Assembly: GCF_011605345.1 (NCBI RefSeq)
Contig: NZ_JAAOXM010000013.1
Location: 1 to 64,000, forward strand
Direction of reading: 5' to 3'
Source of the DNA: Burkholderia sp. D-99
GTDB lineage: Bacteria; Pseudomonadota; Gammaproteobacteria; Burkholderiales; Burkholderiaceae
Length of the DNA: 64,000 nucleotides
The position numbers were made by a program, and so were the translations under genes. This document shows, piece by piece, positions 1 to 64,000 of the stretch; the stretch's first letter is position 1, and each line of letters opens with the position of its first letter. The notes under the pieces were generated by a model that did no database searches, had not been told where the DNA came from, and saw only the letters and a program-made list of their open reading frames with translations.

Positions 1-126
1 CCTGTCCAGCAACCCAGTGCCTGAAGTGCCTTGCGATCGAGCAATTCTGCCTCCTGACCTCCATAAAGTCAGGCATCAGGTTACGCAATCGCTCTCCAAG
101 GCTCCACGGTTTCCTGCGATGAACCA

Positions 127-156
127 AAAAAAAGCCCGTATCACGAGGATACGGGC
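127..156 (-). terminator. Rho-independent terminator, minus strand
   Basis: On the minus strand a GCCCGTATC/GATACGGGC stem with a short loop is followed by an uninterrupted run of eight T. It lies downstream of the small minus-strand gene that ends at 274 and probably ends its transcript. Confidence 0.75.
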
Positions 157-273
157 GTACCGGATACTTTTGCTGTTGCCACGCTGTGCTCATGGCAACG
201 TTGTGACTCGTCGCATGCGGCGCAGTTCCCGGCGGCGGGCATTTTCTTTGGCGAAATCCTGAAATTGGCAGGA

Positions 274-525
274 CTACGGATGACGCGGTGCGTCCAACGG
301 CTGCGAGCCGGTGCGCGCGCGCGCATTGCTGGCGATGTCGCCGCGCAGGTCTCCGCGCGGCACGGTCTGCCGACTGGGCGGGTTGGCGGGCGGCGGCTGG
401 CGGAGCGTGTTCCGGTGGTCCTGCTGGCGATGGGGCGGCTTCGCGCGATCGTCGGCGTGGGCTGGAGCGGACAACGCCAGGGAAATGACAATGCCGCATG
501 CAACGAGCAGTGACATTGGTTTCAT
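274..525 (-). CDS. small exported Arg/Pro-rich hypothetical protein
   Basis: An 83-residue protein of unknown function. It opens with a clear Sec signal peptide: MKPM, then a hydrophobic stretch ending in APAHA, with predicted cleavage before ADDR at about residue 24. The mature part is short, polar and rich in Arg, Pro and Gln, with no recognisable domain. The ATG has a GGGAG ribosome-binding site 8 bases upstream, which supports this frame over the longer overlapping frame on the same strand. A terminator follows at 127-156. A periplasmic or secreted small protein is inferred; nothing shows a partner. Confidence 0.6.
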   Translation of the reverse strand: MKPMSLLVACGIVISLALSAPAHADDRAKPPHRQQDHRNTLRQPPPANPPSRQTVPRGDLRGDIASNARARTGSQPLDAPRHP

Positions 526-691
526 GGCGGGGCTCCCTTCAAGCCGTCGACGCGGCCTGTTGATATGTCGCTAAGGTAAGCGTGGGAGTGCAGGCTTGCT
601 GTAAATATTGGTAAATAGATGTATCGCGGTGCGACAGCGGTAATCGACGGCAACGCGGGCGTCGCGAACAGGCCGCGTCGCAGAATGAAAC

Positions 692-710
692 CGGGCGGCC
701 GAAGCCGCCC
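692..710 (-). terminator. terminator-like hairpin after the mini-transposase gene
   Basis: GGGCGGC and GCCGCCC pair around a CGAA/TTCG tetraloop. On the minus strand the hairpin is followed by GGTTTC, so the T tract is weak. It sits 14 bases past the stop codon of the gene ending at 724. Confidence 0.5.
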
Positions 711-723
711 GATCGAGCATTCG

Positions 724-1125
724 TTACGCCATCTTGACGGGCGCGCGCCAGGATTCCGGATTGGTCCAGAATGCGCCGCGCAGCCGGTCGCGGCTCGGCG
801 GTGCGGGCGGCTTCGCAGCGCTTGCACCGATGCGCCCGCGCAGGGAGATCTGCCGGCCGCTCGTGCCGAGTCGCTTCACGATTTCGGCGAGCGTGCCGTC
901 CGCCTGCCATTCGTCGAAGCGACGGCGGCAAGTCGGCGGCGACGGATAGCGGCCCGGCAGCTTCGACCAGCCTTCGCCCGTCGACAGCACCCACAGCACG
1001 GCGTTCACCACCGAGCGGGCTTCCACGCGGGGGCGGCCGCGCCGCTCACTCCGTGCGGGTTCCGAGCAAAACAGACCCTCGACCAGCGCCCACTCGTTAT
1101 CTCTCAAATCGTCGAACAGCATCAT
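724..1125 (-). CDS. IS5-type transposase N-terminal domain protein (DUF4096-like)
   Basis: A 133-residue protein. Residues 1-90 match the N-terminal helix-turn-helix region of IS5-family transposases (DUF4096): a D-L-x-D-x-E-W-A-L opening, R-R-G-R-P, NAVLWVLSTGEGW and the R-Y-P-S-x-x-T-C-x-R-R-F block. The DDE catalytic domain of a full transposase (about 270-330 residues) is absent, and residues 90-133 do not resemble it. No flanking terminal inverted repeats or target duplication are visible. The start has a GAGGTGAGGAC ribosome-binding region. It may be a decayed element or a domesticated DNA-binding protein. A relative with the same architecture lies at 28339-28749. Confidence 0.6.
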   Translation of the reverse strand: MMLFDDLRDNEWALVEGLFCSEPARSERRGRPRVEARSVVNAVLWVLSTGEGWSKLPGRYPSPPTCRRRFDEWQADGTLAEIVKRLGTSGRQISLRGRIGASAAKPPAPPSRDRLRGAFWTNPESWRAPVKMA

Positions 1126-1553
1126 GTCCTCACCTCAGCGAAGCTAACTCCGGTGCGCTGCCCTGCGCCGCGCACTCTTCAAGCACTCGATCGTCGAGTG
1201 CCGGGTGGGGGCGTCCGGTTGGCCGGCAGCGGCGTTTCTGCTCTTCCGTCCGACGAAACCTGCGCCCTGTGCGCCAGGTTATGCACGAAGCGTGCCATGT
1301 CGGAGGTAATTCCCTCGAGAGCCGCTTGGCAGCGAGCTAACGGCTAAGTCAGCTAGGGGCGTATAAGACGCCAAAATAACCCGCCAGCAAATCGGGACAA
1401 TCACCAATCTTGTGCAGTTCGCCCGCGCCACGTGCGTTCGCGTATGTATTGCACCGCAGCGAAACATGTGAGGCGGGTGCCTGATTCGCACATCGAGGCC
1501 GGATTCGCGCATTAAAATCGCGCATCGATATCGCCGATTGATGAGGTCAGGAA
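1126..1553. other. intergenic region between the mini-transposase gene and lysR
   Basis: About 430 bases with no supportable gene. It should hold the promoter of the minus-strand gene at 724-1125 and that of the LysR gene. The last 60 bases are less GC-rich (around GCATTAAAATCGCG). I see no insertion-sequence end or RNA gene. Confidence 0.5.
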
Positions 1554-2456
1554 ATGAACGTCACGCTGCGCCAGCTTCGCGTCTTCATCGAGGTCGCGCG
1601 GCTCAAGAGCTTCAGTCGCGCGGGCGACGAAATCGGGCTCACGCAGTCCGCGGTCAGCCGCTGCGTGCGCGAGCTCGAGGCCGAGCTCGGGTTGAAGCTG
1701 ATCGACCGCACGACGCGCGACGTGCAGTTGACCGATGTCGGTGCGAACCTGATCGCGAGCGTGTCTCGTCTGCTCGACGATCTCGACGACACGCTGCGCG
1801 AGATTCGTGAGATCGGCGAGCAGCGCCGGGGGCGCGTGATCGTCGCGGCCAGCCCGACGATCGCATGCCGGCTGATGCCGCGCGTGGTCGCGTCGTGCGA
1901 GCGCCAGTTCCCGTTCGTGACGCTGGGCTTGCGCGACGACGTGCAGAGCGACGTCTTGCGCAAGGTGAAGTCGAGCGAGGTTGATTTCGGCGTCGTGATC
2001 GGGCCGCTCACGATTGCCGATCTCGTCTGCGAGCCGCTGATGACCGATTCGTTCTGCCTTGTCGCGCGCGCCGACCATCCGCTCGCGGCGCGTGCCGAGG
2101 TGCCCTGGACGGCGCTGGACGGCGAGCGCCTCGTGCTCCTCGATCATGCGTCGGGAAGCCGGCCGCTGATCGATGCGGCGCTGGCCGCCCATCGCGTCAA
2201 CGCGACGGTCATGCAGGAGCTAGGGCATTCGGCGACCGTGTTCGGGCTCGTCGAGGCCGGCGTCGGTGTGAGCGTGCAGCCGTGGCTGTCGCTGCCGCTA
2301 CCTGCCGGCTCGACGCTCGTCGCGCGGCCGCTCACGCCGCGCACCGAACGCACGGTCGAGCTGGTGCGCCGCCGCGACAGGTCGTTGTCGCCGGCTGCGC
2401 AGGCGATCTGGGAACTCGTGCGGCAGATGCCGGCGAGGGCGGAGGACCTCGACTGA
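1554..2456 (+). CDS. LysR family transcriptional regulator
   Basis: A 300-residue LysR-type regulator of normal family length. Residues 1-60 form the winged helix-turn-helix (LRQLRVFIEVARLKSFSRAG, then LTQSAVSRCVRELE). Residues 90-295 are the periplasmic-binding-protein-like effector domain. The ATG follows AGGTCAGGAA at good spacing. LysR genes usually control a neighbour; here the nearest candidate is the aminotransferase 58 bases downstream on the same strand, so a shared transcript is possible. The effector is unknown. Confidence 0.9.
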   Translation: MNVTLRQLRVFIEVARLKSFSRAGDEIGLTQSAVSRCVRELEAELGLKLIDRTTRDVQLTDVGANLIASVSRLLDDLDDTLREIREIGEQRRGRVIVAASPTIACRLMPRVVASCERQFPFVTLGLRDDVQSDVLRKVKSSEVDFGVVIGPLTIADLVCEPLMTDSFCLVARADHPLAARAEVPWTALDGERLVLLDHASGSRPLIDAALAAHRVNATVMQELGHSATVFGLVEAGVGVSVQPWLSLPLPAGSTLVARPLTPRTERTVELVRRRDRSLSPAAQAIWELVRQMPARAEDLD

Positions 2457-2514
2457 CGCGCACCGAGGCACGCCGGTACACTACGCGGATCGTGTTCCTT
2501 GAAGGTGGTTCTCG

Positions 2515-3717
2515 ATGGCGCATTACGATGATTCTCTTCCGGTGGCCAGCGCGCCCGCGGCGCGCGACGCGGTGCACGCGTTGCGTCCGTCGCTGATCCG
2601 GGAAGTGGCAAACGCCGGCTTTGGTGTGCCGGGCATGCTGCCGTTCTGGTTCGGCGAATCCGACCGCGTAACGCCGGACTTCATCCGCGATGCCGCTGCG
2701 GCGGCGCTGCGCGATGGCGAAACCTTCTACACACACAACCTCGGTACCGCGCCGCTGCGCGACGCGATTGCGGCCTACGTCAGCGCCCGTCACGGTGCGA
2801 CGGCGGCCGACACCGTGGCCGTGACGAGTTCGGGCGTGAGCGCGCTGATGCTGGCCGCACAGATGCTGGTCGGTCCGGGCGAGCGCGTCGTCGCGGTTAC
2901 GCCGCTGTGGCCGAATCTCGTCGAGATTCCGAAGATTCTCGGGGCGCAGGTCGAATGCGTGCCGCTCGGCTATGGCGATGCGGGCTGGCAGCTCGATATC
3001 GGGCGGCTGCTTGCGGCGCTGACGCCCGATACGCGGGTGTTGCTGATCAATTCGCCGAACAATCCGACCGGCTGGACGATGTCGCGCGACGACCAGCAAG
3101 CCGTGCTCGCCCATTGCCGCCACCACGGCATCTGGCTGGTTGCCGACGAGGTGTACGAGCGGCTCGCGTTCGGCGTGGGCGGCGCGCCATCGTTCCTCGA
3201 CATCGCGTCGCGCGACGAACGGGTCGTCGTCGTGAATTCATTTTCGAAGGCGTGGGCGATGACGGGCTGGCGCCTGGGATGGCTCATCGCGCCGGCGACG
3301 GTGATGGGTGATCTGTCGAAGCTCGTCGAATACAACACGTCGTGTGCGCCAGGTTTCGTGCAGGCCGCGGGTGAAGTCGCGCTGCGCGATGGCGAGCCGT
3401 TCGTGCGGTCGTTCGTCGCGGCGCTGCGCGACGCGCGCGATCACCTGGTTGCCGCGCTGCGCACCCTGCCGGGTGTCGAGGTGCCGCCACCGCCGGGCGC
3501 GATGTACCTGTTCCTGCGCCTGCCGGGCGCGGCCGACAGCCTGGCGTTCTGCAAGACGCTGGTGCGCGACGCGGGGCTCGGCCTTGCGCCCGGCCGCGCC
3601 TTCGGTCCGGAGGGGGAGGGGTTCGTGCGCTGGTGCTACGCGTGCGATCCGGCACGACTCGACGCGGGCGTCGAGCGGCTGCGCCGGTTCCTCGAGCGCG
3701 GAGCGGGCGCCCGCTGA
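2515..3717 (+). CDS. class I/II pyridoxal-phosphate aminotransferase
   Basis: A 400-residue fold-type I aminotransferase of the aspartate aminotransferase superfamily. Visible active-site features are NNPTG at 182-186, the cofactor-nitrogen Asp in DEVYE at 211, and the Schiff-base Lys245 in SFSKAWAMTGWRLGW. A C-terminal F-V-R-W segment carries the likely carboxylate-binding Arg. The substrate cannot be told from sequence. It follows the LysR gene closely, which suggests regulation by that protein. Cytoplasmic. Confidence 0.88.
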   Translation: MAHYDDSLPVASAPAARDAVHALRPSLIREVANAGFGVPGMLPFWFGESDRVTPDFIRDAAAAALRDGETFYTHNLGTAPLRDAIAAYVSARHGATAADTVAVTSSGVSALMLAAQMLVGPGERVVAVTPLWPNLVEIPKILGAQVECVPLGYGDAGWQLDIGRLLAALTPDTRVLLINSPNNPTGWTMSRDDQQAVLAHCRHHGIWLVADEVYERLAFGVGGAPSFLDIASRDERVVVVNSFSKAWAMTGWRLGWLIAPATVMGDLSKLVEYNTSCAPGFVQAAGEVALRDGEPFVRSFVAALRDARDHLVAALRTLPGVEVPPPPGAMYLFLRLPGAADSLAFCKTLVRDAGLGLAPGRAFGPEGEGFVRWCYACDPARLDAGVERLRRFLERGAGAR

Positions 3718-3989
3718 AGCGGGGCCGGAGCGGAATCGGCGCGCTGGCGGCAACCCGTTCGGCTCATCTTTACGCACCGGGCAATTTTGCGTAATATGGC
3801 GCTCAGTCACGCGGTTCCGTCGTTGAGCCGTGCTGTTCCGTCCGGTTTGGGCCTGACCTGAAGTTGGTTCGCCGCCCCCGGTTCGTGCTCCCATCAATAT
3901 GACCGATCAGAATCGGGCGAGCGCGTCTTCCGTTCATTTCGTCTGTTTATTGATCCGGTTCGTTTGACCACAGGGTCTGGCCTAGCTGC

Positions 3990-5021
3990 ATGAATACCCA
4001 AGAGGCGAAGATCGTCCTCGAGACTGCTTTGATCTGCGCGCAGGAACCGCTGAAGCTCGGCGATTTGCGCAAGCTCTTTGCCGACGGCGTGTCGGCTGAC
4101 ACGGTCCGCACGTTGCTCGAAGATCTGAAACAGGATTGGTCCGGCCGCGGCGTCGAACTGGTGGCGCTGGCGACCGGATGGCGCTTCCAGAGCAAGCCGG
4201 CGATGCGTCACTATCTGGATCGCCTGCATCCCGAGAAGCCGCCGAAATATTCGCGCGCGGTGCTCGAAACGCTCGCGATCATCGCGTACCGGCAGCCCGT
4301 CACGCGCGGCGACATCGAAGAGATTCGCGGCGTCACGGTCAATACGCAGGTGGTCAAGCAACTCGAGGATCGGGGCTGGATCGAAGTGATCGGTCATCGC
4401 GACGTGCCGGGGCGCCCGGCGCTGTATGCGACGACCAAGCAGTTCCTCGACGACCTCGGCCTGAAGGCGCTCGACGACCTGCCTGCGCTCGAAGAGCCGG
4501 CAGCGAACATCGAGGCCGCGCTGCTGGCGCAGCAGGCAATGGATTTCGATGGGGACATGGCGATTGCCGAAGATGCAGCGGGCGACGCGCCGCAGGCGGG
4601 CGAGGCATCCGTCGACCAGTCGGCAGGATTGCCGGGTGGTTTCGCGGCGGACGTCGTGTCGACGCAGGAAATCGCGAGCCGCGATACGCTCGATGCTGAT
4701 CGCGGGCAAACGGAACAATTGGAGCAGGCTGGTGCCGAAGCAGTGCCGGCCGGTGTGCAGCCCGAACCGCTGCGTGCGGATTGGAGCGAGGAAGATCGCA
4801 AGCCGGCTGCCGAAGCGGTTGCCGGAGACGGAGCGGAAGCGGCCGGCGACATGCCCGGCGAGGCTGGACAAGCCGACGCCCCCCGTTCCCGTCCTGCGGA
4901 CGGCGAGATGCTGGACGACACGTCCGACAGTCTCGCCGATGCCGTACGAAGCGCCAGTGCACCCATCGGTGCCGACGCGCTGCCGGACGACGAAGCAGAA
5001 CCTGAACAGCGTCGCGCCTGA
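3990..5021 (+). CDS. scpB: segregation and condensation protein B (ScpB) with acidic tail
   Basis: ScpB binds the kleisin ScpA and, with Smc, helps condense and segregate the chromosome. Residues 1-180 hold the two winged-helix domains, including the conserved block [21 protein letters not shown] and the R-G-V-x-V-N-T segment. Typical ScpB is about 190-200 residues; this one has 343, with a C-terminal tail of about 150 residues rich in Ala, Asp and Glu and probably disordered. No scpA is adjacent. rluB follows after 60 bases on the same strand, a pairing common in bacteria. Confidence 0.92.
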
Positions 5022-5081
5022 TCGCGGCCAACTTCTTGCCGCGCCCGCGCCGGGCGCGAGACCTGACATTTTGAGGTTGTT

Positions 5082-6848
5082 TTGACAGATATCCACGATA
5101 TTGAGTCGTCCGCGCCTGCCGTGCAGGCAGCGCGTGCCGACGATGCACCGGAGCAGGGCGCTTCGGCCGAGGGTGGCGACGAGCGTCCCCGCCGCGGTCT
5201 GCGGCGAGGCCCGCGCAGCCTGATCGCGCGGCGTCGCGCGGCAGCCAAGTCGAAGGGCGCCGAAGGCGAGCCGCAGGGCGGTGAAGGTGCTGACGCGCAG
5301 CCGGCCGAAGCCGCTGAAGCGCAGCAGCCGGCGCGTGCGCCGCGCAAGGAAGGTGCGGCCAAGGGCGGCCGCAAGCCGGCCGGCAAGCGCGAGAGTGCGG
5401 CCAAGGCCCAGGGCGGCCAGGGTAGCCAGGGCCGTCGCGGCGGCGCATCGAAGACTGAAGGTGGCGCGGCGAAGGCGGAAGGCGACGCGTCCGAGGACGA
5501 ACTGTTCGCCTACGTGACGTCCCCGGCATTCGACGCGGACAATTCCGCGGGCGGTAGCGGTGTACGAGCGCCGATGCTGCGTCGCGGCCGCAACCAGCAG
5601 CCGGCCAACAAGCGCGTGCTGTCGCCGGACGACGACGCGCCGAAGCTTCACAAGGTGCTGGCGGAGGCGGGCATGGGCTCGCGCCGCGAAATGGAAGAGT
5701 TGATTGTTGCCGGCCGCGTGTCGGTGAACGGCGAGCCCGCGCACATCGGGCAGCGCATCATGCCGACCGATCAGGTGCGGATCAACGGCAAGCCGGTCAA
5801 GCGCAAGCTGCCGAACAAGCCGCCGCGCGTGCTGCTGTACCACAAGCCGACTGGCGAGATCGTCAGCCACGCGGATCCGGAAGGCCGTCCGTCGGTGTTC
5901 GATCGCCTGCCGCCGATGAAGACGGCGAAATGGCTTGCGGTCGGCCGCCTCGACTTCAATACCGAAGGTCTGCTGATGCTGACGACTTCGGGCGACCTCG
6001 CGAACCGTTTCATGCATCCGCGCTACAGCGTCGAGCGCGAGTATGCGGTGCGCGTCGTCGGTGAGCTGGCGGAAGGGATGCGGCAGAAGTTGCTGCACGG
6101 CGTCGAGCTCGATGACGGTCCGGCGAATTTCCTGCGCATCCGCGATGGCGGCGGCGAAGGGACGAACCACTGGTATCACGTCGCGCTGGCCGAAGGCCGC
6201 AACCGCGAAGTGCGCCGGATGTTCGAGGCGGTCGGCCTGATGGTGAGCCGCCTGATCCGTACGCGTCACGGCCCGATCCCGCTGCCGCGCGGCCTGAAGC
6301 GCGGCCGCTGGGAAGAGCTCGACGACGCGCAAGTGCGCACGCTGATGGCGACCGTCGGCCTGAAGGCGCCGACCGAGGAGAAGGGCAAGCGCGGTGGTGC
6401 CGGCCAGACCGAGCGCCGCCAGCCCGATCCGATGGAGACGTCGATGGGTTTCATCGGTCGTGAGCCGGTGCTGACGACGCACGGGCAGCTTGACCAGCCG
6501 CGTCGCGGCGGCGGCCGTCGCGGCGCGCCGGGCCTGCCGGGCCTGAGCGGCTACGGCAGCCTGCCGGTTTCGCCGTCGGGCTACGGTAACCGTACCGGCG
6601 GTGGTCGTGATGGCAACCGGGGTACGGGCGGCCGCGACGGCAACCGCGCAGGCGGCGGCCGTGATGTCGACGGCAATCGCGCATCGTACGGCGCGGGCCC
6701 CAAGCGCGAAGGCGCGGGCGGCAAGCGCGGCGGCAGCAAGGGTGGCGGCAATCGCAATCCGAACGGCAATCGGGCTGAAGGCGCCGGCAGTGGCGGCGGT
6801 CCGCGCGGCGGCCAGCGCCCGCAGCGCAGCCGTACGCGCAGCCGCTAA
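5082..6848 (+). CDS. rluB: 23S rRNA pseudouridine synthase B (RluB) with long basic extensions
   Basis: RluB makes pseudouridine in helix 89 of 23S rRNA (position 2605 in E. coli). The core holds an S4 RNA-binding domain at about 186-240 ([20 protein letters not shown]) and the RsuA-family catalytic domain with Asp291 in [11 protein letters not shown]. The start is TTG, preceded by GAGG; no better start lies in frame. At 588 residues it is about twice the E. coli protein. The N-terminal 150 residues are Ala/Lys/Arg-rich, and the C-terminal 130 contain GRDGNR-type Gly/Arg/Asn repeats, which would suit RNA binding. Confidence 0.92.
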
Positions 6849-7090
6849 CCGCGCATTGGCGCGCGGCGGCGCAAAGCCGCCGGCGTGCCGGCCCGATCGG
6901 CATCCCGCCGATTTTGCCGGCACGGCGTATCGCGTTGATCGCTTTCGACTATATATATGTCGCGTGCCGCTGCATCGCAGCCGGCATGACCGATCTCCGG
7001 CCTGGCAGGATGGTGCTGGCTGATCGGATAACCCGATTTCGGATTTTTGGGTCGGTAAAGGCGGGCGACACGCTGCTTTTACCGGCTGGC

Positions 7091-7119
7091 TTGGCGTTTG
7101 CGCCAAAAATCGCTATAAT
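7091..7119 (+). promoter_or_regulatory. sigma-70 promoter of the rimP-nusA-infB operon
   Basis: TTGGCG at 7091-7096 and a perfect TATAAT at 7114-7119 are separated by 17 bases, very close to the sigma-70 consensus. Transcription would start near 7126, about 180 bases before rimP. It is the best-formed promoter I can see in the window. Confidence 0.8.
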
Positions 7120-7179
7120 CGCGGAGTCGCTGGGCGTACGGATTCAATGTGCGGCTCAGGTGCGACCACCAGTAAGAAG

Positions 7180-7204
7180 ATGGGCGTTCCGCCCATTTTT
7201 TTTT
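7180..7204 (+). terminator. leader terminator/attenuator upstream of rimP
   Basis: ATGGGCG and CGCCCAT form a 7-bp stem with a TTC loop, followed by nine T. It lies about 55 bases after the predicted start of transcription and 100 bases before rimP, so it would stop most transcripts unless bypassed. A second TGGGCG at 7131-7136 could pair with the same CGCCCA strand instead. A short transcript of about 75-80 nucleotides is expected. Confidence 0.75.
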
Positions 7205-7307
7205 GCTGAAACGGTTAGGCATCTCGGGTAGCGCTTCCTGCGCCGGCTAAGGCGCGCGCCCGCGGGTGTAATCGCGAGCGGCGGGCGCGAACACCTGAGA
7301 GGACACA

Positions 7308-7766
7308 GTGCAACTGACGGAACTGATAGAAACCACGGTCACCGGGCTCGGCTACGAGCTGGTGGATCTCGAGCGCACCGGGCGCGGCATGCTTTGCATC
7401 TATATCGATCAGCCTGCCGGCATCTCGCTCGAAGATTGCGAAAAGGTCACGCGTCAGCTCCAGCACGTCTTGACGGTCGAAAACATCGATTACGAACGGC
7501 TCGAAGTCTCGTCCCCGGGGCTCGACCGCCCGTTGAAGAAGCTGGCCGACTTCGAGCGCTTCGCTGGCAGCGAAGTTTCCGTGACCTTGAAAAAGCCGCT
7601 GGACGGGCGCAAGACGTACCGGGGCATTCTGCACGCGCCGAATGGCGAAACGATCGGTTTGGAATTTGAAGGGAAGAAGGGCGAGGCGGCCATGCTGGAT
7701 TTCACGCTGGCCGATATCGACAAAGCCCGCCTGATTCCGCAAGTTGACTTTAGGAGCCGCAAATAA
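7308..7766 (+). CDS. rimP: ribosome maturation factor RimP
   Basis: RimP assists maturation of the 30S subunit. The 152 residues match the family length. They carry the N-terminal domain ending in S-S-P-G-L-D-R-P ([11 protein letters not shown]) and the C-terminal SH3-like domain. The start is GTG, preceded by GAGAGGACACA. The stop codon overlaps the nusA start by one base (TAATG), so the two genes are translationally coupled at the head of the rimP-nusA-infB-rbfA-truB operon. Confidence 0.95.
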
Positions 7767-9241
7767 TGAGTCGCGAAGTGTTGATGCTGGTGGATGCGCT
7801 GGCGCGCGAGAAAAACGTCGAAAAGGATGTAGTGCTGGGCGCCCTCGAGGCCGCGCTCGCATCTGCTTCCAAGAAGCTGTTCGACGAAGGCGCCGAAATC
7901 CGCGTCCATATCGATCGCGAAAGCGGCGAGCACGAAACCTTCCGTCGCTGGCTCGTCGTGCCCGACGAGGCGGGTTTGCAGGAGCCGGATCGCGAGATCC
8001 TGCTGTTCGAAGCACGTGAGCAGAAGCCCGACGTCGAAGTCGGCGAGTATGTCGAGGAACCCGTTCCGTCGATCGAATTCGGTCGCATCGGCGCGCAGGC
8101 CGCGAAGCAGGTGATCCTGCAGAAGGTGCGCGACGCTGAGCGCGAGCAGATCCTGAACGACTACCTCGAGCGTGGTGAAAAGATCATGACGGGTACGGTG
8201 AAGCGCCTCGACAAGGGCAACTTCATCGTCGAATCGGGCCGTGTCGAGGCGCTGCTGCGCCGCGATCAGCTGATCCCGAAGGAAAACCTGCGCGTGGGCG
8301 ACCGCGTGCGCGCGTACATCGCGAAGGTCGACCGCACCGCGCGCGGCCCGCAGATCGAGCTGTCGCGTACGGCGCCCGAGTTCCTGATGAAGCTGTTCGA
8401 GATGGAAGTGCCGGAAATCGAGCAGGGCCTGCTCGAGATCAAGGCGGCTGCCCGCGACCCGGGCGTGCGCGCGAAGATCGGCGTCATCGCGTACGACAAG
8501 CGGATCGATCCGATCGGCACCTGCGTCGGCATCCGCGGTTCCCGCGTGCAGGCTGTGCGCAACGAGCTCGGTGGCGAAAACATCGACATCGTGCTATGGT
8601 CGGAGGATCCCGCCCAGTTCGTGATCGGCGCGCTCGCGCCGGCAGCCGTCCAGTCGATTGTCGTCGATGAAGAAAAGCACTCGATGGACGTCGTCGTCGA
8701 CGAGAACGAGCTGGCTGTCGCGATCGGCCGCAGCGGTCAGAACGTTCGCCTTGCAGGCGAACTGACCGGCTGGCAGATCAACATCATGACGCCGGACGAG
8801 TCCGCCCTGAAGCAGGGTGAAGAGCGCGACCGGCTGCGTGCGCTGTTCATGGCGCGTCTCGACGTCGACGAAGAAGTTGCCGACATCCTGATTGACGAAG
8901 GCTTCACGAGCCTGGAAGAGATCGCCTACGTGCCGCTCAACGAAATGCTCGAAATCGAAGCGTTCGACGAGGACACCGTGCACGAACTGCGCAACCGCGC
9001 ACGCGACGCGCTGTTGACGATGGCCATCGCGAACGAAGAAAAGGTCGAGAACGCAGCGCTGGATCTCAAGAGCCTCGACGGCATCACGCCGGAGTTGCTC
9101 GCGAAGCTGGCCGAACACGGCGTGCAGACGCGCGACGATCTCGCCGAGTTGGCTGTGGATGAACTGGTCGACATGACCGGGATGGAAGAGGATGCCGCTA
9201 AGGCGTTGATCATGAAAGCACGTGAACACTGGTTCCAGTGA
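7766..9241 (+). CDS. nusA: transcription termination/antitermination factor NusA
   Basis: NusA binds RNA polymerase and nascent RNA and controls pausing, termination and antitermination. The 491 residues show the usual order: an N-terminal polymerase-binding domain (1-130), S1 (about 132-200), two KH domains ([17 protein letters not shown] and [18 protein letters not shown]), and two C-terminal acidic repeats (about 345-490), as in E. coli. It overlaps rimP by one base and is followed by infB after 91 bases. Confidence 0.96.
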
Positions 9242-9332
9242 GAAATGACCATGGCGCACTGATTTGATGGCGGCCGTATGGCCTGACCCGATGCTAACCG
9301 CAAGGAATCGGTCCTTGCACTAAGAGGAATGA

Positions 9333-12266
9333 ATGGCGAGTAACAACGTAGCCCAATTTGCCGCGGAACTGAAAATGCCTGCTGGTGTGCTGCTCGAACA
9401 GCTGCAGGCAGCGGGCGTCCAGAAAGCGAGTGAAGACGATGCGCTGTCCGAAACGGACAAGGCGCGTCTGCTCGATCATTTGCGCAAGTCGCACGGCGCA
9501 ACCGACGGCGACAAGCGCAAGATCACGCTGACCCGCAAGCATACGTCGGAGATCAAGCAATCTGACGCGACGGGCAAGGCTCGCACCATTCAGGTCGAGG
9601 TCCGCAAGAAGCGTACGTTCGTCAAGCGCGACGACGTGGCCGAAGGTGCGGAACAGGGTCAGGCACAGGTCGCCGAAGCGGACGACGATGCGGAACTGAA
9701 GCGTCGTGAAGAAGAAGCGCGCCGCGAGGCCGAGCTGCTCGAGAAGCAGGCGCAGGAACTGCGCGAGCGTCAAGAACGCCTCGAGCGCGACGAAGCGGAA
9801 CGTCGTGCCCGTGAGGAAGCGGCTGAAGCCGAGCGCCGTCGCGCCGAGGAAGAAGCGGCAGCGAAGCGTGCCGCGGCCGAAGCTGCGGCGGCACAGCAGC
9901 AGGCAGCCGCGCAGCAGGCTGCTGCAGCCGAACAGGAAGCGGAGACTGCGCAATCGGCGCAATCCGCGCAGTCCGCGCAGGACGAAGCGCGCGCAGCCGC
10001 CGAACGTGCGGCGCAGCGCGAAGCGGCGAAGAAGGCTGAAGACGCTGCCCGCGAGGCGGCGAACAAGGCGCGCGCCGAGCAGGAAGAGATCAGCAAGCGT
10101 CGTGCGGCGGCAGAAGCCGAAGCGCGCGCGATTCGCGAAATGATGAACACGCCGCGCAAGGCCGTGGTCAAGGCAGTCGAGCCGCCGAAGCCGGTCGAAC
10201 CGCCGAAGCCGGCCGAAGCGAAGGGCACGCTGCACAAGCCGGCAAAGCCGGAAGGTGCGCAGGCGCGTCCGGCCGTGAAGAAGCCGGCCGGTGCGGCACC
10301 GGCAACGACGCAAGCGCCGGCAGGCGCGGGCGACCGCAACAAGAAGCCGGGCGCAGGCAAGGGCGGCTGGCAGGACGATGCGTCGAAGCGCCGCGGCATC
10401 AAGACGCGCGGCGATTCAAGCGGCGGCGTCGACCGCGGCTGGCGCGGCGGCCCGAAGGGGCGCGGCCGTCATCAGGACAGCTCGACGTTCCAGGCGCCGA
10501 CCGAACCGATCGTCCGTGAAGTGCACGTGCCGGAAACCGTGTCGGTTGCCGATCTCGCGCACAAGATGTCGATCAAGGCCTCCGAAGTCATCAAGGTGAT
10601 GATGAAGATGGGCCAGATGGTCACGATCAACCAGGTGCTGGACCAGGAAACGGCGATGATCATCGTCGAGGAACTGGGCCACCGCGCGGTTGCCGCGAAG
10701 CTGGACGATCCGGAAGCACTGCTCGTCGAAGGCGAAACGGGTACCGATGCGGAGCAACTGCCGCGTCCGCCGGTCGTCACGGTCATGGGTCACGTCGACC
10801 ACGGCAAGACCTCGCTGCTTGACCACATCCGCCGCGCGAAGGTTGCCGCTGGCGAAGCGGGCGGCATTACGCAGCACATCGGCGCTTATCACGTCGACAC
10901 GCCGCGTGGCGTCATCACGTTCCTCGATACGCCGGGTCACGAAGCGTTCACGGCAATGCGTGCACGCGGCGCGAAGGCGACCGACATCGTGGTGCTGGTG
11001 GTGGCAGCCGACGACGGCGTGATGCCGCAGACGAAGGAAGCCATCGCCCATGCGAAGGCGGGTGGTGTGCCGATCGTCGTGGCGATCAACAAGATCGACA
11101 AGCCGGACGCGAACCTCGATCGCGTCAAGCAGGAACTGGTTGCGGAAGGCGTCGTGCCGGAAGAGTACGGTGGCGATTCGCCGTTCGTACCGGTGTCGGC
11201 CAAGACGGGCGCGGGTATCGACGATCTGCTCGAGAACGTGCTGCTGCAAGCCGAAGTGCTGGAGTTGAAGGCGCCGGTCGAAGCACCGGCCAAGGGCATC
11301 GTGATCGAAGCGAAGCTCGACAAGGGCAAAGGCCCGGTCGCGACGATCCTCGTGCAGTCCGGTACGCTGAACCGCGGCGACATCGTGCTGGCGGGTACGG
11401 CCTACGGCCGAGTGCGCGCAATGCTCGACGAGAACGGCAAGCCGGCGAAGGAAGCCGGCCCGTCGATCCCGGTCGAAATCCAGGGTCTGTCGGAAGTGCC
11501 GGGCGCGGGCGAAGAAGTGATCGTGCTGCCGGACGAGCGCAAGGCGCGTGAAATCGCCCTGTTCCGTCAAGGCAAGTTCCGCGACGTGAAGCTGGCGAAG
11601 CAGCAGGCCGCGAAGCTGGAAAGCATGCTCGAGCAGATGGGCGAAGGCGAAGTGCAGAACCTGCCGCTCATCATCAAGGCGGACGTGCAGGGCTCGCAGG
11701 AAGCGCTCGTGCAGTCGCTGCTCAAGCTGTCGACCGACGAAGTGCGCGTGCAGATCGTGCACAGCGCGGTGGGTGGCATCAGCGAAAACGACGTCAACCT
11801 CGCAACGGCATCGAAGGCTGTCATCATCGGCTTCAACACGCGTGCGGATGCACAGGCGCGCAAGCTGGCCGAGTCGAATGGCATCGATATCCGCTACTAC
11901 AACATCATCTACGACGCAGTGGATGAGGTGAAGGCGGCAATGTCGGGCATGCTGGCGCCGGAGAAGCGCGAAGTCATCACCGGCATGGTCGAGGTGCGCC
12001 AGGTCTTCAAGGTGCCGAAGATCGGTGCGGTCGCCGGCTGTATGGTGACGGACGGTATCGTCAAGCGCTCGTCGTCGGTGCGCGTGCTGCGCAACAACGT
12101 CGTGATCTTCACGGGCGAACTCGAATCGCTGAAGCGTTTCAAGGACGACGTGAAGGAAGTGAAGCAAGGCTTCGAGTGCGGTATGTCGGTGAAGAACTTC
12201 AACGACATCGTCGAAGGCGACCAGTTCGAAGTCTTCGAAGTGACCGAAGTCGCGCGTACGCTGTAA
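9333..12266 (+). CDS. infB: translation initiation factor IF-2
   Basis: IF-2 is the GTPase that brings initiator tRNA to the 30S subunit. The G1 motif GHVDHGKT is at 486-493, followed by DTPGHEAF (G3) and NKIDKP (G4), then domains II-IV to residue 977. The first 60 residues are the IF2_N fold. A charged Ala/Glu/Arg helix (about 110-270) with a [10 protein letters not shown] run and a Pro/Lys-rich linker follow. Length and plan match long beta-proteobacterial IF-2. Confidence 0.97.
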
Positions 12267-12284
12267 CCCTCGCGCATCGGCTCA

Positions 12285-12316
12285 TGGGCGGGGCAGGCTT
12301 GGGCCTGTCCCGCCCA
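12285..12316 (+). terminator. strong hairpin in the infB-rbfA gap
   Basis: A 14-bp stem (TGGGCGGGGCAGGC with its complement, one G-T pair) closed by a short loop and followed by ATTTC. The T tract is too short for an efficient terminator, so partial termination or RNA processing between infB and rbfA is more likely. Confidence 0.5.
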
Positions 12317-12379
12317 TTTCATGGTGGCGTGCCAATACTGGCCGCCGCTTCATCCTGATAAACGGATCACGGATCGATC

Positions 12380-12775
12380 ATGTCCAGGAAACGTACTTCC
12401 CCCAATCGCAACGTGCAGATCGCCGATCAGATTCAGCGCGATCTGTCCGAACTCATCATGCGCGAGGTCAAGGACCCGCGCGTCGGCATCGTGACCATCC
12501 AGAGCGTCGAACTCACGCCGGATTATGCGCACGCGAAGGTCTACTTCACCGCGTTGACCGGCGATCCGGCCAAGACGCAGGAAGCGCTGAATCACGCGTC
12601 GGGTCACTTGCACAACCTGTTGTTCAAGCGCCTGCACATCCATACGGTGCCGACGCTGCATTTCCACTACGACCAGACGATCGAAAAGGCCGTGGAAATG
12701 TCGCGCCTGATCAAGGAAGCGAACTCGACGCGCGCGAAGGACGACGAGGCCGACGCGGACACCAAGGACGACTGA
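12380..12775 (+). CDS. rbfA: 30S ribosome-binding factor RbfA
   Basis: RbfA is a KH-fold cold-shock protein that binds the immature 30S subunit and helps process the 16S 5' end. The 131 residues match the family: [16 protein letters not shown] near the start, V-K-D-P-R-V-G-I-V, and the Y-A-H-A-K-V-Y-F strand. The tail is acidic ([11 protein letters not shown]). truB starts 13 bases later, so the two are probably cotranscribed. Confidence 0.95.
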
Positions 12776-12788
12776 GCTCGACCGGCCT

Positions 12789-13721
12789 ATGACGACTGCA
12801 GCATCCCAACGTCCGCGCGTGCCCCGGCGCGTGCTGGACGGCGTCCTCCTGCTCGACAAGCCGATCGGCCTCTCGAGCAACGATGCGCTGATTCGCGCGA
12901 AGCGCCTGCTGCTCGCGAAAAAAGCCGGTCACACCGGCACGCTCGATCCACTGGCTACGGGTTTGCTGCCGCTGTGCTTCGGCGAGGCGACGAAGTTCTC
13001 GCAGGATCTGCTCGAAGCGGACAAGACTTACGAAGCGACGATGCGTCTCGGCCAGCGTACGGCCACCGGCGACGCGGAAGGCGAGGTGATCGACACGCGG
13101 CCCGTCGAATGCGATCGCGCGGCAGTGGAAGCCGCGCTCGTGCGATTCACCGGCGAGATCGTGCAGGTGCCGCCGATGTATTCGGCGCTCAAGCGCGATG
13201 GCAAGCCACTGTACGAATATGCGCGCGCGGGGCAAACCGTCGAGCGCGAGGGCCGCAATGTGACGATCCTCGCACTCGACCTGCTCGCGTGCGACCTGCC
13301 CGACGTGACGTTTCGCGTGACCTGCAGCAAGGGCACTTACGTGCGCACGCTGGCGGAGGATATCGGCGAGGCGCTCGGCTGCGGTGCGCATCTGACGATG
13401 CTGCGCCGCACGGGCGTCGGTGCGCTGACGCTCGAGCATGCGGTGACGCTCGAAGCGCTGACCGAGGCCGACGAAGCGTCGCGCGATGCGTGGCTCCAGC
13501 CGGTCGATGCGTTGCTGTCGACGTTTCCGCTGGTTCGCCTCGATGAAACGAGCGCGAAGCGGTTCCTGCACGGCCAGCGTCTGCCGCTGTCGGCGCTCGA
13601 TCCGATCGATGCGGCCGAAGGCGGGCGCGTGCGCGTCTATGATGCGACTCGGTTGCTCGGCGTGGCCCGCAAGGCAAGCGGCGTACTGGCACCGGAGCGG
13701 CTCGTCGTCACGGCGGCCTGA
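12789..13721 (+). CDS. truB: tRNA pseudouridine-55 synthase TruB
   Basis: TruB makes pseudouridine 55 in the T loop of tRNAs. The catalytic Asp53 lies in GHTGTLDPLATGLLP, and KTYEATMRLG and the thumb region follow. At 310 residues it is of normal length. It is the last gene of the rimP-nusA-infB-rbfA-truB operon; a strong bidirectional terminator follows at 13753-13785. Confidence 0.96.
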   Translation: MTTAASQRPRVPRRVLDGVLLLDKPIGLSSNDALIRAKRLLLAKKAGHTGTLDPLATGLLPLCFGEATKFSQDLLEADKTYEATMRLGQRTATGDAEGEVIDTRPVECDRAAVEAALVRFTGEIVQVPPMYSALKRDGKPLYEYARAGQTVEREGRNVTILALDLLACDLPDVTFRVTCSKGTYVRTLAEDIGEALGCGAHLTMLRRTGVGALTLEHAVTLEALTEADEASRDAWLQPVDALLSTFPLVRLDETSAKRFLHGQRLPLSALDPIDAAEGGRVRVYDATRLLGVARKASGVLAPERLVVTAA

Positions 13722-13752
13722 CGCATCCGCGCGAACGCGCTCCCGGCGGATT

Positions 13753-13785
13753 AAAAAAGCCCGGTCGAAGTCGACCGGGCTTTTT
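13753..13785 (+). terminator. bidirectional terminator between truB and the efflux operon
   Basis: A perfect 10-bp stem (GCCCGGTCGA/TCGACCGGGC) with a two-base AG gap at its tip (the inner pairs probably open to form a loop), flanked by A6 and T5. It can serve truB on the plus strand and the efflux operon ending at 13807 on the minus strand. Confidence 0.9.
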
Positions 13786-13806
13786 GTTTGCGTTCAGGCT
13801 GCGTGT

Positions 13807-15366
13807 TCAGTGTGCAGCCGATGCCGCGGCACCGGCATCGCCGCCACCTGAGCGCTCGGGTTTCGTGATCCAGATCAGCCCGATCAGCAGCACGAAGATC
13901 GCCGCCGAGATGTAGAACAGGTCGTTCACGCCGAGCTGCGCGGCCTGCTGCGTGGCCAGGTTGTTGATCAGCCCGTGCGCCTGGTCCTGCGTCAGTCCGA
14001 GGTTGCCCATCTGCGTGACGGCCTGGTTGAACGTCGGGTTGTAGACGTTCGTCTGCTCGACCAGTTGCGCATGATGGAGGTTGTTGCGATGGTCCCAGGC
14101 CGTCTGGAAGATCGAGGTGCCGATACCGCCGCACATGATCCGCACGAAGTTCGACAGGCCCGATGCCGCGGGAATGCGGTGGCCGGGCAGGCCGGACAGC
14201 GTGATCGATACCAGCGGGATGAAGAAGCCGGCCATCGCGATGCCCTGTACGAGCGTCGGCAGCGTCAGCGACCATTCGTCGACGCCTGTCGTGTAGCGCG
14301 ACCGCATCCAGAAGCACAGCGCAAACGTCAGGAACGACGCCGTCGAGATAAAGCGCGGATCGGTGCGCGGCAGGTACTTCCCGGTGAGTGGCGACAGCAG
14401 GATCGCGAACAACCCGACCGGCGCCATCACGAGACCGGCGTCGGTCGCGGTGTAGCCGATCTGCGTCTGCAGCCACAGCGGCAACAGCACGAGGTTGCCG
14501 AAGTACAGGCCGTACCCGATCGACAGCGCGACCGTGCCGCCGGTGAAATTCCGCATGCGGAACAGCGACAGGTCGACGACCGGGTGCTCGGCGGTCAATT
14601 CCCAGATGACGAAGAAGGCGAACGCGATGACGGCGGTCAGCGCGAGCACGATGATGGTCGTCGACGCGAACCAGTCGAGATCCTTGCCCTTGTCGAGCAT
14701 GACCTGCAGCGAGCCGACCCAGATGACCAGCAGCGCGAGGCCGACGCCGTCGATCGGTGCGAGGCGTATGGCCGACTCTCGATTGCGGTAGATCGTCCAC
14801 GTCGCGGCGGCAGCGGCGATGCCGACCGGGATGTTGACGTAGAAGATCCATGGCCACGAGTAGTTGTCCGAGATCCAGCCGCCGAGGATCGGGCCGGCAA
14901 CGGGCGCGATCAGCGTCGTCATCGCCCATAGCGCGAGCGCCATCGGCGCCTTGGCGCGCGGATAGCTCGACAGCAGGAGCGCTTGCGACAGCGGAATCAT
15001 CGGGCCCGCAACCGCGCCTTGCAGCACGCGCGACGCCAGCAGGAACGGCAGGTTGGGCGAAAGCCCGCACATCCATGACGAGATCACGAACAGGATGATC
15101 GACGCGAGGAACAGGCGAACCTGCCCGAAGCGGTCGGTCAGCCAGCCGGTCAGTGGCACGGAGATCGCGTTCGCGACTGCGAACGACGTGATGACCCACG
15201 TGCCCTGGTCGGACGACACGCCGAGGTCGCCCGAGATGGTCGGGATCGCGACGTTCGCGATGGACGTGTCGAGCACGTTCATGAACACCGCGAGCGATAC
15301 CGCGATCGTCCCGACCACGAGCTTCCCGCCCTGCAAGGGCGGGTGAGAGACAGGAGCCTGTGCCAT
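13807..15366 (-). CDS. emrB: DHA2-family MFS multidrug efflux permease (EmrB-like)
   Basis: An inner-membrane drug/H+ antiporter of the 14-helix DHA2 family, 519 residues. Family signs are VLDTSIANVAIPTISGDLG in helix 1, the D-R-F-G loop (LTDRFGQVRLF) and G-x-x-x-G-P-x-x-G-G near helix 5 (APVAGPILGGWI). It is the last gene of a marR, outer-membrane channel, emrA, emrB order, with a 28-base gap after emrA. Together these should form a tripartite pump across both membranes. The substrate is unknown. Confidence 0.9.
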   Translation of the reverse strand: MAQAPVSHPPLQGGKLVVGTIAVSLAVFMNVLDTSIANVAIPTISGDLGVSSDQGTWVITSFAVANAISVPLTGWLTDRFGQVRLFLASIILFVISSWMCGLSPNLPFLLASRVLQGAVAGPMIPLSQALLLSSYPRAKAPMALALWAMTTLIAPVAGPILGGWISDNYSWPWIFYVNIPVGIAAAAATWTIYRNRESAIRLAPIDGVGLALLVIWVGSLQVMLDKGKDLDWFASTTIIVLALTAVIAFAFFVIWELTAEHPVVDLSLFRMRNFTGGTVALSIGYGLYFGNLVLLPLWLQTQIGYTATDAGLVMAPVGLFAILLSPLTGKYLPRTDPRFISTASFLTFALCFWMRSRYTTGVDEWSLTLPTLVQGIAMAGFFIPLVSITLSGLPGHRIPAASGLSNFVRIMCGGIGTSIFQTAWDHRNNLHHAQLVEQTNVYNPTFNQAVTQMGNLGLTQDQAHGLINNLATQQAAQLGVNDLFYISAAIFVLLIGLIWITKPERSGGGDAGAAASAAH

Positions 15367-15394
15367 GTCGGTTGTCTTTCCGGAGTCGGAACGG

Positions 15395-16609
15395 TTACAT
15401 CATTTTCGCGACGGCGTTCGACTTCGCCGCGGCCGGCGCCGATGCGTTGCCGCCTGCGTTCTCGGCGATGACGCGGGCGATTTCGGCGTCGGCTTCGTCG
15501 CCGTACTTCGCGAACACGTTGGTCTCGTAGACGGTATTCGGTGCGTTAACGAGCTGGTCGCCGCGTTCGTCCTTGATGTCCACGTCGACCTGCATCGACA
15601 GGCCGATGCGCAGCGGGTGCTTGTCGAGATCCTTCGGATCGAGTTCGATCCGCACCGGCAGGCGCTGCACGACCTTGATCCAGTTACCCGTCGCGTTCTG
15701 CGCCGGCAGCAGCGAGAATGCCGAGCCCGTACCTGCCGAGAAGCCGACCACCTTGCCGTGGTAGACCGCCGACGAGCCGTAGATGTCGGCCGTCAGCTCG
15801 ACCGGCTGGCCGATGCGCATGTGCTTGAGCTGGACTTCCTTGAAGTTGGCATCGACCCACACTGCGTTCAGCGGCACCACCGACATCAGCGGCGTGCCCG
15901 GCGACACGCGCTGGCCGACCTGCACCGAACGTTTCGCGACATAGCCGGTGACCGGCGCGGGCAGCACGTTACGCGCGTTCGCCAGGTACGCGTCGCGAAC
16001 CTTCGCGGCCGCGGCCATCACGTTCGGATGTGATGCGATCGTCGTGTTCGCGGTCAGCGCGCGGTTCGACGCGAGCTGCTGCTGCGACGCGTCGAGCGAA
16101 GCCTGGGCGGCGCGTACGGCGTCGCGTGCGTGCGAGATTTCTTCCTGCGACACGGCGCCCGTCTGCGCGACGGCCATGCGGCGGCGGAGGTCGTCCTCGG
16201 CTTTCGACAGGTCGGACTGGCGCAGCGCGACTTGCGCGCGGTACTGGTCATCGTTGACGAACAGGCCGCGCACCTGGCGCACCGTCTGCGCGAGATTGGC
16301 TTCGGCCTGCTGCAGCGCGACCTGCGAGTCGGCCGGGTCGAGCACGACGAGCGGATCGCCGGCCTTGACCGTCTGCGTATCGTCGGCCTTCACCGCGATC
16401 ACGGTGCCGGTGACCTGCGGCGTGATCTGCACGACGTTGCCGTTCACGTACGCGTCGTCGGTCCCTTCATGGAAGCGGGCGACGAGGAAGTAGTACAGGC
16501 CATACGCGATGGCCGCGATCACGATGACCGCGACAAGCAGCGTCATCATCCGTTTGCGCTTGCCGTTGTTCTGCGGCTGCGCGCTGGCGGCGTTTTGTTG
16601 GTCGCTCAT
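15395..16609 (-). CDS. emrA: EmrA/HlyD-family efflux adaptor protein
   Basis: A periplasmic membrane-fusion protein of 404 residues. One N-terminal membrane helix (about 20-42) is followed by a biotinyl-lipoyl half (GNVVQITPQVTGTVIAV), an alpha-helical hairpin (about 95-200) and a second lipoyl/beta-barrel half (APVTGYVAKRSVQVGQ). It links the EmrB permease to the outer-membrane channel encoded upstream. A GGAG precedes the ATG at 8 bases. The C-terminal 50 residues run past the usual barrel and end in an Ala-rich stretch. Confidence 0.9.
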   Translation of the reverse strand: MSDQQNAASAQPQNNGKRKRMMTLLVAVIVIAAIAYGLYYFLVARFHEGTDDAYVNGNVVQITPQVTGTVIAVKADDTQTVKAGDPLVVLDPADSQVALQQAEANLAQTVRQVRGLFVNDDQYRAQVALRQSDLSKAEDDLRRRMAVAQTGAVSQEEISHARDAVRAAQASLDASQQQLASNRALTANTTIASHPNVMAAAAKVRDAYLANARNVLPAPVTGYVAKRSVQVGQRVSPGTPLMSVVPLNAVWVDANFKEVQLKHMRIGQPVELTADIYGSSAVYHGKVVGFSAGTGSAFSLLPAQNATGNWIKVVQRLPVRIELDPKDLDKHPLRIGLSMQVDVDIKDERGDQLVNAPNTVYETNVFAKYGDEADAEIARVIAENAGGNASAPAAAKSNAVAKMM

Positions 16610-16661
16610 GGCGATTTTCTCCGTCCGTTATTTCGAGTGTCTGCGTAGTGGTGGCGCCGGA

Positions 16662-18158
16662 TCAGTTGGCGGCCTGTTTTGTCGGCTTGTCGGCATCGGG
16701 CGCGGCGAGCGGTGTGCCGGTCGCGTCGAACCCGCCACCCAGCGCCTTGATCAGCGCGAGCTGCATGTCGCGCCGGCGCATCTTCAGGTTGGTCACCGTC
16801 TGCTCCGATGCGAGGCGGTTGCTGTCCGCGGTCAGCACCTGCAGCTGCGGCGACAGGCCGGCCTTGTAGCGGATGACCGCGAGGTCATATGCGCGCGTCG
16901 ATGCGTCGAGTGCGCGTTGCGCATCGCCCATCTGGCGATCGACCGCGCGGATCGACGCGACCTGCGTCGCGACGTCGTTCAGCGCGCTGATCAGCGTCTG
17001 GTTGTAGTTCGCCACCGACAGGTCGAAGTCCGCGTAGCGGCCCTTGAGCTGCGCGCGCAGCGCGCCGGCGTCGAAAATCGGCAGGTGGATCGCCGGCCCG
17101 AACTGCGCCTGGCGGCTCGCGAAGTTCAGGAATTTGCCCCAGCCGAACGCATCGAAGCCGAAGCCGGCCGCGAGGTTCACGTCGGGATAGAACTCGGCCT
17201 TCGCTTCCTTCACGTCGTGCATCGCGGCTTCGACCTGCCAGCGCGCGGCGACGATGTCGGGGCGCCGCGCGACGAGATCGGCCGGCAGGTTGCCGGGCAG
17301 TGCGACTTCGCCGTTCGGGTTCAGCACGGGCGCCGCGATCTGCAGCCCGCGATCCGGGCCCTTGCCGAGCAGTGCCGCGAGCTGGTAGCGCACCGTCGTG
17401 ATCTGGCCGTCGAGATCGGACAGCGAAGCCTGGGTCGTCGCGATATTGCCGCGGGCCGTCTGGCGTTCGACGTTGGTGTCGAGGCCGGCTGAAACGCGGC
17501 CGTCGGTGATCTTGCCGACCGTCTCGCGGTTGGTGATCTCGCGTTGGGCGATATCGCGCAGCGCATAGAGTTGCGCGAGCGAGTTGTAGGTGCGTGCGAC
17601 CGACGACGCGAGCGTGATGCGTGCCTGCTGCATGTCGGCTTCGGCCGCCTTTTCCTGCGACACGGCGGTGTGCAGACGTTCGCGGTTCTTGCCCCACAGG
17701 TCGAGTTCCCACGACGCGCTCGCAAGCGCGTTGTTCTCGCTGTACCACTGGCCGCCGTACGGGGGCGGGAACAACGCGTTCCCCGAATACAGCTCGCGCG
17801 TCCACGAATAGCTGGCTTCCGCCTTCGGCATCAGGTTCGAGCGCGACGATTCAATATACGACGACGCCTTTGCGATGCGCGCCTGCGCCTGCGCGATCGA
17901 CGGACTGCCCTGCAGGGCTTCGTCGATCAGCTTCGGCAACTGCGGATCACCGAACTGGCCGGCCCAGTCGAGCGCGGGCCACTGGCCGCCCTGGGCCGGC
18001 AGGCTCTGGGCGGATTCGAATTGCGACGCGGGGGCGATCTGCTTGTCGCTCTTGATGCCGATGTAATTCGCGCAGCCCGCCAGCGCCAGTGCGGCGACCG
18101 CGGCGGCAACGGCGGCGCGGCACGACCCGGCGCGCACGGACAACGGGGAGGATTTCAT
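16662..18158 (-). CDS. outer-membrane efflux lipoprotein, NodT/OprM family
   Basis: The outer-membrane channel of the tripartite pump, a TolC-like lipoprotein of 498 residues. I chose the ATG at 18158 because it gives a standard lipoprotein signal ending in the lipobox L-A-G-C; a GTG at 18194 would add 12 residues before it. Two outer-membrane-efflux repeats follow, including the family blocks LPADLVARRPDIVAARWQVE and VATQVASIRA. Gene order places it between marR and emrA. Confidence 0.9.
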   Translation of the reverse strand: MKSSPLSVRAGSCRAAVAAAVAALALAGCANYIGIKSDKQIAPASQFESAQSLPAQGGQWPALDWAGQFGDPQLPKLIDEALQGSPSIAQAQARIAKASSYIESSRSNLMPKAEASYSWTRELYSGNALFPPPYGGQWYSENNALASASWELDLWGKNRERLHTAVSQEKAAEADMQQARITLASSVARTYNSLAQLYALRDIAQREITNRETVGKITDGRVSAGLDTNVERQTARGNIATTQASLSDLDGQITTVRYQLAALLGKGPDRGLQIAAPVLNPNGEVALPGNLPADLVARRPDIVAARWQVEAAMHDVKEAKAEFYPDVNLAAGFGFDAFGWGKFLNFASRQAQFGPAIHLPIFDAGALRAQLKGRYADFDLSVANYNQTLISALNDVATQVASIRAVDRQMGDAQRALDASTRAYDLAVIRYKAGLSPQLQVLTADSNRLASEQTVTNLKMRRRDMQLALIKALGGGFDATGTPLAAPDADKPTKQAAN

Positions 18159-18238
18159 CGCGCTGATCCCTGACTCGGAATGAATGATGGACACTGCAAG
18201 GATTTCCTTACATTAATCTGTCAAAAGTAATTGTTATG

Positions 18239-18283
18239 GCAACTATTACGTGATGCTGCCGCCGGCAGTCTCGCAATAGTTGC
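18239..18283. promoter_or_regulatory. inverted repeat at the end of marR, before the efflux genes
   Basis: GCAACTATT at 18239-18247 and AATAGTTGC at 18275-18283 form a perfect 9-base inverted repeat, with an inner TGCCG/CGGCA dyad. It overlaps the marR stop codon and lies 80 bases before the outer-membrane channel gene. AATAGTTG occurs again at 18754-18761 in the marR promoter region. It could be a second MarR operator or an RNA hairpin. Confidence 0.45.
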
Positions 18284-18737
18284 TGAGAATGCGGCGCAGC
18301 ATGCTCTTCAGGAACCCGACTTCTTCCGGCGTAAACCCGTCCAGCACCTGGTCGAGCACGCTGCGGAAAATCGGCGGGAGCCGTTCGGCGAGCGCACGGC
18401 CTTCGTCGGTCAGCTCGAGTCGCACGACACGCCGATCCTCGATGCTGCGGACGCGGGACAGCAGCCCGCGCTTCTCGACCCGGTCGAGCAGGCGCGTGAC
18501 CGCGCTCGCGTCGATCCCGTACTCGCGCGCGAGCTCGGCGGCCGTCGAGCACTTGCCGACCGCGATCATGAACAGCATGCTCGCCTGCGTGCCCGTGATG
18601 CCGAGCTCTTCCTGCGTGCGTTGCGTGACGAGGTTGGTCATCACCGACTTCACGCGCGACATCAGATAACCGACGCTGTCGTTCATCTGATACGACGACA
18701 GCGGCGAAACGGGTGGTTGGGTAGAAGAATCCGACAT
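18246..18737 (-). CDS. MarR family transcriptional regulator of the efflux operon
   Basis: A 163-residue winged-helix MarR regulator, probably a repressor relieved by the pump's substrates. The DNA-binding part is visible as LGITGTQASMLFMIAVG, CSTAAELAREYGIDASAVTRLLDRVEKRGLLSR and the wing RSIEDRRVVRLELTDEG. I chose the ATG at 18737 (MSDSSTQ), with AGGG upstream, over a longer frame. It heads the minus-strand order marR, outer-membrane channel, emrA, emrB. Confidence 0.9.
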   Translation of the reverse strand: MSDSSTQPPVSPLSSYQMNDSVGYLMSRVKSVMTNLVTQRTQEELGITGTQASMLFMIAVGKCSTAAELAREYGIDASAVTRLLDRVEKRGLLSRVRSIEDRRVVRLELTDEGRALAERLPPIFRSVLDQVLDGFTPEEVGFLKSMLRRILSNYCETAGGSIT

Positions 18738-18973
18738 AAAACCCTGAAGCTGCAATAGTTGACTAGGCAGCAGTATAGGCACAGTTGCTTGCCGCGGCAA
18801 ATGTTAATCGAACGGCAAAGGGCGCGCTTCGTGTCGCCGAAATCCCTTGTCGTGGTAAGGTTTTTTGCGCTCGCCGACGACGCGGGCTTCGACCGATTGG
18901 CGTGTTCGAGGGGAGGGCTTGCCGGCCGGCCGATTGCGTTGCAACGACCTCGTCAGCTCTCGACATTCTCACG

Positions 18974-18982
18974 TGCTATAAT
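18974..18982 (+). promoter_or_regulatory. extended -10 promoter of typA
   Basis: TGCTATAAT contains a perfect TATAAT at 18977-18982 preceded by TGC, the extended -10 form, which fits the lack of a convincing -35 box upstream. Transcription would start near 18989, about 75 bases before typA. Confidence 0.6.
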
Positions 18983-19008
18983 TTGTGGCTTTCCAAGCTG
19001 CAATGCGC

Positions 19009-19038
19009 GCGCCCGTGAAAAAACGAGCGGGCGCTTTT
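19009..19038 (+). terminator. terminator-like hairpin in the typA leader
   Basis: GCGCCCG (19009-19015) can pair with CGGGCGC (19028-19034), followed by TTTT. It falls between the predicted start of transcription and the typA ATG, so it could attenuate typA. The loop of 12 bases is A-rich. Confidence 0.5.
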
Positions 19039-19065
19039 GCGCGTTCAAACGATTTCCAGGTTTCT

Positions 19066-20892
<1,827 letters not shown>

Positions 20893-21211
20893 GCGTTCGA
20901 ACGTTCCCGATCGTGACGGAAAAGGCTGCCCTCGGGGCGGCCTTTTTTGCATCTGCGCGATGTGCAATCGGGCTGCCTGCAAAACACTGTTCCTGCGGGG
21001 TGTGGCAATCCGGCAAAACCCCGTCGCGCGGTGCTTTCAGGCACATTTCACGGTGAACTTCGGTATCGGTTCTGTGATATGCTGCGCGCACGCAAGTTTT
21101 AGGTCCTTCCAAGCAAGACTTGATTCGCAATCCGCTAAACGGTCAGGCCGTGTCGCGGAAGGTTGAGTAACCCGCTATTTCTCGAGAAGCTCGAAGAAAG
21201 GTGAGCGTAAA
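20893..21211 (+). other. typA-sucA intergenic region
   Basis: About 320 bases with no gene. The typA terminator lies at 20920-20948. The rest should hold the sucA promoter, with an AT-richer stretch around TGTGATATGCT near 21075. A 10-bp palindrome TTCTCGAGAA lies at 21179-21188, just before the sucA ribosome-binding site. No riboswitch class was recognised. Confidence 0.5.
20920..20948 (+). terminator. Rho-independent terminator of typA
   Basis: AAGGC-T-GCCC pairs with GGGC-G-GCCTT around a TCG loop (10 bp with one T-G pair), followed by six T. Confidence 0.85.
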
Positions 21212-24076
21212 ATGTCAGATGTAATGAAGCAGTTTCAGCTGAACTCCTATCTGTTCGGCGGCAATGCTTCGTACGTTGAAGAACTGTACGATGCATACCT
21301 CAACAATCCGGCGTCAGTGCCAGAGAACTGGCGAGAGTATTTCGACGCGCTGCAGAATGTGCCTGCAACGGACGGTTCGAATGCCAATGACGTCGCCCAC
21401 TTTCCGATCGTCGAATCGTTTGCCGAGCGTGCGAAGGCCAATGCCTTCATTCCGCGCGAAAGCAGCACCAATCTTGCTGCGGCGCGCAAGCAAGTTCACG
21501 TGCAGTCCCTCATCAGCGCTTATCGCTTCCTTGGCTCGCAATGGGCCAATCTGGATCCCCTGAAGCGCCGCGAACGTCCCGCCATTCCCGAACTCGAACC
21601 CGCGTTCTACGACTTCTCCGAAGGCGACCTCGACCAGACATACAGCGCGAGCAACCTGTATTTCGGTTTCGACCAGGCTTCGCTGCGCGATATCGTCAAG
21701 GGGCTGCGCGACACGTATTGCGGCACGATCGGCGCCGAATACATGTACATCAGCGACCCGGAGCAGAAGCGCTGGTGGCAGGAGCGCCTGGAGTCGACCC
21801 GCGCGACGCCGAACTTCTCGGCAGACGAGAAGAAGCACATCCTGAATCGCCTGACGGCCGCGGAAGGCCTCGAGCGTTACCTGCATACCAAGTACGTCGG
21901 CCAGAAGCGCTTCTCGCTCGAAGGCGGCGAAAGCTTCATCGCGTCGATGGACGAAGTCGTCCAGCACGCGGGCAAGCGCGGCGTGCAGGAAATCATCATC
22001 GGCATGGCCCACCGTGGCCGTCTGAACGTGCTGGTCAACACGCTGGGCAAGATGCCGGCCGACCTGTTCGCCGAATTCGAAGGCAAGCACGTCGACGACC
22101 TGCCGGCAGGTGACGTGAAGTACCACAAGGGCTTCTCGTCGGACGTGTCGACGGAAGGCGGCCCGGTCCACCTGTCGCTCGCGTTCAACCCGTCGCACCT
22201 CGAAATCGTGAACCCGGTGGTCGAAGGTTCCGCGAAGGCACGGATGGACCGTCGCGGCGACGAAGACGGCCTGCAAGTGCTGCCGGTGCAGATCCACGGC
22301 GACGCGGCCTTCGCTGGCCAGGGCGTCGTGATGGAAACGCTGAACCTCGCGCAGACGCGCGGTTACGGCACGCACGGCACGCTGCACATCGTCATCAACA
22401 ACCAGATCGGCTTCACGACGTCCGACCCGCGCGACGCGCGCTCGACGCTGTACTGTACCGACGTCGTCAAGATGATCGAGGCGCCGGTGCTGCACGTGAA
22501 CGGCGACGATCCGGAAGCCGTGATCCTCGCGACGCAGATCGCGATCGATTACCGGATGCAGTTCCACAAGGATGTCGTGATCGACATCGTCTGCTTCCGC
22601 AAGCTGGGTCACAACGAGCAGGACACGCCGGCGGTCACGCAGCCGCTGATGTACAAGAAGATCGCGCAGCACCCGGGCACCCGTGCGCTGTACGCCGAGA
22701 AGCTCGTGCAGCAGGGCGTGATCACCGCGGAAGACGCCGACAGCTACGTGAAGGCGTACCGCAAGGCGATGGACGACGGTCACCACACGGTCGACCCGGT
22801 CCTGTCGAACTACAAGAGCAAGTACGCGGTCGACTGGGTTCCGTTCCTGAACCGCAAGTGGACGGACGCAGCCGACACGGCCGTGCCGCTCGCCGAACTG
22901 AAGCGCCTCGGCGAACGCATCACGACGGTCCCGGAAAACTTCAAGGTTCACCCGCTCGTCGAGCGCGTGATCAACGACCGCCGCAACATGGCGCGCGGCG
23001 ACCAGCCGCTCGACTGGGGCATGGGCGAGCACCTCGCGTTCGCGTCGCTCGTCGCATCGGGCTACTCGGTGCGCCTGACGGGCCAGGACTCGGGCCGCGG
23101 CACGTTCACGCACCGTCATGCGGTGCTGCACGACCAGAACCGCGAGCGCTGGAACGACGGCACGTACGTGCCGCTGCAGAACATCGCGGAAGGCCAGGCG
23201 AAGTTCACGGTGATCGACTCGGTGCTGTCGGAAGAAGCCGTGCTGGGCTTCGAATACGGTTACTCGACCGCCGAGCCGAACACGCTCGTGCTGTGGGAAG
23301 CGCAGTTCGGTGACTTCGTCAACGGCGCGCAGGTCGTGATCGACCAGTTCATCTCGTCGGGCGAAGTGAAGTGGGGCCGTGTGTCAGGTCTCACGATGCT
23401 GCTGCCGCACGGCTATGAAGGCCAGGGTCCGGAACACTCGTCCACGCGTATCGAGCGTTTCCTGCAACTGTGCGCGGATCACAACATGCAGGTCGTTCAA
23501 CCGACGACGCCGGCGCAGATTTTCCACCTGCTGCGTCGCCAGATGATCCGCCTGTTCCGCAAGCCGCTGATCGTCGCGACGCCGAAGTCGCTGCTGCGTC
23601 ACAAGGAAGCGGTATCGGACCTGTCGGAACTGGCGAAGGGTTCGTTCCAGCCGGTGCTGGGCGAAACCGACGGCGGCATCGACGCGAAGAAGGTCAAGCG
23701 CGTGCTGGCATGCTCGGGCCGCGTGTATTACGACCTCGTCGCACATCGCCGCGAAGCGAAGGCGAACGACGTCGCGATCATCCGTATCGAGCAGCTGTAT
23801 CCGTTCGCGCACAAGCAGTTCGAAGCCGAAATGAAGAAGTACGAGAACGCGACTGAAGTGGTCTGGGTGCAGGACGAGCCGCAGAACCAAGGCCCCTGGT
23901 TCTACGTCGAGCACCATCTGAAGGAAGGCATGAAGGAAGGGCAGAAGCTGGCATACAGCGGCCGTCCGGCTTCGGCCTCGCCGGCGGTTGGCTACTACGC
24001 GAAGCACTACGAGCAGCAGAAGGCCCTCATCGAAGGTGCTTTCGGCCGCTTGAAGAGCGCATCGATCGCGAAATAA
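21212..24076 (+). CDS. sucA: 2-oxoglutarate dehydrogenase E1 component
   Basis: E1 of the 2-oxoglutarate dehydrogenase complex decarboxylates 2-oxoglutarate with thiamine diphosphate in the TCA cycle. The 954 residues match the family. Visible are the N-terminal E2-binding segment (SYLFGGNASYVEELYDAYL), the active-site block IIGMAHRGRLNVLVN, the HGDAAFAGQGVVMETLN cofactor region, and the transketolase-like C-terminal half (GTFTHRHAVLHDQ). sucB and lpdA follow in order, encoding E2 and E3. Confidence 0.97.
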   Translation: MSDVMKQFQLNSYLFGGNASYVEELYDAYLNNPASVPENWREYFDALQNVPATDGSNANDVAHFPIVESFAERAKANAFIPRESSTNLAAARKQVHVQSLISAYRFLGSQWANLDPLKRRERPAIPELEPAFYDFSEGDLDQTYSASNLYFGFDQASLRDIVKGLRDTYCGTIGAEYMYISDPEQKRWWQERLESTRATPNFSADEKKHILNRLTAAEGLERYLHTKYVGQKRFSLEGGESFIASMDEVVQHAGKRGVQEIIIGMAHRGRLNVLVNTLGKMPADLFAEFEGKHVDDLPAGDVKYHKGFSSDVSTEGGPVHLSLAFNPSHLEIVNPVVEGSAKARMDRRGDEDGLQVLPVQIHGDAAFAGQGVVMETLNLAQTRGYGTHGTLHIVINNQIGFTTSDPRDARSTLYCTDVVKMIEAPVLHVNGDDPEAVILATQIAIDYRMQFHKDVVIDIVCFRKLGHNEQDTPAVTQPLMYKKIAQHPGTRALYAEKLVQQGVITAEDADSYVKAYRKAMDDGHHTVDPVLSNYKSKYAVDWVPFLNRKWTDAADTAVPLAELKRLGERITTVPENFKVHPLVERVINDRRNMARGDQPLDWGMGEHLAFASLVASGYSVRLTGQDSGRGTFTHRHAVLHDQNRERWNDGTYVPLQNIAEGQAKFTVIDSVLSEEAVLGFEYGYSTAEPNTLVLWEAQFGDFVNGAQVVIDQFISSGEVKWGRVSGLTMLLPHGYEGQGPEHSSTRIERFLQLCADHNMQVVQPTTPAQIFHLLRRQMIRLFRKPLIVATPKSLLRHKEAVSDLSELAKGSFQPVLGETDGGIDAKKVKRVLACSGRVYYDLVAHRREAKANDVAIIRIEQLYPFAHKQFEAEMKKYENATEVVWVQDEPQNQGPWFYVEHHLKEGMKEGQKLAYSGRPASASPAVGYYAKHYEQQKALIEGAFGRLKSASIAK

Positions 24077-24090
24077 CCGACGGAAGCGAA

Positions 24091-24124
24091 ACGGGAAGGC
24101 GCAGTGCGCTTTCCCGTCTCTTTT
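24091..24124 (+). terminator. terminator-like hairpin between sucA and sucB
   Basis: ACGGGAAGGCGC pairs with GCGCTTTCCCGT (one G-T pair) around a tiny loop, followed by CTCTTTT. It may reduce read-through from sucA to sucB or mark an RNA end. Confidence 0.5.
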
Positions 24125-24211
24125 GGCCCGCCTGGCGCGTGGCGCGCCGCACCGGCCGAAGGGATCGCACGAACCTCGTCACACCCCAGATTAAGCATCC
24201 AGGAAAATCAC

Positions 24212-25486
24212 ATGGCTATCGTAGAAGTCAAAGTCCCCCAGCTTTCGGAGTCGGTTTCGGAAGCCACCATGCTGCAGTGGAAGAAGAAGCCGGGCGAAGC
24301 AGTCGCGCAGGACGAAATCCTGATCGAACTCGAGACCGACAAGGTCGTGCTCGAAGTGCCGGCACCGGCCGCGGGCGTGCTCGCGCAAGTGCTGCAGAAC
24401 GACGGTGACACCGTTGTTGCCGATCAGCTGATCGCGACGATCGACACCGAAGCGAAGGCAGGTGCAGCCGAAGCCGCGGCGGGCGCCGCCGAAGTCAAGC
24501 CGGCAGCAGCGCCTGCTGCAGCCGCGCCGGTTGCACAGCCGGTCGCCGCAACGGCATCGTCGGCCACCGCATCGCCGGCCGCATCGAAGCTGCTGGCCGA
24601 GAAGGGCCTGTCGGCGGGCGACGTCGCAGGTTCGGGCCGCGACGGCCGCGTCACGAAGGGCGACGCGCTGGCCGCTGGCAGCGCACCGAAGGCTGCTCCG
24701 GCTGCCGCACCGGCCAAGGCTGCCGCTGCGAAGCCGTCGCTGCCGGAAGTGAAGGTGCCGGCATCGGCAACGACCTGGCTGAACGACCGTCCGGAACAGC
24801 GCGTGCCGATGTCGCGCCTGCGTGCGCGTATCGCTGAGCGTCTGCTCGAATCGCAGCAGACCAACGCGATCCTGACGACGTTCAACGAAGTCAACATGGC
24901 TCCGGTCATGGAACTGCGCAACAAGTACAAGGACAAGTTCGAGAAGGAACATGGCGTGAAGCTCGGCTTCATGTCGTTCTTCGTGAAGGCCGCTGTCCAT
25001 GCACTGAAGAAGTTCCCGCTCGTCAATGCGTCGATCGACGGTAACGACATCGTCTACCACGGCTACTTCGACATCGGTATCGCTGTCGGCTCGCCGCGTG
25101 GCCTCGTCGTGCCGATCCTGCGCAACGCGGATCAGCTGAGCCTCGCCGACATCGAAAAGAAGATCGCCGAGTTCGGCCAGAAGGCGAAGGACGGCAAGCT
25201 GTCGATCGAGGAAATGACGGGCGGTACGTTCTCGATCTCGAACGGCGGCGTGTTCGGCTCGATGCTGTCGACCCCGATCATCAACCCGCCGCAGTCGGCA
25301 ATCCTCGGCGTGCACGCGACGAAGGAGCGTCCGGTCGTCGAAAACGGCCAGATCGTGATCCGTCCGATCAACTACCTCGCGCTGTCGTACGACCACCGCA
25401 TCATCGACGGCCGCGAAGCCGTGCTGTCGCTCGTCGCGATGAAGGATGCGCTGGAAGATCCGGCCCGCCTGCTGCTCGACCTGTAA
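24212..25486 (+). CDS. sucB: 2-oxoglutarate dehydrogenase E2, dihydrolipoamide succinyltransferase
   Basis: E2 carries the lipoyl group and transfers the succinyl unit to CoA. The 424 residues hold one lipoyl domain with Lys44 in [11 protein letters not shown], an Ala/Pro linker, a peripheral-subunit-binding domain ([15 protein letters not shown]), another linker and the catalytic domain with His395 and Asp399 in SYDHRIIDG. The ATG at 24212 fits the family start [15 protein letters not shown]; an upstream in-frame start would add an unrelated 36-residue lead. Confidence 0.96.
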
Positions 25487-25512
25487 GCCGAGTCTCACTG
25501 CATTGACCCGCT

Positions 25513-25544
25513 CCGCGGGTTCGCGCACACGCGCGAACCCGCGG
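25513..25544 (+). other. very stable 14-bp hairpin between sucB and lpdA
   Basis: CCGCGGGTTCGCGC and its exact complement are separated by ACAC. There is no T run, so it is not an ordinary terminator. It may protect the upstream message from 3' exonucleases or set relative expression of sucB and lpdA. Confidence 0.55.
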
Positions 25545-25567
25545 GCGTACAAGTAGAAAGGATTGTC

Positions 25568-26998
25568 ATGTCCAAGGAATTTGACGTCGTCGTGATCGGC
25601 GCCGGCCCCGGCGGCTACATCGCCGCGATTCGCGCCGCGCAGCTCGGCAAGACCGTTGCCTGTATCGAAAAGTGGAAGAACCCGGCCGGCGCGCTGAAGC
25701 TCGGCGGCACCTGCCTGAACGTCGGCTGCATCCCGTCGAAGGCGCTGCTCGCTTCGTCGGAGGAGTTCGAGAACGCGTCGCACCACCTGGCCGACCACGG
25801 CATCACCGCCGACGGCGTGAAGATCGACATCGCGAAGATGATCGGCCGCAAGGACGCGATCGTCGAGAAGATGACGTCCGGTATCGAGTTCCTGTTCAAG
25901 AAGAACAAGATCACCTGGCTGAAGGGCCATGGCAAGTTCGCCGGCAAGACCGACGCCGGCGTGCAGATCGAAGTGAGCGGCGAGGGTGAAGCCGAAGTCG
26001 TCACCGCGAAGAACGTGATCATCGCGACGGGCTCGAAGGCGCGTCACCTGCCGGGCATCCCGGTCGACAACAAGATCGTGTCGGACAACGAAGGCGCGCT
26101 GACGTTCGACGCGGTGCCGAAGAAACTCGCCGTGATCGGCGCAGGCGTGATCGGCCTCGAGCTCGGCTCGGTGTGGCGTCGCCTGGGCGCTGAAGTGACG
26201 GTGCTCGAAGCGCTGCCGGCATTCCTCGGCGCAGCTGACGAAGCGCTCGCGAAGGAAGCGGCCAAGCTGTTCAAGAAGCAGGGCCTCGACATCCATCTCG
26301 GCGTGCAGATCGGCGAAGTGAAGACGACCGCGGACGGCGTGTCGATCGCTTACACGGACAAGGACGGCAACGCGCAGACGCTCGACGCCGACCGCCTGAT
26401 CGTGTCGGTCGGCCGCGTACCGAACACCGACAACCTCGGCCTCGAGGCAATCGGCCTGAAGGCGAACGAGCGCGGCTTCATCGACGTGGACGACCATTGC
26501 CGCACGGCAGTGCCGAACGTGTACGCGATCGGCGACGTGGTGCGCGGCCCGATGCTCGCACACAAGGCGGAAGATGAAGGCGTGCTGGTCGCGGAAGTGA
26601 TCGACGGCCAGAAGCCGCACATCGACTACAACTGCATTCCGTGGGTGATCTACACGTACCCGGAAATCGCATGGGTCGGCAAGACGGAGCAGCAGCTGAA
26701 GGCGGAAGGCCGCGAGATCAAGTCGGGCAAGTTCCCGTTCTCGATCAACGGCCGCGCGCTCGGCATGAACGCGCCGGACGGTTTCGTGAAGATGATTGCG
26801 GATGCGAAGACCGACGAACTGCTCGGCGTGCACGTGATCGGCGCGAACGCGTCGGACCTGATCGCCGAAGCCGTGGTGGCGATGGAATTCAAGGCGGCGT
26901 CGGAAGACATCGCCCGTATCTGCCATCCGCACCCGTCGATGTCGGAAGTGATGCGCGAAGCGGCGCTCGCCGTCGACAAGCGCTCGCTGAACAGCTGA
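25568..26998 (+). CDS. lpdA: dihydrolipoyl dehydrogenase (E3)
   Basis: E3 is the FAD flavoprotein that reoxidises dihydrolipoamide and makes NADH. The 476 residues show the FAD-binding motif GAGPGGYIAA near residue 11, the redox disulfide Cys49/Cys54 in GGTCLNVGCIPSK, the NAD-binding GAGVIGLELGSVW, and the active-site pair His455/Glu460 in HPHPSMSE. Position after sucB implies service to the 2-oxoglutarate complex. A terminator follows at 27052. Confidence 0.96.
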   Translation: MSKEFDVVVIGAGPGGYIAAIRAAQLGKTVACIEKWKNPAGALKLGGTCLNVGCIPSKALLASSEEFENASHHLADHGITADGVKIDIAKMIGRKDAIVEKMTSGIEFLFKKNKITWLKGHGKFAGKTDAGVQIEVSGEGEAEVVTAKNVIIATGSKARHLPGIPVDNKIVSDNEGALTFDAVPKKLAVIGAGVIGLELGSVWRRLGAEVTVLEALPAFLGAADEALAKEAAKLFKKQGLDIHLGVQIGEVKTTADGVSIAYTDKDGNAQTLDADRLIVSVGRVPNTDNLGLEAIGLKANERGFIDVDDHCRTAVPNVYAIGDVVRGPMLAHKAEDEGVLVAEVIDGQKPHIDYNCIPWVIYTYPEIAWVGKTEQQLKAEGREIKSGKFPFSINGRALGMNAPDGFVKMIADAKTDELLGVHVIGANASDLIAEAVVAMEFKAASEDIARICHPHPSMSEVMREAALAVDKRSLNS

Positions 26999-27051
26999 GC
27001 ACGGTATAGCGCCTGCCGGCCGCCGGCCGGCGCAGCCGTCTCATGACGAGG

Positions 27052-27088
27052 GCGGGCGGGGGTTCCCGTCCGCCTTCGTTTTTTCCGG
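27052..27088 (+). terminator. terminator after lpdA, just before zapE
   Basis: GGCGGGCGG pairs with CCGTCCGCC (nine pairs, one G-T), followed by TTCGTTTTTT. It ends 9 bases before the zapE start, so zapE may depend on read-through from the TCA genes or on a promoter hidden in lpdA. Confidence 0.7.
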
Positions 27089-27096
27089 TTTGCCCG

Positions 27097-28194
27097 ATGA
27101 ACGTCACCGAATACTACACGCGCGAACTGACCACGCGCGGCTATCAGTCCGATCCCGCGCAGCGCGCGGCCGTCGATCGCCTGCAGCAATGTTTCGACGA
27201 ATGGGTCGAGTACAAGGCGCGCCGCTCGAACGCATTCAAGAAGCTGATCAATCATCCCGATCTCCCGCGCGGCGTCTACATGTGGGGCGGCGTCGGTCGC
27301 GGCAAGAGCTTCCTGATGGACAGCTTCTTCGCGGTCGTGCCCGTGCAGCGCAAGACGCGCCTGCATTTCCACGAATTCATGCGCGAGGTGCATCGTGAGC
27401 TCGAGGAACTGAAAGGGCAGGCCGATCCGCTCGACGAACTCGCACGGCGCATCGCGAAGCGCTACCGGCTGATCTGCTTCGACGAGTTCCACGTGTCGGA
27501 CATTGCCGATGCGATGATCCTGTATCGTCTGCTCGACCGCCTGTTCAACAACGGCGTGCAGTTCGTGATGACGTCCAACTACGATCCCGACGACCTGTAT
27601 CCGGACGGCCTGCATCGCGACCGCATGCTGCCGGCGATCGCGCTGATCAAGGACAAGCTCGACGTGCTCAACGTCGACGCGGGTGTCGATTATCGGCAGC
27701 GCACGCTCGCGCAGGTGAAGATGTATCACACGCCGCTCGGCGCCGACGCCGATCGCGAACTGCGCCATGCATTTGCGAAGCTCGCGGCGGTACCCGACGA
27801 AAGCCCGCTCCTGCATATCGAGAAGCGCGAGCTGAAGGCGCTGCGCAAGGCGGACGGCGTCGTATGGTTCGACTTCGCGACGCTGTGCGGCGGCCCGCGC
27901 TCGCAGAACGACTATCTCGAACTCGCGAGCCGCTTCCACGCGATCGTGCTGTCCGAGGTGCCGCAGATGTCGCCGCGGATGGCGTCCGAGGCGCGCCGCT
28001 TCACCTGGCTCATCGACGTGCTGTACGACCACAAGGTCAAGTTGCTGATGTCTGCGGCGGTGCCGGCGGAGCAACTGTACGTCGAAGGCCCGATGGCCAA
28101 CGAGTTTGCGCGTACGGTTTCGCGAATCGTCGAGATGCAGTCGAAGGAATACATCGAAACGCCGCGCCGCATCGTCGATACGTCGCTGACCTGA
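27097..28194 (+). CDS. zapE: cell division protein ZapE (AFG1-like ATPase)
   Basis: ZapE is an AAA+ ATPase that acts on FtsZ at the division ring under stress and relates to mitochondrial Afg1. The 365 residues contain a Walker A GGVGRGKS at 64-71, a Walker B in LICFDEFHV and a sensor-like VMTSNYDPDDLYPDGLHRDRMLPAI. I chose the ATG at 27097 (MNVTEYYTREL), which matches the family; a longer frame overlaps the terminator. It often neighbours the sucA-sucB-lpdA genes in beta-proteobacteria. Confidence 0.92.
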   Translation: MNVTEYYTRELTTRGYQSDPAQRAAVDRLQQCFDEWVEYKARRSNAFKKLINHPDLPRGVYMWGGVGRGKSFLMDSFFAVVPVQRKTRLHFHEFMREVHRELEELKGQADPLDELARRIAKRYRLICFDEFHVSDIADAMILYRLLDRLFNNGVQFVMTSNYDPDDLYPDGLHRDRMLPAIALIKDKLDVLNVDAGVDYRQRTLAQVKMYHTPLGADADRELRHAFAKLAAVPDESPLLHIEKRELKALRKADGVVWFDFATLCGGPRSQNDYLELASRFHAIVLSEVPQMSPRMASEARRFTWLIDVLYDHKVKLLMSAAVPAEQLYVEGPMANEFARTVSRIVEMQSKEYIETPRRIVDTSLT

Positions 28195-28338
28195 GTGCGA
28201 TTTCCGGCAATTGGCGGGATTCAAACGTCAATTCCGGTCAAATCGGCGTGATCTCAGGGTATTTTCGGATTTGTCTTATATTCATTGTTGAGGTGAGCCG
28301 ATATCGTTGTGTCATGGTTACCAAGGCTGGAGATGTCC

Positions 28339-28749
28339 ATGACACCGTATCGCGATCTGACCGACCACGAGTGGCGCTGCGCCGCGCCGCTTCTGCCCGA
28401 AATGCAGCCGCGCACCGAGTTGCGCGGCCGGCCGCTGGCCAATACGCGTGCCGTGCTGAACGGCGTACTCTGGGTCATCTACAGCGGCGCAACGTGGTCG
28501 GCCATGCCGCGCCGTTACCCTTCGTATCAGACCTGCCATCGCCGCTTCAAGGTCTGGCACGAGACGGGCACGTTATTGAACGTGATGCGCGAGCTCTATG
28601 GCGACTCGGGCGTGAACCTGTGCAACGAATTGTCCGTGCGGATGCGCAAGCATGCGCAATCGAAAGCAGCGGAGGCGCGTAGCGGTGTGGCACCCGTGGG
28701 TCGCACACCGGGCAGCTATGCGCCGGGCGCGATGAAGCAGGCGGCATGA
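28339..28749 (+). CDS. IS5-type transposase N-terminal domain protein (DUF4096-like)
   Basis: A 136-residue protein with the transposase N-terminal domain only: DLTDHEWRCAAPLLPE, RGRPL, NGVLWVIYSGATW and RRYPSYQTCHRRFKVWHETG. It lines up along its first 85 residues with the protein at 724-1125, and like it lacks the DDE domain; the last 50 residues are basic and low-complexity. GGAG lies 6 bases before the ATG at 28339. It has its own strong terminator and no flanking inverted repeats. Either a relic or a co-opted DNA-binding protein. Confidence 0.6.
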   Translation: MTPYRDLTDHEWRCAAPLLPEMQPRTELRGRPLANTRAVLNGVLWVIYSGATWSAMPRRYPSYQTCHRRFKVWHETGTLLNVMRELYGDSGVNLCNELSVRMRKHAQSKAAEARSGVAPVGRTPGSYAPGAMKQAA

Positions 28750-28798
28750 TGTCCGCTGTTTGCCGTCTTGTTTGCGGCGACGCAACGTACCAAAAGAA

Positions 28799-28836
28799 AA
28801 TCGGCCTGACGACGAAATCGTCAGGCCGATTTTTTC
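28799..28836 (+). terminator. strong bidirectional terminator
   Basis: A perfect 14-bp stem (AATCGGCCTGACGA with its complement) around CGAAA, with a T run on the plus side and an A-rich run on the other. It separates the mini-transposase gene from the convergent DUF2147 gene. Confidence 0.92.
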
Positions 28837-28866
28837 ATTGAGCTGCGCGTTTCAGCGCGAGCCGCG

Positions 28867-29328
28867 TTATTGTTGGCGCACCCAGGTCTGCGACCGGCCG
28901 AGCAGCGACACGCCGATGTAACCGCGCACGACGAGTTTCTGGCCGCCGTCTTCAAGCGTCATCTTGCACTTGTAGACCTTGCCGTTCTCCGGGTCGAGAA
29001 TGTTGCCGCCGTCCCAGTGGTCGCCTTCCTTCTTCATTGCCTTGATGATCGTCATGCCCTTGATGAGCTGATCCTTGCGCTCGTCCGTGCAGGCGCTGCA
29101 GCGGCGATCGGGCGTATCGTTCGCACCGAGGCCCTTGACGACCTTGCCGGTCAGCGCACCGTCGCCGTCCTCGGCGATCTGCACGAGTGCCTTCGGCTGA
29201 TGCGTGTTGTCGTCGATCGTCTGCCACATGCCGATGGGATTGTCGGCTTGTGCGAACGTGGGGGCTGCGCAGGCGAGCAGTGCGCCGGCAACGGCGATTG
29301 CACGCAACGGGCGGGTCAGTTGAATCAT
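28867..29328 (-). CDS. DUF2147 family exported protein
   Basis: A 153-residue periplasmic or secreted protein. The signal peptide runs to about residue 26 (APTFA/QADN). The mature part has the DUF2147 pattern: N-P-I-G-M-W-Q-T-I-D near the start, DRRCSACTDERKDQLIKGMTI in the middle, and LEDGGQKLVVRGYIGVSLLGRSQTW at the end. The two Cys in C-S-A-C could form a disulfide or bind metal. The ATG follows a textbook AGGAGG, which rules out a longer frame. Function unknown; family members are small secreted beta-barrels. Confidence 0.85.
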   Translation of the reverse strand: MIQLTRPLRAIAVAGALLACAAPTFAQADNPIGMWQTIDDNTHQPKALVQIAEDGDGALTGKVVKGLGANDTPDRRCSACTDERKDQLIKGMTIIKAMKKEGDHWDGGNILDPENGKVYKCKMTLEDGGQKLVVRGYIGVSLLGRSQTWVRQQ

Positions 29329-29455
29329 TGTCGTCCTCCTTGTATGTCGTGTTCGATTTGCCCGCACGACCGTCTGCATGGGGCGGGCATGTTGCGAGCT
29401 TCGCCAGAATACGTGAAACCGCACGCCACGTTTGATAGAGGGGACTCTAATCGAA

Positions 29456-29478
29456 ACAGCCCGCGTGGCGCGGGCTGT
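29456..29478 (-). terminator. terminator-like hairpin after the TpsB gene
   Basis: ACAGCCCGCG and CGCGGGCTGT form a 10-bp stem with a three-base loop; on the minus strand TTTCG follows, so the T tract is short. It lies 12 bases past the TpsB stop. Confidence 0.6.
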
Positions 29479-29489
29479 CTGGTGACCGA

Positions 29490-31175
29490 TCAGTTGAGCT
29501 GATACGAGAATGCGGCGTTGATGCGCGGGCTGCGTGATGCGCTTTCGACCGGCGCGTCACCCACCGGCTTCGCGACGTTCAGGTCGAGGCTGTAGAAGCG
29601 GCTGTCCGTGAAACGTACACCGATACCGACCGACGACATGCGGTTCGGCGATGGCGTGCCTGCATGCAGGTACACACGCGCCATGTCGTAGGCGATGTAC
29701 GGCGTGACGGATTTCATATACGTCCAGCCCGGCGTGAAGCCACGGTTGACCTCCAGCGACATCCCCCATCCCGAGTCACCCGACGCTTCGCCCGGCTGAT
29801 AGCCGAGCGCGTAGCGCGTCGAGCCGAACGAGATCTGCTCGGAAGTCGGCAGCGAGTCGGGGCTGTATTGCCCGGTCAGCGAGACCGACGTGCCGATCCG
29901 GAACGGCCATTCATTGGTTTGCGTGAAGGTCGCGCCGGTACGGACGAAGGTCAGTGATGTCGGATCGGCGTACGTGATCGTCGAGCCGTTCGCCTGCGCG
30001 ACCTGCGATTTCGATGCGCCGAGAATGTCGAACGCCTTGGCGACGTTGACGCTCAACTTTCGCACCTGTTTCGGCTGGACGTTCGTGTAGTCAAGCTGCA
30101 GTTGCAGCACGCGAACCTGCGACCGGTTGTCGAGGGTCGCACCGTTGATCTGGTTCTGGTAGTTGTCCTCGTTGTGCGCCGCGTAGCCCGACACCGTGCC
30201 GAGCAGGCTGCGCTGGTTGTTCAGCAGTATCGGATAGGAGGCCGAAAGACCAAGCTTCTCGTTCTTGACCGTACGCTGCACGTACGACGGCAGCCCCGGA
30301 TTGTCGGTCGGCTTGCCGCGATACGTGCTTGCGTCGAGGCGCGTGATCAGGCCACTGCTGCCGACGGGTACCGCGCCGCTGAATGCGAAATAAGTTTGCT
30401 TGTCGCGCCCCGGCGGCGCCAGCGCGGAAATGCTCAACTGCTCGCCGAACTTCGTGAGGCCGTTTTCGGTCGCGGTGATGAGGCCCTGTACGCCCGGGTG
30501 ATTGAAATCGATACCGGTGCTGACGTTGAATGCCTTGCGGTCGACCGCGAGTTCAAGCGTCGTGGCACCGTCGGTGGTTTGCGGCGGCGGCACGTTCGCC
30601 TTCACGGTGAGGCCGGGCAACAGGCCGAAGGTGTTCACGTAGCGCTCGAACGTCGCGCGGCGCAGCGGGCGATCGTCGGTGATATGCGCTGCGATCGCGC
30701 GAATCTTCGATTCCATTGCACCGGGCTTGCCGGTGACCTTCACGTCCGACACATAGCCTTCGACAACCGTGATGCGCACGACGCCGTTCTCGAATGTCTG
30801 CGCGGGAACGAACGCGAACGACAGCGCGTAGCCGCGATCCTGGTAGAGCTTCGTCACGCCGTTGGCGGTTTCGATCAGATCGCCGATCGTGATGTCCTTG
30901 CCGACGAGGGGGGTGAAGCGACGCGAGATTTCCTCGAACGGCACGGACTTCACGCCTTCGACCTGGAACGTCGTCGGCGTCAGGTGGCGCGACAGCAGCT
31001 CCTGCAACTGTGGCGCTTGCGGTGCGACCTGCACGGTCACGTTCGGGCCGGTTTTCGGCGCGTTGATCTGGGGCAGGGAGTCGAGCGGGTTACCTCCAAC
31101 GCGCGTTTGTGCATGTGCCGTGCCTGCTGCCGCGATGGCGAGCAGCATCATCCATCTGTCGAGTCTGGATTTCAT
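29490..31175 (-). CDS. TpsB-type outer-membrane transporter (ShlB/FhaC/HecB family)
   Basis: A two-partner-secretion pore of 561 residues. The signal peptide ends at about AHA (22). POTRA domains occupy about 60-215 (FQVEGVKSVPFEEISRRF, then LYQDRGYALSFAFVP). A 16-strand barrel follows, with the family loop motif present as R-Y-A-L-G-Y-Q-P-G-E-A-S-G-D-S-G and a final aromatic-ending strand (AAFSYQLN). TpsB pores move one exoprotein with an N-terminal TPS domain, yet no such gene is adjacent. It follows the two repeat lipoproteins on the same strand and is likely cotranscribed. GAGGAAGAACA precedes the ATG. Confidence 0.88.
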   Translation of the reverse strand: MKSRLDRWMMLLAIAAAGTAHAQTRVGGNPLDSLPQINAPKTGPNVTVQVAPQAPQLQELLSRHLTPTTFQVEGVKSVPFEEISRRFTPLVGKDITIGDLIETANGVTKLYQDRGYALSFAFVPAQTFENGVVRITVVEGYVSDVKVTGKPGAMESKIRAIAAHITDDRPLRRATFERYVNTFGLLPGLTVKANVPPPQTTDGATTLELAVDRKAFNVSTGIDFNHPGVQGLITATENGLTKFGEQLSISALAPPGRDKQTYFAFSGAVPVGSSGLITRLDASTYRGKPTDNPGLPSYVQRTVKNEKLGLSASYPILLNNQRSLLGTVSGYAAHNEDNYQNQINGATLDNRSQVRVLQLQLDYTNVQPKQVRKLSVNVAKAFDILGASKSQVAQANGSTITYADPTSLTFVRTGATFTQTNEWPFRIGTSVSLTGQYSPDSLPTSEQISFGSTRYALGYQPGEASGDSGWGMSLEVNRGFTPGWTYMKSVTPYIAYDMARVYLHAGTPSPNRMSSVGIGVRFTDSRFYSLDLNVAKPVGDAPVESASRSPRINAAFSYQLN

Positions 31176-31319
31176 TGTTCTTCCTCGTTGGCCTTGCTTT
31201 TCGTCTTCTTTGTAATGCCGGCGCGCGACACCAGGGTGCCGCGCGCCGCGTGCCGCCATGCCGGTTGTGTTTGTACGGTCGCGCCATCCGCTCCGGCTGC
31301 AAAGGTGCGACCGTCCTCC

Positions 31320-32741
31320 TTACTTGCCAACGCTACCCAGCGTACCCAGCAACCCCGTTACCGGTGCCAGCAGGCCCGTCGAGCCGCCGCCCGACGTTGC
31401 CGTACCCGTGACGCTGCCGACCAGCGACGTGACCGGCGCGAGCGGGCTCGCTCCCCCTGACCCTGCTGCGCCGCCAACTGCTCCGGTGACAGTATTCAGC
31501 AAACCGGTAACAGGCGCGAGAGGGTTTGCACTGCCTGCGCCACCCGTTGTACCGCCGAGCGTGCCCGTGACCGTCGATACGAGATTCGTGACGGGGGCGA
31601 GCGGACCGCCGCTACCGCCCGCTGCACCGCTCAGCGCGCCGGTAACGGTGGACACGAGGCCCGTGACGGGCGCGAGCGGGCTGCTGCCCGAACCGCCGGT
31701 CGCGCCGCCAAGTGCGCCCGTGAGCGAGCCGAGCGGCGTCGAGCCGAGACCCGACAGCAGGCCGCCGAGCGGATTCGTCGAGCCGGAACCCGACGACGTG
31801 CCGTTTTGTACGGTCGCAGTCGAGCCGCCGACGAGGCTCGTGATCAGGCCGGGGATCGGTGCCGCGCCGTTCGGGCCGTTCGGGTTGACGAGGCCGCCCG
31901 CGTTGGTCACGGTGTTGCCGACCGCGGTCACGAGCTGACCGACGTCGCCGACGAGCGGCTGGCTCGACGTGCCGCCGACCTGCTTGCCGGCCGAGCTGAT
32001 CGCGCCGCCGACCTGGCCGAGCAGGCCCGAGACGGGTTGGCCGAGGCCGGTCGTCGTGCCGACCTGTTGCGTGACCTGGCCAGCGGTGATCACGAGCGGC
32101 GTGATCGCCGAGCTGAGCGGCTGCGTGACTTGTTGCACGGCGCCCGACGACAGCGTCGAGCCGATCGTCGTGCCGGCGGCCGTCAAGCCATTGGCCACCG
32201 TGTCGAGCACGGTGCCGACCGGGGTCGTGACAGGCGCGAGCGGCGCGAGTTGCCCCGTGCCGAGCGCCTTGACCGTCGAGCTCAGGCCGGCCACCGTGTT
32301 GCTCGTCGCGCCGACCACATTGCCGAGGCCCGCGACAGTCGTGCCGACCGGATCCTTAGTCGTGCCGATCTGTCCCAGCCCGTTGCTCACGGCATCGGCA
32401 GCTGCGCCGACGATCGTGCCGGTGCTGGAGAGCGTGCTGCCGACACCCTTCGTCACACCGTCGCCGAGGCCCGGCACGCTGATGTTGCCGACCGTGCTGC
32501 CGAGGTCGGTGGCCGTCTGGCCAACCGTGCTGACGACACCCTTGGTGCCGGTGGGCGTGCCGCTGGTGCCGCTCGTGCTTGGTGTACCGCTCGTGCTGCT
32601 GGGGTTGTTGTTGCTGCTGGTCGGCGGCGAGCTGACGCCGCCGCCGCCGCAGGCGGCCAGCAGGCAGGCTGCGGCGAAGGCCGTGAGGGGCACGCGCCAC
32701 TGGCGCAGCGCGGCTGTCGTGAGGGAACGTTGCTGGGACAT
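31320..32741 (-). CDS. repeat-rich collagen-like surface lipoprotein, copy 2
   Basis: A 473-residue predicted lipoprotein: signal peptide, then the lipobox L-A-A-C followed by GGGG. A short Ser/Thr/Gly linker (STSGTPSTSGTSG) comes next, then a middle region with TTKDP and QQVTQPLSSAITP blocks. From about residue 330 there are degenerate copies of a repeat with the core [16 protein letters not shown]. The same plan occurs in the neighbour at 32782-34458, so the pair arose by tandem duplication. Composition is extreme (Gly, Ser, Thr, Val), with no catalytic motif. Probably outer-membrane anchored and extended. The TpsB gene lies 144 bases downstream. Confidence 0.8.
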   Translation of the reverse strand: MSQQRSLTTAALRQWRVPLTAFAAACLLAACGGGGVSSPPTSSNNNPSSTSGTPSTSGTSGTPTGTKGVVSTVGQTATDLGSTVGNISVPGLGDGVTKGVGSTLSSTGTIVGAAADAVSNGLGQIGTTKDPVGTTVAGLGNVVGATSNTVAGLSSTVKALGTGQLAPLAPVTTPVGTVLDTVANGLTAAGTTIGSTLSSGAVQQVTQPLSSAITPLVITAGQVTQQVGTTTGLGQPVSGLLGQVGGAISSAGKQVGGTSSQPLVGDVGQLVTAVGNTVTNAGGLVNPNGPNGAAPIPGLITSLVGGSTATVQNGTSSGSGSTNPLGGLLSGLGSTPLGSLTGALGGATGGSGSSPLAPVTGLVSTVTGALSGAAGGSGGPLAPVTNLVSTVTGTLGGTTGGAGSANPLAPVTGLLNTVTGAVGGAAGSGGASPLAPVTSLVGSVTGTATSGGGSTGLLAPVTGLLGTLGSVGK

Positions 32742-32781
32742 GCTTGACTCCTCGCTGTCTTGTCGATTGATGGATCTTGGT

Positions 32782-34458
32782 TTATTTGCCGTGCGTGCCG
32801 CCGAGCAGGCCGCCGATCAGCGACGTGACAGGCGCGAGCGGATTCGACGACGAACCCGAGTTCGTGACGGCACCCGTGCCGCCGGTCAATGCCGGCGCGC
32901 CGACCGTGCTGGTTACCGTGGACACCACGTTCGTCACCGGGGCGAGCGGGCTGCCGCCGCCTGCGCCGCCCGTGGCGCTGCCGAGTGCGCCCGTCACCGC
33001 GCCGAGGAGACCCGTGACCGGCGCGAGCGGGCTACCGCTCGTACCGCCCGTTGCGCCGCCGAGCGCGCCCGTGACCGTCGAGACGAGGCCGGTGACCGGC
33101 GCGAGCGGACCGCCGCTGCCGCCTGTTGCGCCCCCGAGTGCGCCGGTAACCGTCGAGACAAGGCCGGTGACCGGGGCGAGCGGGCCGCCGCTGCCACCCG
33201 TTGCGCCGCCGAGCGCACCGGTAACCGTCGAGACGAGGCCGGTAACCGGGGCGAGCGGGCTGCTGCCGCCGCCCGTTGCGCCGCCGAGTGCGCCGGTAAC
33301 CGTCGAAACGAGGCCGGTGACCGGGGCGAGCGGGCCGCTGCCGCCACCTGTTGCACCACCGAGTGCGCCGGTAACCGTCGAGACGAGGCCGGTGAGCGGT
33401 GCGAGCGGGTTGGTCACACCGCCGGTGCCGCCCGTGAGCAGGCCGCCGACGGCTTTCACGGTGTTGCCCGTCGACGAGACCGTGTTGCCAAGGCCGGTCG
33501 TGACGGGGTTGCCGCCCGCCGACGCGAGCAGGGCGCCGGCCTGGTTCAGGCCGTTGCCGACCGTGCCGAGCAGCGTGTTGACGGGCGCGCCGAGGCCGGT
33601 CGCGGAGCCGATCGTCTGGGTCGTCTGGCCGACCATCGTCGTGATAGGCGTGATGGCCGAGCTGACCGTCTGCGTGACCTGCTGGATCGGACCGGTCGAC
33701 AGTGCGTTGGTGAGGGTGTTGCCGCCGTTCGAGACGGCACCGCCGAGCGTCGACACGAGGCCGCCGACGGCGCCGGTGACCGGTGCGAGCGGCGACAGCG
33801 GGCCGCTGCCGAGGCTCGTGACCAGGTTGCCCGTCTGCGTGACTGCGCCGCCCAGCTGGTTGACCACGCCGCCCGTGCTGGCGAGCGTGGTGCCGAGCGG
33901 ATCCTTCGTTGCGCCGAGCTGGCCGAGACCGTTGCCGAGGCCATTGCCGAGTGCGGTCACTGCACCGCCGACGCTCTGCACGATGCCGCCTGCGGCTTGC
34001 GTGGTGGCCGGGTTGACGCCCGGCAGCGACTGGCTGCCGATGACGGAACCGAGACCCGAGACGGTTCCGCCGACACCCGTCACGATGTTGCTGCTGCTTG
34101 CGAGGACAGTTCCCACTGCGTTCGACGACACACCCGAGGTGCCGCTCGTGCCACTCGTGCCGGACGTACCGCTGGTGCCGGAGGTGCCGGACGTACCACT
34201 CGTGCCAGAGGTACCACTGGTGCCGGAGGTGCCGCTCGTGCCCGAGGTTCCGCTGGTGCCGGACGTACCGCTCGAACCAGAGGTTCCGCTCGTGCCCGAC
34301 GTGGAGATCGTATCGCCGCCACCGGAACTCGAGCCGCCGCCAAGCCCCTGGCTGATGGAACCGGAGCCGCCGCACGCGGAGAGGGAAAGCATGGCTGCAA
34401 CGGTGGCCGCGATCAGAGTCGTCCGGAACACGCCATGGGGGATAACCTTAATGTCCAT
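32782..34458 (-). CDS. repeat-rich collagen-like surface lipoprotein, copy 1
   Basis: A 558-residue predicted lipoprotein with the lipobox L-S-A-C near residue 29. Residues 53-109 are 19 triplets of TSG type, which read as a Gly-X-Y collagen-like tract. A unique middle region follows with [10 protein letters not shown] and [13 protein letters not shown] blocks shared with the neighbour. Then come about eight copies of a 25-residue repeat with the core [16 protein letters not shown], nearly identical at the DNA level with a 75-base period. It is the first gene of the minus-strand set. Its role is unknown; an adhesin or surface-layer role is inferred from composition only. Confidence 0.8.
32930..33415. 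repeat. 75-base tandem repeat array
   Basis: The motif GTGACCGGCGCGAGCGG and its variants recur with a 75-base period near 33014, 33091, 33166, 33241, 33316 and 33391. Each unit encodes 25 residues on the minus strand, so gain or loss of a unit keeps the frame. Confidence 0.85.
34132..34302. repeat. 9-base tandem repeat encoding (Thr-Ser-Gly)n
   Basis: Nineteen consecutive 9-base units (such as GCCGGACGT and GCCGCTCGT on the plus strand) encode Thr-Ser-Gly on the minus strand, one of them Ser-Ser-Gly. Codon choice varies between units, so the protein repeat is kept while the DNA repeat is imperfect. Confidence 0.85.
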
Positions 34459-35135
34459 TTTGTCCTCGCATTAAAAATGTGTTGTGAACTTCGTTGTGTT
34501 GAGTGGTGCGGGGACTACTCTGCAACTGTCGTGCCATTTCGATGCCCGACGGTTCGACAACAGGTTTTAAACGGGGCAATTCCTTGTCGGAAAAGGAGGT
34601 TATGGAAATTGAAAGATTGTTGAATCTGTTTAAGTGCAGACGAATGAGAACGGTTTCGAGCGTTTCGTAACGTAACGTCACAACATTGGCGTTACGCGTG
34701 CGACGTAACGTGGAGGCCGCGCAGGCTTGGTGGACGAGGCAATTGTTTTACTGGTGGATTAGGTGTGCACATCTAACCTATCGTAAATCCTATGTGTAAG
34801 TCGTACCGAAACGCCGTACAAATACGCTGTGCTCCTGGTCATTTTTTTCGATCCAGGCCGTTAAAAGAGGTTGGAAGTTAAATAGGATCGGATATAGAAT
34901 CCGGAGCAGATGTAAGGAAATGTACGGTTCGGTACACAACGTTCGAGGAGGGTCACTATCGCGAATGTTAACTTGCATCAAATGGTGAGCCATGCCCCTC
35001 GGGGCAATCTATAAAGAAAGTGCACCTGGTTGTCGTTGCAGCAGATGTGGCGAACAGCGCGGGGCAACGGCCAGATATGCGGGGATGTATACGTATAAAA
35101 GGCCAAAGAACGTAAATACAGGCACGAGGAATAAA
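34459..35135. other. AT-rich divergent regulatory region between lipoprotein and flp operons
   Basis: About 680 bases without a convincing gene and visibly lower in GC than either side. It contains four CGTAACG or CGTTACG elements (34666-34672, 34671-34677, 34690-34696, 34704-34710), a TGTAC-N6-GTACA dyad at 34921-34936 and a small GCCCC/GGGGC hairpin near 35000. A 22-codon frame at 34602-34670 has AGGAGG only two bases before its ATG. I could not find a convincing -24/-12 sigma-54 promoter by eye. Confidence 0.6.
34602..34670 (+). CDS. possible 22-residue leader peptide
   Basis: An ATG follows AAAAGGAGGTT and opens a frame of 22 codons (MEIERLLNLFKCRRM at its start) ending in TAA inside the CGTAACG cluster. 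The spacing of the ribosome-binding site is shorter than usual. No family recognised; it may be chance. Confidence 0.2.
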   Translation: MEIERLLNLFKCRRMRTVSSVS

Positions 35136-35345
35136 ATGAAAGCAATCATCAAGCGTTTCCTTAGGGAAAACAACGGGGTTACCGCGATCGAGTACGGGCT
35201 GATTGCGGGTCTTATCGCTGTCGCGATTCTGGCGGGTGCTTCCAACATCGGCACGAGTCTCGGTAATATGTTCACGAATCTCGGGTCATGTATTAGTGCC
35301 CCGACGACGGCCACGAACTGCACGGCTGCCACCATCTTTAAGTAA
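35136..35345 (+). CDS. flp: Flp-type pilin
   Basis: The 69-residue major subunit of the tight-adherence (Flp, type IVb) pilus. The prepilin peptidase site lies after Gly14 (ENNG/VTAIEYGL), with the diagnostic Glu at mature position 5 and Tyr at 6. A hydrophobic helix (about 18-45) follows, then a short tail with two Cys that may pair. GAGGAAT precedes the ATG. It is the first gene of the tad cluster; the hairpin after it may let it be expressed more than the assembly genes. Confidence 0.93.
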   Translation: MKAIIKRFLRENNGVTAIEYGLIAGLIAVAILAGASNIGTSLGNMFTNLGSCISAPTTATNCTAATIFK

Positions 35346-35402
35346 CCCACCTGACGTTAGTCAGCACGACCTCGAAACATTGAGTCGTCTTGGTGTTGCG
35401 GC

Positions 35403-35429
35403 GGGCGGATTGTCGTTGGCAGTCCGCCC
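35403..35429 (+). other. hairpin between flp and tadV
   Basis: GGGCGGA and TCCGCCC pair across a 13-base loop, with no T run. It may stabilise the flp message or partly block transcription into the assembly genes. Confidence 0.45.
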
Positions 35430-35459
35430 TCCGCGACATTTATCGCGGGTTGCGGTGCG

Positions 35460-35960
35460 ATGGCACATTTCATTTTCAGCGGGGTGTTCCTGGTCTGGGC
35501 TGCGTTCGTCGCAACCAGCGACATCCGTTATCGGCGCGTTTCGAATTCGCTCGTCCTGGCGGGGATGTTCTTTGGCCTGGGCGGAGCGTATTTCAACGCT
35601 GGTCCGTTCGGCATTCTCCCGGCACAGGCGATGATCGGCTTGCTGGTCGGGCTGGTCGCCTTTTTTCCTCTTTTCTTGCTGCGCGTCATGGGTGCGGCGG
35701 ACGTCAAGATCTTTGCGGCGATCGGCGTGTGGTGCGGCGTACATGCGCTTCTGTGGATCTGGATTGCCGCCAGTCTTGCCGCCGGTATTCACGCATTGGC
35801 CCTGATGCTGCTGTCGCGCACGTCGATCGGCGCGTTGTGGCAACGGGGCCAGCCGGCAATGGCGCTTGGCAAATACCGTGCAACACCCTATGCGGCATGC
35901 CTCACGGCACCGGCTGCCGCATGGGTTGTCTTTCTTGTCGCAACAGGGGGCGTGCGATGA
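35460..35960 (+). CDS. tadV: prepilin peptidase TadV/CpaA
   Basis: A 166-residue integral-membrane aspartic protease that trims Flp and the pseudopilins TadE/TadG. The two catalytic Asp are visible: Asp21 in TSDIRYRRVSN and Asp81 in MGAADVKIF (family pattern G-x-G-D, here G-A-A-D). It is the short form without an N-methylation domain, as usual for Tad systems. tadE starts inside its stop codon (ATGA overlap). Confidence 0.9.
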   Translation: MAHFIFSGVFLVWAAFVATSDIRYRRVSNSLVLAGMFFGLGGAYFNAGPFGILPAQAMIGLLVGLVAFFPLFLLRVMGAADVKIFAAIGVWCGVHALLWIWIAASLAAGIHALALMLLSRTSIGALWQRGQPAMALGKYRATPYAACLTAPAAAWVVFLVATGGVR

Positions 35961-36403
35961 AACGACAGATGCAGCCGCGTGGACGCCGTCGGCAGCGTGG
36001 TGCGACGGCGGTCGAGTTCGCGATCGTGTTTCCATTGTTGTTCGTGATTTTCTACGGCATCGTGGCTTTCGGGATGATATTCACGATTCAGCAGAGCGTG
36101 ACGTTTGCTGCCAGCGAAGGTGCGCGGGCCGGGTTGGCTTACGCCCCCAGTCTTGCCGCGCGTATTACGAACGCAACGACGACGGCACAGAGCGTCGTGG
36201 CCTGGCTGAATGTCGGTACGCCGCAAGTCGCGGCACCGCAGTGCAGTTACGACACGTCGGTTCCGCCGTCGTTGTACTGCCTGTCGGTCACGGTGAATTA
36301 CACCCCCAAGGACTGGATAACGACCATGCCGTTCCTGGGAAGCATACTGAGTCAACCGTTGACGAGTACGGCGGTCGTGCAAATTCCGCAGTCGATCCTA
36401 TGA
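35957..36403 (+). CDS. tadE: TadE-like pseudopilin
   Basis: A 148-residue minor pilin-like protein. The TadE motif is clear: R-Q-R-G-A-T-A-V-E-F-A-I-V-F-P-L-L at 13-29, with the likely cleavage after Gly and the conserved Glu-Phe. One membrane helix is followed by a soluble domain with two Cys. Its ATG overlaps the tadV stop. TadV probably processes it. Confidence 0.88.
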   Translation: MKRQMQPRGRRRQRGATAVEFAIVFPLLFVIFYGIVAFGMIFTIQQSVTFAASEGARAGLAYAPSLAARITNATTTAQSVVAWLNVGTPQVAAPQCSYDTSVPPSLYCLSVTVNYTPKDWITTMPFLGSILSQPLTSTAVVQIPQSIL

Positions 36404-36489
36404 AGTACTTATCGTGACGCGACGGGCACGCTGACACGCGAATCGGGCAGAAACCTATCGGACTTTCATTCCGGCATCCACACAACAAC

Positions 36490-37422
36490 ATGGCCAACAA
36501 TTTAACGAAGATCATCGCGGGACTGCTGATCGCAATCGCCGTATTGCTCGGAATCTACGCGTGGATGCTTGGACGTGGCACGCAGAATGCCGCGCCTGTC
36601 CAGCAAACCGTTGCGGCAAGCCCGGTTCCGGTCGTGATTGCGACGCGCGTGTTGCCCGCCGGCCAGCCGATTACGGCCGACGCATTGAAGATCAGGCAGA
36701 CCGCACCGGTGCCGACGGGCGCATTTGCCGATCCGTCTGTGCTCGTGGGCCGGGTGCCGGCAGCGGATATTGCGGCTTCGTCGCCGGTCGTCGCGGGGGC
36801 GCTGGTGTCGGGGCTTGCCGAGGATGTTCAGCCGGGTGAGCGTGCGGTCGCCGTCCGGGTCGACGAAACCAATGCGGTCGGCAACCGGCTGCGGCCCGGC
36901 AATTTCGTCGACGTATTCCTGAATCTGAAGCGAGAAGGCGGCGGCACGATGCTTGACGGCGAGGTTTCGCAGACGCAGGCGCGGCTGCTGTTGTCGAAGG
37001 TGCGCGTGCTGTCGTTTGGTGACGCGACACCCGATCGAGACAGCGGCAGCACCACCAATGGCAACAACGGCCAACCTTCCGGTGCCCGCATCGCAGTGCT
37101 TGCGGTGCCGACCGCGCAAGTCGATGCGCTGACGCTTGGCGAGGCGAGCGGACGCCTCACTTTCGCGTTGCGCAACCCGCGCGACGACGAGCTTGCGATG
37201 CAGACGGTCGCGATGCGTACCGACAACAAGCTGTCGCCGTCGGCGCTCGCCGCCGCGGGCGTCTCACTGCAGCAACTGTCCGGCACACCGAGAACCCCGG
37301 TAGCCAACGTGAACGTGCCGCCGCTGCCATCGCGTCTGCCGCCGGCGGTACGGTCGGTCGGGGGCGGCGGGGGAGGAATCGAAGTGATCCGTGGCGGCCG
37401 GTCGGAAACGGTTGCCTATTGA
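36490..37422 (+). CDS. cpaB: Flp pilus assembly protein CpaB/RcpC
   Basis: A 310-residue periplasmic protein anchored by one N-terminal helix (TKIIAGLLIAIAVLLGIYAW). A SAF domain follows (VVIATRVLPAGQPITADALKI, about 47-115) and then the RcpC domain. It associates with the secretin encoded next and helps pilus assembly. The C-terminal 30 residues are Pro/Gly-rich. Confidence 0.88.
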   Translation: MANNLTKIIAGLLIAIAVLLGIYAWMLGRGTQNAAPVQQTVAASPVPVVIATRVLPAGQPITADALKIRQTAPVPTGAFADPSVLVGRVPAADIAASSPVVAGALVSGLAEDVQPGERAVAVRVDETNAVGNRLRPGNFVDVFLNLKREGGGTMLDGEVSQTQARLLLSKVRVLSFGDATPDRDSGSTTNGNNGQPSGARIAVLAVPTAQVDALTLGEASGRLTFALRNPRDDELAMQTVAMRTDNKLSPSALAAAGVSLQQLSGTPRTPVANVNVPPLPSRLPPAVRSVGGGGGGIEVIRGGRSETVAY

Positions 37423-37469
37423 ACGACATCGACGGCCATCGATATCAGCGACGACAAGTAAAGGGCCGC

Positions 37470-38816
37470 GTGACGGTCTACCAAACAATGAAAAACACAC
37501 TGATTGCATTCGCGATTGCCATCTGCACCATGACTTTCGCATCGCTTGCGAGCGCGAGCGGCACGATCGAGCTCGCGGTCGGCGCGCAGCGGCAGCTTTC
37601 GGCGGGCCGTACGTTGCAGCGCGTCGCGGTCGGCGATCCGGCAATCGCCGACGTGCTGATCATGAAGGGCAGCCGCTCGGGTTCCGTGCTGCTGACGGCG
37701 AAAGCGCCTGGCGCGACGAATGTGATGCTGTGGGAGCGCGGTCACGAGGACCCGACCGTCTGGAACGTCGAGGTCGTCGACGCGGCAGCGCAAGCGGTGC
37801 TCGACGGTTCCACGCCGCGCGTGAATGCATACGGTGGCACGGCCGTGCTGCAGGGCTCGTCGGCGACGCTCGATGCGCATGCGCGTGCGGCCGCGGTCGG
37901 CAAGAACATGAGCGGGAAGGGCGCCGTGATCGATCGCTCGACGATCGCGGGCAAGAGTGTCGTGCAGGTCGACGTGCGGGTCGTCGAATTCAGCCGCTCG
38001 GTGCTCAAGCAGGTCGGGTTCAATTTCTTCAAGCAGAGCAACGGCTTTTCGTTCGGATCGTTCTCGCCAGGCGGCGTGCAATCGTATAACGGTGGGTCCC
38101 CCGGCACGGCGGGCTACATTCCTACCCTCGGTTCGCCCGTTTCGTCCGCGTTCAATCTGGTCGTGAATGCCGCGGGACGCGGGATCTTCGCCGACCTGTC
38201 GCTGCTCGAATCGAACAATCTCGCCCGCGTGCTCGCGGAGCCGACGCTCGTCGCGTTGTCCGGTCAGAGCGCGAGCTTCCTCGCCGGCGGCGAGATTCCC
38301 GTGCCGTCGCCGCAAGGGCTCGGCTCGACCGCCATCCAGTGGAAGCAGTACGGTGTCGGACTGTCGCTGACGCCCACGGTGCTGAGCCCGCAGCGGATCG
38401 CGTTGAAGGTTGCGCCCGAATCGAGCCAGCTTGATTACGTGAATAGCGTGACGATCAGCGGCGTTGCGGTGCCGGGGATCACGACGCGCCGTGCCGACAC
38501 GACGGTCGAGCTCGGCGACGGCGAGAGCTTCGTGATTGGCGGCCTGATCGATCGCCAGACGATGTCGAACGTAAGCAAGGTGCCGCTGCTCGGTGATTTG
38601 CCGATCATCGGTACGTTCTTCAAGAATCTGAACTATCAGCAGAACGACAAGGAATTGTTGTTCATCGTGACGCCGCATCTCGTCGCGCCGATCGCGAAGG
38701 GAGCGGTATTGCCCGCGACGCCCGGTGAACTGTCCGAGCAGCGTGACGGGCCGGTCTGGAAATCGTATTTGGGCGGAGCGGCATCGCCGGATGCGGCTCC
38801 GGGTTTTTCGAAATGA
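37470..38816 (+). CDS. cpaC: Flp pilus secretin CpaC/RcpA
   Basis: The outer-membrane secretin through which the pilus passes. I chose the GTG at 37470, with AAAGGG 5 bases upstream, giving 448 residues and a signal peptide ending in SLASA; an ATG at 37488 is the alternative. A pilus-secretin N-domain (about 30-110) and a BON-like segment come first. The secretin core includes LVALSGQSASFLAGGEIPVP and a late V-P-L-L-G-D-L-P-I-I-G block. The C-terminus is short. Confidence 0.9.
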   Translation: MTVYQTMKNTLIAFAIAICTMTFASLASASGTIELAVGAQRQLSAGRTLQRVAVGDPAIADVLIMKGSRSGSVLLTAKAPGATNVMLWERGHEDPTVWNVEVVDAAAQAVLDGSTPRVNAYGGTAVLQGSSATLDAHARAAAVGKNMSGKGAVIDRSTIAGKSVVQVDVRVVEFSRSVLKQVGFNFFKQSNGFSFGSFSPGGVQSYNGGSPGTAGYIPTLGSPVSSAFNLVVNAAGRGIFADLSLLESNNLARVLAEPTLVALSGQSASFLAGGEIPVPSPQGLGSTAIQWKQYGVGLSLTPTVLSPQRIALKVAPESSQLDYVNSVTISGVAVPGITTRRADTTVELGDGESFVIGGLIDRQTMSNVSKVPLLGDLPIIGTFFKNLNYQQNDKELLFIVTPHLVAPIAKGAVLPATPGELSEQRDGPVWKSYLGGAASPDAAPGFSK

Positions 38817-38876
38817 GTGCGATGCATCGCGAGTCGCGACGTATCGTCACGCCTTGCGTAATCGGGGGTGTTCAAC

Positions 38877-40151
38877 ATGAACGCGCGAATCCAATCATTG
38901 TGTGAACCCGCCGTGACAGACTATTTCGTTTGCGCATCGCAACAGGAGGCGCATGTCCGCTGGCTGGCGGATTCGCTCATATCGGCCGGTGCGGTCGAGG
39001 CGGCGTCACTTGAGCCGGGCGTGCTCGCGCAGCGCATCACGGGTCTCAATCCCGCGCTCGTCTTCATTGATTTTTCAGGCGGCAGCACGGCGGCGAGCGT
39101 GGCAGCCGCGGCGGTACGCGCATCCCATCCGGGGCTGCCGATTGTCGCGCTCGGCTCACTTGCCCAGCCGGAGAGCACGCTCGCCGCATTGCGCGCCGGC
39201 GTGCGCGATTTCATCGACGTGTCGGCCGCGGCGGAGGATGCGTTGCGCACGACGCGCGGGCTGCTCGCGAACGTCGGCGAGCCGGCAAGTCGTCACGGCA
39301 AGCTCGTCGCGTTGCTCGGTGCCCGTGCGGGCATGGGCGTGAGCACGCTCGCAGCGAATCTTGCCGTGTTGCTGCAGAAGCGTGCGGTGAGCCCGGCGGC
39401 GGGCGGCGAGTCGAATGGCGGCACACCGGCCGGCCGCCAGACCGCGCTCGTCGACCTGGGGCTGCCGGCAGGCGACGGCGCGCTGTTCCTGAATACCCGC
39501 TGCGAATTTCATTTCATCGATGCGGTTCACAACCTGCGCCGAATCGACCGGACCTTCGTCAACACCGCGCTGACCCGGCATGAGAGCGGCGTTGCATTGA
39601 CGACGCTGCCGGCCGATCTCGGCGGGCTGCGCGACGTTTCGTATGCTTCATGTGCCGGATTGCTGAACCGGTTTCGCGCGTTCTTCGATCAGCAGATCGT
39701 CGATCTCGGTGGCTTTTCGAACCGCGAGTTCGTTGCGCAGATTACGAACTCGGCCGATGAAGCGTGGCTTGTCTGCGATCAGGGCGTCGCGTCGATCGTG
39801 TCCGCTGCCGATCTGCTCACCGGGCTGCGTGATGCGGGTGTCGACACCGATCGTGTACGGCTCGTCGTCAACCAGTACGATCCCGCACTTGATCTGACGC
39901 CGGCACAGATTGCCGAACGTCTCGGCCTGGCGCTGGTGGGTACGTTGCCGTCGCGCCGCGTCGCGATCGGCCATGCGGCAAACCAGGGCCGGCTCATCGT
40001 CGACATGACGGAGCGCGACCCGTACGTGCGTGCGCTCGAGTCGCTCGCCGCGCGGCTGCCAGGCGTGTCGGTCAGATCGTCCGCCGCGCGTCCGGCATCC
40101 GGCCTGTCCGCGCTGAAGCGCTTCATTCAACCCTCGTCCAAGCGGTCGTAA
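38877..40151 (+). CDS. tadZ: pilus localisation ATPase-like protein TadZ/CpaE
   Basis: A 424-residue protein with an N-terminal receiver-like domain (about 10-135) and a MinD/ParA-like domain. The deviant Walker A is degenerate: G-A-R-A-G-M-G-V-S-T where active relatives have K-G-G-x-G-K/A-T, so the signature Lys is Arg and the P-loop Lys is Val. TadZ proteins place the machine at the pole, and atypical P-loops are known in the family. The ATG follows GGGGGTG. The tadA gene starts 3 bases after its stop. Confidence 0.88.
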   Translation: MNARIQSLCEPAVTDYFVCASQQEAHVRWLADSLISAGAVEAASLEPGVLAQRITGLNPALVFIDFSGGSTAASVAAAAVRASHPGLPIVALGSLAQPESTLAALRAGVRDFIDVSAAAEDALRTTRGLLANVGEPASRHGKLVALLGARAGMGVSTLAANLAVLLQKRAVSPAAGGESNGGTPAGRQTALVDLGLPAGDGALFLNTRCEFHFIDAVHNLRRIDRTFVNTALTRHESGVALTTLPADLGGLRDVSYASCAGLLNRFRAFFDQQIVDLGGFSNREFVAQITNSADEAWLVCDQGVASIVSAADLLTGLRDAGVDTDRVRLVVNQYDPALDLTPAQIAERLGLALVGTLPSRRVAIGHAANQGRLIVDMTERDPYVRALESLAARLPGVSVRSSAARPASGLSALKRFIQPSSKRS

Positions 40152-40154
40152 GCG

Positions 40155-41522
40155 ATGGCACACGACATTCAATTCGCCGACGGCGCAGCGCCGTTCCCCC
40201 AGACGCAGCAATTCCATGACATCAAGAATGCCGCGCATGAACATTTGCTGACGCGCATCGAAGAATTGGGCGCCGAGTTCGGCCGATGGTCCCGACAGGC
40301 GATCAACCAGTTTGTCGATCTCGAGATCGACAGCTTCGTGCGCCTGCGCCGCATTCCGCTCAACGAGAACGAGGTGCGGGCGATCGCCGAAGCCCTGACG
40401 AAGGAGCTTGCGGGCTTCGGGCCGATCGAGGACCTGCTCGCGGACCCGGCGGTCGAGGACATCCTGATCAACGGCTACAACGACGTGTACGTGTCGCGTC
40501 ACGGGATCCTCGCGAAGCTGCCGGTTCGCTTTACGGACAACGCGCACCTGCTGCGGATCGTGCGTCGGATCCTTGCGCCGATCGGTCGCCGTCTCGACGA
40601 GTCGAACCCGATGGTCGATGCACGGCTGCCCGACGGAGGCCGCGTGAACGTCGTGATCGAGCCGCTGTCGATCGACGGCCCGGTCGTATCGATCCGGAAA
40701 TTCCGCAAGGATCCGCTGAAGCCGTCCGATCTGCTCGGCAACGGGACGTTCAACGAAGAGATCAACACGCTGCTCCAGGCGGCGGTCGAGGCGCGCTGCA
40801 ACATTCTCGTGTCGGGCGGCACGAGTTCCGGCAAGACGTCGCTGCTCAACGCGCTCGCGTTCCACATTCCGGAGATCGAGCGTGTCGTGACGATCGAGGA
40901 TACGGCGGAGCTGTCGCTGAACCACCCGCACGTCGTGCGTCTCGAGAGCCGTCCGGGCGGTTTCGACGGTACCGGCGTCGTGTCGATTCGCGACCTGCTG
41001 CGCAATACGCTGCGGATGCGCCCGGACCGGATCATCGTCGGCGAAGTGCGCGGCGGCGAAGTGCTGGAAATGCTGCAGGCGATGAACACCGGTCACGACG
41101 GCTCGATGGGTACCGTGCACGCAAGTTCACCGCGCGAGTGCCTGTACCGTCTCGAGATGCTTGCCGGTTTCGCGGGCTTCCAGGGCACCGAGTCGAGCCT
41201 GCGCCGGCAGATTGCGAACGCAATCGACTTCATCGTGCAGATCGGTCGCCTGTCGAACGGGCGGCGGCGGATCCTGTCGATCACCGAAGTGACCGGGCTG
41301 TCCGACAACATCATCGCCACACAGGAGCTTTACCGCTACGAAGCGCGTGTGACGGCGGAGGGCGAGGAAGTCGATCACTGGGAAACGCTCGGCATTCATC
41401 CGCATTCGCCGAAGCTCGCGCGTTTCCGTCAGACGCTGACGAGCGGCGGGTTTGGCGATGGCGGGTATGGCGGCGGCTTCGGTGGTGGCGGGTTCGGTCG
41501 CGGCGGGGGCTTCAATGTATAG
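40155..41522 (+). CDS. tadA: Flp pilus assembly/secretion ATPase TadA/CpaF
   Basis: The hexameric motor ATPase of the Tad machine, 455 residues. The Walker A GGTSSGKT is at 221-228, with the Asp/His boxes between it and a late Walker B region (LRMRPDRIIVGEVRGGE). The last 25 residues are an unusual Gly/Phe-rich tail (GGGFGGGGFGRGGG core). It overlaps tadB by 8 bases, so the two are coupled. Confidence 0.93.
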   Translation: MAHDIQFADGAAPFPQTQQFHDIKNAAHEHLLTRIEELGAEFGRWSRQAINQFVDLEIDSFVRLRRIPLNENEVRAIAEALTKELAGFGPIEDLLADPAVEDILINGYNDVYVSRHGILAKLPVRFTDNAHLLRIVRRILAPIGRRLDESNPMVDARLPDGGRVNVVIEPLSIDGPVVSIRKFRKDPLKPSDLLGNGTFNEEINTLLQAAVEARCNILVSGGTSSGKTSLLNALAFHIPEIERVVTIEDTAELSLNHPHVVRLESRPGGFDGTGVVSIRDLLRNTLRMRPDRIIVGEVRGGEVLEMLQAMNTGHDGSMGTVHASSPRECLYRLEMLAGFAGFQGTESSLRRQIANAIDFIVQIGRLSNGRRRILSITEVTGLSDNIIATQELYRYEARVTAEGEEVDHWETLGIHPHSPKLARFRQTLTSGGFGDGGYGGGFGGGGFGRGGGFNV

Positions 41523-42516
41523 CGCGATGGTTTGGGTGCTGGCCTTCGCGATGCTGTGCGTCGCGGCTGCGATGATGCTGTGGCGTCACGCGGAAACCCG
41601 GCGCGTACGGACCGACGCGAAGCGCTTTATCGACAGCCGGCTTGAACCCGGCGCACGTGCCGGTGTCGCCGCGCAGGCAGCACGGCCATCGGCGGCAGGG
41701 GCCGCGCGCGCGGTGCCGACGCAGCCAGGTGCGGCACGGAGCGCATCGTCCGACACGTTCTGGAAGCATTGGTATGCGACGGCATCCGAGTATCTGACGA
41801 ACCTTGAAAGTCGCGCGGGCATCGAGGATGCACGCGGCAAGACGCTTGTCGCGCTCGTCGTGCTGGTTGCGATCGCGGCGTTCGCGGGCAATCGCGGTGG
41901 CACGCTCGCGTGCTTCGCGGCGCTTGCGTGCGGCTGTTCGATTCTCGGGGTCTGGCTCGCATCGCGAATTCAGCGGCGCAGGCTGAAGATTGTCCGGCAG
42001 ATCCCGTCGTTCCTCGACGGGATCGTGCGTCTCGTCACGCTTGGCAACAGCGTGCCGGCGGCGTTCCAGTCCGCGCTGCAGACGACCGAGGAGCCGCTTC
42101 GCGGCTGTCTCGACCACGTGTCGAGGATGCTGCGAGGCGGCGTCGAAATCGATCGCGCAATGATGCACATCGCGAAAATTTACCGGACTGAGGAGTTCGA
42201 ACTTGTCGGCTCCGTATTGCGATTGTCGGTCAAGTACGGCGGCCGCGCGGATGTGATGCTGGAACGCATGGCCGTGTTCATGCGCGATCTCGAACAGGCG
42301 GAGCGCGAGTTGACTGCGATGTCGGCGGAGACGCGGTTGTCGGCCTTTGTGCTCGTGATGTTGCCGATCGGGATCGGCAGCTTCATCATCGTGTCCAATC
42401 CGAAGTATCTGCACGGGATGTGGAACGATCCGGGTGGACGGACGCTTCTCATGTTCGCGTTCCTGTTGCAATTGGCCGGCAGTGTCTGGCTGTATCGAAT
42501 GGCTCGGCTCAGGTGA
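41515..42516 (+). CDS. tadB: Tad inner-membrane platform protein TadB
   Basis: A 333-residue member of the type II secretion system F family. Hydrophobic helices lie near the start, near 115-155 and at the C-terminus, and the GspF domain spans about 190-315 (FLDGIVRLVTLGNSVPAAFQ). The ATG at 41515 lies within the end of tadA; an earlier in-frame start would lie entirely inside tadA. With TadC it forms the platform on which TadA acts. Confidence 0.9.
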   Translation: MYSAMVWVLAFAMLCVAAAMMLWRHAETRRVRTDAKRFIDSRLEPGARAGVAAQAARPSAAGAARAVPTQPGAARSASSDTFWKHWYATASEYLTNLESRAGIEDARGKTLVALVVLVAIAAFAGNRGGTLACFAALACGCSILGVWLASRIQRRRLKIVRQIPSFLDGIVRLVTLGNSVPAAFQSALQTTEEPLRGCLDHVSRMLRGGVEIDRAMMHIAKIYRTEEFELVGSVLRLSVKYGGRADVMLERMAVFMRDLEQAERELTAMSAETRLSAFVLVMLPIGIGSFIIVSNPKYLHGMWNDPGGRTLLMFAFLLQLAGSVWLYRMARLR

Positions 42517-42520
42517 TGCT

Positions 42521-43513
42521 ATGACAGCGACTCAGATCGGAGCGATTGCCCTGGCGAGCGGCGCACTCGGCGTGCTGCTGTTCGGCATGATTGCATTGTT
42601 GCGCGCGAGTGCGGCGACGCGCGCCGAGCGCGCGCTTGTCGATGCGCTCGATCGGCGTATGGCCACGCTCGAAGCAGCGAAAGCGCGGACGGCGCCGGAC
42701 GGCGATGCGCCAGCGAAGCCCGACGTACGTCGGGGCCAGCGCGTCGAACGTATTCTCGATCGTCTGTCGGCGGCTGGTGTGCGCTGGCTCGAAACCGGAT
42801 TCGGCAAATACGTTGTCGCGGAAGAGGATCGCCGCCTGCTCGAGCAATGCGGTTACGTCGATACGCGCACGCGAGGGTTGTTCCTGAGCGCCCGGGTCGC
42901 GTGCGGGATCGGGTTGCCGCTGCTGTTCGCGATTTTCGCGAGCGGGCGGATGAAGGGCGGCATGTGGATGATCGGTATGTTTGCCGCTTTCGGGCTCGGC
43001 TTCATGTTGCCGAAGCTGTACGTGCAGCGCCGCGCGGCGGCGCGGCGGCAGAGCGTGATCGACGAACTGCCGTTGCTCGTCGACATGCTGCGTCTGTTGC
43101 AGGGCGTCGGGTTGTCGCTCGATCAGAGCCTGCAGGTCGTGACGAACGACTTTCGCGGAATGATGCCGGTACTGTCGTCGGAAATGGGAATTGCACAGCG
43201 CCAGTTCGCGGCAGGCCGGACGCGCGAGCAGTCGTTGCAGCGCCTGTCCAGCGGATTCGACAACGAGGATCTGCGCGCGATCGTGCGATTGATGGTCCAG
43301 GTCGACAAGCATGGCGGTGCGGTGCAGGAGCCGCTCAAGCAGTTCGGCGACCGGTTGCGCGAGACGCGTCGTGCGATGTTGCGTGAACGGATCGGCCGAT
43401 TGACCGTGAAGATGACTGGCGTGATGGTGTTGACGTTGCTGCCCGCCTTGCTGATCGTGACGGCCGGACCGGGTTTGCTGGCGGTGACGCATGCGCTGTC
43501 GTCGCGCCATTGA
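42521..43513 (+). CDS. tadC: Tad inner-membrane platform protein TadC
   Basis: A 330-residue paralogue of TadB. An N-terminal helix (about 8-28), two helices near 125-165, the GspF domain (DELPLLVDMLRLLQGVGLSLDQSLQVV) and a terminal helix are visible. It starts 4 bases after tadB and ends 17 bases before tadD. Confidence 0.9.
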   Translation: MTATQIGAIALASGALGVLLFGMIALLRASAATRAERALVDALDRRMATLEAAKARTAPDGDAPAKPDVRRGQRVERILDRLSAAGVRWLETGFGKYVVAEEDRRLLEQCGYVDTRTRGLFLSARVACGIGLPLLFAIFASGRMKGGMWMIGMFAAFGLGFMLPKLYVQRRAAARRQSVIDELPLLVDMLRLLQGVGLSLDQSLQVVTNDFRGMMPVLSSEMGIAQRQFAAGRTREQSLQRLSSGFDNEDLRAIVRLMVQVDKHGGAVQEPLKQFGDRLRETRRAMLRERIGRLTVKMTGVMVLTLLPALLIVTAGPGLLAVTHALSSRH

Positions 43514-43530
43514 CGGTGGAAGGAAAGACG

Positions 43531-44376
43531 ATGAAGCGGATCAGCGGGATGGCAGCGCAAATGGGGGCGGCTGCGGCAGTGGTACTGCTGCTCGGTGCGT
43601 GCGCAACCAAGGAAAACGGGTACGGCGTCAGCTCGCAGACCGAGCGGGCGGCGCTGATGCAGGCGGCCGATCAGAAGCAGTCCGTACCGGATACGCCCGG
43701 GATGTATCTGGGTCTGATCCAGCGGATGCAGGCGCAGGGGCTCTACTTTGCATCGCTCGCGCATATCGATGCATACGACAAGACATATGGCGCGATTCCG
43801 GAATCGGTCCTGTTGCGCGCGGACGCGCTGCGGATGACCGACCAGCCGGCCGCCAGCGCGGCCGTCTATACGCAACTGCTGAAAACGCCGCTTGCCGCGC
43901 GAGGCTATCGCGGGCTCGGGTTGATCGCGGGCGCGGCAGGCGATTTCGATCGCGCGGCGCAGGCGCTCGCGCAGGCATCGGAGCTTGCGCCGACCGATGC
44001 GTCGCTGCTGTCCGATCTCGCGTACGCGAAGTTGCGCAGCGGCGACATCGTCGGTGCTCGGGTGCCGTTGATGAAGGCGGCCGAACTGGATCAGCGCAAT
44101 CCCAAGATCGTCAGCAATCTTGCGCTTTATCTCATCGCGGCGGGGCGCGCTCAGGATGCTCAACGGTTGATGAATCAGCAACATCTGCCGGCGGATATCC
44201 GCAAGGACATCAATGGCGACGCCGCGAAGATCGTTGCGGCGGCACATGCGCAGCAGCGTGCGGTCGCGACGCCACCGGTGGTGTCGCGTCGTGCCGCCGC
44301 AGCGCCGATTACACCGATGGCGAACAATTTCGGCTATGACCAGACCGTGCCGCTGTTGCAGCGCTTTGCACAATGA
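43531..44376 (+). CDS. tadD: TPR lipoprotein TadD
   Basis: A 281-residue lipoprotein with the lipobox L-G-A-C near residue 23. Tetratricopeptide repeats fill about 90-215 (ARGYRGLGLIAGAAGDFDRAAQAL and following). TadD acts like a pilotin for the RcpA/CpaC secretin. GGAAGG lies 6 bases before the ATG at 43531. Confidence 0.86.
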   Translation: MKRISGMAAQMGAAAAVVLLLGACATKENGYGVSSQTERAALMQAADQKQSVPDTPGMYLGLIQRMQAQGLYFASLAHIDAYDKTYGAIPESVLLRADALRMTDQPAASAAVYTQLLKTPLAARGYRGLGLIAGAAGDFDRAAQALAQASELAPTDASLLSDLAYAKLRSGDIVGARVPLMKAAELDQRNPKIVSNLALYLIAAGRAQDAQRLMNQQHLPADIRKDINGDAAKIVAAAHAQQRAVATPPVVSRRAAAAPITPMANNFGYDQTVPLLQRFAQ

Positions 44377-44396
44377 ACAGACATCCGGGGAACGAC

Positions 44397-44723
44397 ATGA
44401 ACAATAAACACCATCGAAACGTGCGCGTGGGCCGGATCGCAGTAATTGGTGCGATCGCCTGGATCGTGGCCGGCTCGACTGTCGCTCGTGCGCAAGACGC
44501 AAATGCGCCGCACGCGTCCGACGTCGAGCGCTCCGCGAAGGAATGGCTCGCGATGCAGCGGGGCAATCGTGTTGCGGCGCCAGCGCAACCGGTGCTCGGC
44601 GACGTGGCGTCGCTCGTCTATCAACGCTATCTCGACTCGTTCAAGAACAAGATTCCTGACACGATGAATTCGCAGCTCGGTGCTGCCGGTGGCATGTCGG
44701 GTGGCGGGCAAAGCGCGCAGTAA
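44397..44723 (+). CDS. DUF3613 small exported protein of the tad cluster
   Basis: A 108-residue protein with an N-terminal hydrophobic segment ending in VARAQ (signal peptide or anchor). The conserved region SAKEWLAMQRGNRVAAPAQPVLGDVASLVYQRYLDSF matches DUF3613, a family found in tad clusters of Burkholderia and relatives. The C-terminus is Gly-rich. Role unknown; position between tadD and tadG suggests a periplasmic accessory factor. Confidence 0.75.
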   Translation: MNNKHHRNVRVGRIAVIGAIAWIVAGSTVARAQDANAPHASDVERSAKEWLAMQRGNRVAAPAQPVLGDVASLVYQRYLDSFKNKIPDTMNSQLGAAGGMSGGGQSAQ

Positions 44724-44734
44724 GCGAGACGCCG

Positions 44735-46756
44735 ATGCGCACAGATCAATCACTCGTGGCTCGGCGGCGCCGGGTTGGCTGCCGGGGCGAACGCCGTCAG
44801 CGTGGTGGCGCCGCGATCATGGCGACGATTTTCCTGGCGATAGCGGTCATCGTGCTGGGCGCGACCGATATCGGTCGCTACTATGCCGAACGACGCCATA
44901 TGCAGTCGGCTGCCGATACGGCCGCGCTGTCCGCCGTGACGCAGGTCGCCAGCGACGCCAATTGCACGGCCGCAACGAATGCGGTCAATCAAGTCACGAA
45001 CGTACCGGCAAGCCTGCTGTCGGGAAAGGCCACTGCAACCGTGACGTGCGGGATCTGGAGCCCGCCGCCAACCAGCGGCGCGAGCGCCCAGTTCACGCGC
45101 ACCTCGGGAGCAACGCCGTCCCCCATTAACCAATGCGCCGGCTTGTCAGGCGGAACGGTCAGCGCCGGGCAATCGGTCAACGCCGTGTGCGTGACCGTTT
45201 CCGAGCGGGTAAGCGGGATTTTTATCAATAACGCAACCATCAGCGCGTCGGCCATTGCCAAGAGCGTGCCGACCGATACCTTTACGTTGACCACGTCGTT
45301 GGCGGCGTTGAACGGCGGGTTGGCCAATCAGTTGCTGCAGGTGCTGACGGGGTCACCCAACGCGCTGAGCCTGCAGGCTGTCGACTATCAGGGGCTCGCA
45401 CAAGTCAACCTGAAGCTGGCCGGCATTCTCGCCAATTTGCCGGTCGGCACGAGCACGTCCGTGTTGAATGGCACCGTAACGCTTGGCCAACTGGCCAACG
45501 CGACAGTGCAGGCGGCGACGCAGCAGAATCTGGTCGGGGTGAACCTGAACGTTCTGAATGCCATCGTCGCCGCGTTGTGTTCCAACAGCGTGTGCGGTGG
45601 TCCGAAAATCGCACTTGGGCAACTGGTTTCGGCTGCGACTGCAACGGGAAGCTCCGCTGTCAATGCCAGTGTCAATGCGCTCGGATTGCTGTCGACGGCA
45701 TTGCAGATAGCGAACGGCACCAATCCGGTCACGATCCCCAGCATTACCGTTCAGACGCCGACCGCACTCGCACCGTTGCTGAATGCGACTGTATCGGGTT
45801 CCGTGTCGCTCGCGGGGACACCGCCGGCCACGGCGAGCGGTCCTCCCGGTCCGACGAATTGCGGAACGACCAATTGTTCGACGAACACGTCGACCGCGCA
45901 GGGGAACGTGTTCCTCAATACGTCGATCTCGCTGCTGTCGACATGCCCCAACGGCTCGTTGGTCTATCCGGGGGGCACTTGTTCATCAGGCAAGTCAACG
46001 TCGCTTGCCGCCGTTCAACTGCCGATCACCGCATATGTGGCGCCGGCAACGGCGGGCCTCGCGTCCGTCACCTGTACCGCGAACGGTACGAAGACCGCGC
46101 AGGTGAATGTACAGACTGGGGTGGTTGCCGTGTACATAGGCGGTTCGGCGAATACGCCGATCAACCTCAACGCGCCATCCGGATATACGGCCGGCAGCGG
46201 AACCCCGATCACGCTGGTATCCGTGAACCTGCAGAGCCTGCTCAGCCTGCTGGGACTCAATACCGTGATTTCAGCGCTCAACGTGTTGACGCTGGGGCTT
46301 ATCAACCTGAATCAGATATCCGTCAATATCAATCTGCAGCCTGGACAGCTGACGGTTCCCGTTGCCAATCAGACGCCGACTCCGCTGACGTTCACGTATC
46401 CTGGCCCAGGGGCATCCGGTTCGCCGAGTCCGGCATCGCCGTACATGCTGAGCACGGGAACCGATCAGTTTCTGTCACCCGCGGTTCAGGGTATTGTCGG
46501 CAGCGGCCTGTCGATCTCGGTGTCGGCGAGTGGCGGACTGGTATCGGTGCTGGCCGGTATCTTGAATCCGTTGCTGGATATTCTGACGGGGCCGCTTCTG
46601 TCTGCATTGGGAAGCACACTCGTTCCGCTGCTCCTGCAGCCTGTCGATTCTCTCCTGACCTCCGTCACGGGCCTGCTCGGTCTGAGCCTGGGGAATGCCT
46701 ATGTCACGAACACACCGGACTCGATCAAATGCGGCAACCCTATGCTGGTCCAATAA
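44735..46756 (+). CDS. tadG: TadG-like pilus assembly protein
   Basis: A 673-residue protein with the TadG start: a basic stretch, then R-Q-R-G-G-A-A-I-M-A-T-I-F-L-A-I-A membrane helix, then RRHMQSAADTAALSAVTQ (the TadG/DUF2134 motif). The rest is a Thr/Ser/Asn/Leu-rich exported domain with many Cys, ending in Leu-rich segments (LLGLNTVISALNVLTLGLINL). The von Willebrand A domain of classical TadG was not recognised. It closes the structural part of the cluster. Confidence 0.75.
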   Translation: MRTDQSLVARRRRVGCRGERRQRGGAAIMATIFLAIAVIVLGATDIGRYYAERRHMQSAADTAALSAVTQVASDANCTAATNAVNQVTNVPASLLSGKATATVTCGIWSPPPTSGASAQFTRTSGATPSPINQCAGLSGGTVSAGQSVNAVCVTVSERVSGIFINNATISASAIAKSVPTDTFTLTTSLAALNGGLANQLLQVLTGSPNALSLQAVDYQGLAQVNLKLAGILANLPVGTSTSVLNGTVTLGQLANATVQAATQQNLVGVNLNVLNAIVAALCSNSVCGGPKIALGQLVSAATATGSSAVNASVNALGLLSTALQIANGTNPVTIPSITVQTPTALAPLLNATVSGSVSLAGTPPATASGPPGPTNCGTTNCSTNTSTAQGNVFLNTSISLLSTCPNGSLVYPGGTCSSGKSTSLAAVQLPITAYVAPATAGLASVTCTANGTKTAQVNVQTGVVAVYIGGSANTPINLNAPSGYTAGSGTPITLVSVNLQSLLSLLGLNTVISALNVLTLGLINLNQISVNINLQPGQLTVPVANQTPTPLTFTYPGPGASGSPSPASPYMLSTGTDQFLSPAVQGIVGSGLSISVSASGGLVSVLAGILNPLLDILTGPLLSALGSTLVPLLLQPVDSLLTSVTGLLGLSLGNAYVTNTPDSIKCGNPMLVQ

Positions 46757-46849
46757 ATGCCTGAACGTTCAGTCAACAAGGCAGGCAGCGTCGTTGCCGC
46801 CTGCAACCGCTCACTGAGCTGCAATGCCAAGCAACTCGTCAATTACTGA

Positions 46850-48256
<1,407 letters not shown>

Positions 48257-48310
48257 TTAATGAGATAAAATCGCGCTGAATTACAACGACTCGGGCGGGA
48301 ATAGAACTTC

Positions 48311-49018
48311 ATGAGCCATATGACGGGGTTGGGAAAGGCGTGCGTGTTGCTCGCCATGGTGGGAGGCATGCAGGGCGCTTATGCGCAGAGTCTGGCAGAC
48401 AGCGGTTCGCCGGCAGTACAGCAGGCGTCGGCGCCGGTGGCCGCGATTCCGGTGATCGATCCGCAGGTCCAGACGTCGGTGCAGCCGCTGGCGGGCGAGT
48501 CGACGGGGCCGAGCACGGTCGACGACCTGCAGCGCCAGATCCAGGCGCACACGCTGACGGAGATGCGCACGAGCTACAACGGCAGCTACGGTGCGAGCCT
48601 GCTGTTCAACGTAAAGGACGGCGCGTACTTCGTCGCGCTGTTCCAGCAGAAGGCGTTCTGGCGTGTGATCAAGACTTACGATGAAACGCGTGCGGAAGCG
48701 ATCTATCGCGATTTCTCGCGCCAGGCGGAGCGGCTGTCCGTGAACGAGCTGCGGGCAGCGAAGCTGGAATCGCAGAAGGCGCAAATGGACAAGCAGATCG
48801 AAGTCACGCAGGACCGCGCGCGGCGTCTGCAGGCCGATATCTCGATCGCACGCCAGCAACAGGCGGCAGTCGCGGATCGCCAGAAGAGCGTACGTAACGA
48901 GACGGCCGCATTGCAGGCGCAGCAGGCCGAGCTTCAGTCGCAGCTGCGTGCGTTGCAGCAGCAGGTGCGTTCGTTGCAGCGCGAGGCCGACGCCGGCTTG
49001 CCGACGACGGCACGCTGA
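48311..49018 (+). CDS. DUF2968 family exported coiled-coil protein
   Basis: A 235-residue protein with a signal peptide ending in GAYAQ. The middle (YNGSYGASLLFNVKDGAYFVALFQQKAFWRVIKTYDE) matches DUF2968. Residues 150-230 form a long Gln/Arg/Glu coiled coil (AALQAQQAELQSQLRALQQQV). It is probably a periplasmic rod-like protein. It lies between the sigma-54 activator and hfq2; function unknown. Confidence 0.8.
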   Translation: MSHMTGLGKACVLLAMVGGMQGAYAQSLADSGSPAVQQASAPVAAIPVIDPQVQTSVQPLAGESTGPSTVDDLQRQIQAHTLTEMRTSYNGSYGASLLFNVKDGAYFVALFQQKAFWRVIKTYDETRAEAIYRDFSRQAERLSVNELRAAKLESQKAQMDKQIEVTQDRARRLQADISIARQQQAAVADRQKSVRNETAALQAQQAELQSQLRALQQQVRSLQREADAGLPTTAR

Positions 49019-49064
49019 ACCCGGCAGCGGTGCGGCGACATGCCGCGCCGGCCGCACAAGTAAA

Positions 49065-49092
49065 AAGGGCAAGCCGGTTGGCTTGCCCTTTT
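49065..49092. terminator. bidirectional terminator between DUF2968 gene and hfq2
   Basis: AAGGGCAAGCC and GGCTTGCCCTT form an 11-bp stem with a four-base loop, flanked by A and T runs on both sides. It serves the convergent genes. Confidence 0.9.
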
Positions 49093-49095
49093 GCT

Positions 49096-49677
49096 TTACT
49101 GGCCGTCCGGCACGATTCGCCGGCGGCGTGTCACGATCACCGGCCCGTTGCCGCCGCGGGAATCCGACGGCGATGCGTTGCCGGATGCGTCGCCGGCGTC
49201 ACGCGGCGCGCCGTAGCTTTCGCGCGGTTCACGGGGTTCGCGCGGGGCGCCGTAGCCTTCGCGCGGCTCACGCGAGCCGTAACCCTCGCGCGGTTCGCGC
49301 GAGCCATAGCCTTCACGCGGTTCGCGGGAGCCGTAGCCGCCGTCGCCGCGCGATTCACGCGGACCGCCGTGCGAGCCGTACGGGCTGTGACCGCCACCTT
49401 CACGGCCGCCGGGGCGCCCGCCGGTACGCGGACCGCGGGGGCCGCCGCTGCCGCCCGGGCGCGAGCCGCCCGTGTCGAGCTGGATCGTGGAAATCGCGCG
49501 CTTGTAGATGCCTTGCAGACCCACGGGGGTGCGCAGCATCACCAGGTACTGGTCGAACGACTCGATACACCCCGTCAGACGAATGCCGTTGACGAGATAG
49601 ATTTCAACGCGCTTACGTTCCTTGCGCGCCGAATTGATGAAGTCGTTTTGCGGATGGGATTCTGCGGGATTGGCCAT
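49096..49677 (-). CDS. hfq: second RNA chaperone Hfq (Hfq2) with long Gly/Arg tail
   Basis: An Sm-fold RNA chaperone of 193 residues; the Sm core is 1-70. Sm1 is conserved ([17 protein letters not shown]), with Gln10 matching E. coli Gln8 and a rim of R-K-x-R type. In Sm2 the usual Y-K-H-A-I is Y-K-R-A-I, so the proximal-site His57 is Arg60. The last 120 residues are disordered and Gly/Arg-rich with GYGSREPRE repeats. A second, longer Hfq is known in B. cenocepacia, where it is needed for stress survival and virulence. I chose the ATG at 49677, which fits the family start. Confidence 0.92.
49198..49338. repeat. 27-base repeats in the hfq2 tail
   Basis: Three exact GYGSREPRE units and degenerate neighbours ([17 protein letters not shown]) are encoded here on the minus strand. 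Copy number could vary between strains without a frame change. Confidence 0.8.
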
Positions 49678-49972
49678 TGAGGTGCGGCAGGAGCCTGCGT
49701 CAGAGAATATGTTGTGCGTGTGTGTGGCGTGTTCGTCCACAAGGTATTTGGCGGGATTCTACCCTGTTCGATCGGGAAGCGCGCAGTCGTGATTGTGTCG
49801 AACCGTAACCCACTATAGACGTTCCAGCGCATTTTCGCGATTCGGCCGAACGGCCAATGCCATTTCGTTACGCCGCGTTACGACTCTCGCAGTGCCGTAT
49901 CACCTTGGTTCTCGCGCGACGCTTACATTGGCTGCGCGAGCCGGGCGGGCCGGCATATCAGGAATTCAGAAC

Positions 49973-50257
49973 ATGAACAAGTGGCGATGGGCAGGGTGGG
50001 TCGGGGGCGTGGCGTTGCTCGCTTCCGGCAGTGCGATGGCGGGGCATGTCGACCTGTCGGTCGGCATCGGCGTACCGGTCGCGCCGGTCTATGTCGAGCC
50101 GGCGCCGGTCTATGTGGCGCCGCAGCCGGCCGTGGTCGCCTATCCGGGATACGGATACGGCTACTACGGCGATGACGACGACGATCGCTATCGCAAGTGG
50201 CGCAAGCACTATGATAAGCATTGGCACCGGCACCATGGCGACGACGATGACGATTGA
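49973..50257 (+). CDS. small exported Asp/His/Tyr-rich protein
   Basis: A 94-residue protein: a signal peptide ending in SAMAG, then a VAPVYVEPAPVYVAPQP stretch of PXPV type, then a Tyr/Gly segment, and a tail with two runs of five Asp flanking Lys/His-rich sequence. The tail could bind metal ions; that is inference from composition. CAGGAA lies before the ATG. It is divergent from hfq2. Similar small proteins are common in Burkholderia and are of unknown function. Confidence 0.7.
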   Translation: MNKWRWAGWVGGVALLASGSAMAGHVDLSVGIGVPVAPVYVEPAPVYVAPQPAVVAYPGYGYGYYGDDDDDRYRKWRKHYDKHWHRHHGDDDDD

Positions 50258-50284
50258 GCCCGAGGCCAGCCCCGCCGGTGCGCA

Positions 50285-51202
50285 TCAGAACGCGTAGTCG
50301 GGATTTTTCGGGTCGAATGCGGTGTCGTCGAGCGTCGCCGGCGCGATTTTCTCGATGACGATCCGCTCGAAGATCTTGCCGTCGTTGTCATAGGACTCGA
50401 CGGTCCGGAAATAGGGCGCGTGCAGGTCGAGCCCGAGGACTTCCTTTTTCGCGTAGAACTGCGGCCGGCCGGTCGGTGTTTCGTAGGTGAGCGCGACGAC
50501 GCGCACGCCGCCGACCGTCCTGGCTTCCACATCGGTCGGCCGCTGCACGCCGGCCTCCACGTATTTCTTCCCTTCGGTCAGGTACAGGTTCGTGATGAAC
50601 TCGGTGCCGAGATCCTTCACCTGGTGATTCGACTGGGCGCGCGCGAGTGCGCCGTCGAGTGCCGTCCACAGCGGAATCTTGCCGAGCAGGCCGCCAAGGT
50701 GGCCGTACATCTCGTCCTTGCGCTGCGTCGTGTCGTAGATCGTCTCCTGTCCGGCATGCGCACCGCCCGGCAGCCATTTCGCATAGACGCGCAGCGGCTC
50801 GCGGGTGGTCTTCACGAGCATGCGGTCGGGCGTATCGGACCATTTTCCGCTGATGCGCTCCTGGCGCACCATCGTGAACTGGTACGACGGATAGCCGTTG
50901 GGGCCGTTACGGATGTAGAGCGGCACGGCGAGCGGATCGAGTGCCTTGAAGAGCGCCGTGAGCGTCGCGTCATCAAGTTGCGCAAGCGCGCCGCGCTGCG
51001 CGGCCGTGCGCAGCCAGCGCGCCTGCTGCGTGACCGGCTCGCGCGTGACTTTCGCGAGGTCCGCCGGCAGTGCGATGCCCGTTGCCGCGCTCGCGGCGTC
51101 GGCTGTTTCCTGTGCATGCAGGCCCGCATGTACGAGCGACAGCAGGCAGGCGACTGCCACGGCGGCGGCATGCCGCGCGTGACGTTTCGTTCCTTCGTTC
51201 AT
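50285..51202 (-). CDS. DUF1571 family exported protein
   Basis: A 305-residue protein with a signal peptide ending near LHAQE. The DUF1571 core is seen as QERISGKWSDTPDRMLVKTTREPLRVYAKWLPGGAHAGQE and later ALTYETPTGRPQFYAKKEVLGLD. GGAG lies 9 bases before the ATG at 51202. It starts 29 bases after the acyl-CoA ligase stop, so the two are probably cotranscribed. The fold suggests LolA/outer-membrane-lipid-type binding, but the function is not established. Confidence 0.78.
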   Translation of the reverse strand: MNEGTKRHARHAAAVAVACLLSLVHAGLHAQETADAASAATGIALPADLAKVTREPVTQQARWLRTAAQRGALAQLDDATLTALFKALDPLAVPLYIRNGPNGYPSYQFTMVRQERISGKWSDTPDRMLVKTTREPLRVYAKWLPGGAHAGQETIYDTTQRKDEMYGHLGGLLGKIPLWTALDGALARAQSNHQVKDLGTEFITNLYLTEGKKYVEAGVQRPTDVEARTVGGVRVVALTYETPTGRPQFYAKKEVLGLDLHAPYFRTVESYDNDGKIFERIVIEKIAPATLDDTAFDPKNPDYAF

Positions 51203-51231
51203 CGACGGCGTCTCCGTGGGCGATGGATCGT

Positions 51232-52986
51232 TCAACCTTGCTTCGCGGCCTTGAGCTTGGCGAGTTCCTCGTCGCGCAGCGCGCGGCGCAGGATCTTGCC
51301 GACGTTCGTCTGCGGCAGCGCGTCGCGGAACTCGACGAATTTCGGCATCTTGTAGCCGGTCAGGTTCTTGCGGCAGTGCGCGAGCACGTCGTCGGCCGTG
51401 AGCGACGGGTCGCGGCGCACGACGAACACCTTGATCCGTTCGCCCTGTACCTCGTCAGGAATGCCGATCGCCGCGGCTTCGCTGATCCCCGGATGCATCA
51501 CCAGCACTTCCTCGATCTCGTTCGGATACACGTTGAAGCCCGACACGAGGATCATGTCCTTCTTGCGGTCGATCAGGCGGATGAAGCCGCGTTCGTCCAT
51601 CACGCCGATGTCGCCGGTGCCGAGCCAGCCGTCGGCGTCGATCACCTTGGCCGTCTCGTCGGGGCGCTGCCAGTAGCCGCGCATCACCTGTGGGCCGTGC
51701 ACGCACAGCTCGCCCGGTTCGCCGATCGGCGCCCAGGTGCCGTCCTCGCGGCGAAAGCGCACGACGGTGGACGGCGCGGGCAGGCCGATCGAACCGCTGA
51801 ACGCGGCCATGTCGTTCAGGTCGACGGGGTTCATCGTGACGATCGGCGAGCATTCGGTGAGGCCGTAACCTTCGACGACCGGCCGGCCCGTCACCTGCTG
51901 GAAGCGTTCCGCGACCGCGCGCTGCATCGCCATCCCGCCCGCCATCGCGAGCTTCAGCTTCGAGAAATCGCGCTTGCGGAATTCCTCGTTGTCGAGGAAC
52001 GCGTTGTACAGCGTGTTGATGCCGGTGATGCCGGTGAACGTCTCGTTGCGGATGATCTTCATCACCATCGTCATGTCGCGCGGGTTCGCGATCAGGATGT
52101 TGCGCCCGCCGAGCCCCATGAAGATGAATGCGTTCACCGTCAGCGAATAGATGTGATACAGCGGCAGCGGCGTGAGCACGGTTTCGACGTCGCCCGATAC
52201 CTGGTCGGCGATCCAGGCCTTCGCCTGCAGCAGGTTCGCGATCAGGTTGCCGTGCGTGAGCATCGCGCCTTTCGCCACACCCGTCGTGCCGCCCGTGTAT
52301 TGCAGGAATGCGAGGTCGTCGCGCGACATCGGCACGGACTGCGGCTTGCCGCGCGCACCGAGCGCGAGGGCGGAGCGCAACCGGATGGCCTGCGGCAGGT
52401 GGTAGGCCGGTACGAGTTTCTTCACGTGCTTCAGCACGAAATTGATCAGGCGTCCTTTCGCATTGAAGCCGTCGGCGAGCAGGTCGCCGAGCGCGGTGAC
52501 GACGATGTTCTTCACCTGCGTTTCCGGCAGCGCGTCCTGCAGCGTGTGCGCGAAATTCTCGAACACGACGATCGTCTGCGCGCCGCTGTCCTTCAGCTGG
52601 TGCGCGAGTTCGCGCGCGGTGTAGAGCGGATTGACGTTGACGACGATCGCACCGGCTTTCAGCGTGCCGAACAGCGCGACCGGGTACTGGAACGTGTTCG
52701 GCAGCATGATCGCGACGCGATCGCCGGGTTTGACGCCGAGGCTTTGCAGATACGACGCGAACGCGTCGACTTTCTGCGTGAGCGTGCGATAGGTCATCGA
52801 TGCGCCTGCGCTCACATAGGCGACGCGCTCGGCGAAGCGGCTCGTGCATTCGTCGAAGAACTGTACGAGCGATGCGTATTGCGTGACGTCGATGTCGTGC
52901 GGGACGCCGGGCGGATATGACGCGTACCAGATGCCGTCGGTGTTCGGCGGAACCTGGGCCGCTGCGGGTGCTGCGGAAGATGACAT
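51232..52986 (-). CDS. fadD: long-chain fatty-acid-CoA ligase
   Basis: A 584-residue AMP-forming acyl-CoA synthetase. The ATP-binding motif YTGGTTGVAKG is present, followed by GYGLTECSP and the C-terminal hinge GWLGTGDIGVMDERGFIRLIDRKKDMI. The family signature and length match E. coli FadD, which activates imported fatty acids for beta-oxidation. CCGGAGA precedes the ATG at 52986. It lies between a PsrA-like TetR gene and the DUF1571 gene on one strand. Confidence 0.92.
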   Translation of the reverse strand: MSSSAAPAAAQVPPNTDGIWYASYPPGVPHDIDVTQYASLVQFFDECTSRFAERVAYVSAGASMTYRTLTQKVDAFASYLQSLGVKPGDRVAIMLPNTFQYPVALFGTLKAGAIVVNVNPLYTARELAHQLKDSGAQTIVVFENFAHTLQDALPETQVKNIVVTALGDLLADGFNAKGRLINFVLKHVKKLVPAYHLPQAIRLRSALALGARGKPQSVPMSRDDLAFLQYTGGTTGVAKGAMLTHGNLIANLLQAKAWIADQVSGDVETVLTPLPLYHIYSLTVNAFIFMGLGGRNILIANPRDMTMVMKIIRNETFTGITGINTLYNAFLDNEEFRKRDFSKLKLAMAGGMAMQRAVAERFQQVTGRPVVEGYGLTECSPIVTMNPVDLNDMAAFSGSIGLPAPSTVVRFRREDGTWAPIGEPGELCVHGPQVMRGYWQRPDETAKVIDADGWLGTGDIGVMDERGFIRLIDRKKDMILVSGFNVYPNEIEEVLVMHPGISEAAAIGIPDEVQGERIKVFVVRRDPSLTADDVLAHCRKNLTGYKMPKFVEFRDALPQTNVGKILRRALRDEELAKLKAAKQG

Positions 52987-53143
52987 GACGTGTCTCCGGT
53001 CTTTGCTCTCGGCGAGGGCAGGCGCTTCGGCGCCGGCCCGTGCCCCGTGCCGCACGGTCGATCGGCGCGGGCACCTCGATGCCCTGCGCGACCGCGCGTT
53101 TCAATCAAATCGTGAACAGGAAGCCGCGCGTGGCCTCGCGCGC

Positions 53144-53965
53144 TCAGTTCGTGGAATGCAGCGTCGCCGTATCGGCGGTGGTTGTGCCCGACTGCGGCAG
53201 CCCGAACACTTCGCTTGCGCCTGCGTCGTCGAGTACGGCCGCGAAGATCGACAGTTGCGCGCTGTCGGGCATCGGCGCTTTCAGCGCGGCGACGATCAGC
53301 GACGACAGTCGCGCGATCATCTGCACGTCGTTCATCGTGCGGCCTTGCGAGAACTCGTCGATCAGGCTTTCCGTTTCGGCACCCGCGAGCGCGCCCGACA
53401 GCGCGCCGATCGCGAAGTGCAGCCGCCAGCCGAGCTCCGTGCGCGGCAGGTGCGGCAATGCGCGCTGGAACGCGTCGAAGAAGCGGCCCGCGACGCTCGC
53501 ATAGTGCGCGGTCAGGAAGTTGCGCACGAACGGCGAAGGATCGGTGTAGGCACGGCCGATCAGCCGCAGGAACCCGGGCCCGCCGCGTTCGGGATTGCGC
53601 GATGCCTTCAGCGCGGGAATGAACATCGCGCCGAGCACGTGCTCGCAGGTAATGTGCGTGCCGAGTTGTGCATCGAAGCGGTCGAGGATGCCTAGGCGCT
53701 CCTGGTTGAGCTGGTCGAGCCGGCGCGACAGCATCGCGTGGATCAGCGCCTCCTTGCTGCCGAAGTGGTAGTTGACCGCGGCGAGGTTGACCGCCGCGCG
53801 CGAGGTGATCTGGCGCATCGACATCGCCTCGAAGCCATGCTCGATGAACAGATCCTCCGCCGCATCGAGAATGCGCGCCTTCGTCCCGCCGGTCTGCCGA
53901 GTGCCGGATGACCGCGCCCCGGACGGCCGTCCTGCGGACGGTCGCCCCTCCTGACTTACTGCCAT
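53144..53965 (-). CDS. TetR family regulator, PsrA-like
   Basis: A 273-residue TetR regulator with the helix-turn-helix at about 27-75 (ARILDAAEDLFIEHGFEAMSMRQI, then VNLAAVNYHFGSKEALI). The C-terminal ligand domain (about 90-220) resembles PsrA-type regulators, which respond to acyl-CoA and control fatty-acid genes. The neighbour downstream is fadD. A PsrA-like operator lies upstream at 54022. The N-terminal 25 residues are a polar, Gly/Ser-rich extension. Confidence 0.85.
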   Translation of the reverse strand: MAVSQEGRPSAGRPSGARSSGTRQTGGTKARILDAAEDLFIEHGFEAMSMRQITSRAAVNLAAVNYHFGSKEALIHAMLSRRLDQLNQERLGILDRFDAQLGTHITCEHVLGAMFIPALKASRNPERGGPGFLRLIGRAYTDPSPFVRNFLTAHYASVAGRFFDAFQRALPHLPRTELGWRLHFAIGALSGALAGAETESLIDEFSQGRTMNDVQMIARLSSLIVAALKAPMPDSAQLSIFAAVLDDAGASEVFGLPQSGTTTADTATLHSTN

Positions 53966-54021
53966 GTTCCGCCTCCCATGCCGGTCTCCCGGCCGCGAAC
54001 AGGTGATTTGATTATCTGATT

Positions 54022-54035
54022 CAAACAGTCGTTTT
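54022..54035. promoter_or_regulatory. candidate PsrA-type operator upstream of the TetR gene
   Basis: CAAAC-AGTC-GTTTT matches the PsrA recognition pattern (G/C)AAAC-N2-4-GTTT(G/C) except at the last base. It lies 57 bases before the TetR start in an AT-rich stretch, where it could give autoregulation. Confidence 0.55.
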
Positions 54036-54180
54036 TATTAAGATAAAAAATCACGGGCCGAGCGGGCAAGCGGGGAATCTGGACAAATTCCTCTAGTTCG
54101 ATGTGCGAATGCGGAAAGTATTGTGCGCGGCCCCGGCGGGGCGGGGCACGCGCGATGGTGCGATGCGGAAATACGCAGAT

Positions 54181-55401
54181 CTAGCTGACCGCGCTACGCG
54201 TATTGACCGATTGCGTCATGTCGATGCCGCGCCGCTCGCGGCTGAACAGGATCAGCACGGCGATCACGACGGCGACGATGCCGGCCACGAGCGCGAGCGC
54301 CAGGCTGTAATTGTTGCCGTGCGAAACGGCAAGCGATGCCTGCATCGTCGCGTTGCCCGACGCGAGCAGGTTGCCGAGCTGGTAGACGACGCCAGGGAAG
54401 GTCGCCCGGATCTCGTCGGGCGAGATCTCGTTCAGGTGAACCGGGATCACGCCCCACGCACCCTGCACCGAGATCTGCATCAGGAACGCACCCGCGGCGA
54501 GGGCAACCGGGCCGCTCGAGAATGCCCACAGCGGCAGCACGGGCAGGGCGATCAGCGCAGCGATGAAGATGGCGCGACGCCGGCCGATCCGTTCCGAGAT
54601 CGTGCCGAACGACAGGCCGCCGACGATGGCGCCGATGTTCAGCACGATCGTGATCCACGACACGGTATGCGGATCGAAGTGATGCTGTTCACGCAGGAAC
54701 GTCGGATAGAGATCCTGCGTGCCGTGCGAGAAGAAGTTGAACGCGGTCATCAGCACGATCGCGTAGATCGTGAGCTTCCAGTTCTGCTGCAGCGTGGCCC
54801 CGAGGCTCGGGCGCGGGCGCTTCTCCATCTGTTTCCACGCCGGCGATTCGGGCACGTGTGCGCGCACGTACAGCACGAGCAGCGCGGGCAGCACGCCGAC
54901 CATGAACATCCCGCGCCAGCCGATGTACTGGTAGAACAGGCCGAACACGACGGACGCGAGCAGGTAGCCGCTCGGATAGCCGGCCTGCAGCAGTCCCGAC
55001 ACGAAGCCGCGTGCATGGGTCGGCACGGTTTCCATCGTCAGCGCGGAGCCGACGCCCCATTCGCCGCCCATCGCGACGCCGAACAACGCGCGCAGCACGA
55101 GCAGCGCGGTCAGGCTCGGCGCGAAACCCGATGCGAGTTCTAGCAGCGAGTAGCACGCGATGTTGACCATCAGCGTCGGGCGGCGACCGAAGCGATCGGC
55201 GAGCCGGCCGAAGATCAGCGCGCCAAGCGGGCGCATCGCGAGCGTCAGCGTGAGCGCGAACGCGACGGCGGGGATCGTCGATCCGAATTCGGCGGCGATG
55301 TCCTTCAGCACGAAGACCATCAGGAAAAAATCGAACGCATCGAGTGTCCAGCCCAGGTAAGCGGCAATCGTGACGTTGCGTTGTTCGCGGGTCCAGCTCA
55401 T
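54181..55401 (-). CDS. MFS transporter, sialate/lactate:H+ symporter-like
   Basis: A 406-residue 12-helix MFS protein. The start MSWTREQRNVTIAAYLGWTLD, with Asp in helix 1, and the loops GRLADRFGRRPTL and GTISERIGRRRA are typical of the SHS/metabolite:H+ symporter group, which includes lactate and sialate carriers. I chose the ATG at 55401 because it matches the family start; longer frames add 70 basic residues. The substrate is unknown, and no catabolic gene is adjacent. Confidence 0.8.
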   Translation of the reverse strand: MSWTREQRNVTIAAYLGWTLDAFDFFLMVFVLKDIAAEFGSTIPAVAFALTLTLAMRPLGALIFGRLADRFGRRPTLMVNIACYSLLELASGFAPSLTALLVLRALFGVAMGGEWGVGSALTMETVPTHARGFVSGLLQAGYPSGYLLASVVFGLFYQYIGWRGMFMVGVLPALLVLYVRAHVPESPAWKQMEKRPRPSLGATLQQNWKLTIYAIVLMTAFNFFSHGTQDLYPTFLREQHHFDPHTVSWITIVLNIGAIVGGLSFGTISERIGRRRAIFIAALIALPVLPLWAFSSGPVALAAGAFLMQISVQGAWGVIPVHLNEISPDEIRATFPGVVYQLGNLLASGNATMQASLAVSHGNNYSLALALVAGIVAVVIAVLILFSRERRGIDMTQSVNTRSAVS

Positions 55402-55682
55402 GTCCGAGGTCTCCTCGTTGGCTTGCGCGCTCACGATGTGCATGCGGATGCCGGCCCGGCTTGCGCGCGGTGCGGGGGCATTGATCGAGTGTAGGCCGCG
55501 GCGCTGAGCGATGCGGGGCGCGATGACGTCGAATCGGGAATAATCCCTAGGAAATGAACTGTTTCGGAATGGGAAACGGCGTCGCGCGAAACCGGCGACA
55601 GGTATCTGTATCATTCCGGAAGGCTGTTTGTATCTGTTTTGTAATGCGCCCGGTGCGCATCGTCACCGAATCAGGAGTCCAG

Positions 55683-56225
55683 ATGACCGAACGTTCCGCA
55701 GCCACGCTGCCCGTGCTCGAAACTGCCCGGCTGTGGCTGCGTCCGCGTGTGCTGGCCGATCTCGATGCGTGTGTCGAGATGGACCGCGATCCGGAGGTCA
55801 CGCGGCACATCGCGGGCCCGTGGCACGATCCCGTCGAGCATCGGCGCTTCGTCACGCACCGGATCACGCGCGACTATCCGCCGGGCCTCGGCTACTGGTC
55901 GATCTTCGAGAAGGCCGCGCCGGATGCGTTCGTCGGCTGGATCCTGCTGATTCCGGACTATGCAGGCGGCGCGCGCGACGTCGAGATCGGCTGGCGGCTG
56001 GTGCGTGCGACATGGGGGCACGGCATCGCGAGTGAGGCCGCCGCGGCCGTCGTGCGTCATGCCTTCGACACCGTGCGCCTGCCGCGCGTGATCGCCGATA
56101 TCGCGGAGGCCAACAGCGGCTCGCTTAATGTCGCGCGCAAGCTCGGGATGCGCCGAGTGAGCGTCGTGCACGATGGCATTCCTTACATTCGACATCGTCT
56201 CGAACGCAACGATCTGAGCGTGTAG
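55683..56225 (+). CDS. GNAT family N-acetyltransferase
   Basis: A 180-residue RimJ/RimL-type GNAT enzyme. It opens with LETARLWLRPRVLADLDACVEMDRDPEV and has DVEIGWRLVRATWGHGIASEAAAAV (acetyl-CoA-binding region) and RVIADIAEANSGSLNVARKLGMRRV. GGAG lies 7 bases before the ATG at 55683. The acceptor is unknown; relatives act on ribosomal-protein N-termini or small amines. Confidence 0.88.
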   Translation: MTERSAATLPVLETARLWLRPRVLADLDACVEMDRDPEVTRHIAGPWHDPVEHRRFVTHRITRDYPPGLGYWSIFEKAAPDAFVGWILLIPDYAGGARDVEIGWRLVRATWGHGIASEAAAAVVRHAFDTVRLPRVIADIAEANSGSLNVARKLGMRRVSVVHDGIPYIRHRLERNDLSV

Positions 56226-56353
56226 CGCGGCGCCATGCGTGCGCGAGCGCTTGTCAGAGATCGTCAACCGGATGCGTATCGAGGTCATGACGTATTAACG
56301 GCTCGCGCGATCAGGAGTATCGTTGCCGGAATTTCGCAACATGGGGTACGACC

Positions 56354-56980
56354 ATGGCACTCGGTAACGATGTTCACCTGATTCCCGTCAAGCTTGAAGA
56401 ACTGCGTCCCACGCAGATGACGGTCGGCTATCGCGAAGTCAAGGCGAAGCGCAAGCACTGGAAGGCGCTCAGCAAGGGCGCGCGCAAGGCCGCGATCGAA
56501 TCGCACTGGTTCCCGGCCGTGCTCGGCCCGGACGGGCTGCACTACATCACCGATCATCACCATCTCGGCCTCGCGCTGATCGAGGAAGGCGAGGCGCGCG
56601 TGAACGCGATGCTGCTGAAGGATCTGTCCTGGCTCGACCACACGATCTTCTGGCGGATGATGGAACACAACCAGTGGGTGCATCCGTTCGGCGCGGACGG
56701 CACGCGCCGCGACTACGGGAATCTGCCGAAGGCGCTGACGGGGCTCGTGGACGATCCGTACCGCAGCCTCGCCGGCGAGCTGCGCACGGCGGGCGGCTAT
56801 GCGAAGGACGCGACGCCGTTCAGCGAATTCCTGTGGGCCGACTACCTGCGCCAGCACGTGTCGCTCGACCAGATCCGCAAGAATTTCGCGAAGGCGCTCG
56901 ATATCGCGCTGCATCGCGCGCATGAGCAGGACGCACGCTATCTGCCCGGATGGTCGGGCGTCATCGCCGTCAAACCCTGA
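56354..56980 (+). CDS. ParB-like nuclease-domain protein
   Basis: A 208-residue protein of the ParBc_2 type, related to the N-terminal nuclease fold of ParB but without its helix-turn-helix. Features are LEELRPTQMTVGYREVKAKRKHW, the block HYITDHHHLGLALIEEG with His/Asp residues typical of this family, and a helical C-terminal half. It starts 128 bases after the GNAT gene and ends 7 bases before the SulP gene, so it is likely cotranscribed with the latter. Function unknown. Confidence 0.75.
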   Translation: MALGNDVHLIPVKLEELRPTQMTVGYREVKAKRKHWKALSKGARKAAIESHWFPAVLGPDGLHYITDHHHLGLALIEEGEARVNAMLLKDLSWLDHTIFWRMMEHNQWVHPFGADGTRRDYGNLPKALTGLVDDPYRSLAGELRTAGGYAKDATPFSEFLWADYLRQHVSLDQIRKNFAKALDIALHRAHEQDARYLPGWSGVIAVKP

Positions 56981-56987
56981 CCACCTC

Positions 56988-58718
56988 ATGACGACCGCCC
57001 CGATCCGCCCCGATGCCGGCCCGCAGCACGCCGACCATTTTTCCGCGCTCGACGCGAACTCGCCGCCGCCCACGCGACGCATCGGCCTCGATGCGCTGGC
57101 CGGCCTGTCGATCGCGGGCCTGCTGATACCCGAGGCAGTCGCGTACGCGGGGCTGGCCAACCTGCCGCCGCAGGCCGGTCTCATCGCGTTGCTGTCGGGG
57201 CTCGTTGTCTATGCGCTCACCGGCAGCAGCCGGTTCGCGATCGTGTCGTCGACGTCGTCGTCAGCCGCCGTGCTCGCGGCGACCGTGCTCGCGGAGTCGG
57301 GGATGGCGCTCGCCGCGCAGCTCGCGCTCGCGGCGGCGCTCGTCGCGATGACGGGTGTGCTGTTCATCCTGGCGGGTGCCGCGCGGCTCGGCGGCATGTC
57401 GGATTTCGTCGCGCGGCCGGTGCTGCGCGGCTTCACGTTCGGCCTCGCGCTGACGATCGTCATCAAGCAGTTGCCGAAGATTCTCGCGATTTCCGTGCAG
57501 CACAGCGATGCGCCGCATGTCGCGCTCGACCTGATCTCCGGCGCGCCGCATGCGAATCTCGCGAGCGTCGTGCTCGGTGCGATCGCACTGGCGTTGCTGT
57601 TCACGCTCGGGCGGAGCTCGCGCGTGCCCGCGACGCTCGTCGTGATCGTGCTGTCGATCGCGGCCGGCTATGCGATCGACTGGCACCGATACGGCATTGC
57701 GATCGTCGGCCATATCGACTTCCGGCATATCGAATTCGGCCTGCCGACCCTCGACCGCAACGCGTGGATGCAGACCGTCGAGCTTGCGTTCGCGCTGATG
57801 CTGATCCTGTACGCGGAGTCGTACGGGTCGATCCGCAACTTCGCGCTGAAGCATGGCGACAGCGTGTCGCCGAACCGCGACCTCGTCGCGCTCGGCTGCG
57901 CGAATCTCGTGTCGGGCCTGCTGCACGGGATGCCGGTCGGTGCCGGCTATTCGGCGACCTCGGCGAACGAAGCGGCCGGCGCGCAGTCGCGCTTTGCCGG
58001 CCTGTGGGCGGCGGGCGTGGTCGCGCTGATCGTCTGGCTGCTGCTGCCGCAGCTCGCGCGCACGCCGGAGCCCGTGCTCGCGGCGATCGTGATCTTCGCG
58101 GTCAGCCACTCGCTGCATCCGTCGGTATTCCGGCCATACTGGGCCTGGCATCGCGACCGGCTCGTCGTGATCGCCGCGCTGCTCGCGGTGCTCGTGCTCG
58201 GCGTGCTGCACGGGCTGCTCGCGGCCATCGGCGTGAGCCTGCTGCTGACGCTGCGCAAGCTGTCCGAGCCGAACGTCAGCGTGCTCGGCAGGCTGCGTGA
58301 CAGCCACGACTTCGTCGACATGGCGAGCCATGCCGATGCGAAGCCGGTGCCGGGCGTGCTGATCGTGCGGCCCGAGGCGCAGCTGTTCTTCGCGAATGCG
58401 GACCGGATGCTGAACCGTGTGCGGGTGCTGATGAAGGCCGCGCCGGACACGCATACCGTGATGCTGAGCCTCGAGGAAACGCCGGACGTCGACGGCACGA
58501 CGATCGAATCGTTGCGCACGTTCGCGGCCGAATGCACGGCGCGCGGATTGCGGCTCGCGATCGTGCGGCTCAAGGTGCATGCGCTGCACGCGTTGCGCCG
58601 CGCGGCGGACGATACGCTGCACGACGACGCGATGTCGGAACTGAGCGTCGACGAGAGCCTGCAACTGCTGCGGGCCGGCATGCCGCCGGACGGCAGCGGC
58701 GGAACGACCGCCGCGTGA
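56988..58718 (+). CDS. SulP family anion transporter
   Basis: A 576-residue SulP (SLC26-like) transporter: an N-terminal membrane domain of about 12-14 helices (SIAGLLIPEAVAYAGLANLPPQAGLIA) and a C-terminal STAS domain (about 440-560, with TVMLSLEETPDVDGTTIESLRTF). The ATG at 56988 lies 7 bases after the ParB-like stop. Substrates in the family include sulfate, bicarbonate and dicarboxylates; which applies here is not visible. Confidence 0.9.
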   Translation: MTTAPIRPDAGPQHADHFSALDANSPPPTRRIGLDALAGLSIAGLLIPEAVAYAGLANLPPQAGLIALLSGLVVYALTGSSRFAIVSSTSSSAAVLAATVLAESGMALAAQLALAAALVAMTGVLFILAGAARLGGMSDFVARPVLRGFTFGLALTIVIKQLPKILAISVQHSDAPHVALDLISGAPHANLASVVLGAIALALLFTLGRSSRVPATLVVIVLSIAAGYAIDWHRYGIAIVGHIDFRHIEFGLPTLDRNAWMQTVELAFALMLILYAESYGSIRNFALKHGDSVSPNRDLVALGCANLVSGLLHGMPVGAGYSATSANEAAGAQSRFAGLWAAGVVALIVWLLLPQLARTPEPVLAAIVIFAVSHSLHPSVFRPYWAWHRDRLVVIAALLAVLVLGVLHGLLAAIGVSLLLTLRKLSEPNVSVLGRLRDSHDFVDMASHADAKPVPGVLIVRPEAQLFFANADRMLNRVRVLMKAAPDTHTVMLSLEETPDVDGTTIESLRTFAAECTARGLRLAIVRLKVHALHALRRAADDTLHDDAMSELSVDESLQLLRAGMPPDGSGGTTAA

Positions 58719-58732
58719 CGGCGCGGTGCGGC

Positions 58733-59665
58733 CTATCGCGACGGCACGGCTTCGGCTGCGCGGTCGATCACGTCGGCCACTTCCGCGGCCGTCGGCGCAT
58801 AGGCGCCTGCATGCGCACAGGCGACCGCCGCGCACGCGGCTGCATAGCGCAGATGCTCGGCGGCTGACGCATCGGGACGTGCAAGCTGGCTTGCGAGCCA
58901 GCCGCCGATGCTCGCATCGCCGCAGCCGACGGTGTCGGCAACTTCGGTCGGGAACGCGGGCTGGAACAACACGGTGTCGCGATGCAGGAGCTGCATGCCG
59001 GATGCGCCGCGCGTGACGAGCATCGTCGCGTCGGGCGCCCACGTGCGCAGTTGCGCGAGCGCGGCGGCTTCATCGAGTTCGGGAAACAGCCCGCGCAGAT
59101 CCTCGTCGGATACCTTGATCCAGTCGGCGAGCCCGGCCAGCCGGCGCAGCGTGTCGCGATACGACGGCGCGGCCATTGGCGCACGGAAGTTCGGGTCGAA
59201 CGAGATCCGCTTGCCGGCCGCCCGCGCGGCCTGCGCGACTTCGATCAGGCGCGCCGCGAGCGGCTCGCGTACGACGCCGAGCGAACCGACGTGCACGATC
59301 TCGGCCGCATCGAGTGCGCCGGCGGGCAGGTCCGCCGGATCGAACGCGAGATCGGCGCTGTTCTCGCCGATGAAGAAATAGTGGGGCGGCTGCTTCGACA
59401 CGACCATCGCGAGAAGCGGCGCGCGATCGACCTGCCGGATGAAGCGCAAGTCGAGCCCGGCGTCGGCGCTCTTGCGCATCAGCTCGTCGCCGAAGATGTC
59501 GCGGCTGACCGTGCCGGCGAAGGCCGTCGGCACGCCGAGTCGCGCCCCGACGCGCGCGACGTTCCAGCATGAGCCGCCGGCGACGCTGTGCCAGTGCTGC
59601 GCGTCGTCGCGAATGAAATCGGTCAGTGCTTCGCCGAATACGATCAGGCGGGGAAACGTCGTCAT
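58733..59665 (-). CDS. PfkB family carbohydrate kinase
   Basis: A 310-residue sugar kinase of the ribokinase/fructokinase family. It has the N-terminal FGEALTDFI and GGSCWNVARVGARLG blocks and the catalytic DTVGCGD at 244-250 (Asp250), where most members have DTTGAGD. It is the last gene of the sugar ABC operon and probably phosphorylates the imported sugar. AAGGTT precedes the ATG. Fructose is one plausible substrate. Confidence 0.88.
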   Translation of the reverse strand: MTTFPRLIVFGEALTDFIRDDAQHWHSVAGGSCWNVARVGARLGVPTAFAGTVSRDIFGDELMRKSADAGLDLRFIRQVDRAPLLAMVVSKQPPHYFFIGENSADLAFDPADLPAGALDAAEIVHVGSLGVVREPLAARLIEVAQAARAAGKRISFDPNFRAPMAAPSYRDTLRRLAGLADWIKVSDEDLRGLFPELDEAAALAQLRTWAPDATMLVTRGASGMQLLHRDTVLFQPAFPTEVADTVGCGDASIGGWLASQLARPDASAAEHLRYAAACAAVACAHAGAYAPTAAEVADVIDRAAEAVPSR

Positions 59666-59725
59666 GTCGAAACCTTGTGCCGCGGCGTTGCGCGCGGCCG
59701 TACAGCGGTTGATCCGAAAAGGCGA

Positions 59726-59768
59726 GCAGTGCGGGGCCGTCGCGCATGGCGACACGGCCCCGCACTGC
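59726..59768 (-). other. 15-bp hairpin between the binding-protein and kinase genes
   Basis: GCAGTGCGGGGCCGT and its exact complement flank a 13-base loop; on the minus strand TCGCCTTTTCGG follows. It may protect the 3' end of the abundant binding-protein message and reduce transcription of the kinase gene. Confidence 0.55.
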
Positions 59769-59793
59769 CCGGTTGCGCGGGCGGACGGCGCAA

Positions 59794-60738
59794 TCAGCGC
59801 GGCGTGCTCCAGCCCTTGTAGGTCTTCACGTTGTCGCGCGTGATGAGCATCGGCTCGATCAGGATCATCGGGTTGGCCGGCTTCTGGCCGTTCATGATGC
59901 CGTAGCCGACGTTCACGGCCTGCTGTGCCATCGACCAAGGATTCTGGCTCGACGACGCCTGCACGAGCGTGTTGGATTTGAGCGCCACTTCGATGTCGGG
60001 TGCACCATCCACCGACGTGATCACGATGCCCGGACGATTCAGCTGTTTCGCGGCGAGATCGCTGCCGATCGCCTGCGGATCGTTGATCGTGAACACCGCG
60101 TCGAGCTTCGGAAAACGCGTCAGGTAGCCCTGCATCGCATTCATCCCGCCTTCGCGCGAGCCCTTGCCGTCCTGGTCGCTCGACAGCAGCTTGATGCCCG
60201 CGTTTTTCGTGAGCACGGTCTTGCAGCCGTTGACGCGATCGATCACGGCCGACACCTGCGGGCCGTTCTCGATGATCACGTTGCCCTTGCCGTTGAGCTT
60301 CTTCGCGATGTAGTCGCATGCCAGCTCGCCGGCCTTCACGTTGTTGGTCTGCACGGTCGCGTTCGCGCCCGCTGCCGCGACGTCGACCGCGACGACCGTG
60401 ATGCCGGCCGCCTGCGCCTTCTTCACCGCCGGCTCGATCGCCTTCGGATCGGTTGCGTTGATCAGGATCATGTCGACGTGCGCGGAGATGAAGTTGTCGA
60501 TCTGCGTGAATTGCTTGTTCAGGTCGTAGTCGGCCGACACGGCCGTGACCTTCGCATTCGGGTTGATCTGCTTGGCGCGCGCCTCGGCGCCCTTGACGAT
60601 CGTGACGAAGTACGGGTTGCCGAGCGACCCGACGGTGACGCCGATCGATTTGAGCGGCTTGTCGGCCGCGTGTGCGGCGGAAGCGCCGAAGGCGAGTGCG
60701 AAGGCGATGGCGGTCAGGGCGGCTTTGTGCTTGAACAT
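59794..60738 (-). CDS. sugar ABC transporter periplasmic binding protein
   Basis: A 314-residue RbsB-like protein. The signal peptide ends in AHA at about 24. The mature protein shows the family strands IGVTVGSLGNPYFVTIVKGAE, AHVDMILINATDPKAI and AGITVVAVDV. It delivers a sugar (ribose-, fructose- or xylose-type) to the permease encoded upstream. GGAG lies before the ATG. A strong hairpin follows the gene. Confidence 0.9.
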   Translation of the reverse strand: MFKHKAALTAIAFALAFGASAAHAADKPLKSIGVTVGSLGNPYFVTIVKGAEARAKQINPNAKVTAVSADYDLNKQFTQIDNFISAHVDMILINATDPKAIEPAVKKAQAAGITVVAVDVAAAGANATVQTNNVKAGELACDYIAKKLNGKGNVIIENGPQVSAVIDRVNGCKTVLTKNAGIKLLSSDQDGKGSREGGMNAMQGYLTRFPKLDAVFTINDPQAIGSDLAAKQLNRPGIVITSVDGAPDIEVALKSNTLVQASSSQNPWSMAQQAVNVGYGIMNGQKPANPMILIEPMLITRDNVKTYKGWSTPR

Positions 60739-60821
60739 GTCGTTGTGTCTCCGTGAGGTTTGTTTGTGAACGGGTGCAGGTGAACCGGCCTGCGCCGCAA
60801 GGTTGAATCGACGGGAAGGGA

Positions 60822-61859
60822 TCAGGTGCGCGCCGAGTCGCGCTGGCGATAGCGATCGAGCGCAACGGCGCCGATGATCACGAGCCCCTTGATGATGTAC
60901 TGCCAGATGTCGGACACGCCGAGCAGCACGAGGCCGTTCGTCAATACCGCAATGATCAACGCACCGATCAGCGTGCCGACGATCGAGCCGACGCCGCCGA
61001 CGAAGCTCGTGCCGCCGAGGATCACCGCGGCGATCGCGTCGAGTTCGTACGACTGGCCGAGCTGCAGGCCGTTGGCCGCATAGAGCCGCGCGGCCGACAT
61101 CACTGCGCCGAGGCCGGCGAGCAGGCCCGACGCCGCATACACGAACAGCTGGATGGCCCGCACGTTGATGCCCGACAGGCGGGCGGCTTCCGGATTGCCG
61201 CCGACCGAATAGATGCGCATCCCGAGCACCGTGCGGCGCAGGATGAACCACGAGATCGCGATCACCGCGCACGCGATCACGACGAGCCATGGCACACCGA
61301 GGATCGTGCCGTTGCCGATGAACGCGAACGGCAACTGCGGATTGAACACGGTCGTGTCGTTGCCGATCAGGCGCGCGACGCCGCGCACGGCCGTCATCGC
61401 GCCGAGCGTGACGATGAACGGCGGCAGGCGCAGGAACGAGATCAGGCCGCCGTTGATCGCGCCGAACACGAGGCCGACGATGAGCGCGAACGGCACGCCG
61501 AGCCAGCCCCAGCCCGGAATGGTCGACGCGAGCAGTGCCGCGACGGCCGCGGCGGCGAGCACCGAGCCGACCGACAGGTCGATGCCGCCCGTCAGGATCA
61601 CGAAGGTCATGCCGGCGGCGAGGACGATGTTGATCGATGCCTGCTGCGTGACGATCGATAGGTTCTGCAGCGTGAAGAAGCCGTCGGTCAGGAAGCCGAA
61701 GCCGATGCAAAGAACCAGTAGCACCGGCAGCATGCCGGCCGTGCGGATCAGCGATTGCATGCGGGCGCGGTGATCGGTGACGCGCAACCGGGGAGTACGA
61801 TCGCCCACCGGGTGGGCCGTCGCGGAAGCGAGGTTCCGCTGCTTGGTCGGGTTGATCAT
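60822..61859 (-). CDS. sugar ABC transporter permease, RbsC-like
   Basis: A 345-residue permease with about ten helices. Family signs are LAAGMTFVILTGGIDLSVGSV, NGGLISFLRLPPFIVTLGAM and GGTSFVGGVGSIVGT. A polar lead of about 35 residues precedes the first helix, so the true start may be the internal Met at 34. It lies between the ATPase and binding-protein genes. Confidence 0.9.
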   Translation of the reverse strand: MINPTKQRNLASATAHPVGDRTPRLRVTDHRARMQSLIRTAGMLPVLLVLCIGFGFLTDGFFTLQNLSIVTQQASINIVLAAGMTFVILTGGIDLSVGSVLAAAAVAALLASTIPGWGWLGVPFALIVGLVFGAINGGLISFLRLPPFIVTLGAMTAVRGVARLIGNDTTVFNPQLPFAFIGNGTILGVPWLVVIACAVIAISWFILRRTVLGMRIYSVGGNPEAARLSGINVRAIQLFVYAASGLLAGLGAVMSAARLYAANGLQLGQSYELDAIAAVILGGTSFVGGVGSIVGTLIGALIIAVLTNGLVLLGVSDIWQYIIKGLVIIGAVALDRYRQRDSART

Positions 61860-61901
61860 TTCGGTAACCTGAATGTAAGAAGGAAATGAAAAGGTCGAGG
61901 C

Positions 61902-63455
61902 TCAGTGTGCGTCGGCGAGTTCGGCTTGCGAGCCGGTGGCGAGCGCGATGATGGCTTCCTGCGTGATGGACGTATGCGTGTGGCCGCCGAGTTCGCCCGC
62001 GATCTCGCCTTCGCGCATCACCAGCACCCGGTCGGCGACGCCGATGATCTCCGGCAGTTCGCTCGAGATCACGATCACACCCACGCCGGCCCGGGCCAGT
62101 TCGTTGATGATCCGGTAGATCTCGGATTTGGCACCGATGTCGACGCCGCGCGTCGGTTCGTCGAGGATCAGCACGCGCGGCTTCGTCTCGAGCAGGCGCG
62201 ACAGCAGCACTTTCTGCTGGTTGCCGCCCGACAGCGCGCCGACGTTGACGTTCGCGTGGGGGACGCGGATCGACAGCGACGCAATGGCGTCGCGTGCGCG
62301 CTCGGCGCCGCGCGCGAGGTCGAGCGCACCGAGCCGCGCATCGCGGTTGCAGACCGAGATGTTGATGTTGTCGCGCACGCTCATGTCGAGGAACAGGCCC
62401 TGGCGCTTGCGGTCTTCGGTCAGGTAGACGAGGCCTGCGTCGATCGCGTCGCGCGGCGAGTGCGCGCCGAACGTGCGTTCGCCCACCTTCACGTCGCCGC
62501 GCACGCGCGGTTCGGCGCCGAAGATCAGCCGTGCGAGTTCGGTGCGGCCTGCGCCGACGAGCCCCGCGATACCGAGCACTTCGCCGGCATGCAGGTCGAG
62601 GCTGCAGCCGCGCACGCGCCCGCCGTCGGCGATGTCGCGTACCGACAGCAGCAGGTGGCCCGGGTCGTACGGCGCGTGTTCCTTCTTGTAAAAGCCGGAG
62701 ATGTCGCGGCCGACCATCATCGCGACGAGACGCTCGGCCGACAGCGATGCGCGTTCGAGCGTGCCGACGTACGTGCCGTCACGCAGCACCGACACGCGGT
62801 CGGACAGCTCGTAGATCTCCGCCATCCGGTGGCTGATGTAGATGATCGCGAGCCCTTCCTCGCGCAACTGGCGGATCAGGCGGAACAGGTGTTCGGTCTC
62901 GCGCGACGACAGCGGCGTGGTCGGTTCGTCCATCACGAGGATGCGTGCGCGGGTGTGCACGGCGCGCGCAATCTCGACGAGCTGCTGCTCCGCGATCGAC
63001 AGCGTGTCGACGAGCGTGTCGGGCCCGAACGATGCGCCCAGGCGCGCGAGCACGTCTTCGCAGCCGCGCGCCATCGCCGCGCGGTCGATCGTGCCCCAGC
63101 GCCGGTTGCCGCGCCTCAGTTCGCGGCCGATGTAGATGTTTTCCGCGACGCTCAGGTTTGGCGACAGGCACAGTTCCTGGTAGATCACCGCGACGCCCGC
63201 ATCGCGTGCGGCTAGCGGGCCGTCGATGTCGATGCGTTCGCCGTCGATCAGGATCTCGCCGCCGGCATCAGCGCGGTATGCACCCGACAGGATCTTCATC
63301 AGCGTCGATTTGCCCGCGCCGTTTTCGCCCATCAGCGAATGGATCTCGCCGGGATAGACGGTCAGGCTCACGTTGTCGAGCGCACGCACAGCCGGGAACG
63401 TCTTGCTGATCCCGCGCATTTCGAGCAGCGGGCGGGGCGACTCAGATCGCGACAT
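61902..63455 (-). CDS. sugar ABC transporter ATP-binding protein, RbsA-like
   Basis: A 517-residue protein with two ABC domains. Domain 1 has Walker A GENGAGKS at 43-50, signature [15 protein letters not shown] and Walker [13 protein letters not shown]. Domain 2 has a degenerate Walker A ([10 protein letters not shown]), signature [15 protein letters not shown] and [14 protein letters not shown], as usual for sugar importers of this type. The ATG at 63455 follows a perfect AGGAGG and overlaps the end of the ROK gene by 14 bases. Confidence 0.92.
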
Positions 63456-64000
63456 GGTTGACCTCCTGCGAGTCGGTGCGGGCGCCCTTGAGGATGCCGG
63501 CCCGCGGGGAGAAGTTGAAATACATCGGCAGCGTGGCCGCGCCGATCGCGCCGGCGTCGGCGCCGAACGTGCCTCGAACGAGCATCGGCGTGCCGCGCGC
63601 TTCGGGCGCGGTGGCGACGAGCGCTGCGCGCAGGCGCGTCGTGACCGCGTCGAGCAGGCCCGCATCGGTGTCGGCGTCGAGCACGACCACCGGTGCATCG
63701 ACCACACACAGCACAGCGCGCAACGCCGGTGCGAGCGCGTCGACGCAATCGTCGATCCATTCGTCGACCGCGGGCAGGCCGCGAGCGATGCAAGCTTCGA
63801 GATCGGCCCGGTTGTCGACCGTCTCGCCGTGATGGCGCAGATGGCGCACGAGTGCATGCAGCGACGCACGCGCGAGCAGGATGTCCCACGGGCCGCGCGG
63901 CGGCGGCGCGGAAGCCAGCCGGCTCGGCGGCACGGGAATCACGGCGATGTCGCCCGCATTGCCGGTCAAGCCGCGCAGGCAGTCGCCGTCGATCGCGATG
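63442..64000 (-). CDS. ROK family transcriptional regulator, C-terminal part
   Basis: An open frame that runs off the right edge of the window and ends at 63442. It reads [16 protein letters not shown] near the edge, the ROK pattern of sugar kinase/repressor proteins, and ends with [17 protein letters not shown] regulators of the NagC/Mlc type usually repress adjacent sugar genes, here the ABC operon it leads. The N-terminal DNA-binding domain lies outside the window. Confidence 0.8.

Follow-up and report, generated by a model that had tools for sequence, protein, structure and literature searches.

A TpsB-type transporter and repeat lipoproteins in Burkholderia and many of its relatives: probably a dedicated, undescribed surface route for lipoproteins

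Genes and features of the locus

The window analysed here is a stretch of 64,000 nucleotides from Burkholderia sp. D-99 (contig NZ_JAAOXM010000013.1, positions 1 to 64,000). Open reading frames and Pfam matches bear out the original prediction that positions 29490-34458 hold three genes on the minus strand, in the order repeat lipoprotein, repeat lipoprotein, TpsB; the lipoproteins are called CLP-A and CLP-B below (Table 1). A divergent Flp/Tad pilus locus follows on the plus strand, in which cpaB and cpaC were named from sequence and the other genes from Pfam.

Table 1. Features of the TpsB-lipoprotein locus and its pilus neighbourhood (positions within the window)
Feature	Position	Strand	Description
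Terminator-like hairpin	28797..28833	-	17 pairs, 3' of DUF2147
DUF2147 gene	28867..29328	-	Probable fourth gene of the unit (ORF 28867-29424; start set by eye)
Inverted repeat	29456..29478		9 bp, between TpsB and DUF2147; by eye
TpsB	29490..31175	-	TpsB-type outer-membrane transporter, 561 aa with corrected start: signal peptide, POTRA, ShlB barrel
ShlB barrel match of TpsB	29610..30407	-	aa 257-522
POTRA_2 domain of TpsB	30756..30977	-	aa 67-140
CLP-B	31320..32741	-	Second repeat lipoprotein, 473 aa: lipobox, Collagen_mid, PLAPVT repeats
Collagen_mid domain of CLP-B	31884..32477	-	Hydrophobic period 3.63 residues
CLP-A	32782..34458	-	First repeat lipoprotein, 558 aa: lipobox, Gly-X-Y stretch, Collagen_mid domain, PLAPVT repeats
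Repeats of CLP-A	32936..33409	-	75 bp (25 aa), 6.2 copies
Collagen_mid domain of CLP-A	33430..34026	-	Hydrophobic period 3.63 residues
Gly-X-Y stretch of CLP-A	34126..34296	-	aa 55-111, 19 triplets, Gly period 3.00
Sigma-54 type promoter	34521..34536	-	TGGCACGACAGTTGCA, 78 nt before CLP-A; kept in the 5 Burkholderia compared
flp prepilin gene	35136..35345	+	First of the divergent Flp/Tad locus
Flp/Tad genes	36490..46756	+	CpaB, CpaC, TadZ, T2SSE ATPase, two T2SSF, TPR protein, TadE/G-like
Sigma-54 activator	46865..48256	+	Sigma54_activat 1.8e-61, HTH_8; end of pilus locus

The longest ORF of TpsB (29490-31259) has 589 aa. With this longer query a stop was present in 15 of the 61 orthologue rows, and none was found with the shorter query in the nine of these genomes that were re-scored; the true start is therefore placed at about 31175 (MKSRLDRW...), with the signal peptide next. 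The hairpin originally taken for the end of the unit is the 9-bp inverted repeat behind TpsB; its T tract is poor, the terminator scan did not call it, and its role as the end is not supported. A strong terminator-like site lies after the DUF2147 gene. In the loci of Burkholderia, Paraburkholderia and Trinickia this gene is retained behind TpsB, and it is missing at the Ralstonia, Cupriavidus and Oxalobacteraceae loci inspected. That the site closes a four-gene unit is suggestive, since the scan found 3 terminator-like sites against a mean of 4.9 in shuffled sequences. An Rfam search of positions 27000-40000 gave no match.

Both lipoproteins match Collagen_mid (PF15984), with E values of 1.7e-67 and 5.7e-63 and scores of 212.7 and 227.5 bits against a curated cut-off of 31.1. 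They are 47% identical over 411 aa, and the lipoboxes (LSAC and LAAC, each followed by GG) and common blocks (TKDP, QQVTQ..SSAITP and one of 16 residues) that had been noticed in them are indeed present. In each the lipobox comes with a signal peptide, and lipidation is predicted; a simple lipobox pattern fits 73 of 85 Collagen_mid ORFs. The description of the pair as collagen-like holds for residues 55-111 of CLP-A, the one protein with a Pfam Collagen match (5.6e-8), but not for CLP-B, which has no Gly-X-Y run, and it is not supported for the cargo overall. Strict Gly-X-Y runs of at least 6 triplets occur in 8 of 199 Collagen_mid ORFs, duplicates counted, and the conserved Collagen_mid domain has a hydrophobic periodicity of about 3.63 residues, which is that of an alpha-helix, as against 3.0 for collagen. 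Collagen is thus ruled out as the unifying trait. The PLAPVT region has a periodicity peak at 3.57, which is weaker evidence because it is also a harmonic of the 25-aa repeat (25/7). The CLP profile matched no solved structure. Three more Collagen_mid genes lie elsewhere in the same genome, away from any TpsB.

The TpsB has the ShlB-type POTRA and the ShlB/FhaC/HecB barrel expected of its kind (POTRA_2 9.4e-21, ShlB 1.1e-18), with a single POTRA seen by Pfam, where TpsB transporters typically have two plus a plug helix at the N-terminus; the Slam barrel family with its TPR domain gave no Pfam match to the protein up to E = 1. Its nearest solved chains are CdiB 6wim (8.5e-19), the POTRA of TpsB4 (2mhj) and FhaC 4ql0 (9e-10). 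When 21 lipoprotein-linked TpsBs were compared with 25 others, they formed one clade with a support of 100/100. The tip of loop L6 in TpsB proteins carries the motif VRG[FY], with an arginine. It reads YALGY in the window TpsB, where the arginine is absent, and VRAY and VRGY in the two other TpsBs of the same genome. Loss of this arginine was ruled out as a mark of the clade, 7 of 19 members having retained it and 12 lacking it.

The gene pair across genomes

Conservation of the three-gene order in Burkholderia, the check proposed with the original prediction, was found in 58 of 61 genomes, in which two CLP genes stand upstream of TpsB on the same strand; two others have one upstream CLP gene and the last has none, its TpsB beginning at contig base 2. 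A survey of 249 genomes of the family gave 140 with both TpsB and Collagen_mid, 2 with TpsB only, 1 with Collagen_mid only and 106 with neither. The exceptions are a genome with a stop within TpsB (G168), one with just a 242-aa Collagen_mid fragment (G220) and a 500-contig assembly in which TpsB is intact but Collagen_mid gave no match (G268). Absences scored with the rebuilt Collagen_mid profile may be false, because it missed one PF15984-positive gene (C12:232980, L091), and related genomes in such counts are not independent.

In a set of 80 loci, a Collagen_mid gene lies directly 5' of TpsB in 66, the 14 misses being one contig end and 13 Pandoraea loci, where TpsB is found away from the lipoproteins with both present in the same genomes (L079, L080). 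A CLP gene stands immediately upstream in 18 of 20 further loci from other genera and, outside the family, TpsB comes right behind Collagen_mid in all seven genomes that bear the latter. The association was also seen in the reverse direction: in a draw of 398 genomes from the phylum, searched with a profile built partly from these TpsBs and with 3 candidates scored per genome, a repeat lipoprotein precedes every one of the best 14 TpsBs (507-862 bits, against 238 for the next); it has Collagen_mid in 13 cases and PLAPVT-like repeats only in one (L218). Since just 71 columns of the L218 partner align to the CLP profile (probability 86.8), the case for its relatedness is built on lipobox, position, repeats and period. 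Among plasmid records there were five matches, on Cupriavidus and Caballeronia replicons of 1.3-2.8 Mb; the two inspected bore no annotation. Judged from these comparisons of sequence, the coupling of TpsB to the lipoproteins is stronger than the original prediction could see. A mirror-tree analysis was dropped as support for the link, because the correlation of TpsB and CLP tree distances (r 0.90, 65 loci) does not exceed the value obtained with CpaB (0.98, 14 loci).

Sigma-54 sites and the pilus neighbourhood

With one mismatch allowed, the window alone holds two sigma-54 matches, a number equalled by 23 of 100 shuffles, and the case for the promoter therefore rests on its conservation. Such a site precedes 50 of 61 operon-leading CLP genes and all 25 divergent CLP genes; it was found before none of 7 second CLP genes and none of 80 TpsB genes, the background of the pattern being 0.019 per 350 b. 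The sigma-54 activator encoded last in the pilus locus is a candidate regulator of the CLP promoter.

The flp/tad genes adjoin 61 of 66 CLP-TpsB modules, and the other five are at contig ends. At the 11 Oxalobacteraceae-type loci all three run in one direction, with CLP and TpsB immediately ahead of flp, and in Pandoraea it is the lipoproteins, not TpsB, that remain with the pilus genes (5 of 5 loci inspected). All this would suit a role of TpsB and lipoproteins as Flp/Tad accessories, the lipoproteins being located at the inner face of the outer membrane or at the pilus base, and the TpsB serving the pilus instead of the lipoproteins. We consider such a role unlikely, however: at three loci of one outside genus (L122-L124) the CLP-TpsB pair is kept with no flp/tad match within about 9 kb, the Pandoraea TpsB sits away from the pilus locus, and the Tad system has a secretin of its own, CpaC. 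Moreover, TpsB proteins are, to our knowledge, exporters in all cases studied.

Export partners and a possible surface route

TpsBs are by definition exporters of beta-helical proteins with a TPS domain. The original prediction had seen no classical TpsA next door and had proposed that the TpsB helps to place the lipoproteins on the surface or else serves a distant partner. Of the three TPS-domain (PF05860) matches in the genome, none is on the contig of the locus (C5), and each of the two clear TPS-domain genes is near a TpsB other than this one. A TpsB can serve distant or several TpsAs (PMC10449530, consulted in excerpt), and a TPS-domain match also turns up in 124 of the 140 pair-bearing genomes, as would be expected if a classical exoprotein encoded elsewhere were the partner and the placement by the lipoproteins had another reason. 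Such a partner is nevertheless most improbable, because of the coupling to the lipoproteins, the separate clade and the lack of a TPS-domain match in 16 of these 140 genomes; G001 and G003, which keep all three genes, have none, and TPS domains without a TpsB of the present kind occur in 72 genomes. The comparisons lend strong support to a pairing of TpsB with the adjacent lipoproteins and not with a TPS-domain exoprotein. Even so, the TpsB could be a surface tether or folding aid that merely holds or shapes lipoproteins surfaced by another lipoprotein flippase. There is a precedent in HMW1B, where TpsB loops can tether a TpsA (PMC5422565, excerpt), and the L6 arginine is missing in the window TpsB and in most clade members scored, but its presence in the seven others and the match of POTRA_2 and the ShlB barrel to all 46 TpsBs scanned make this very unlikely.

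We favour, as the likely reading, a dedicated two-partner-like export module with lipidated, TPS-less cargo, in which the TpsB would translocate the lipoproteins. The single sigma-54 promoter would give a transcript of one or two lipoprotein genes followed by TpsB. The lipoproteins would pass the inner membrane by Sec, be lipidated at the lipobox cysteine and be sorted to the outer membrane, where the POTRA domains of TpsB, a member of a separate clade of the ShlB/FhaC family, would recognise not a TPS domain but the Collagen_mid/PLAPVT region, which is amphipathic and nearly devoid of charge. The chain would then be threaded through the barrel, and the exported protein held at the surface by its lipid and a flexible G/S/T-rich linker (Gly-X-Y in some species), where it may act in adhesion and autoaggregation jointly with the Flp/Tad pilus of the neighbouring locus.

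Such a module would resemble two-partner secretion (type Vb: FhaC/FHA, ShlB/ShlA, CdiB/CdiA) in its POTRA_2 domain, its ShlB barrel and the cargo gene next door. It differs in that the cargo has a lipobox, no TPS-domain match and no beta-helix-like periodicity, and in its TpsBs, which form their own clade and in the window lack the L6 arginine. Slam-dependent surface lipoproteins (TbpB, fHbp) offer an analogy, in that an outer-membrane barrel brings lipoproteins to the surface, as the present TpsB may do; however, the window protein matches ShlB and not the Slam barrel family, and the cargo is unrelated by Pfam. The authors of the Slam work themselves liken Slam to two-partner secretion (PMC9090332, excerpt).

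The cargo family, the operon and its link to a pilus cluster have already been described (PMC10224339, PMC2753556, both in excerpt): gene set and order are those of the Bcc collagen-like proteins BCAL1524 and BCAL1523 and the BCAL1520-1537 flp cluster, and CLP-A has the operon place of B. cenocepacia BCAL1524, the two being matched by position and length, not sequence. In PMC10224339, BCAL1522 is labelled a heme-utilisation-related protein, BCAL1523 is put in the cytoplasmic membrane by PSORT, and the terms ShlB, hemolysin and two-partner are absent. Deletion of BCAL1524 reduces autoaggregation, and the protein is present in outer-membrane vesicles, a location that is no proof of surface exposure (PMC10303873, excerpt). 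Contact with host-derived vesicles co-induces BCAL1520, 1523 and 1524 together with flp genes (PMC7970998, excerpt). Titles, abstracts and term counts revealed no link between CLP and TpsB, and BCAL1522 turned up in a single paper; the TpsB partnership, its spread over genera, the clade and the sigma-54 sites are new as far as the literature search reached.

TpsB and the lipoproteins thus probably constitute, in Burkholderia and many related bacteria, a dedicated surface route for lipoproteins. We lean slightly towards a broader reading, that of a phylum-wide subtype in which an Omp85/TpsB-clade channel would export N-terminally lipidated, nearly charge-free repeat proteins of amphipathic helices. 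The Collagen_mid/PLAPVT region would serve as signal and folding template, a part otherwise played by the beta-helical TPS domain, and Gram-negative bacteria would have, in addition to Slam, another barrel that brings lipoproteins to the surface, controlled by sigma-54 along with Tad pili. In the Collagen_mid family, "collagen" is the name of a side feature only. If the proposed route is true, a TpsB clade tied to TPS-less lipoproteins would separate the needs of the channel from the fold of the cargo, and would offer one way for lipoproteins to reach the surface, a matter still unsettled for most Gram-negative bacteria. It would also give a function to the unannotated gene beside the described adhesin BCAL1524 and account for the broad spread of Collagen_mid proteins in Burkholderiales.

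Coupling of the transporter to the lipoproteins

Two repeat lipoproteins, CLP-A and CLP-B, both carrying the Collagen_mid domain (PF15984), precede a gene for an outer-membrane transporter of the two-partner secretion kind (TpsB), and a DUF2147 protein follows. A Flp/Tad pilus locus is the divergent neighbour on the CLP-A side. A putative transposase, bcal1519, is also recorded on the corresponding flank in B. cenocepacia (PMC10224339).

Features of the locus and its surroundings
Feature	Position	Strand	Remark
ORF resembling transposase	28309-28749		named by eye; downstream of DUF2147 gene
Whole locus	28797-34458	-	CLP-A, CLP-B, TpsB, DUF2147
TpsB	29490-31175	-	start about 31175
CLP-B	31320-32741	-	
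CLP-A	32782-34458	-	
CLP-A/flp intergenic region	34459-35136		divergent
Sigma-54 activator	46865-48256		last gene of Flp/Tad pilus locus

The observed order CLP, CLP, TpsB is conserved: two such lipoproteins (CLPs) lie upstream of TpsB in 58 of 61 Burkholderia genomes, one in 2 and none in 1. Across 249 genomes of the family, 140 have both TpsB and Collagen_mid, 2 TpsB only, 1 Collagen_mid only and 106 neither (Fisher 2e-67, uncorrected for kinship among genomes). The exceptions, namely a TpsB with a stop (G168), a Collagen_mid fragment of 242 aa (G220) and an assembly of 500 contigs (G268), look like decay or fragmentation. A CLP lies directly upstream of TpsB on the same strand at 18/20 further loci from other genera and at 66/80 of a second set (Ralstonia, Cupriavidus, Collimonas, Glaciimonas, Herbaspirillum, Herminiimonas, Paraburkholderia, Trinickia, Burkholderia). 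The other 14 are 13 Pandoraea loci, where two or three CLPs per genome adjoin pilus genes away from TpsB, and one at which the contig starts (L135). Loci L103 and L117 (G222) show a single 894-aa ORF matching Collagen_mid and a TpsB with a shortened end, probably a decayed copy because the genome search shows a stop within the match. L185 (Pandoraea horticolens) and L113 (G168), probably one genome, have a TpsB split in two and no Collagen_mid match anywhere, which fits the loss of both partners.

Among 398 genomes drawn from the phylum, Collagen_mid was found in 13, 7 of them outside the family, and in 7/7 of the latter TpsB immediately follows. A reverse search with a TpsB profile, which included TpsBs of many searched genomes and scored three candidates per genome, ranked exactly these 13 first. 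Rank 14 was G631, where Collagen_mid was not matched in the phylum search; its TpsB lies 22 nt downstream of a gene for a 632-aa lipoprotein with many LAPVT-like repeats. This TpsB scores 507 bits and the next one 238; several TpsBs below the gap adjoin exoproteins with TPS-domain-like N-termini (by eye). In a maximum-likelihood tree, a branch with 100/100 support sets 21 TpsBs of the CLP type, among them those of Pandoraea and G631, apart from 25 others. In distant genomes, the TpsBs at L229 and L230 adjoin ORFs that by eye resemble FecR and adenylate cyclase, and nothing TPS-like lies next to them within the retrieved stretch; they are perhaps a further class with unusual partners.

Candidate partners with a TPS domain

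The alternative in the original prediction, a distant TpsA, would require a TPS-domain (PF05860) gene elsewhere. PF05860 is present in 59/61 Burkholderia genomes, and the window's own genome has three matches, two above cut-off. One of these lies immediately behind a different TpsB and the other, an ORF of 4292 aa, has a TpsB about 15 kb downstream; the third (C1:465755) falls below threshold (22.7 bits), has an in-frame stop and is probably a remnant. Two Burkholderia genomes of the 61 searched (G001, G003) nevertheless keep both CLPs and TpsB with no PF05860 found, as do 16 of the 140 pair-bearing family genomes (249 searched), from several genera, at a limit of E = 0.001 that a TPS domain beyond recognition could escape. 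These genomes speak against a distant TpsA; the window TpsB probably has no classical TPS-domain partner. The window's own genome has three further Collagen_mid genes away from any TpsB (C29:104533, C1:565466, C12:232980), whose products are possible cargo in trans.

Nature of the cargo

CLP-A comprises a lipobox, 19 Gly-X-Y triplets, Collagen_mid and 25-aa PLAPVT repeats; CLP-B has this architecture minus the triplets. K, R, D and E together account for 8 of the 558 residues of CLP-A and 15 of the 473 of CLP-B. The mean hydrophobicity of Collagen_mid has a single dominant period of 3.63 residues (power 18.4; at a coarser grid it is 16.8, where 99% of shuffles stay below 9.3). Single domains, each exceeding its own shuffles, gave 3.63 for CLP-A and CLP-B, 3.61 for Ralstonia and 3.49 for L122, from a genus outside the family; a roughly cut domain (L121) gave 3.82. 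The G631 lipoprotein has a period of 3.62 across 586 residues (power 44.5 vs 8.9). By these periods the nearly uncharged cargo proteins share an amphipathic alpha-helix-like patterning, which may resemble that of membrane-binding helices such as perilipin repeats. The label "collagen-like" suits the triplets of CLP-A but neither CLP-B nor the domain; Gly-X-Y is an occasional linker feature, and collagen was rejected as a description of the cargo as a whole.

Expression, pilus linkage and predicted function

A perfect sigma-54 element, TGGCACGACAGTTGCA, lies 78 nt upstream of CLP-A and is kept across five aligned Burkholderia, a single position varying C/T. TGGCAY-N5-TTGC occurs within 350 bases upstream of 104/166 CLP genes, vs 0.019 expected per gene. 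In the 80-locus set, where CLP starts were taken from a simple lipobox pattern and genes lacking a lipobox were left out, it precedes 50/61 operon-leading CLPs, 25/25 divergent CLPs and 2/60 flp genes, and is absent upstream of second CLPs (0/7) and TpsBs (0/80); TpsB is thus probably transcribed from the CLP promoter. The 11 leading CLPs without it are at 10 Paraburkholderia or Burkholderia-labelled loci and 1 Glaciimonas locus. We infer that the sigma-54 activator works on this predicted promoter. Conserved blocks GTAACGTAACG, GCGTTACGC and ACGTAACG and an inverted repeat, TTAGGTGTGCACATCTAA, shared by five Burkholderia in the divergent region, may be sites for a shared regulator.

Flp/tad genes lie within 5 kb (the retrieved flank) of 61/66 CLP-TpsB loci, divergent upstream in 50 and downstream on the same strand in 11; the other 5 loci end short of them. 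At L102, flp lies on one side of the pair and cpaB on the other, and all of these genes share a strand. No flp/tad match was found in the retrieved flanks of L122-L124.

In published work the flp cluster is described as two putative operons, BCAL1524-1520 and BCAL1525-1537, and several of its genes are reduced in quorum-sensing mutants (PMC2753556). BCAL1524 was detected in vesicles; without it, cells autoaggregate less and are less virulent to wax-moth larvae (PMC10303873). The BCAL cargo proteins have been put forward as adhesins, and BCAL1522, by position the TpsB, is entered as heme-utilisation-related (PMC10224339). Contact with host-derived vesicles induces genes of BCAL1520-1537, BCAL1522 being unmentioned in the portion consulted (PMC7970998). 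Our literature search found no publication connecting the TpsB with these lipoproteins.

The window TpsB is very probably the partner of the CLP lipoproteins, and with somewhat less assurance it would probably export them to the cell surface. Its domains place it in the TpsB family; the partner feature that defines two-partner secretion is missing. It is best called a variant of two-partner secretion.
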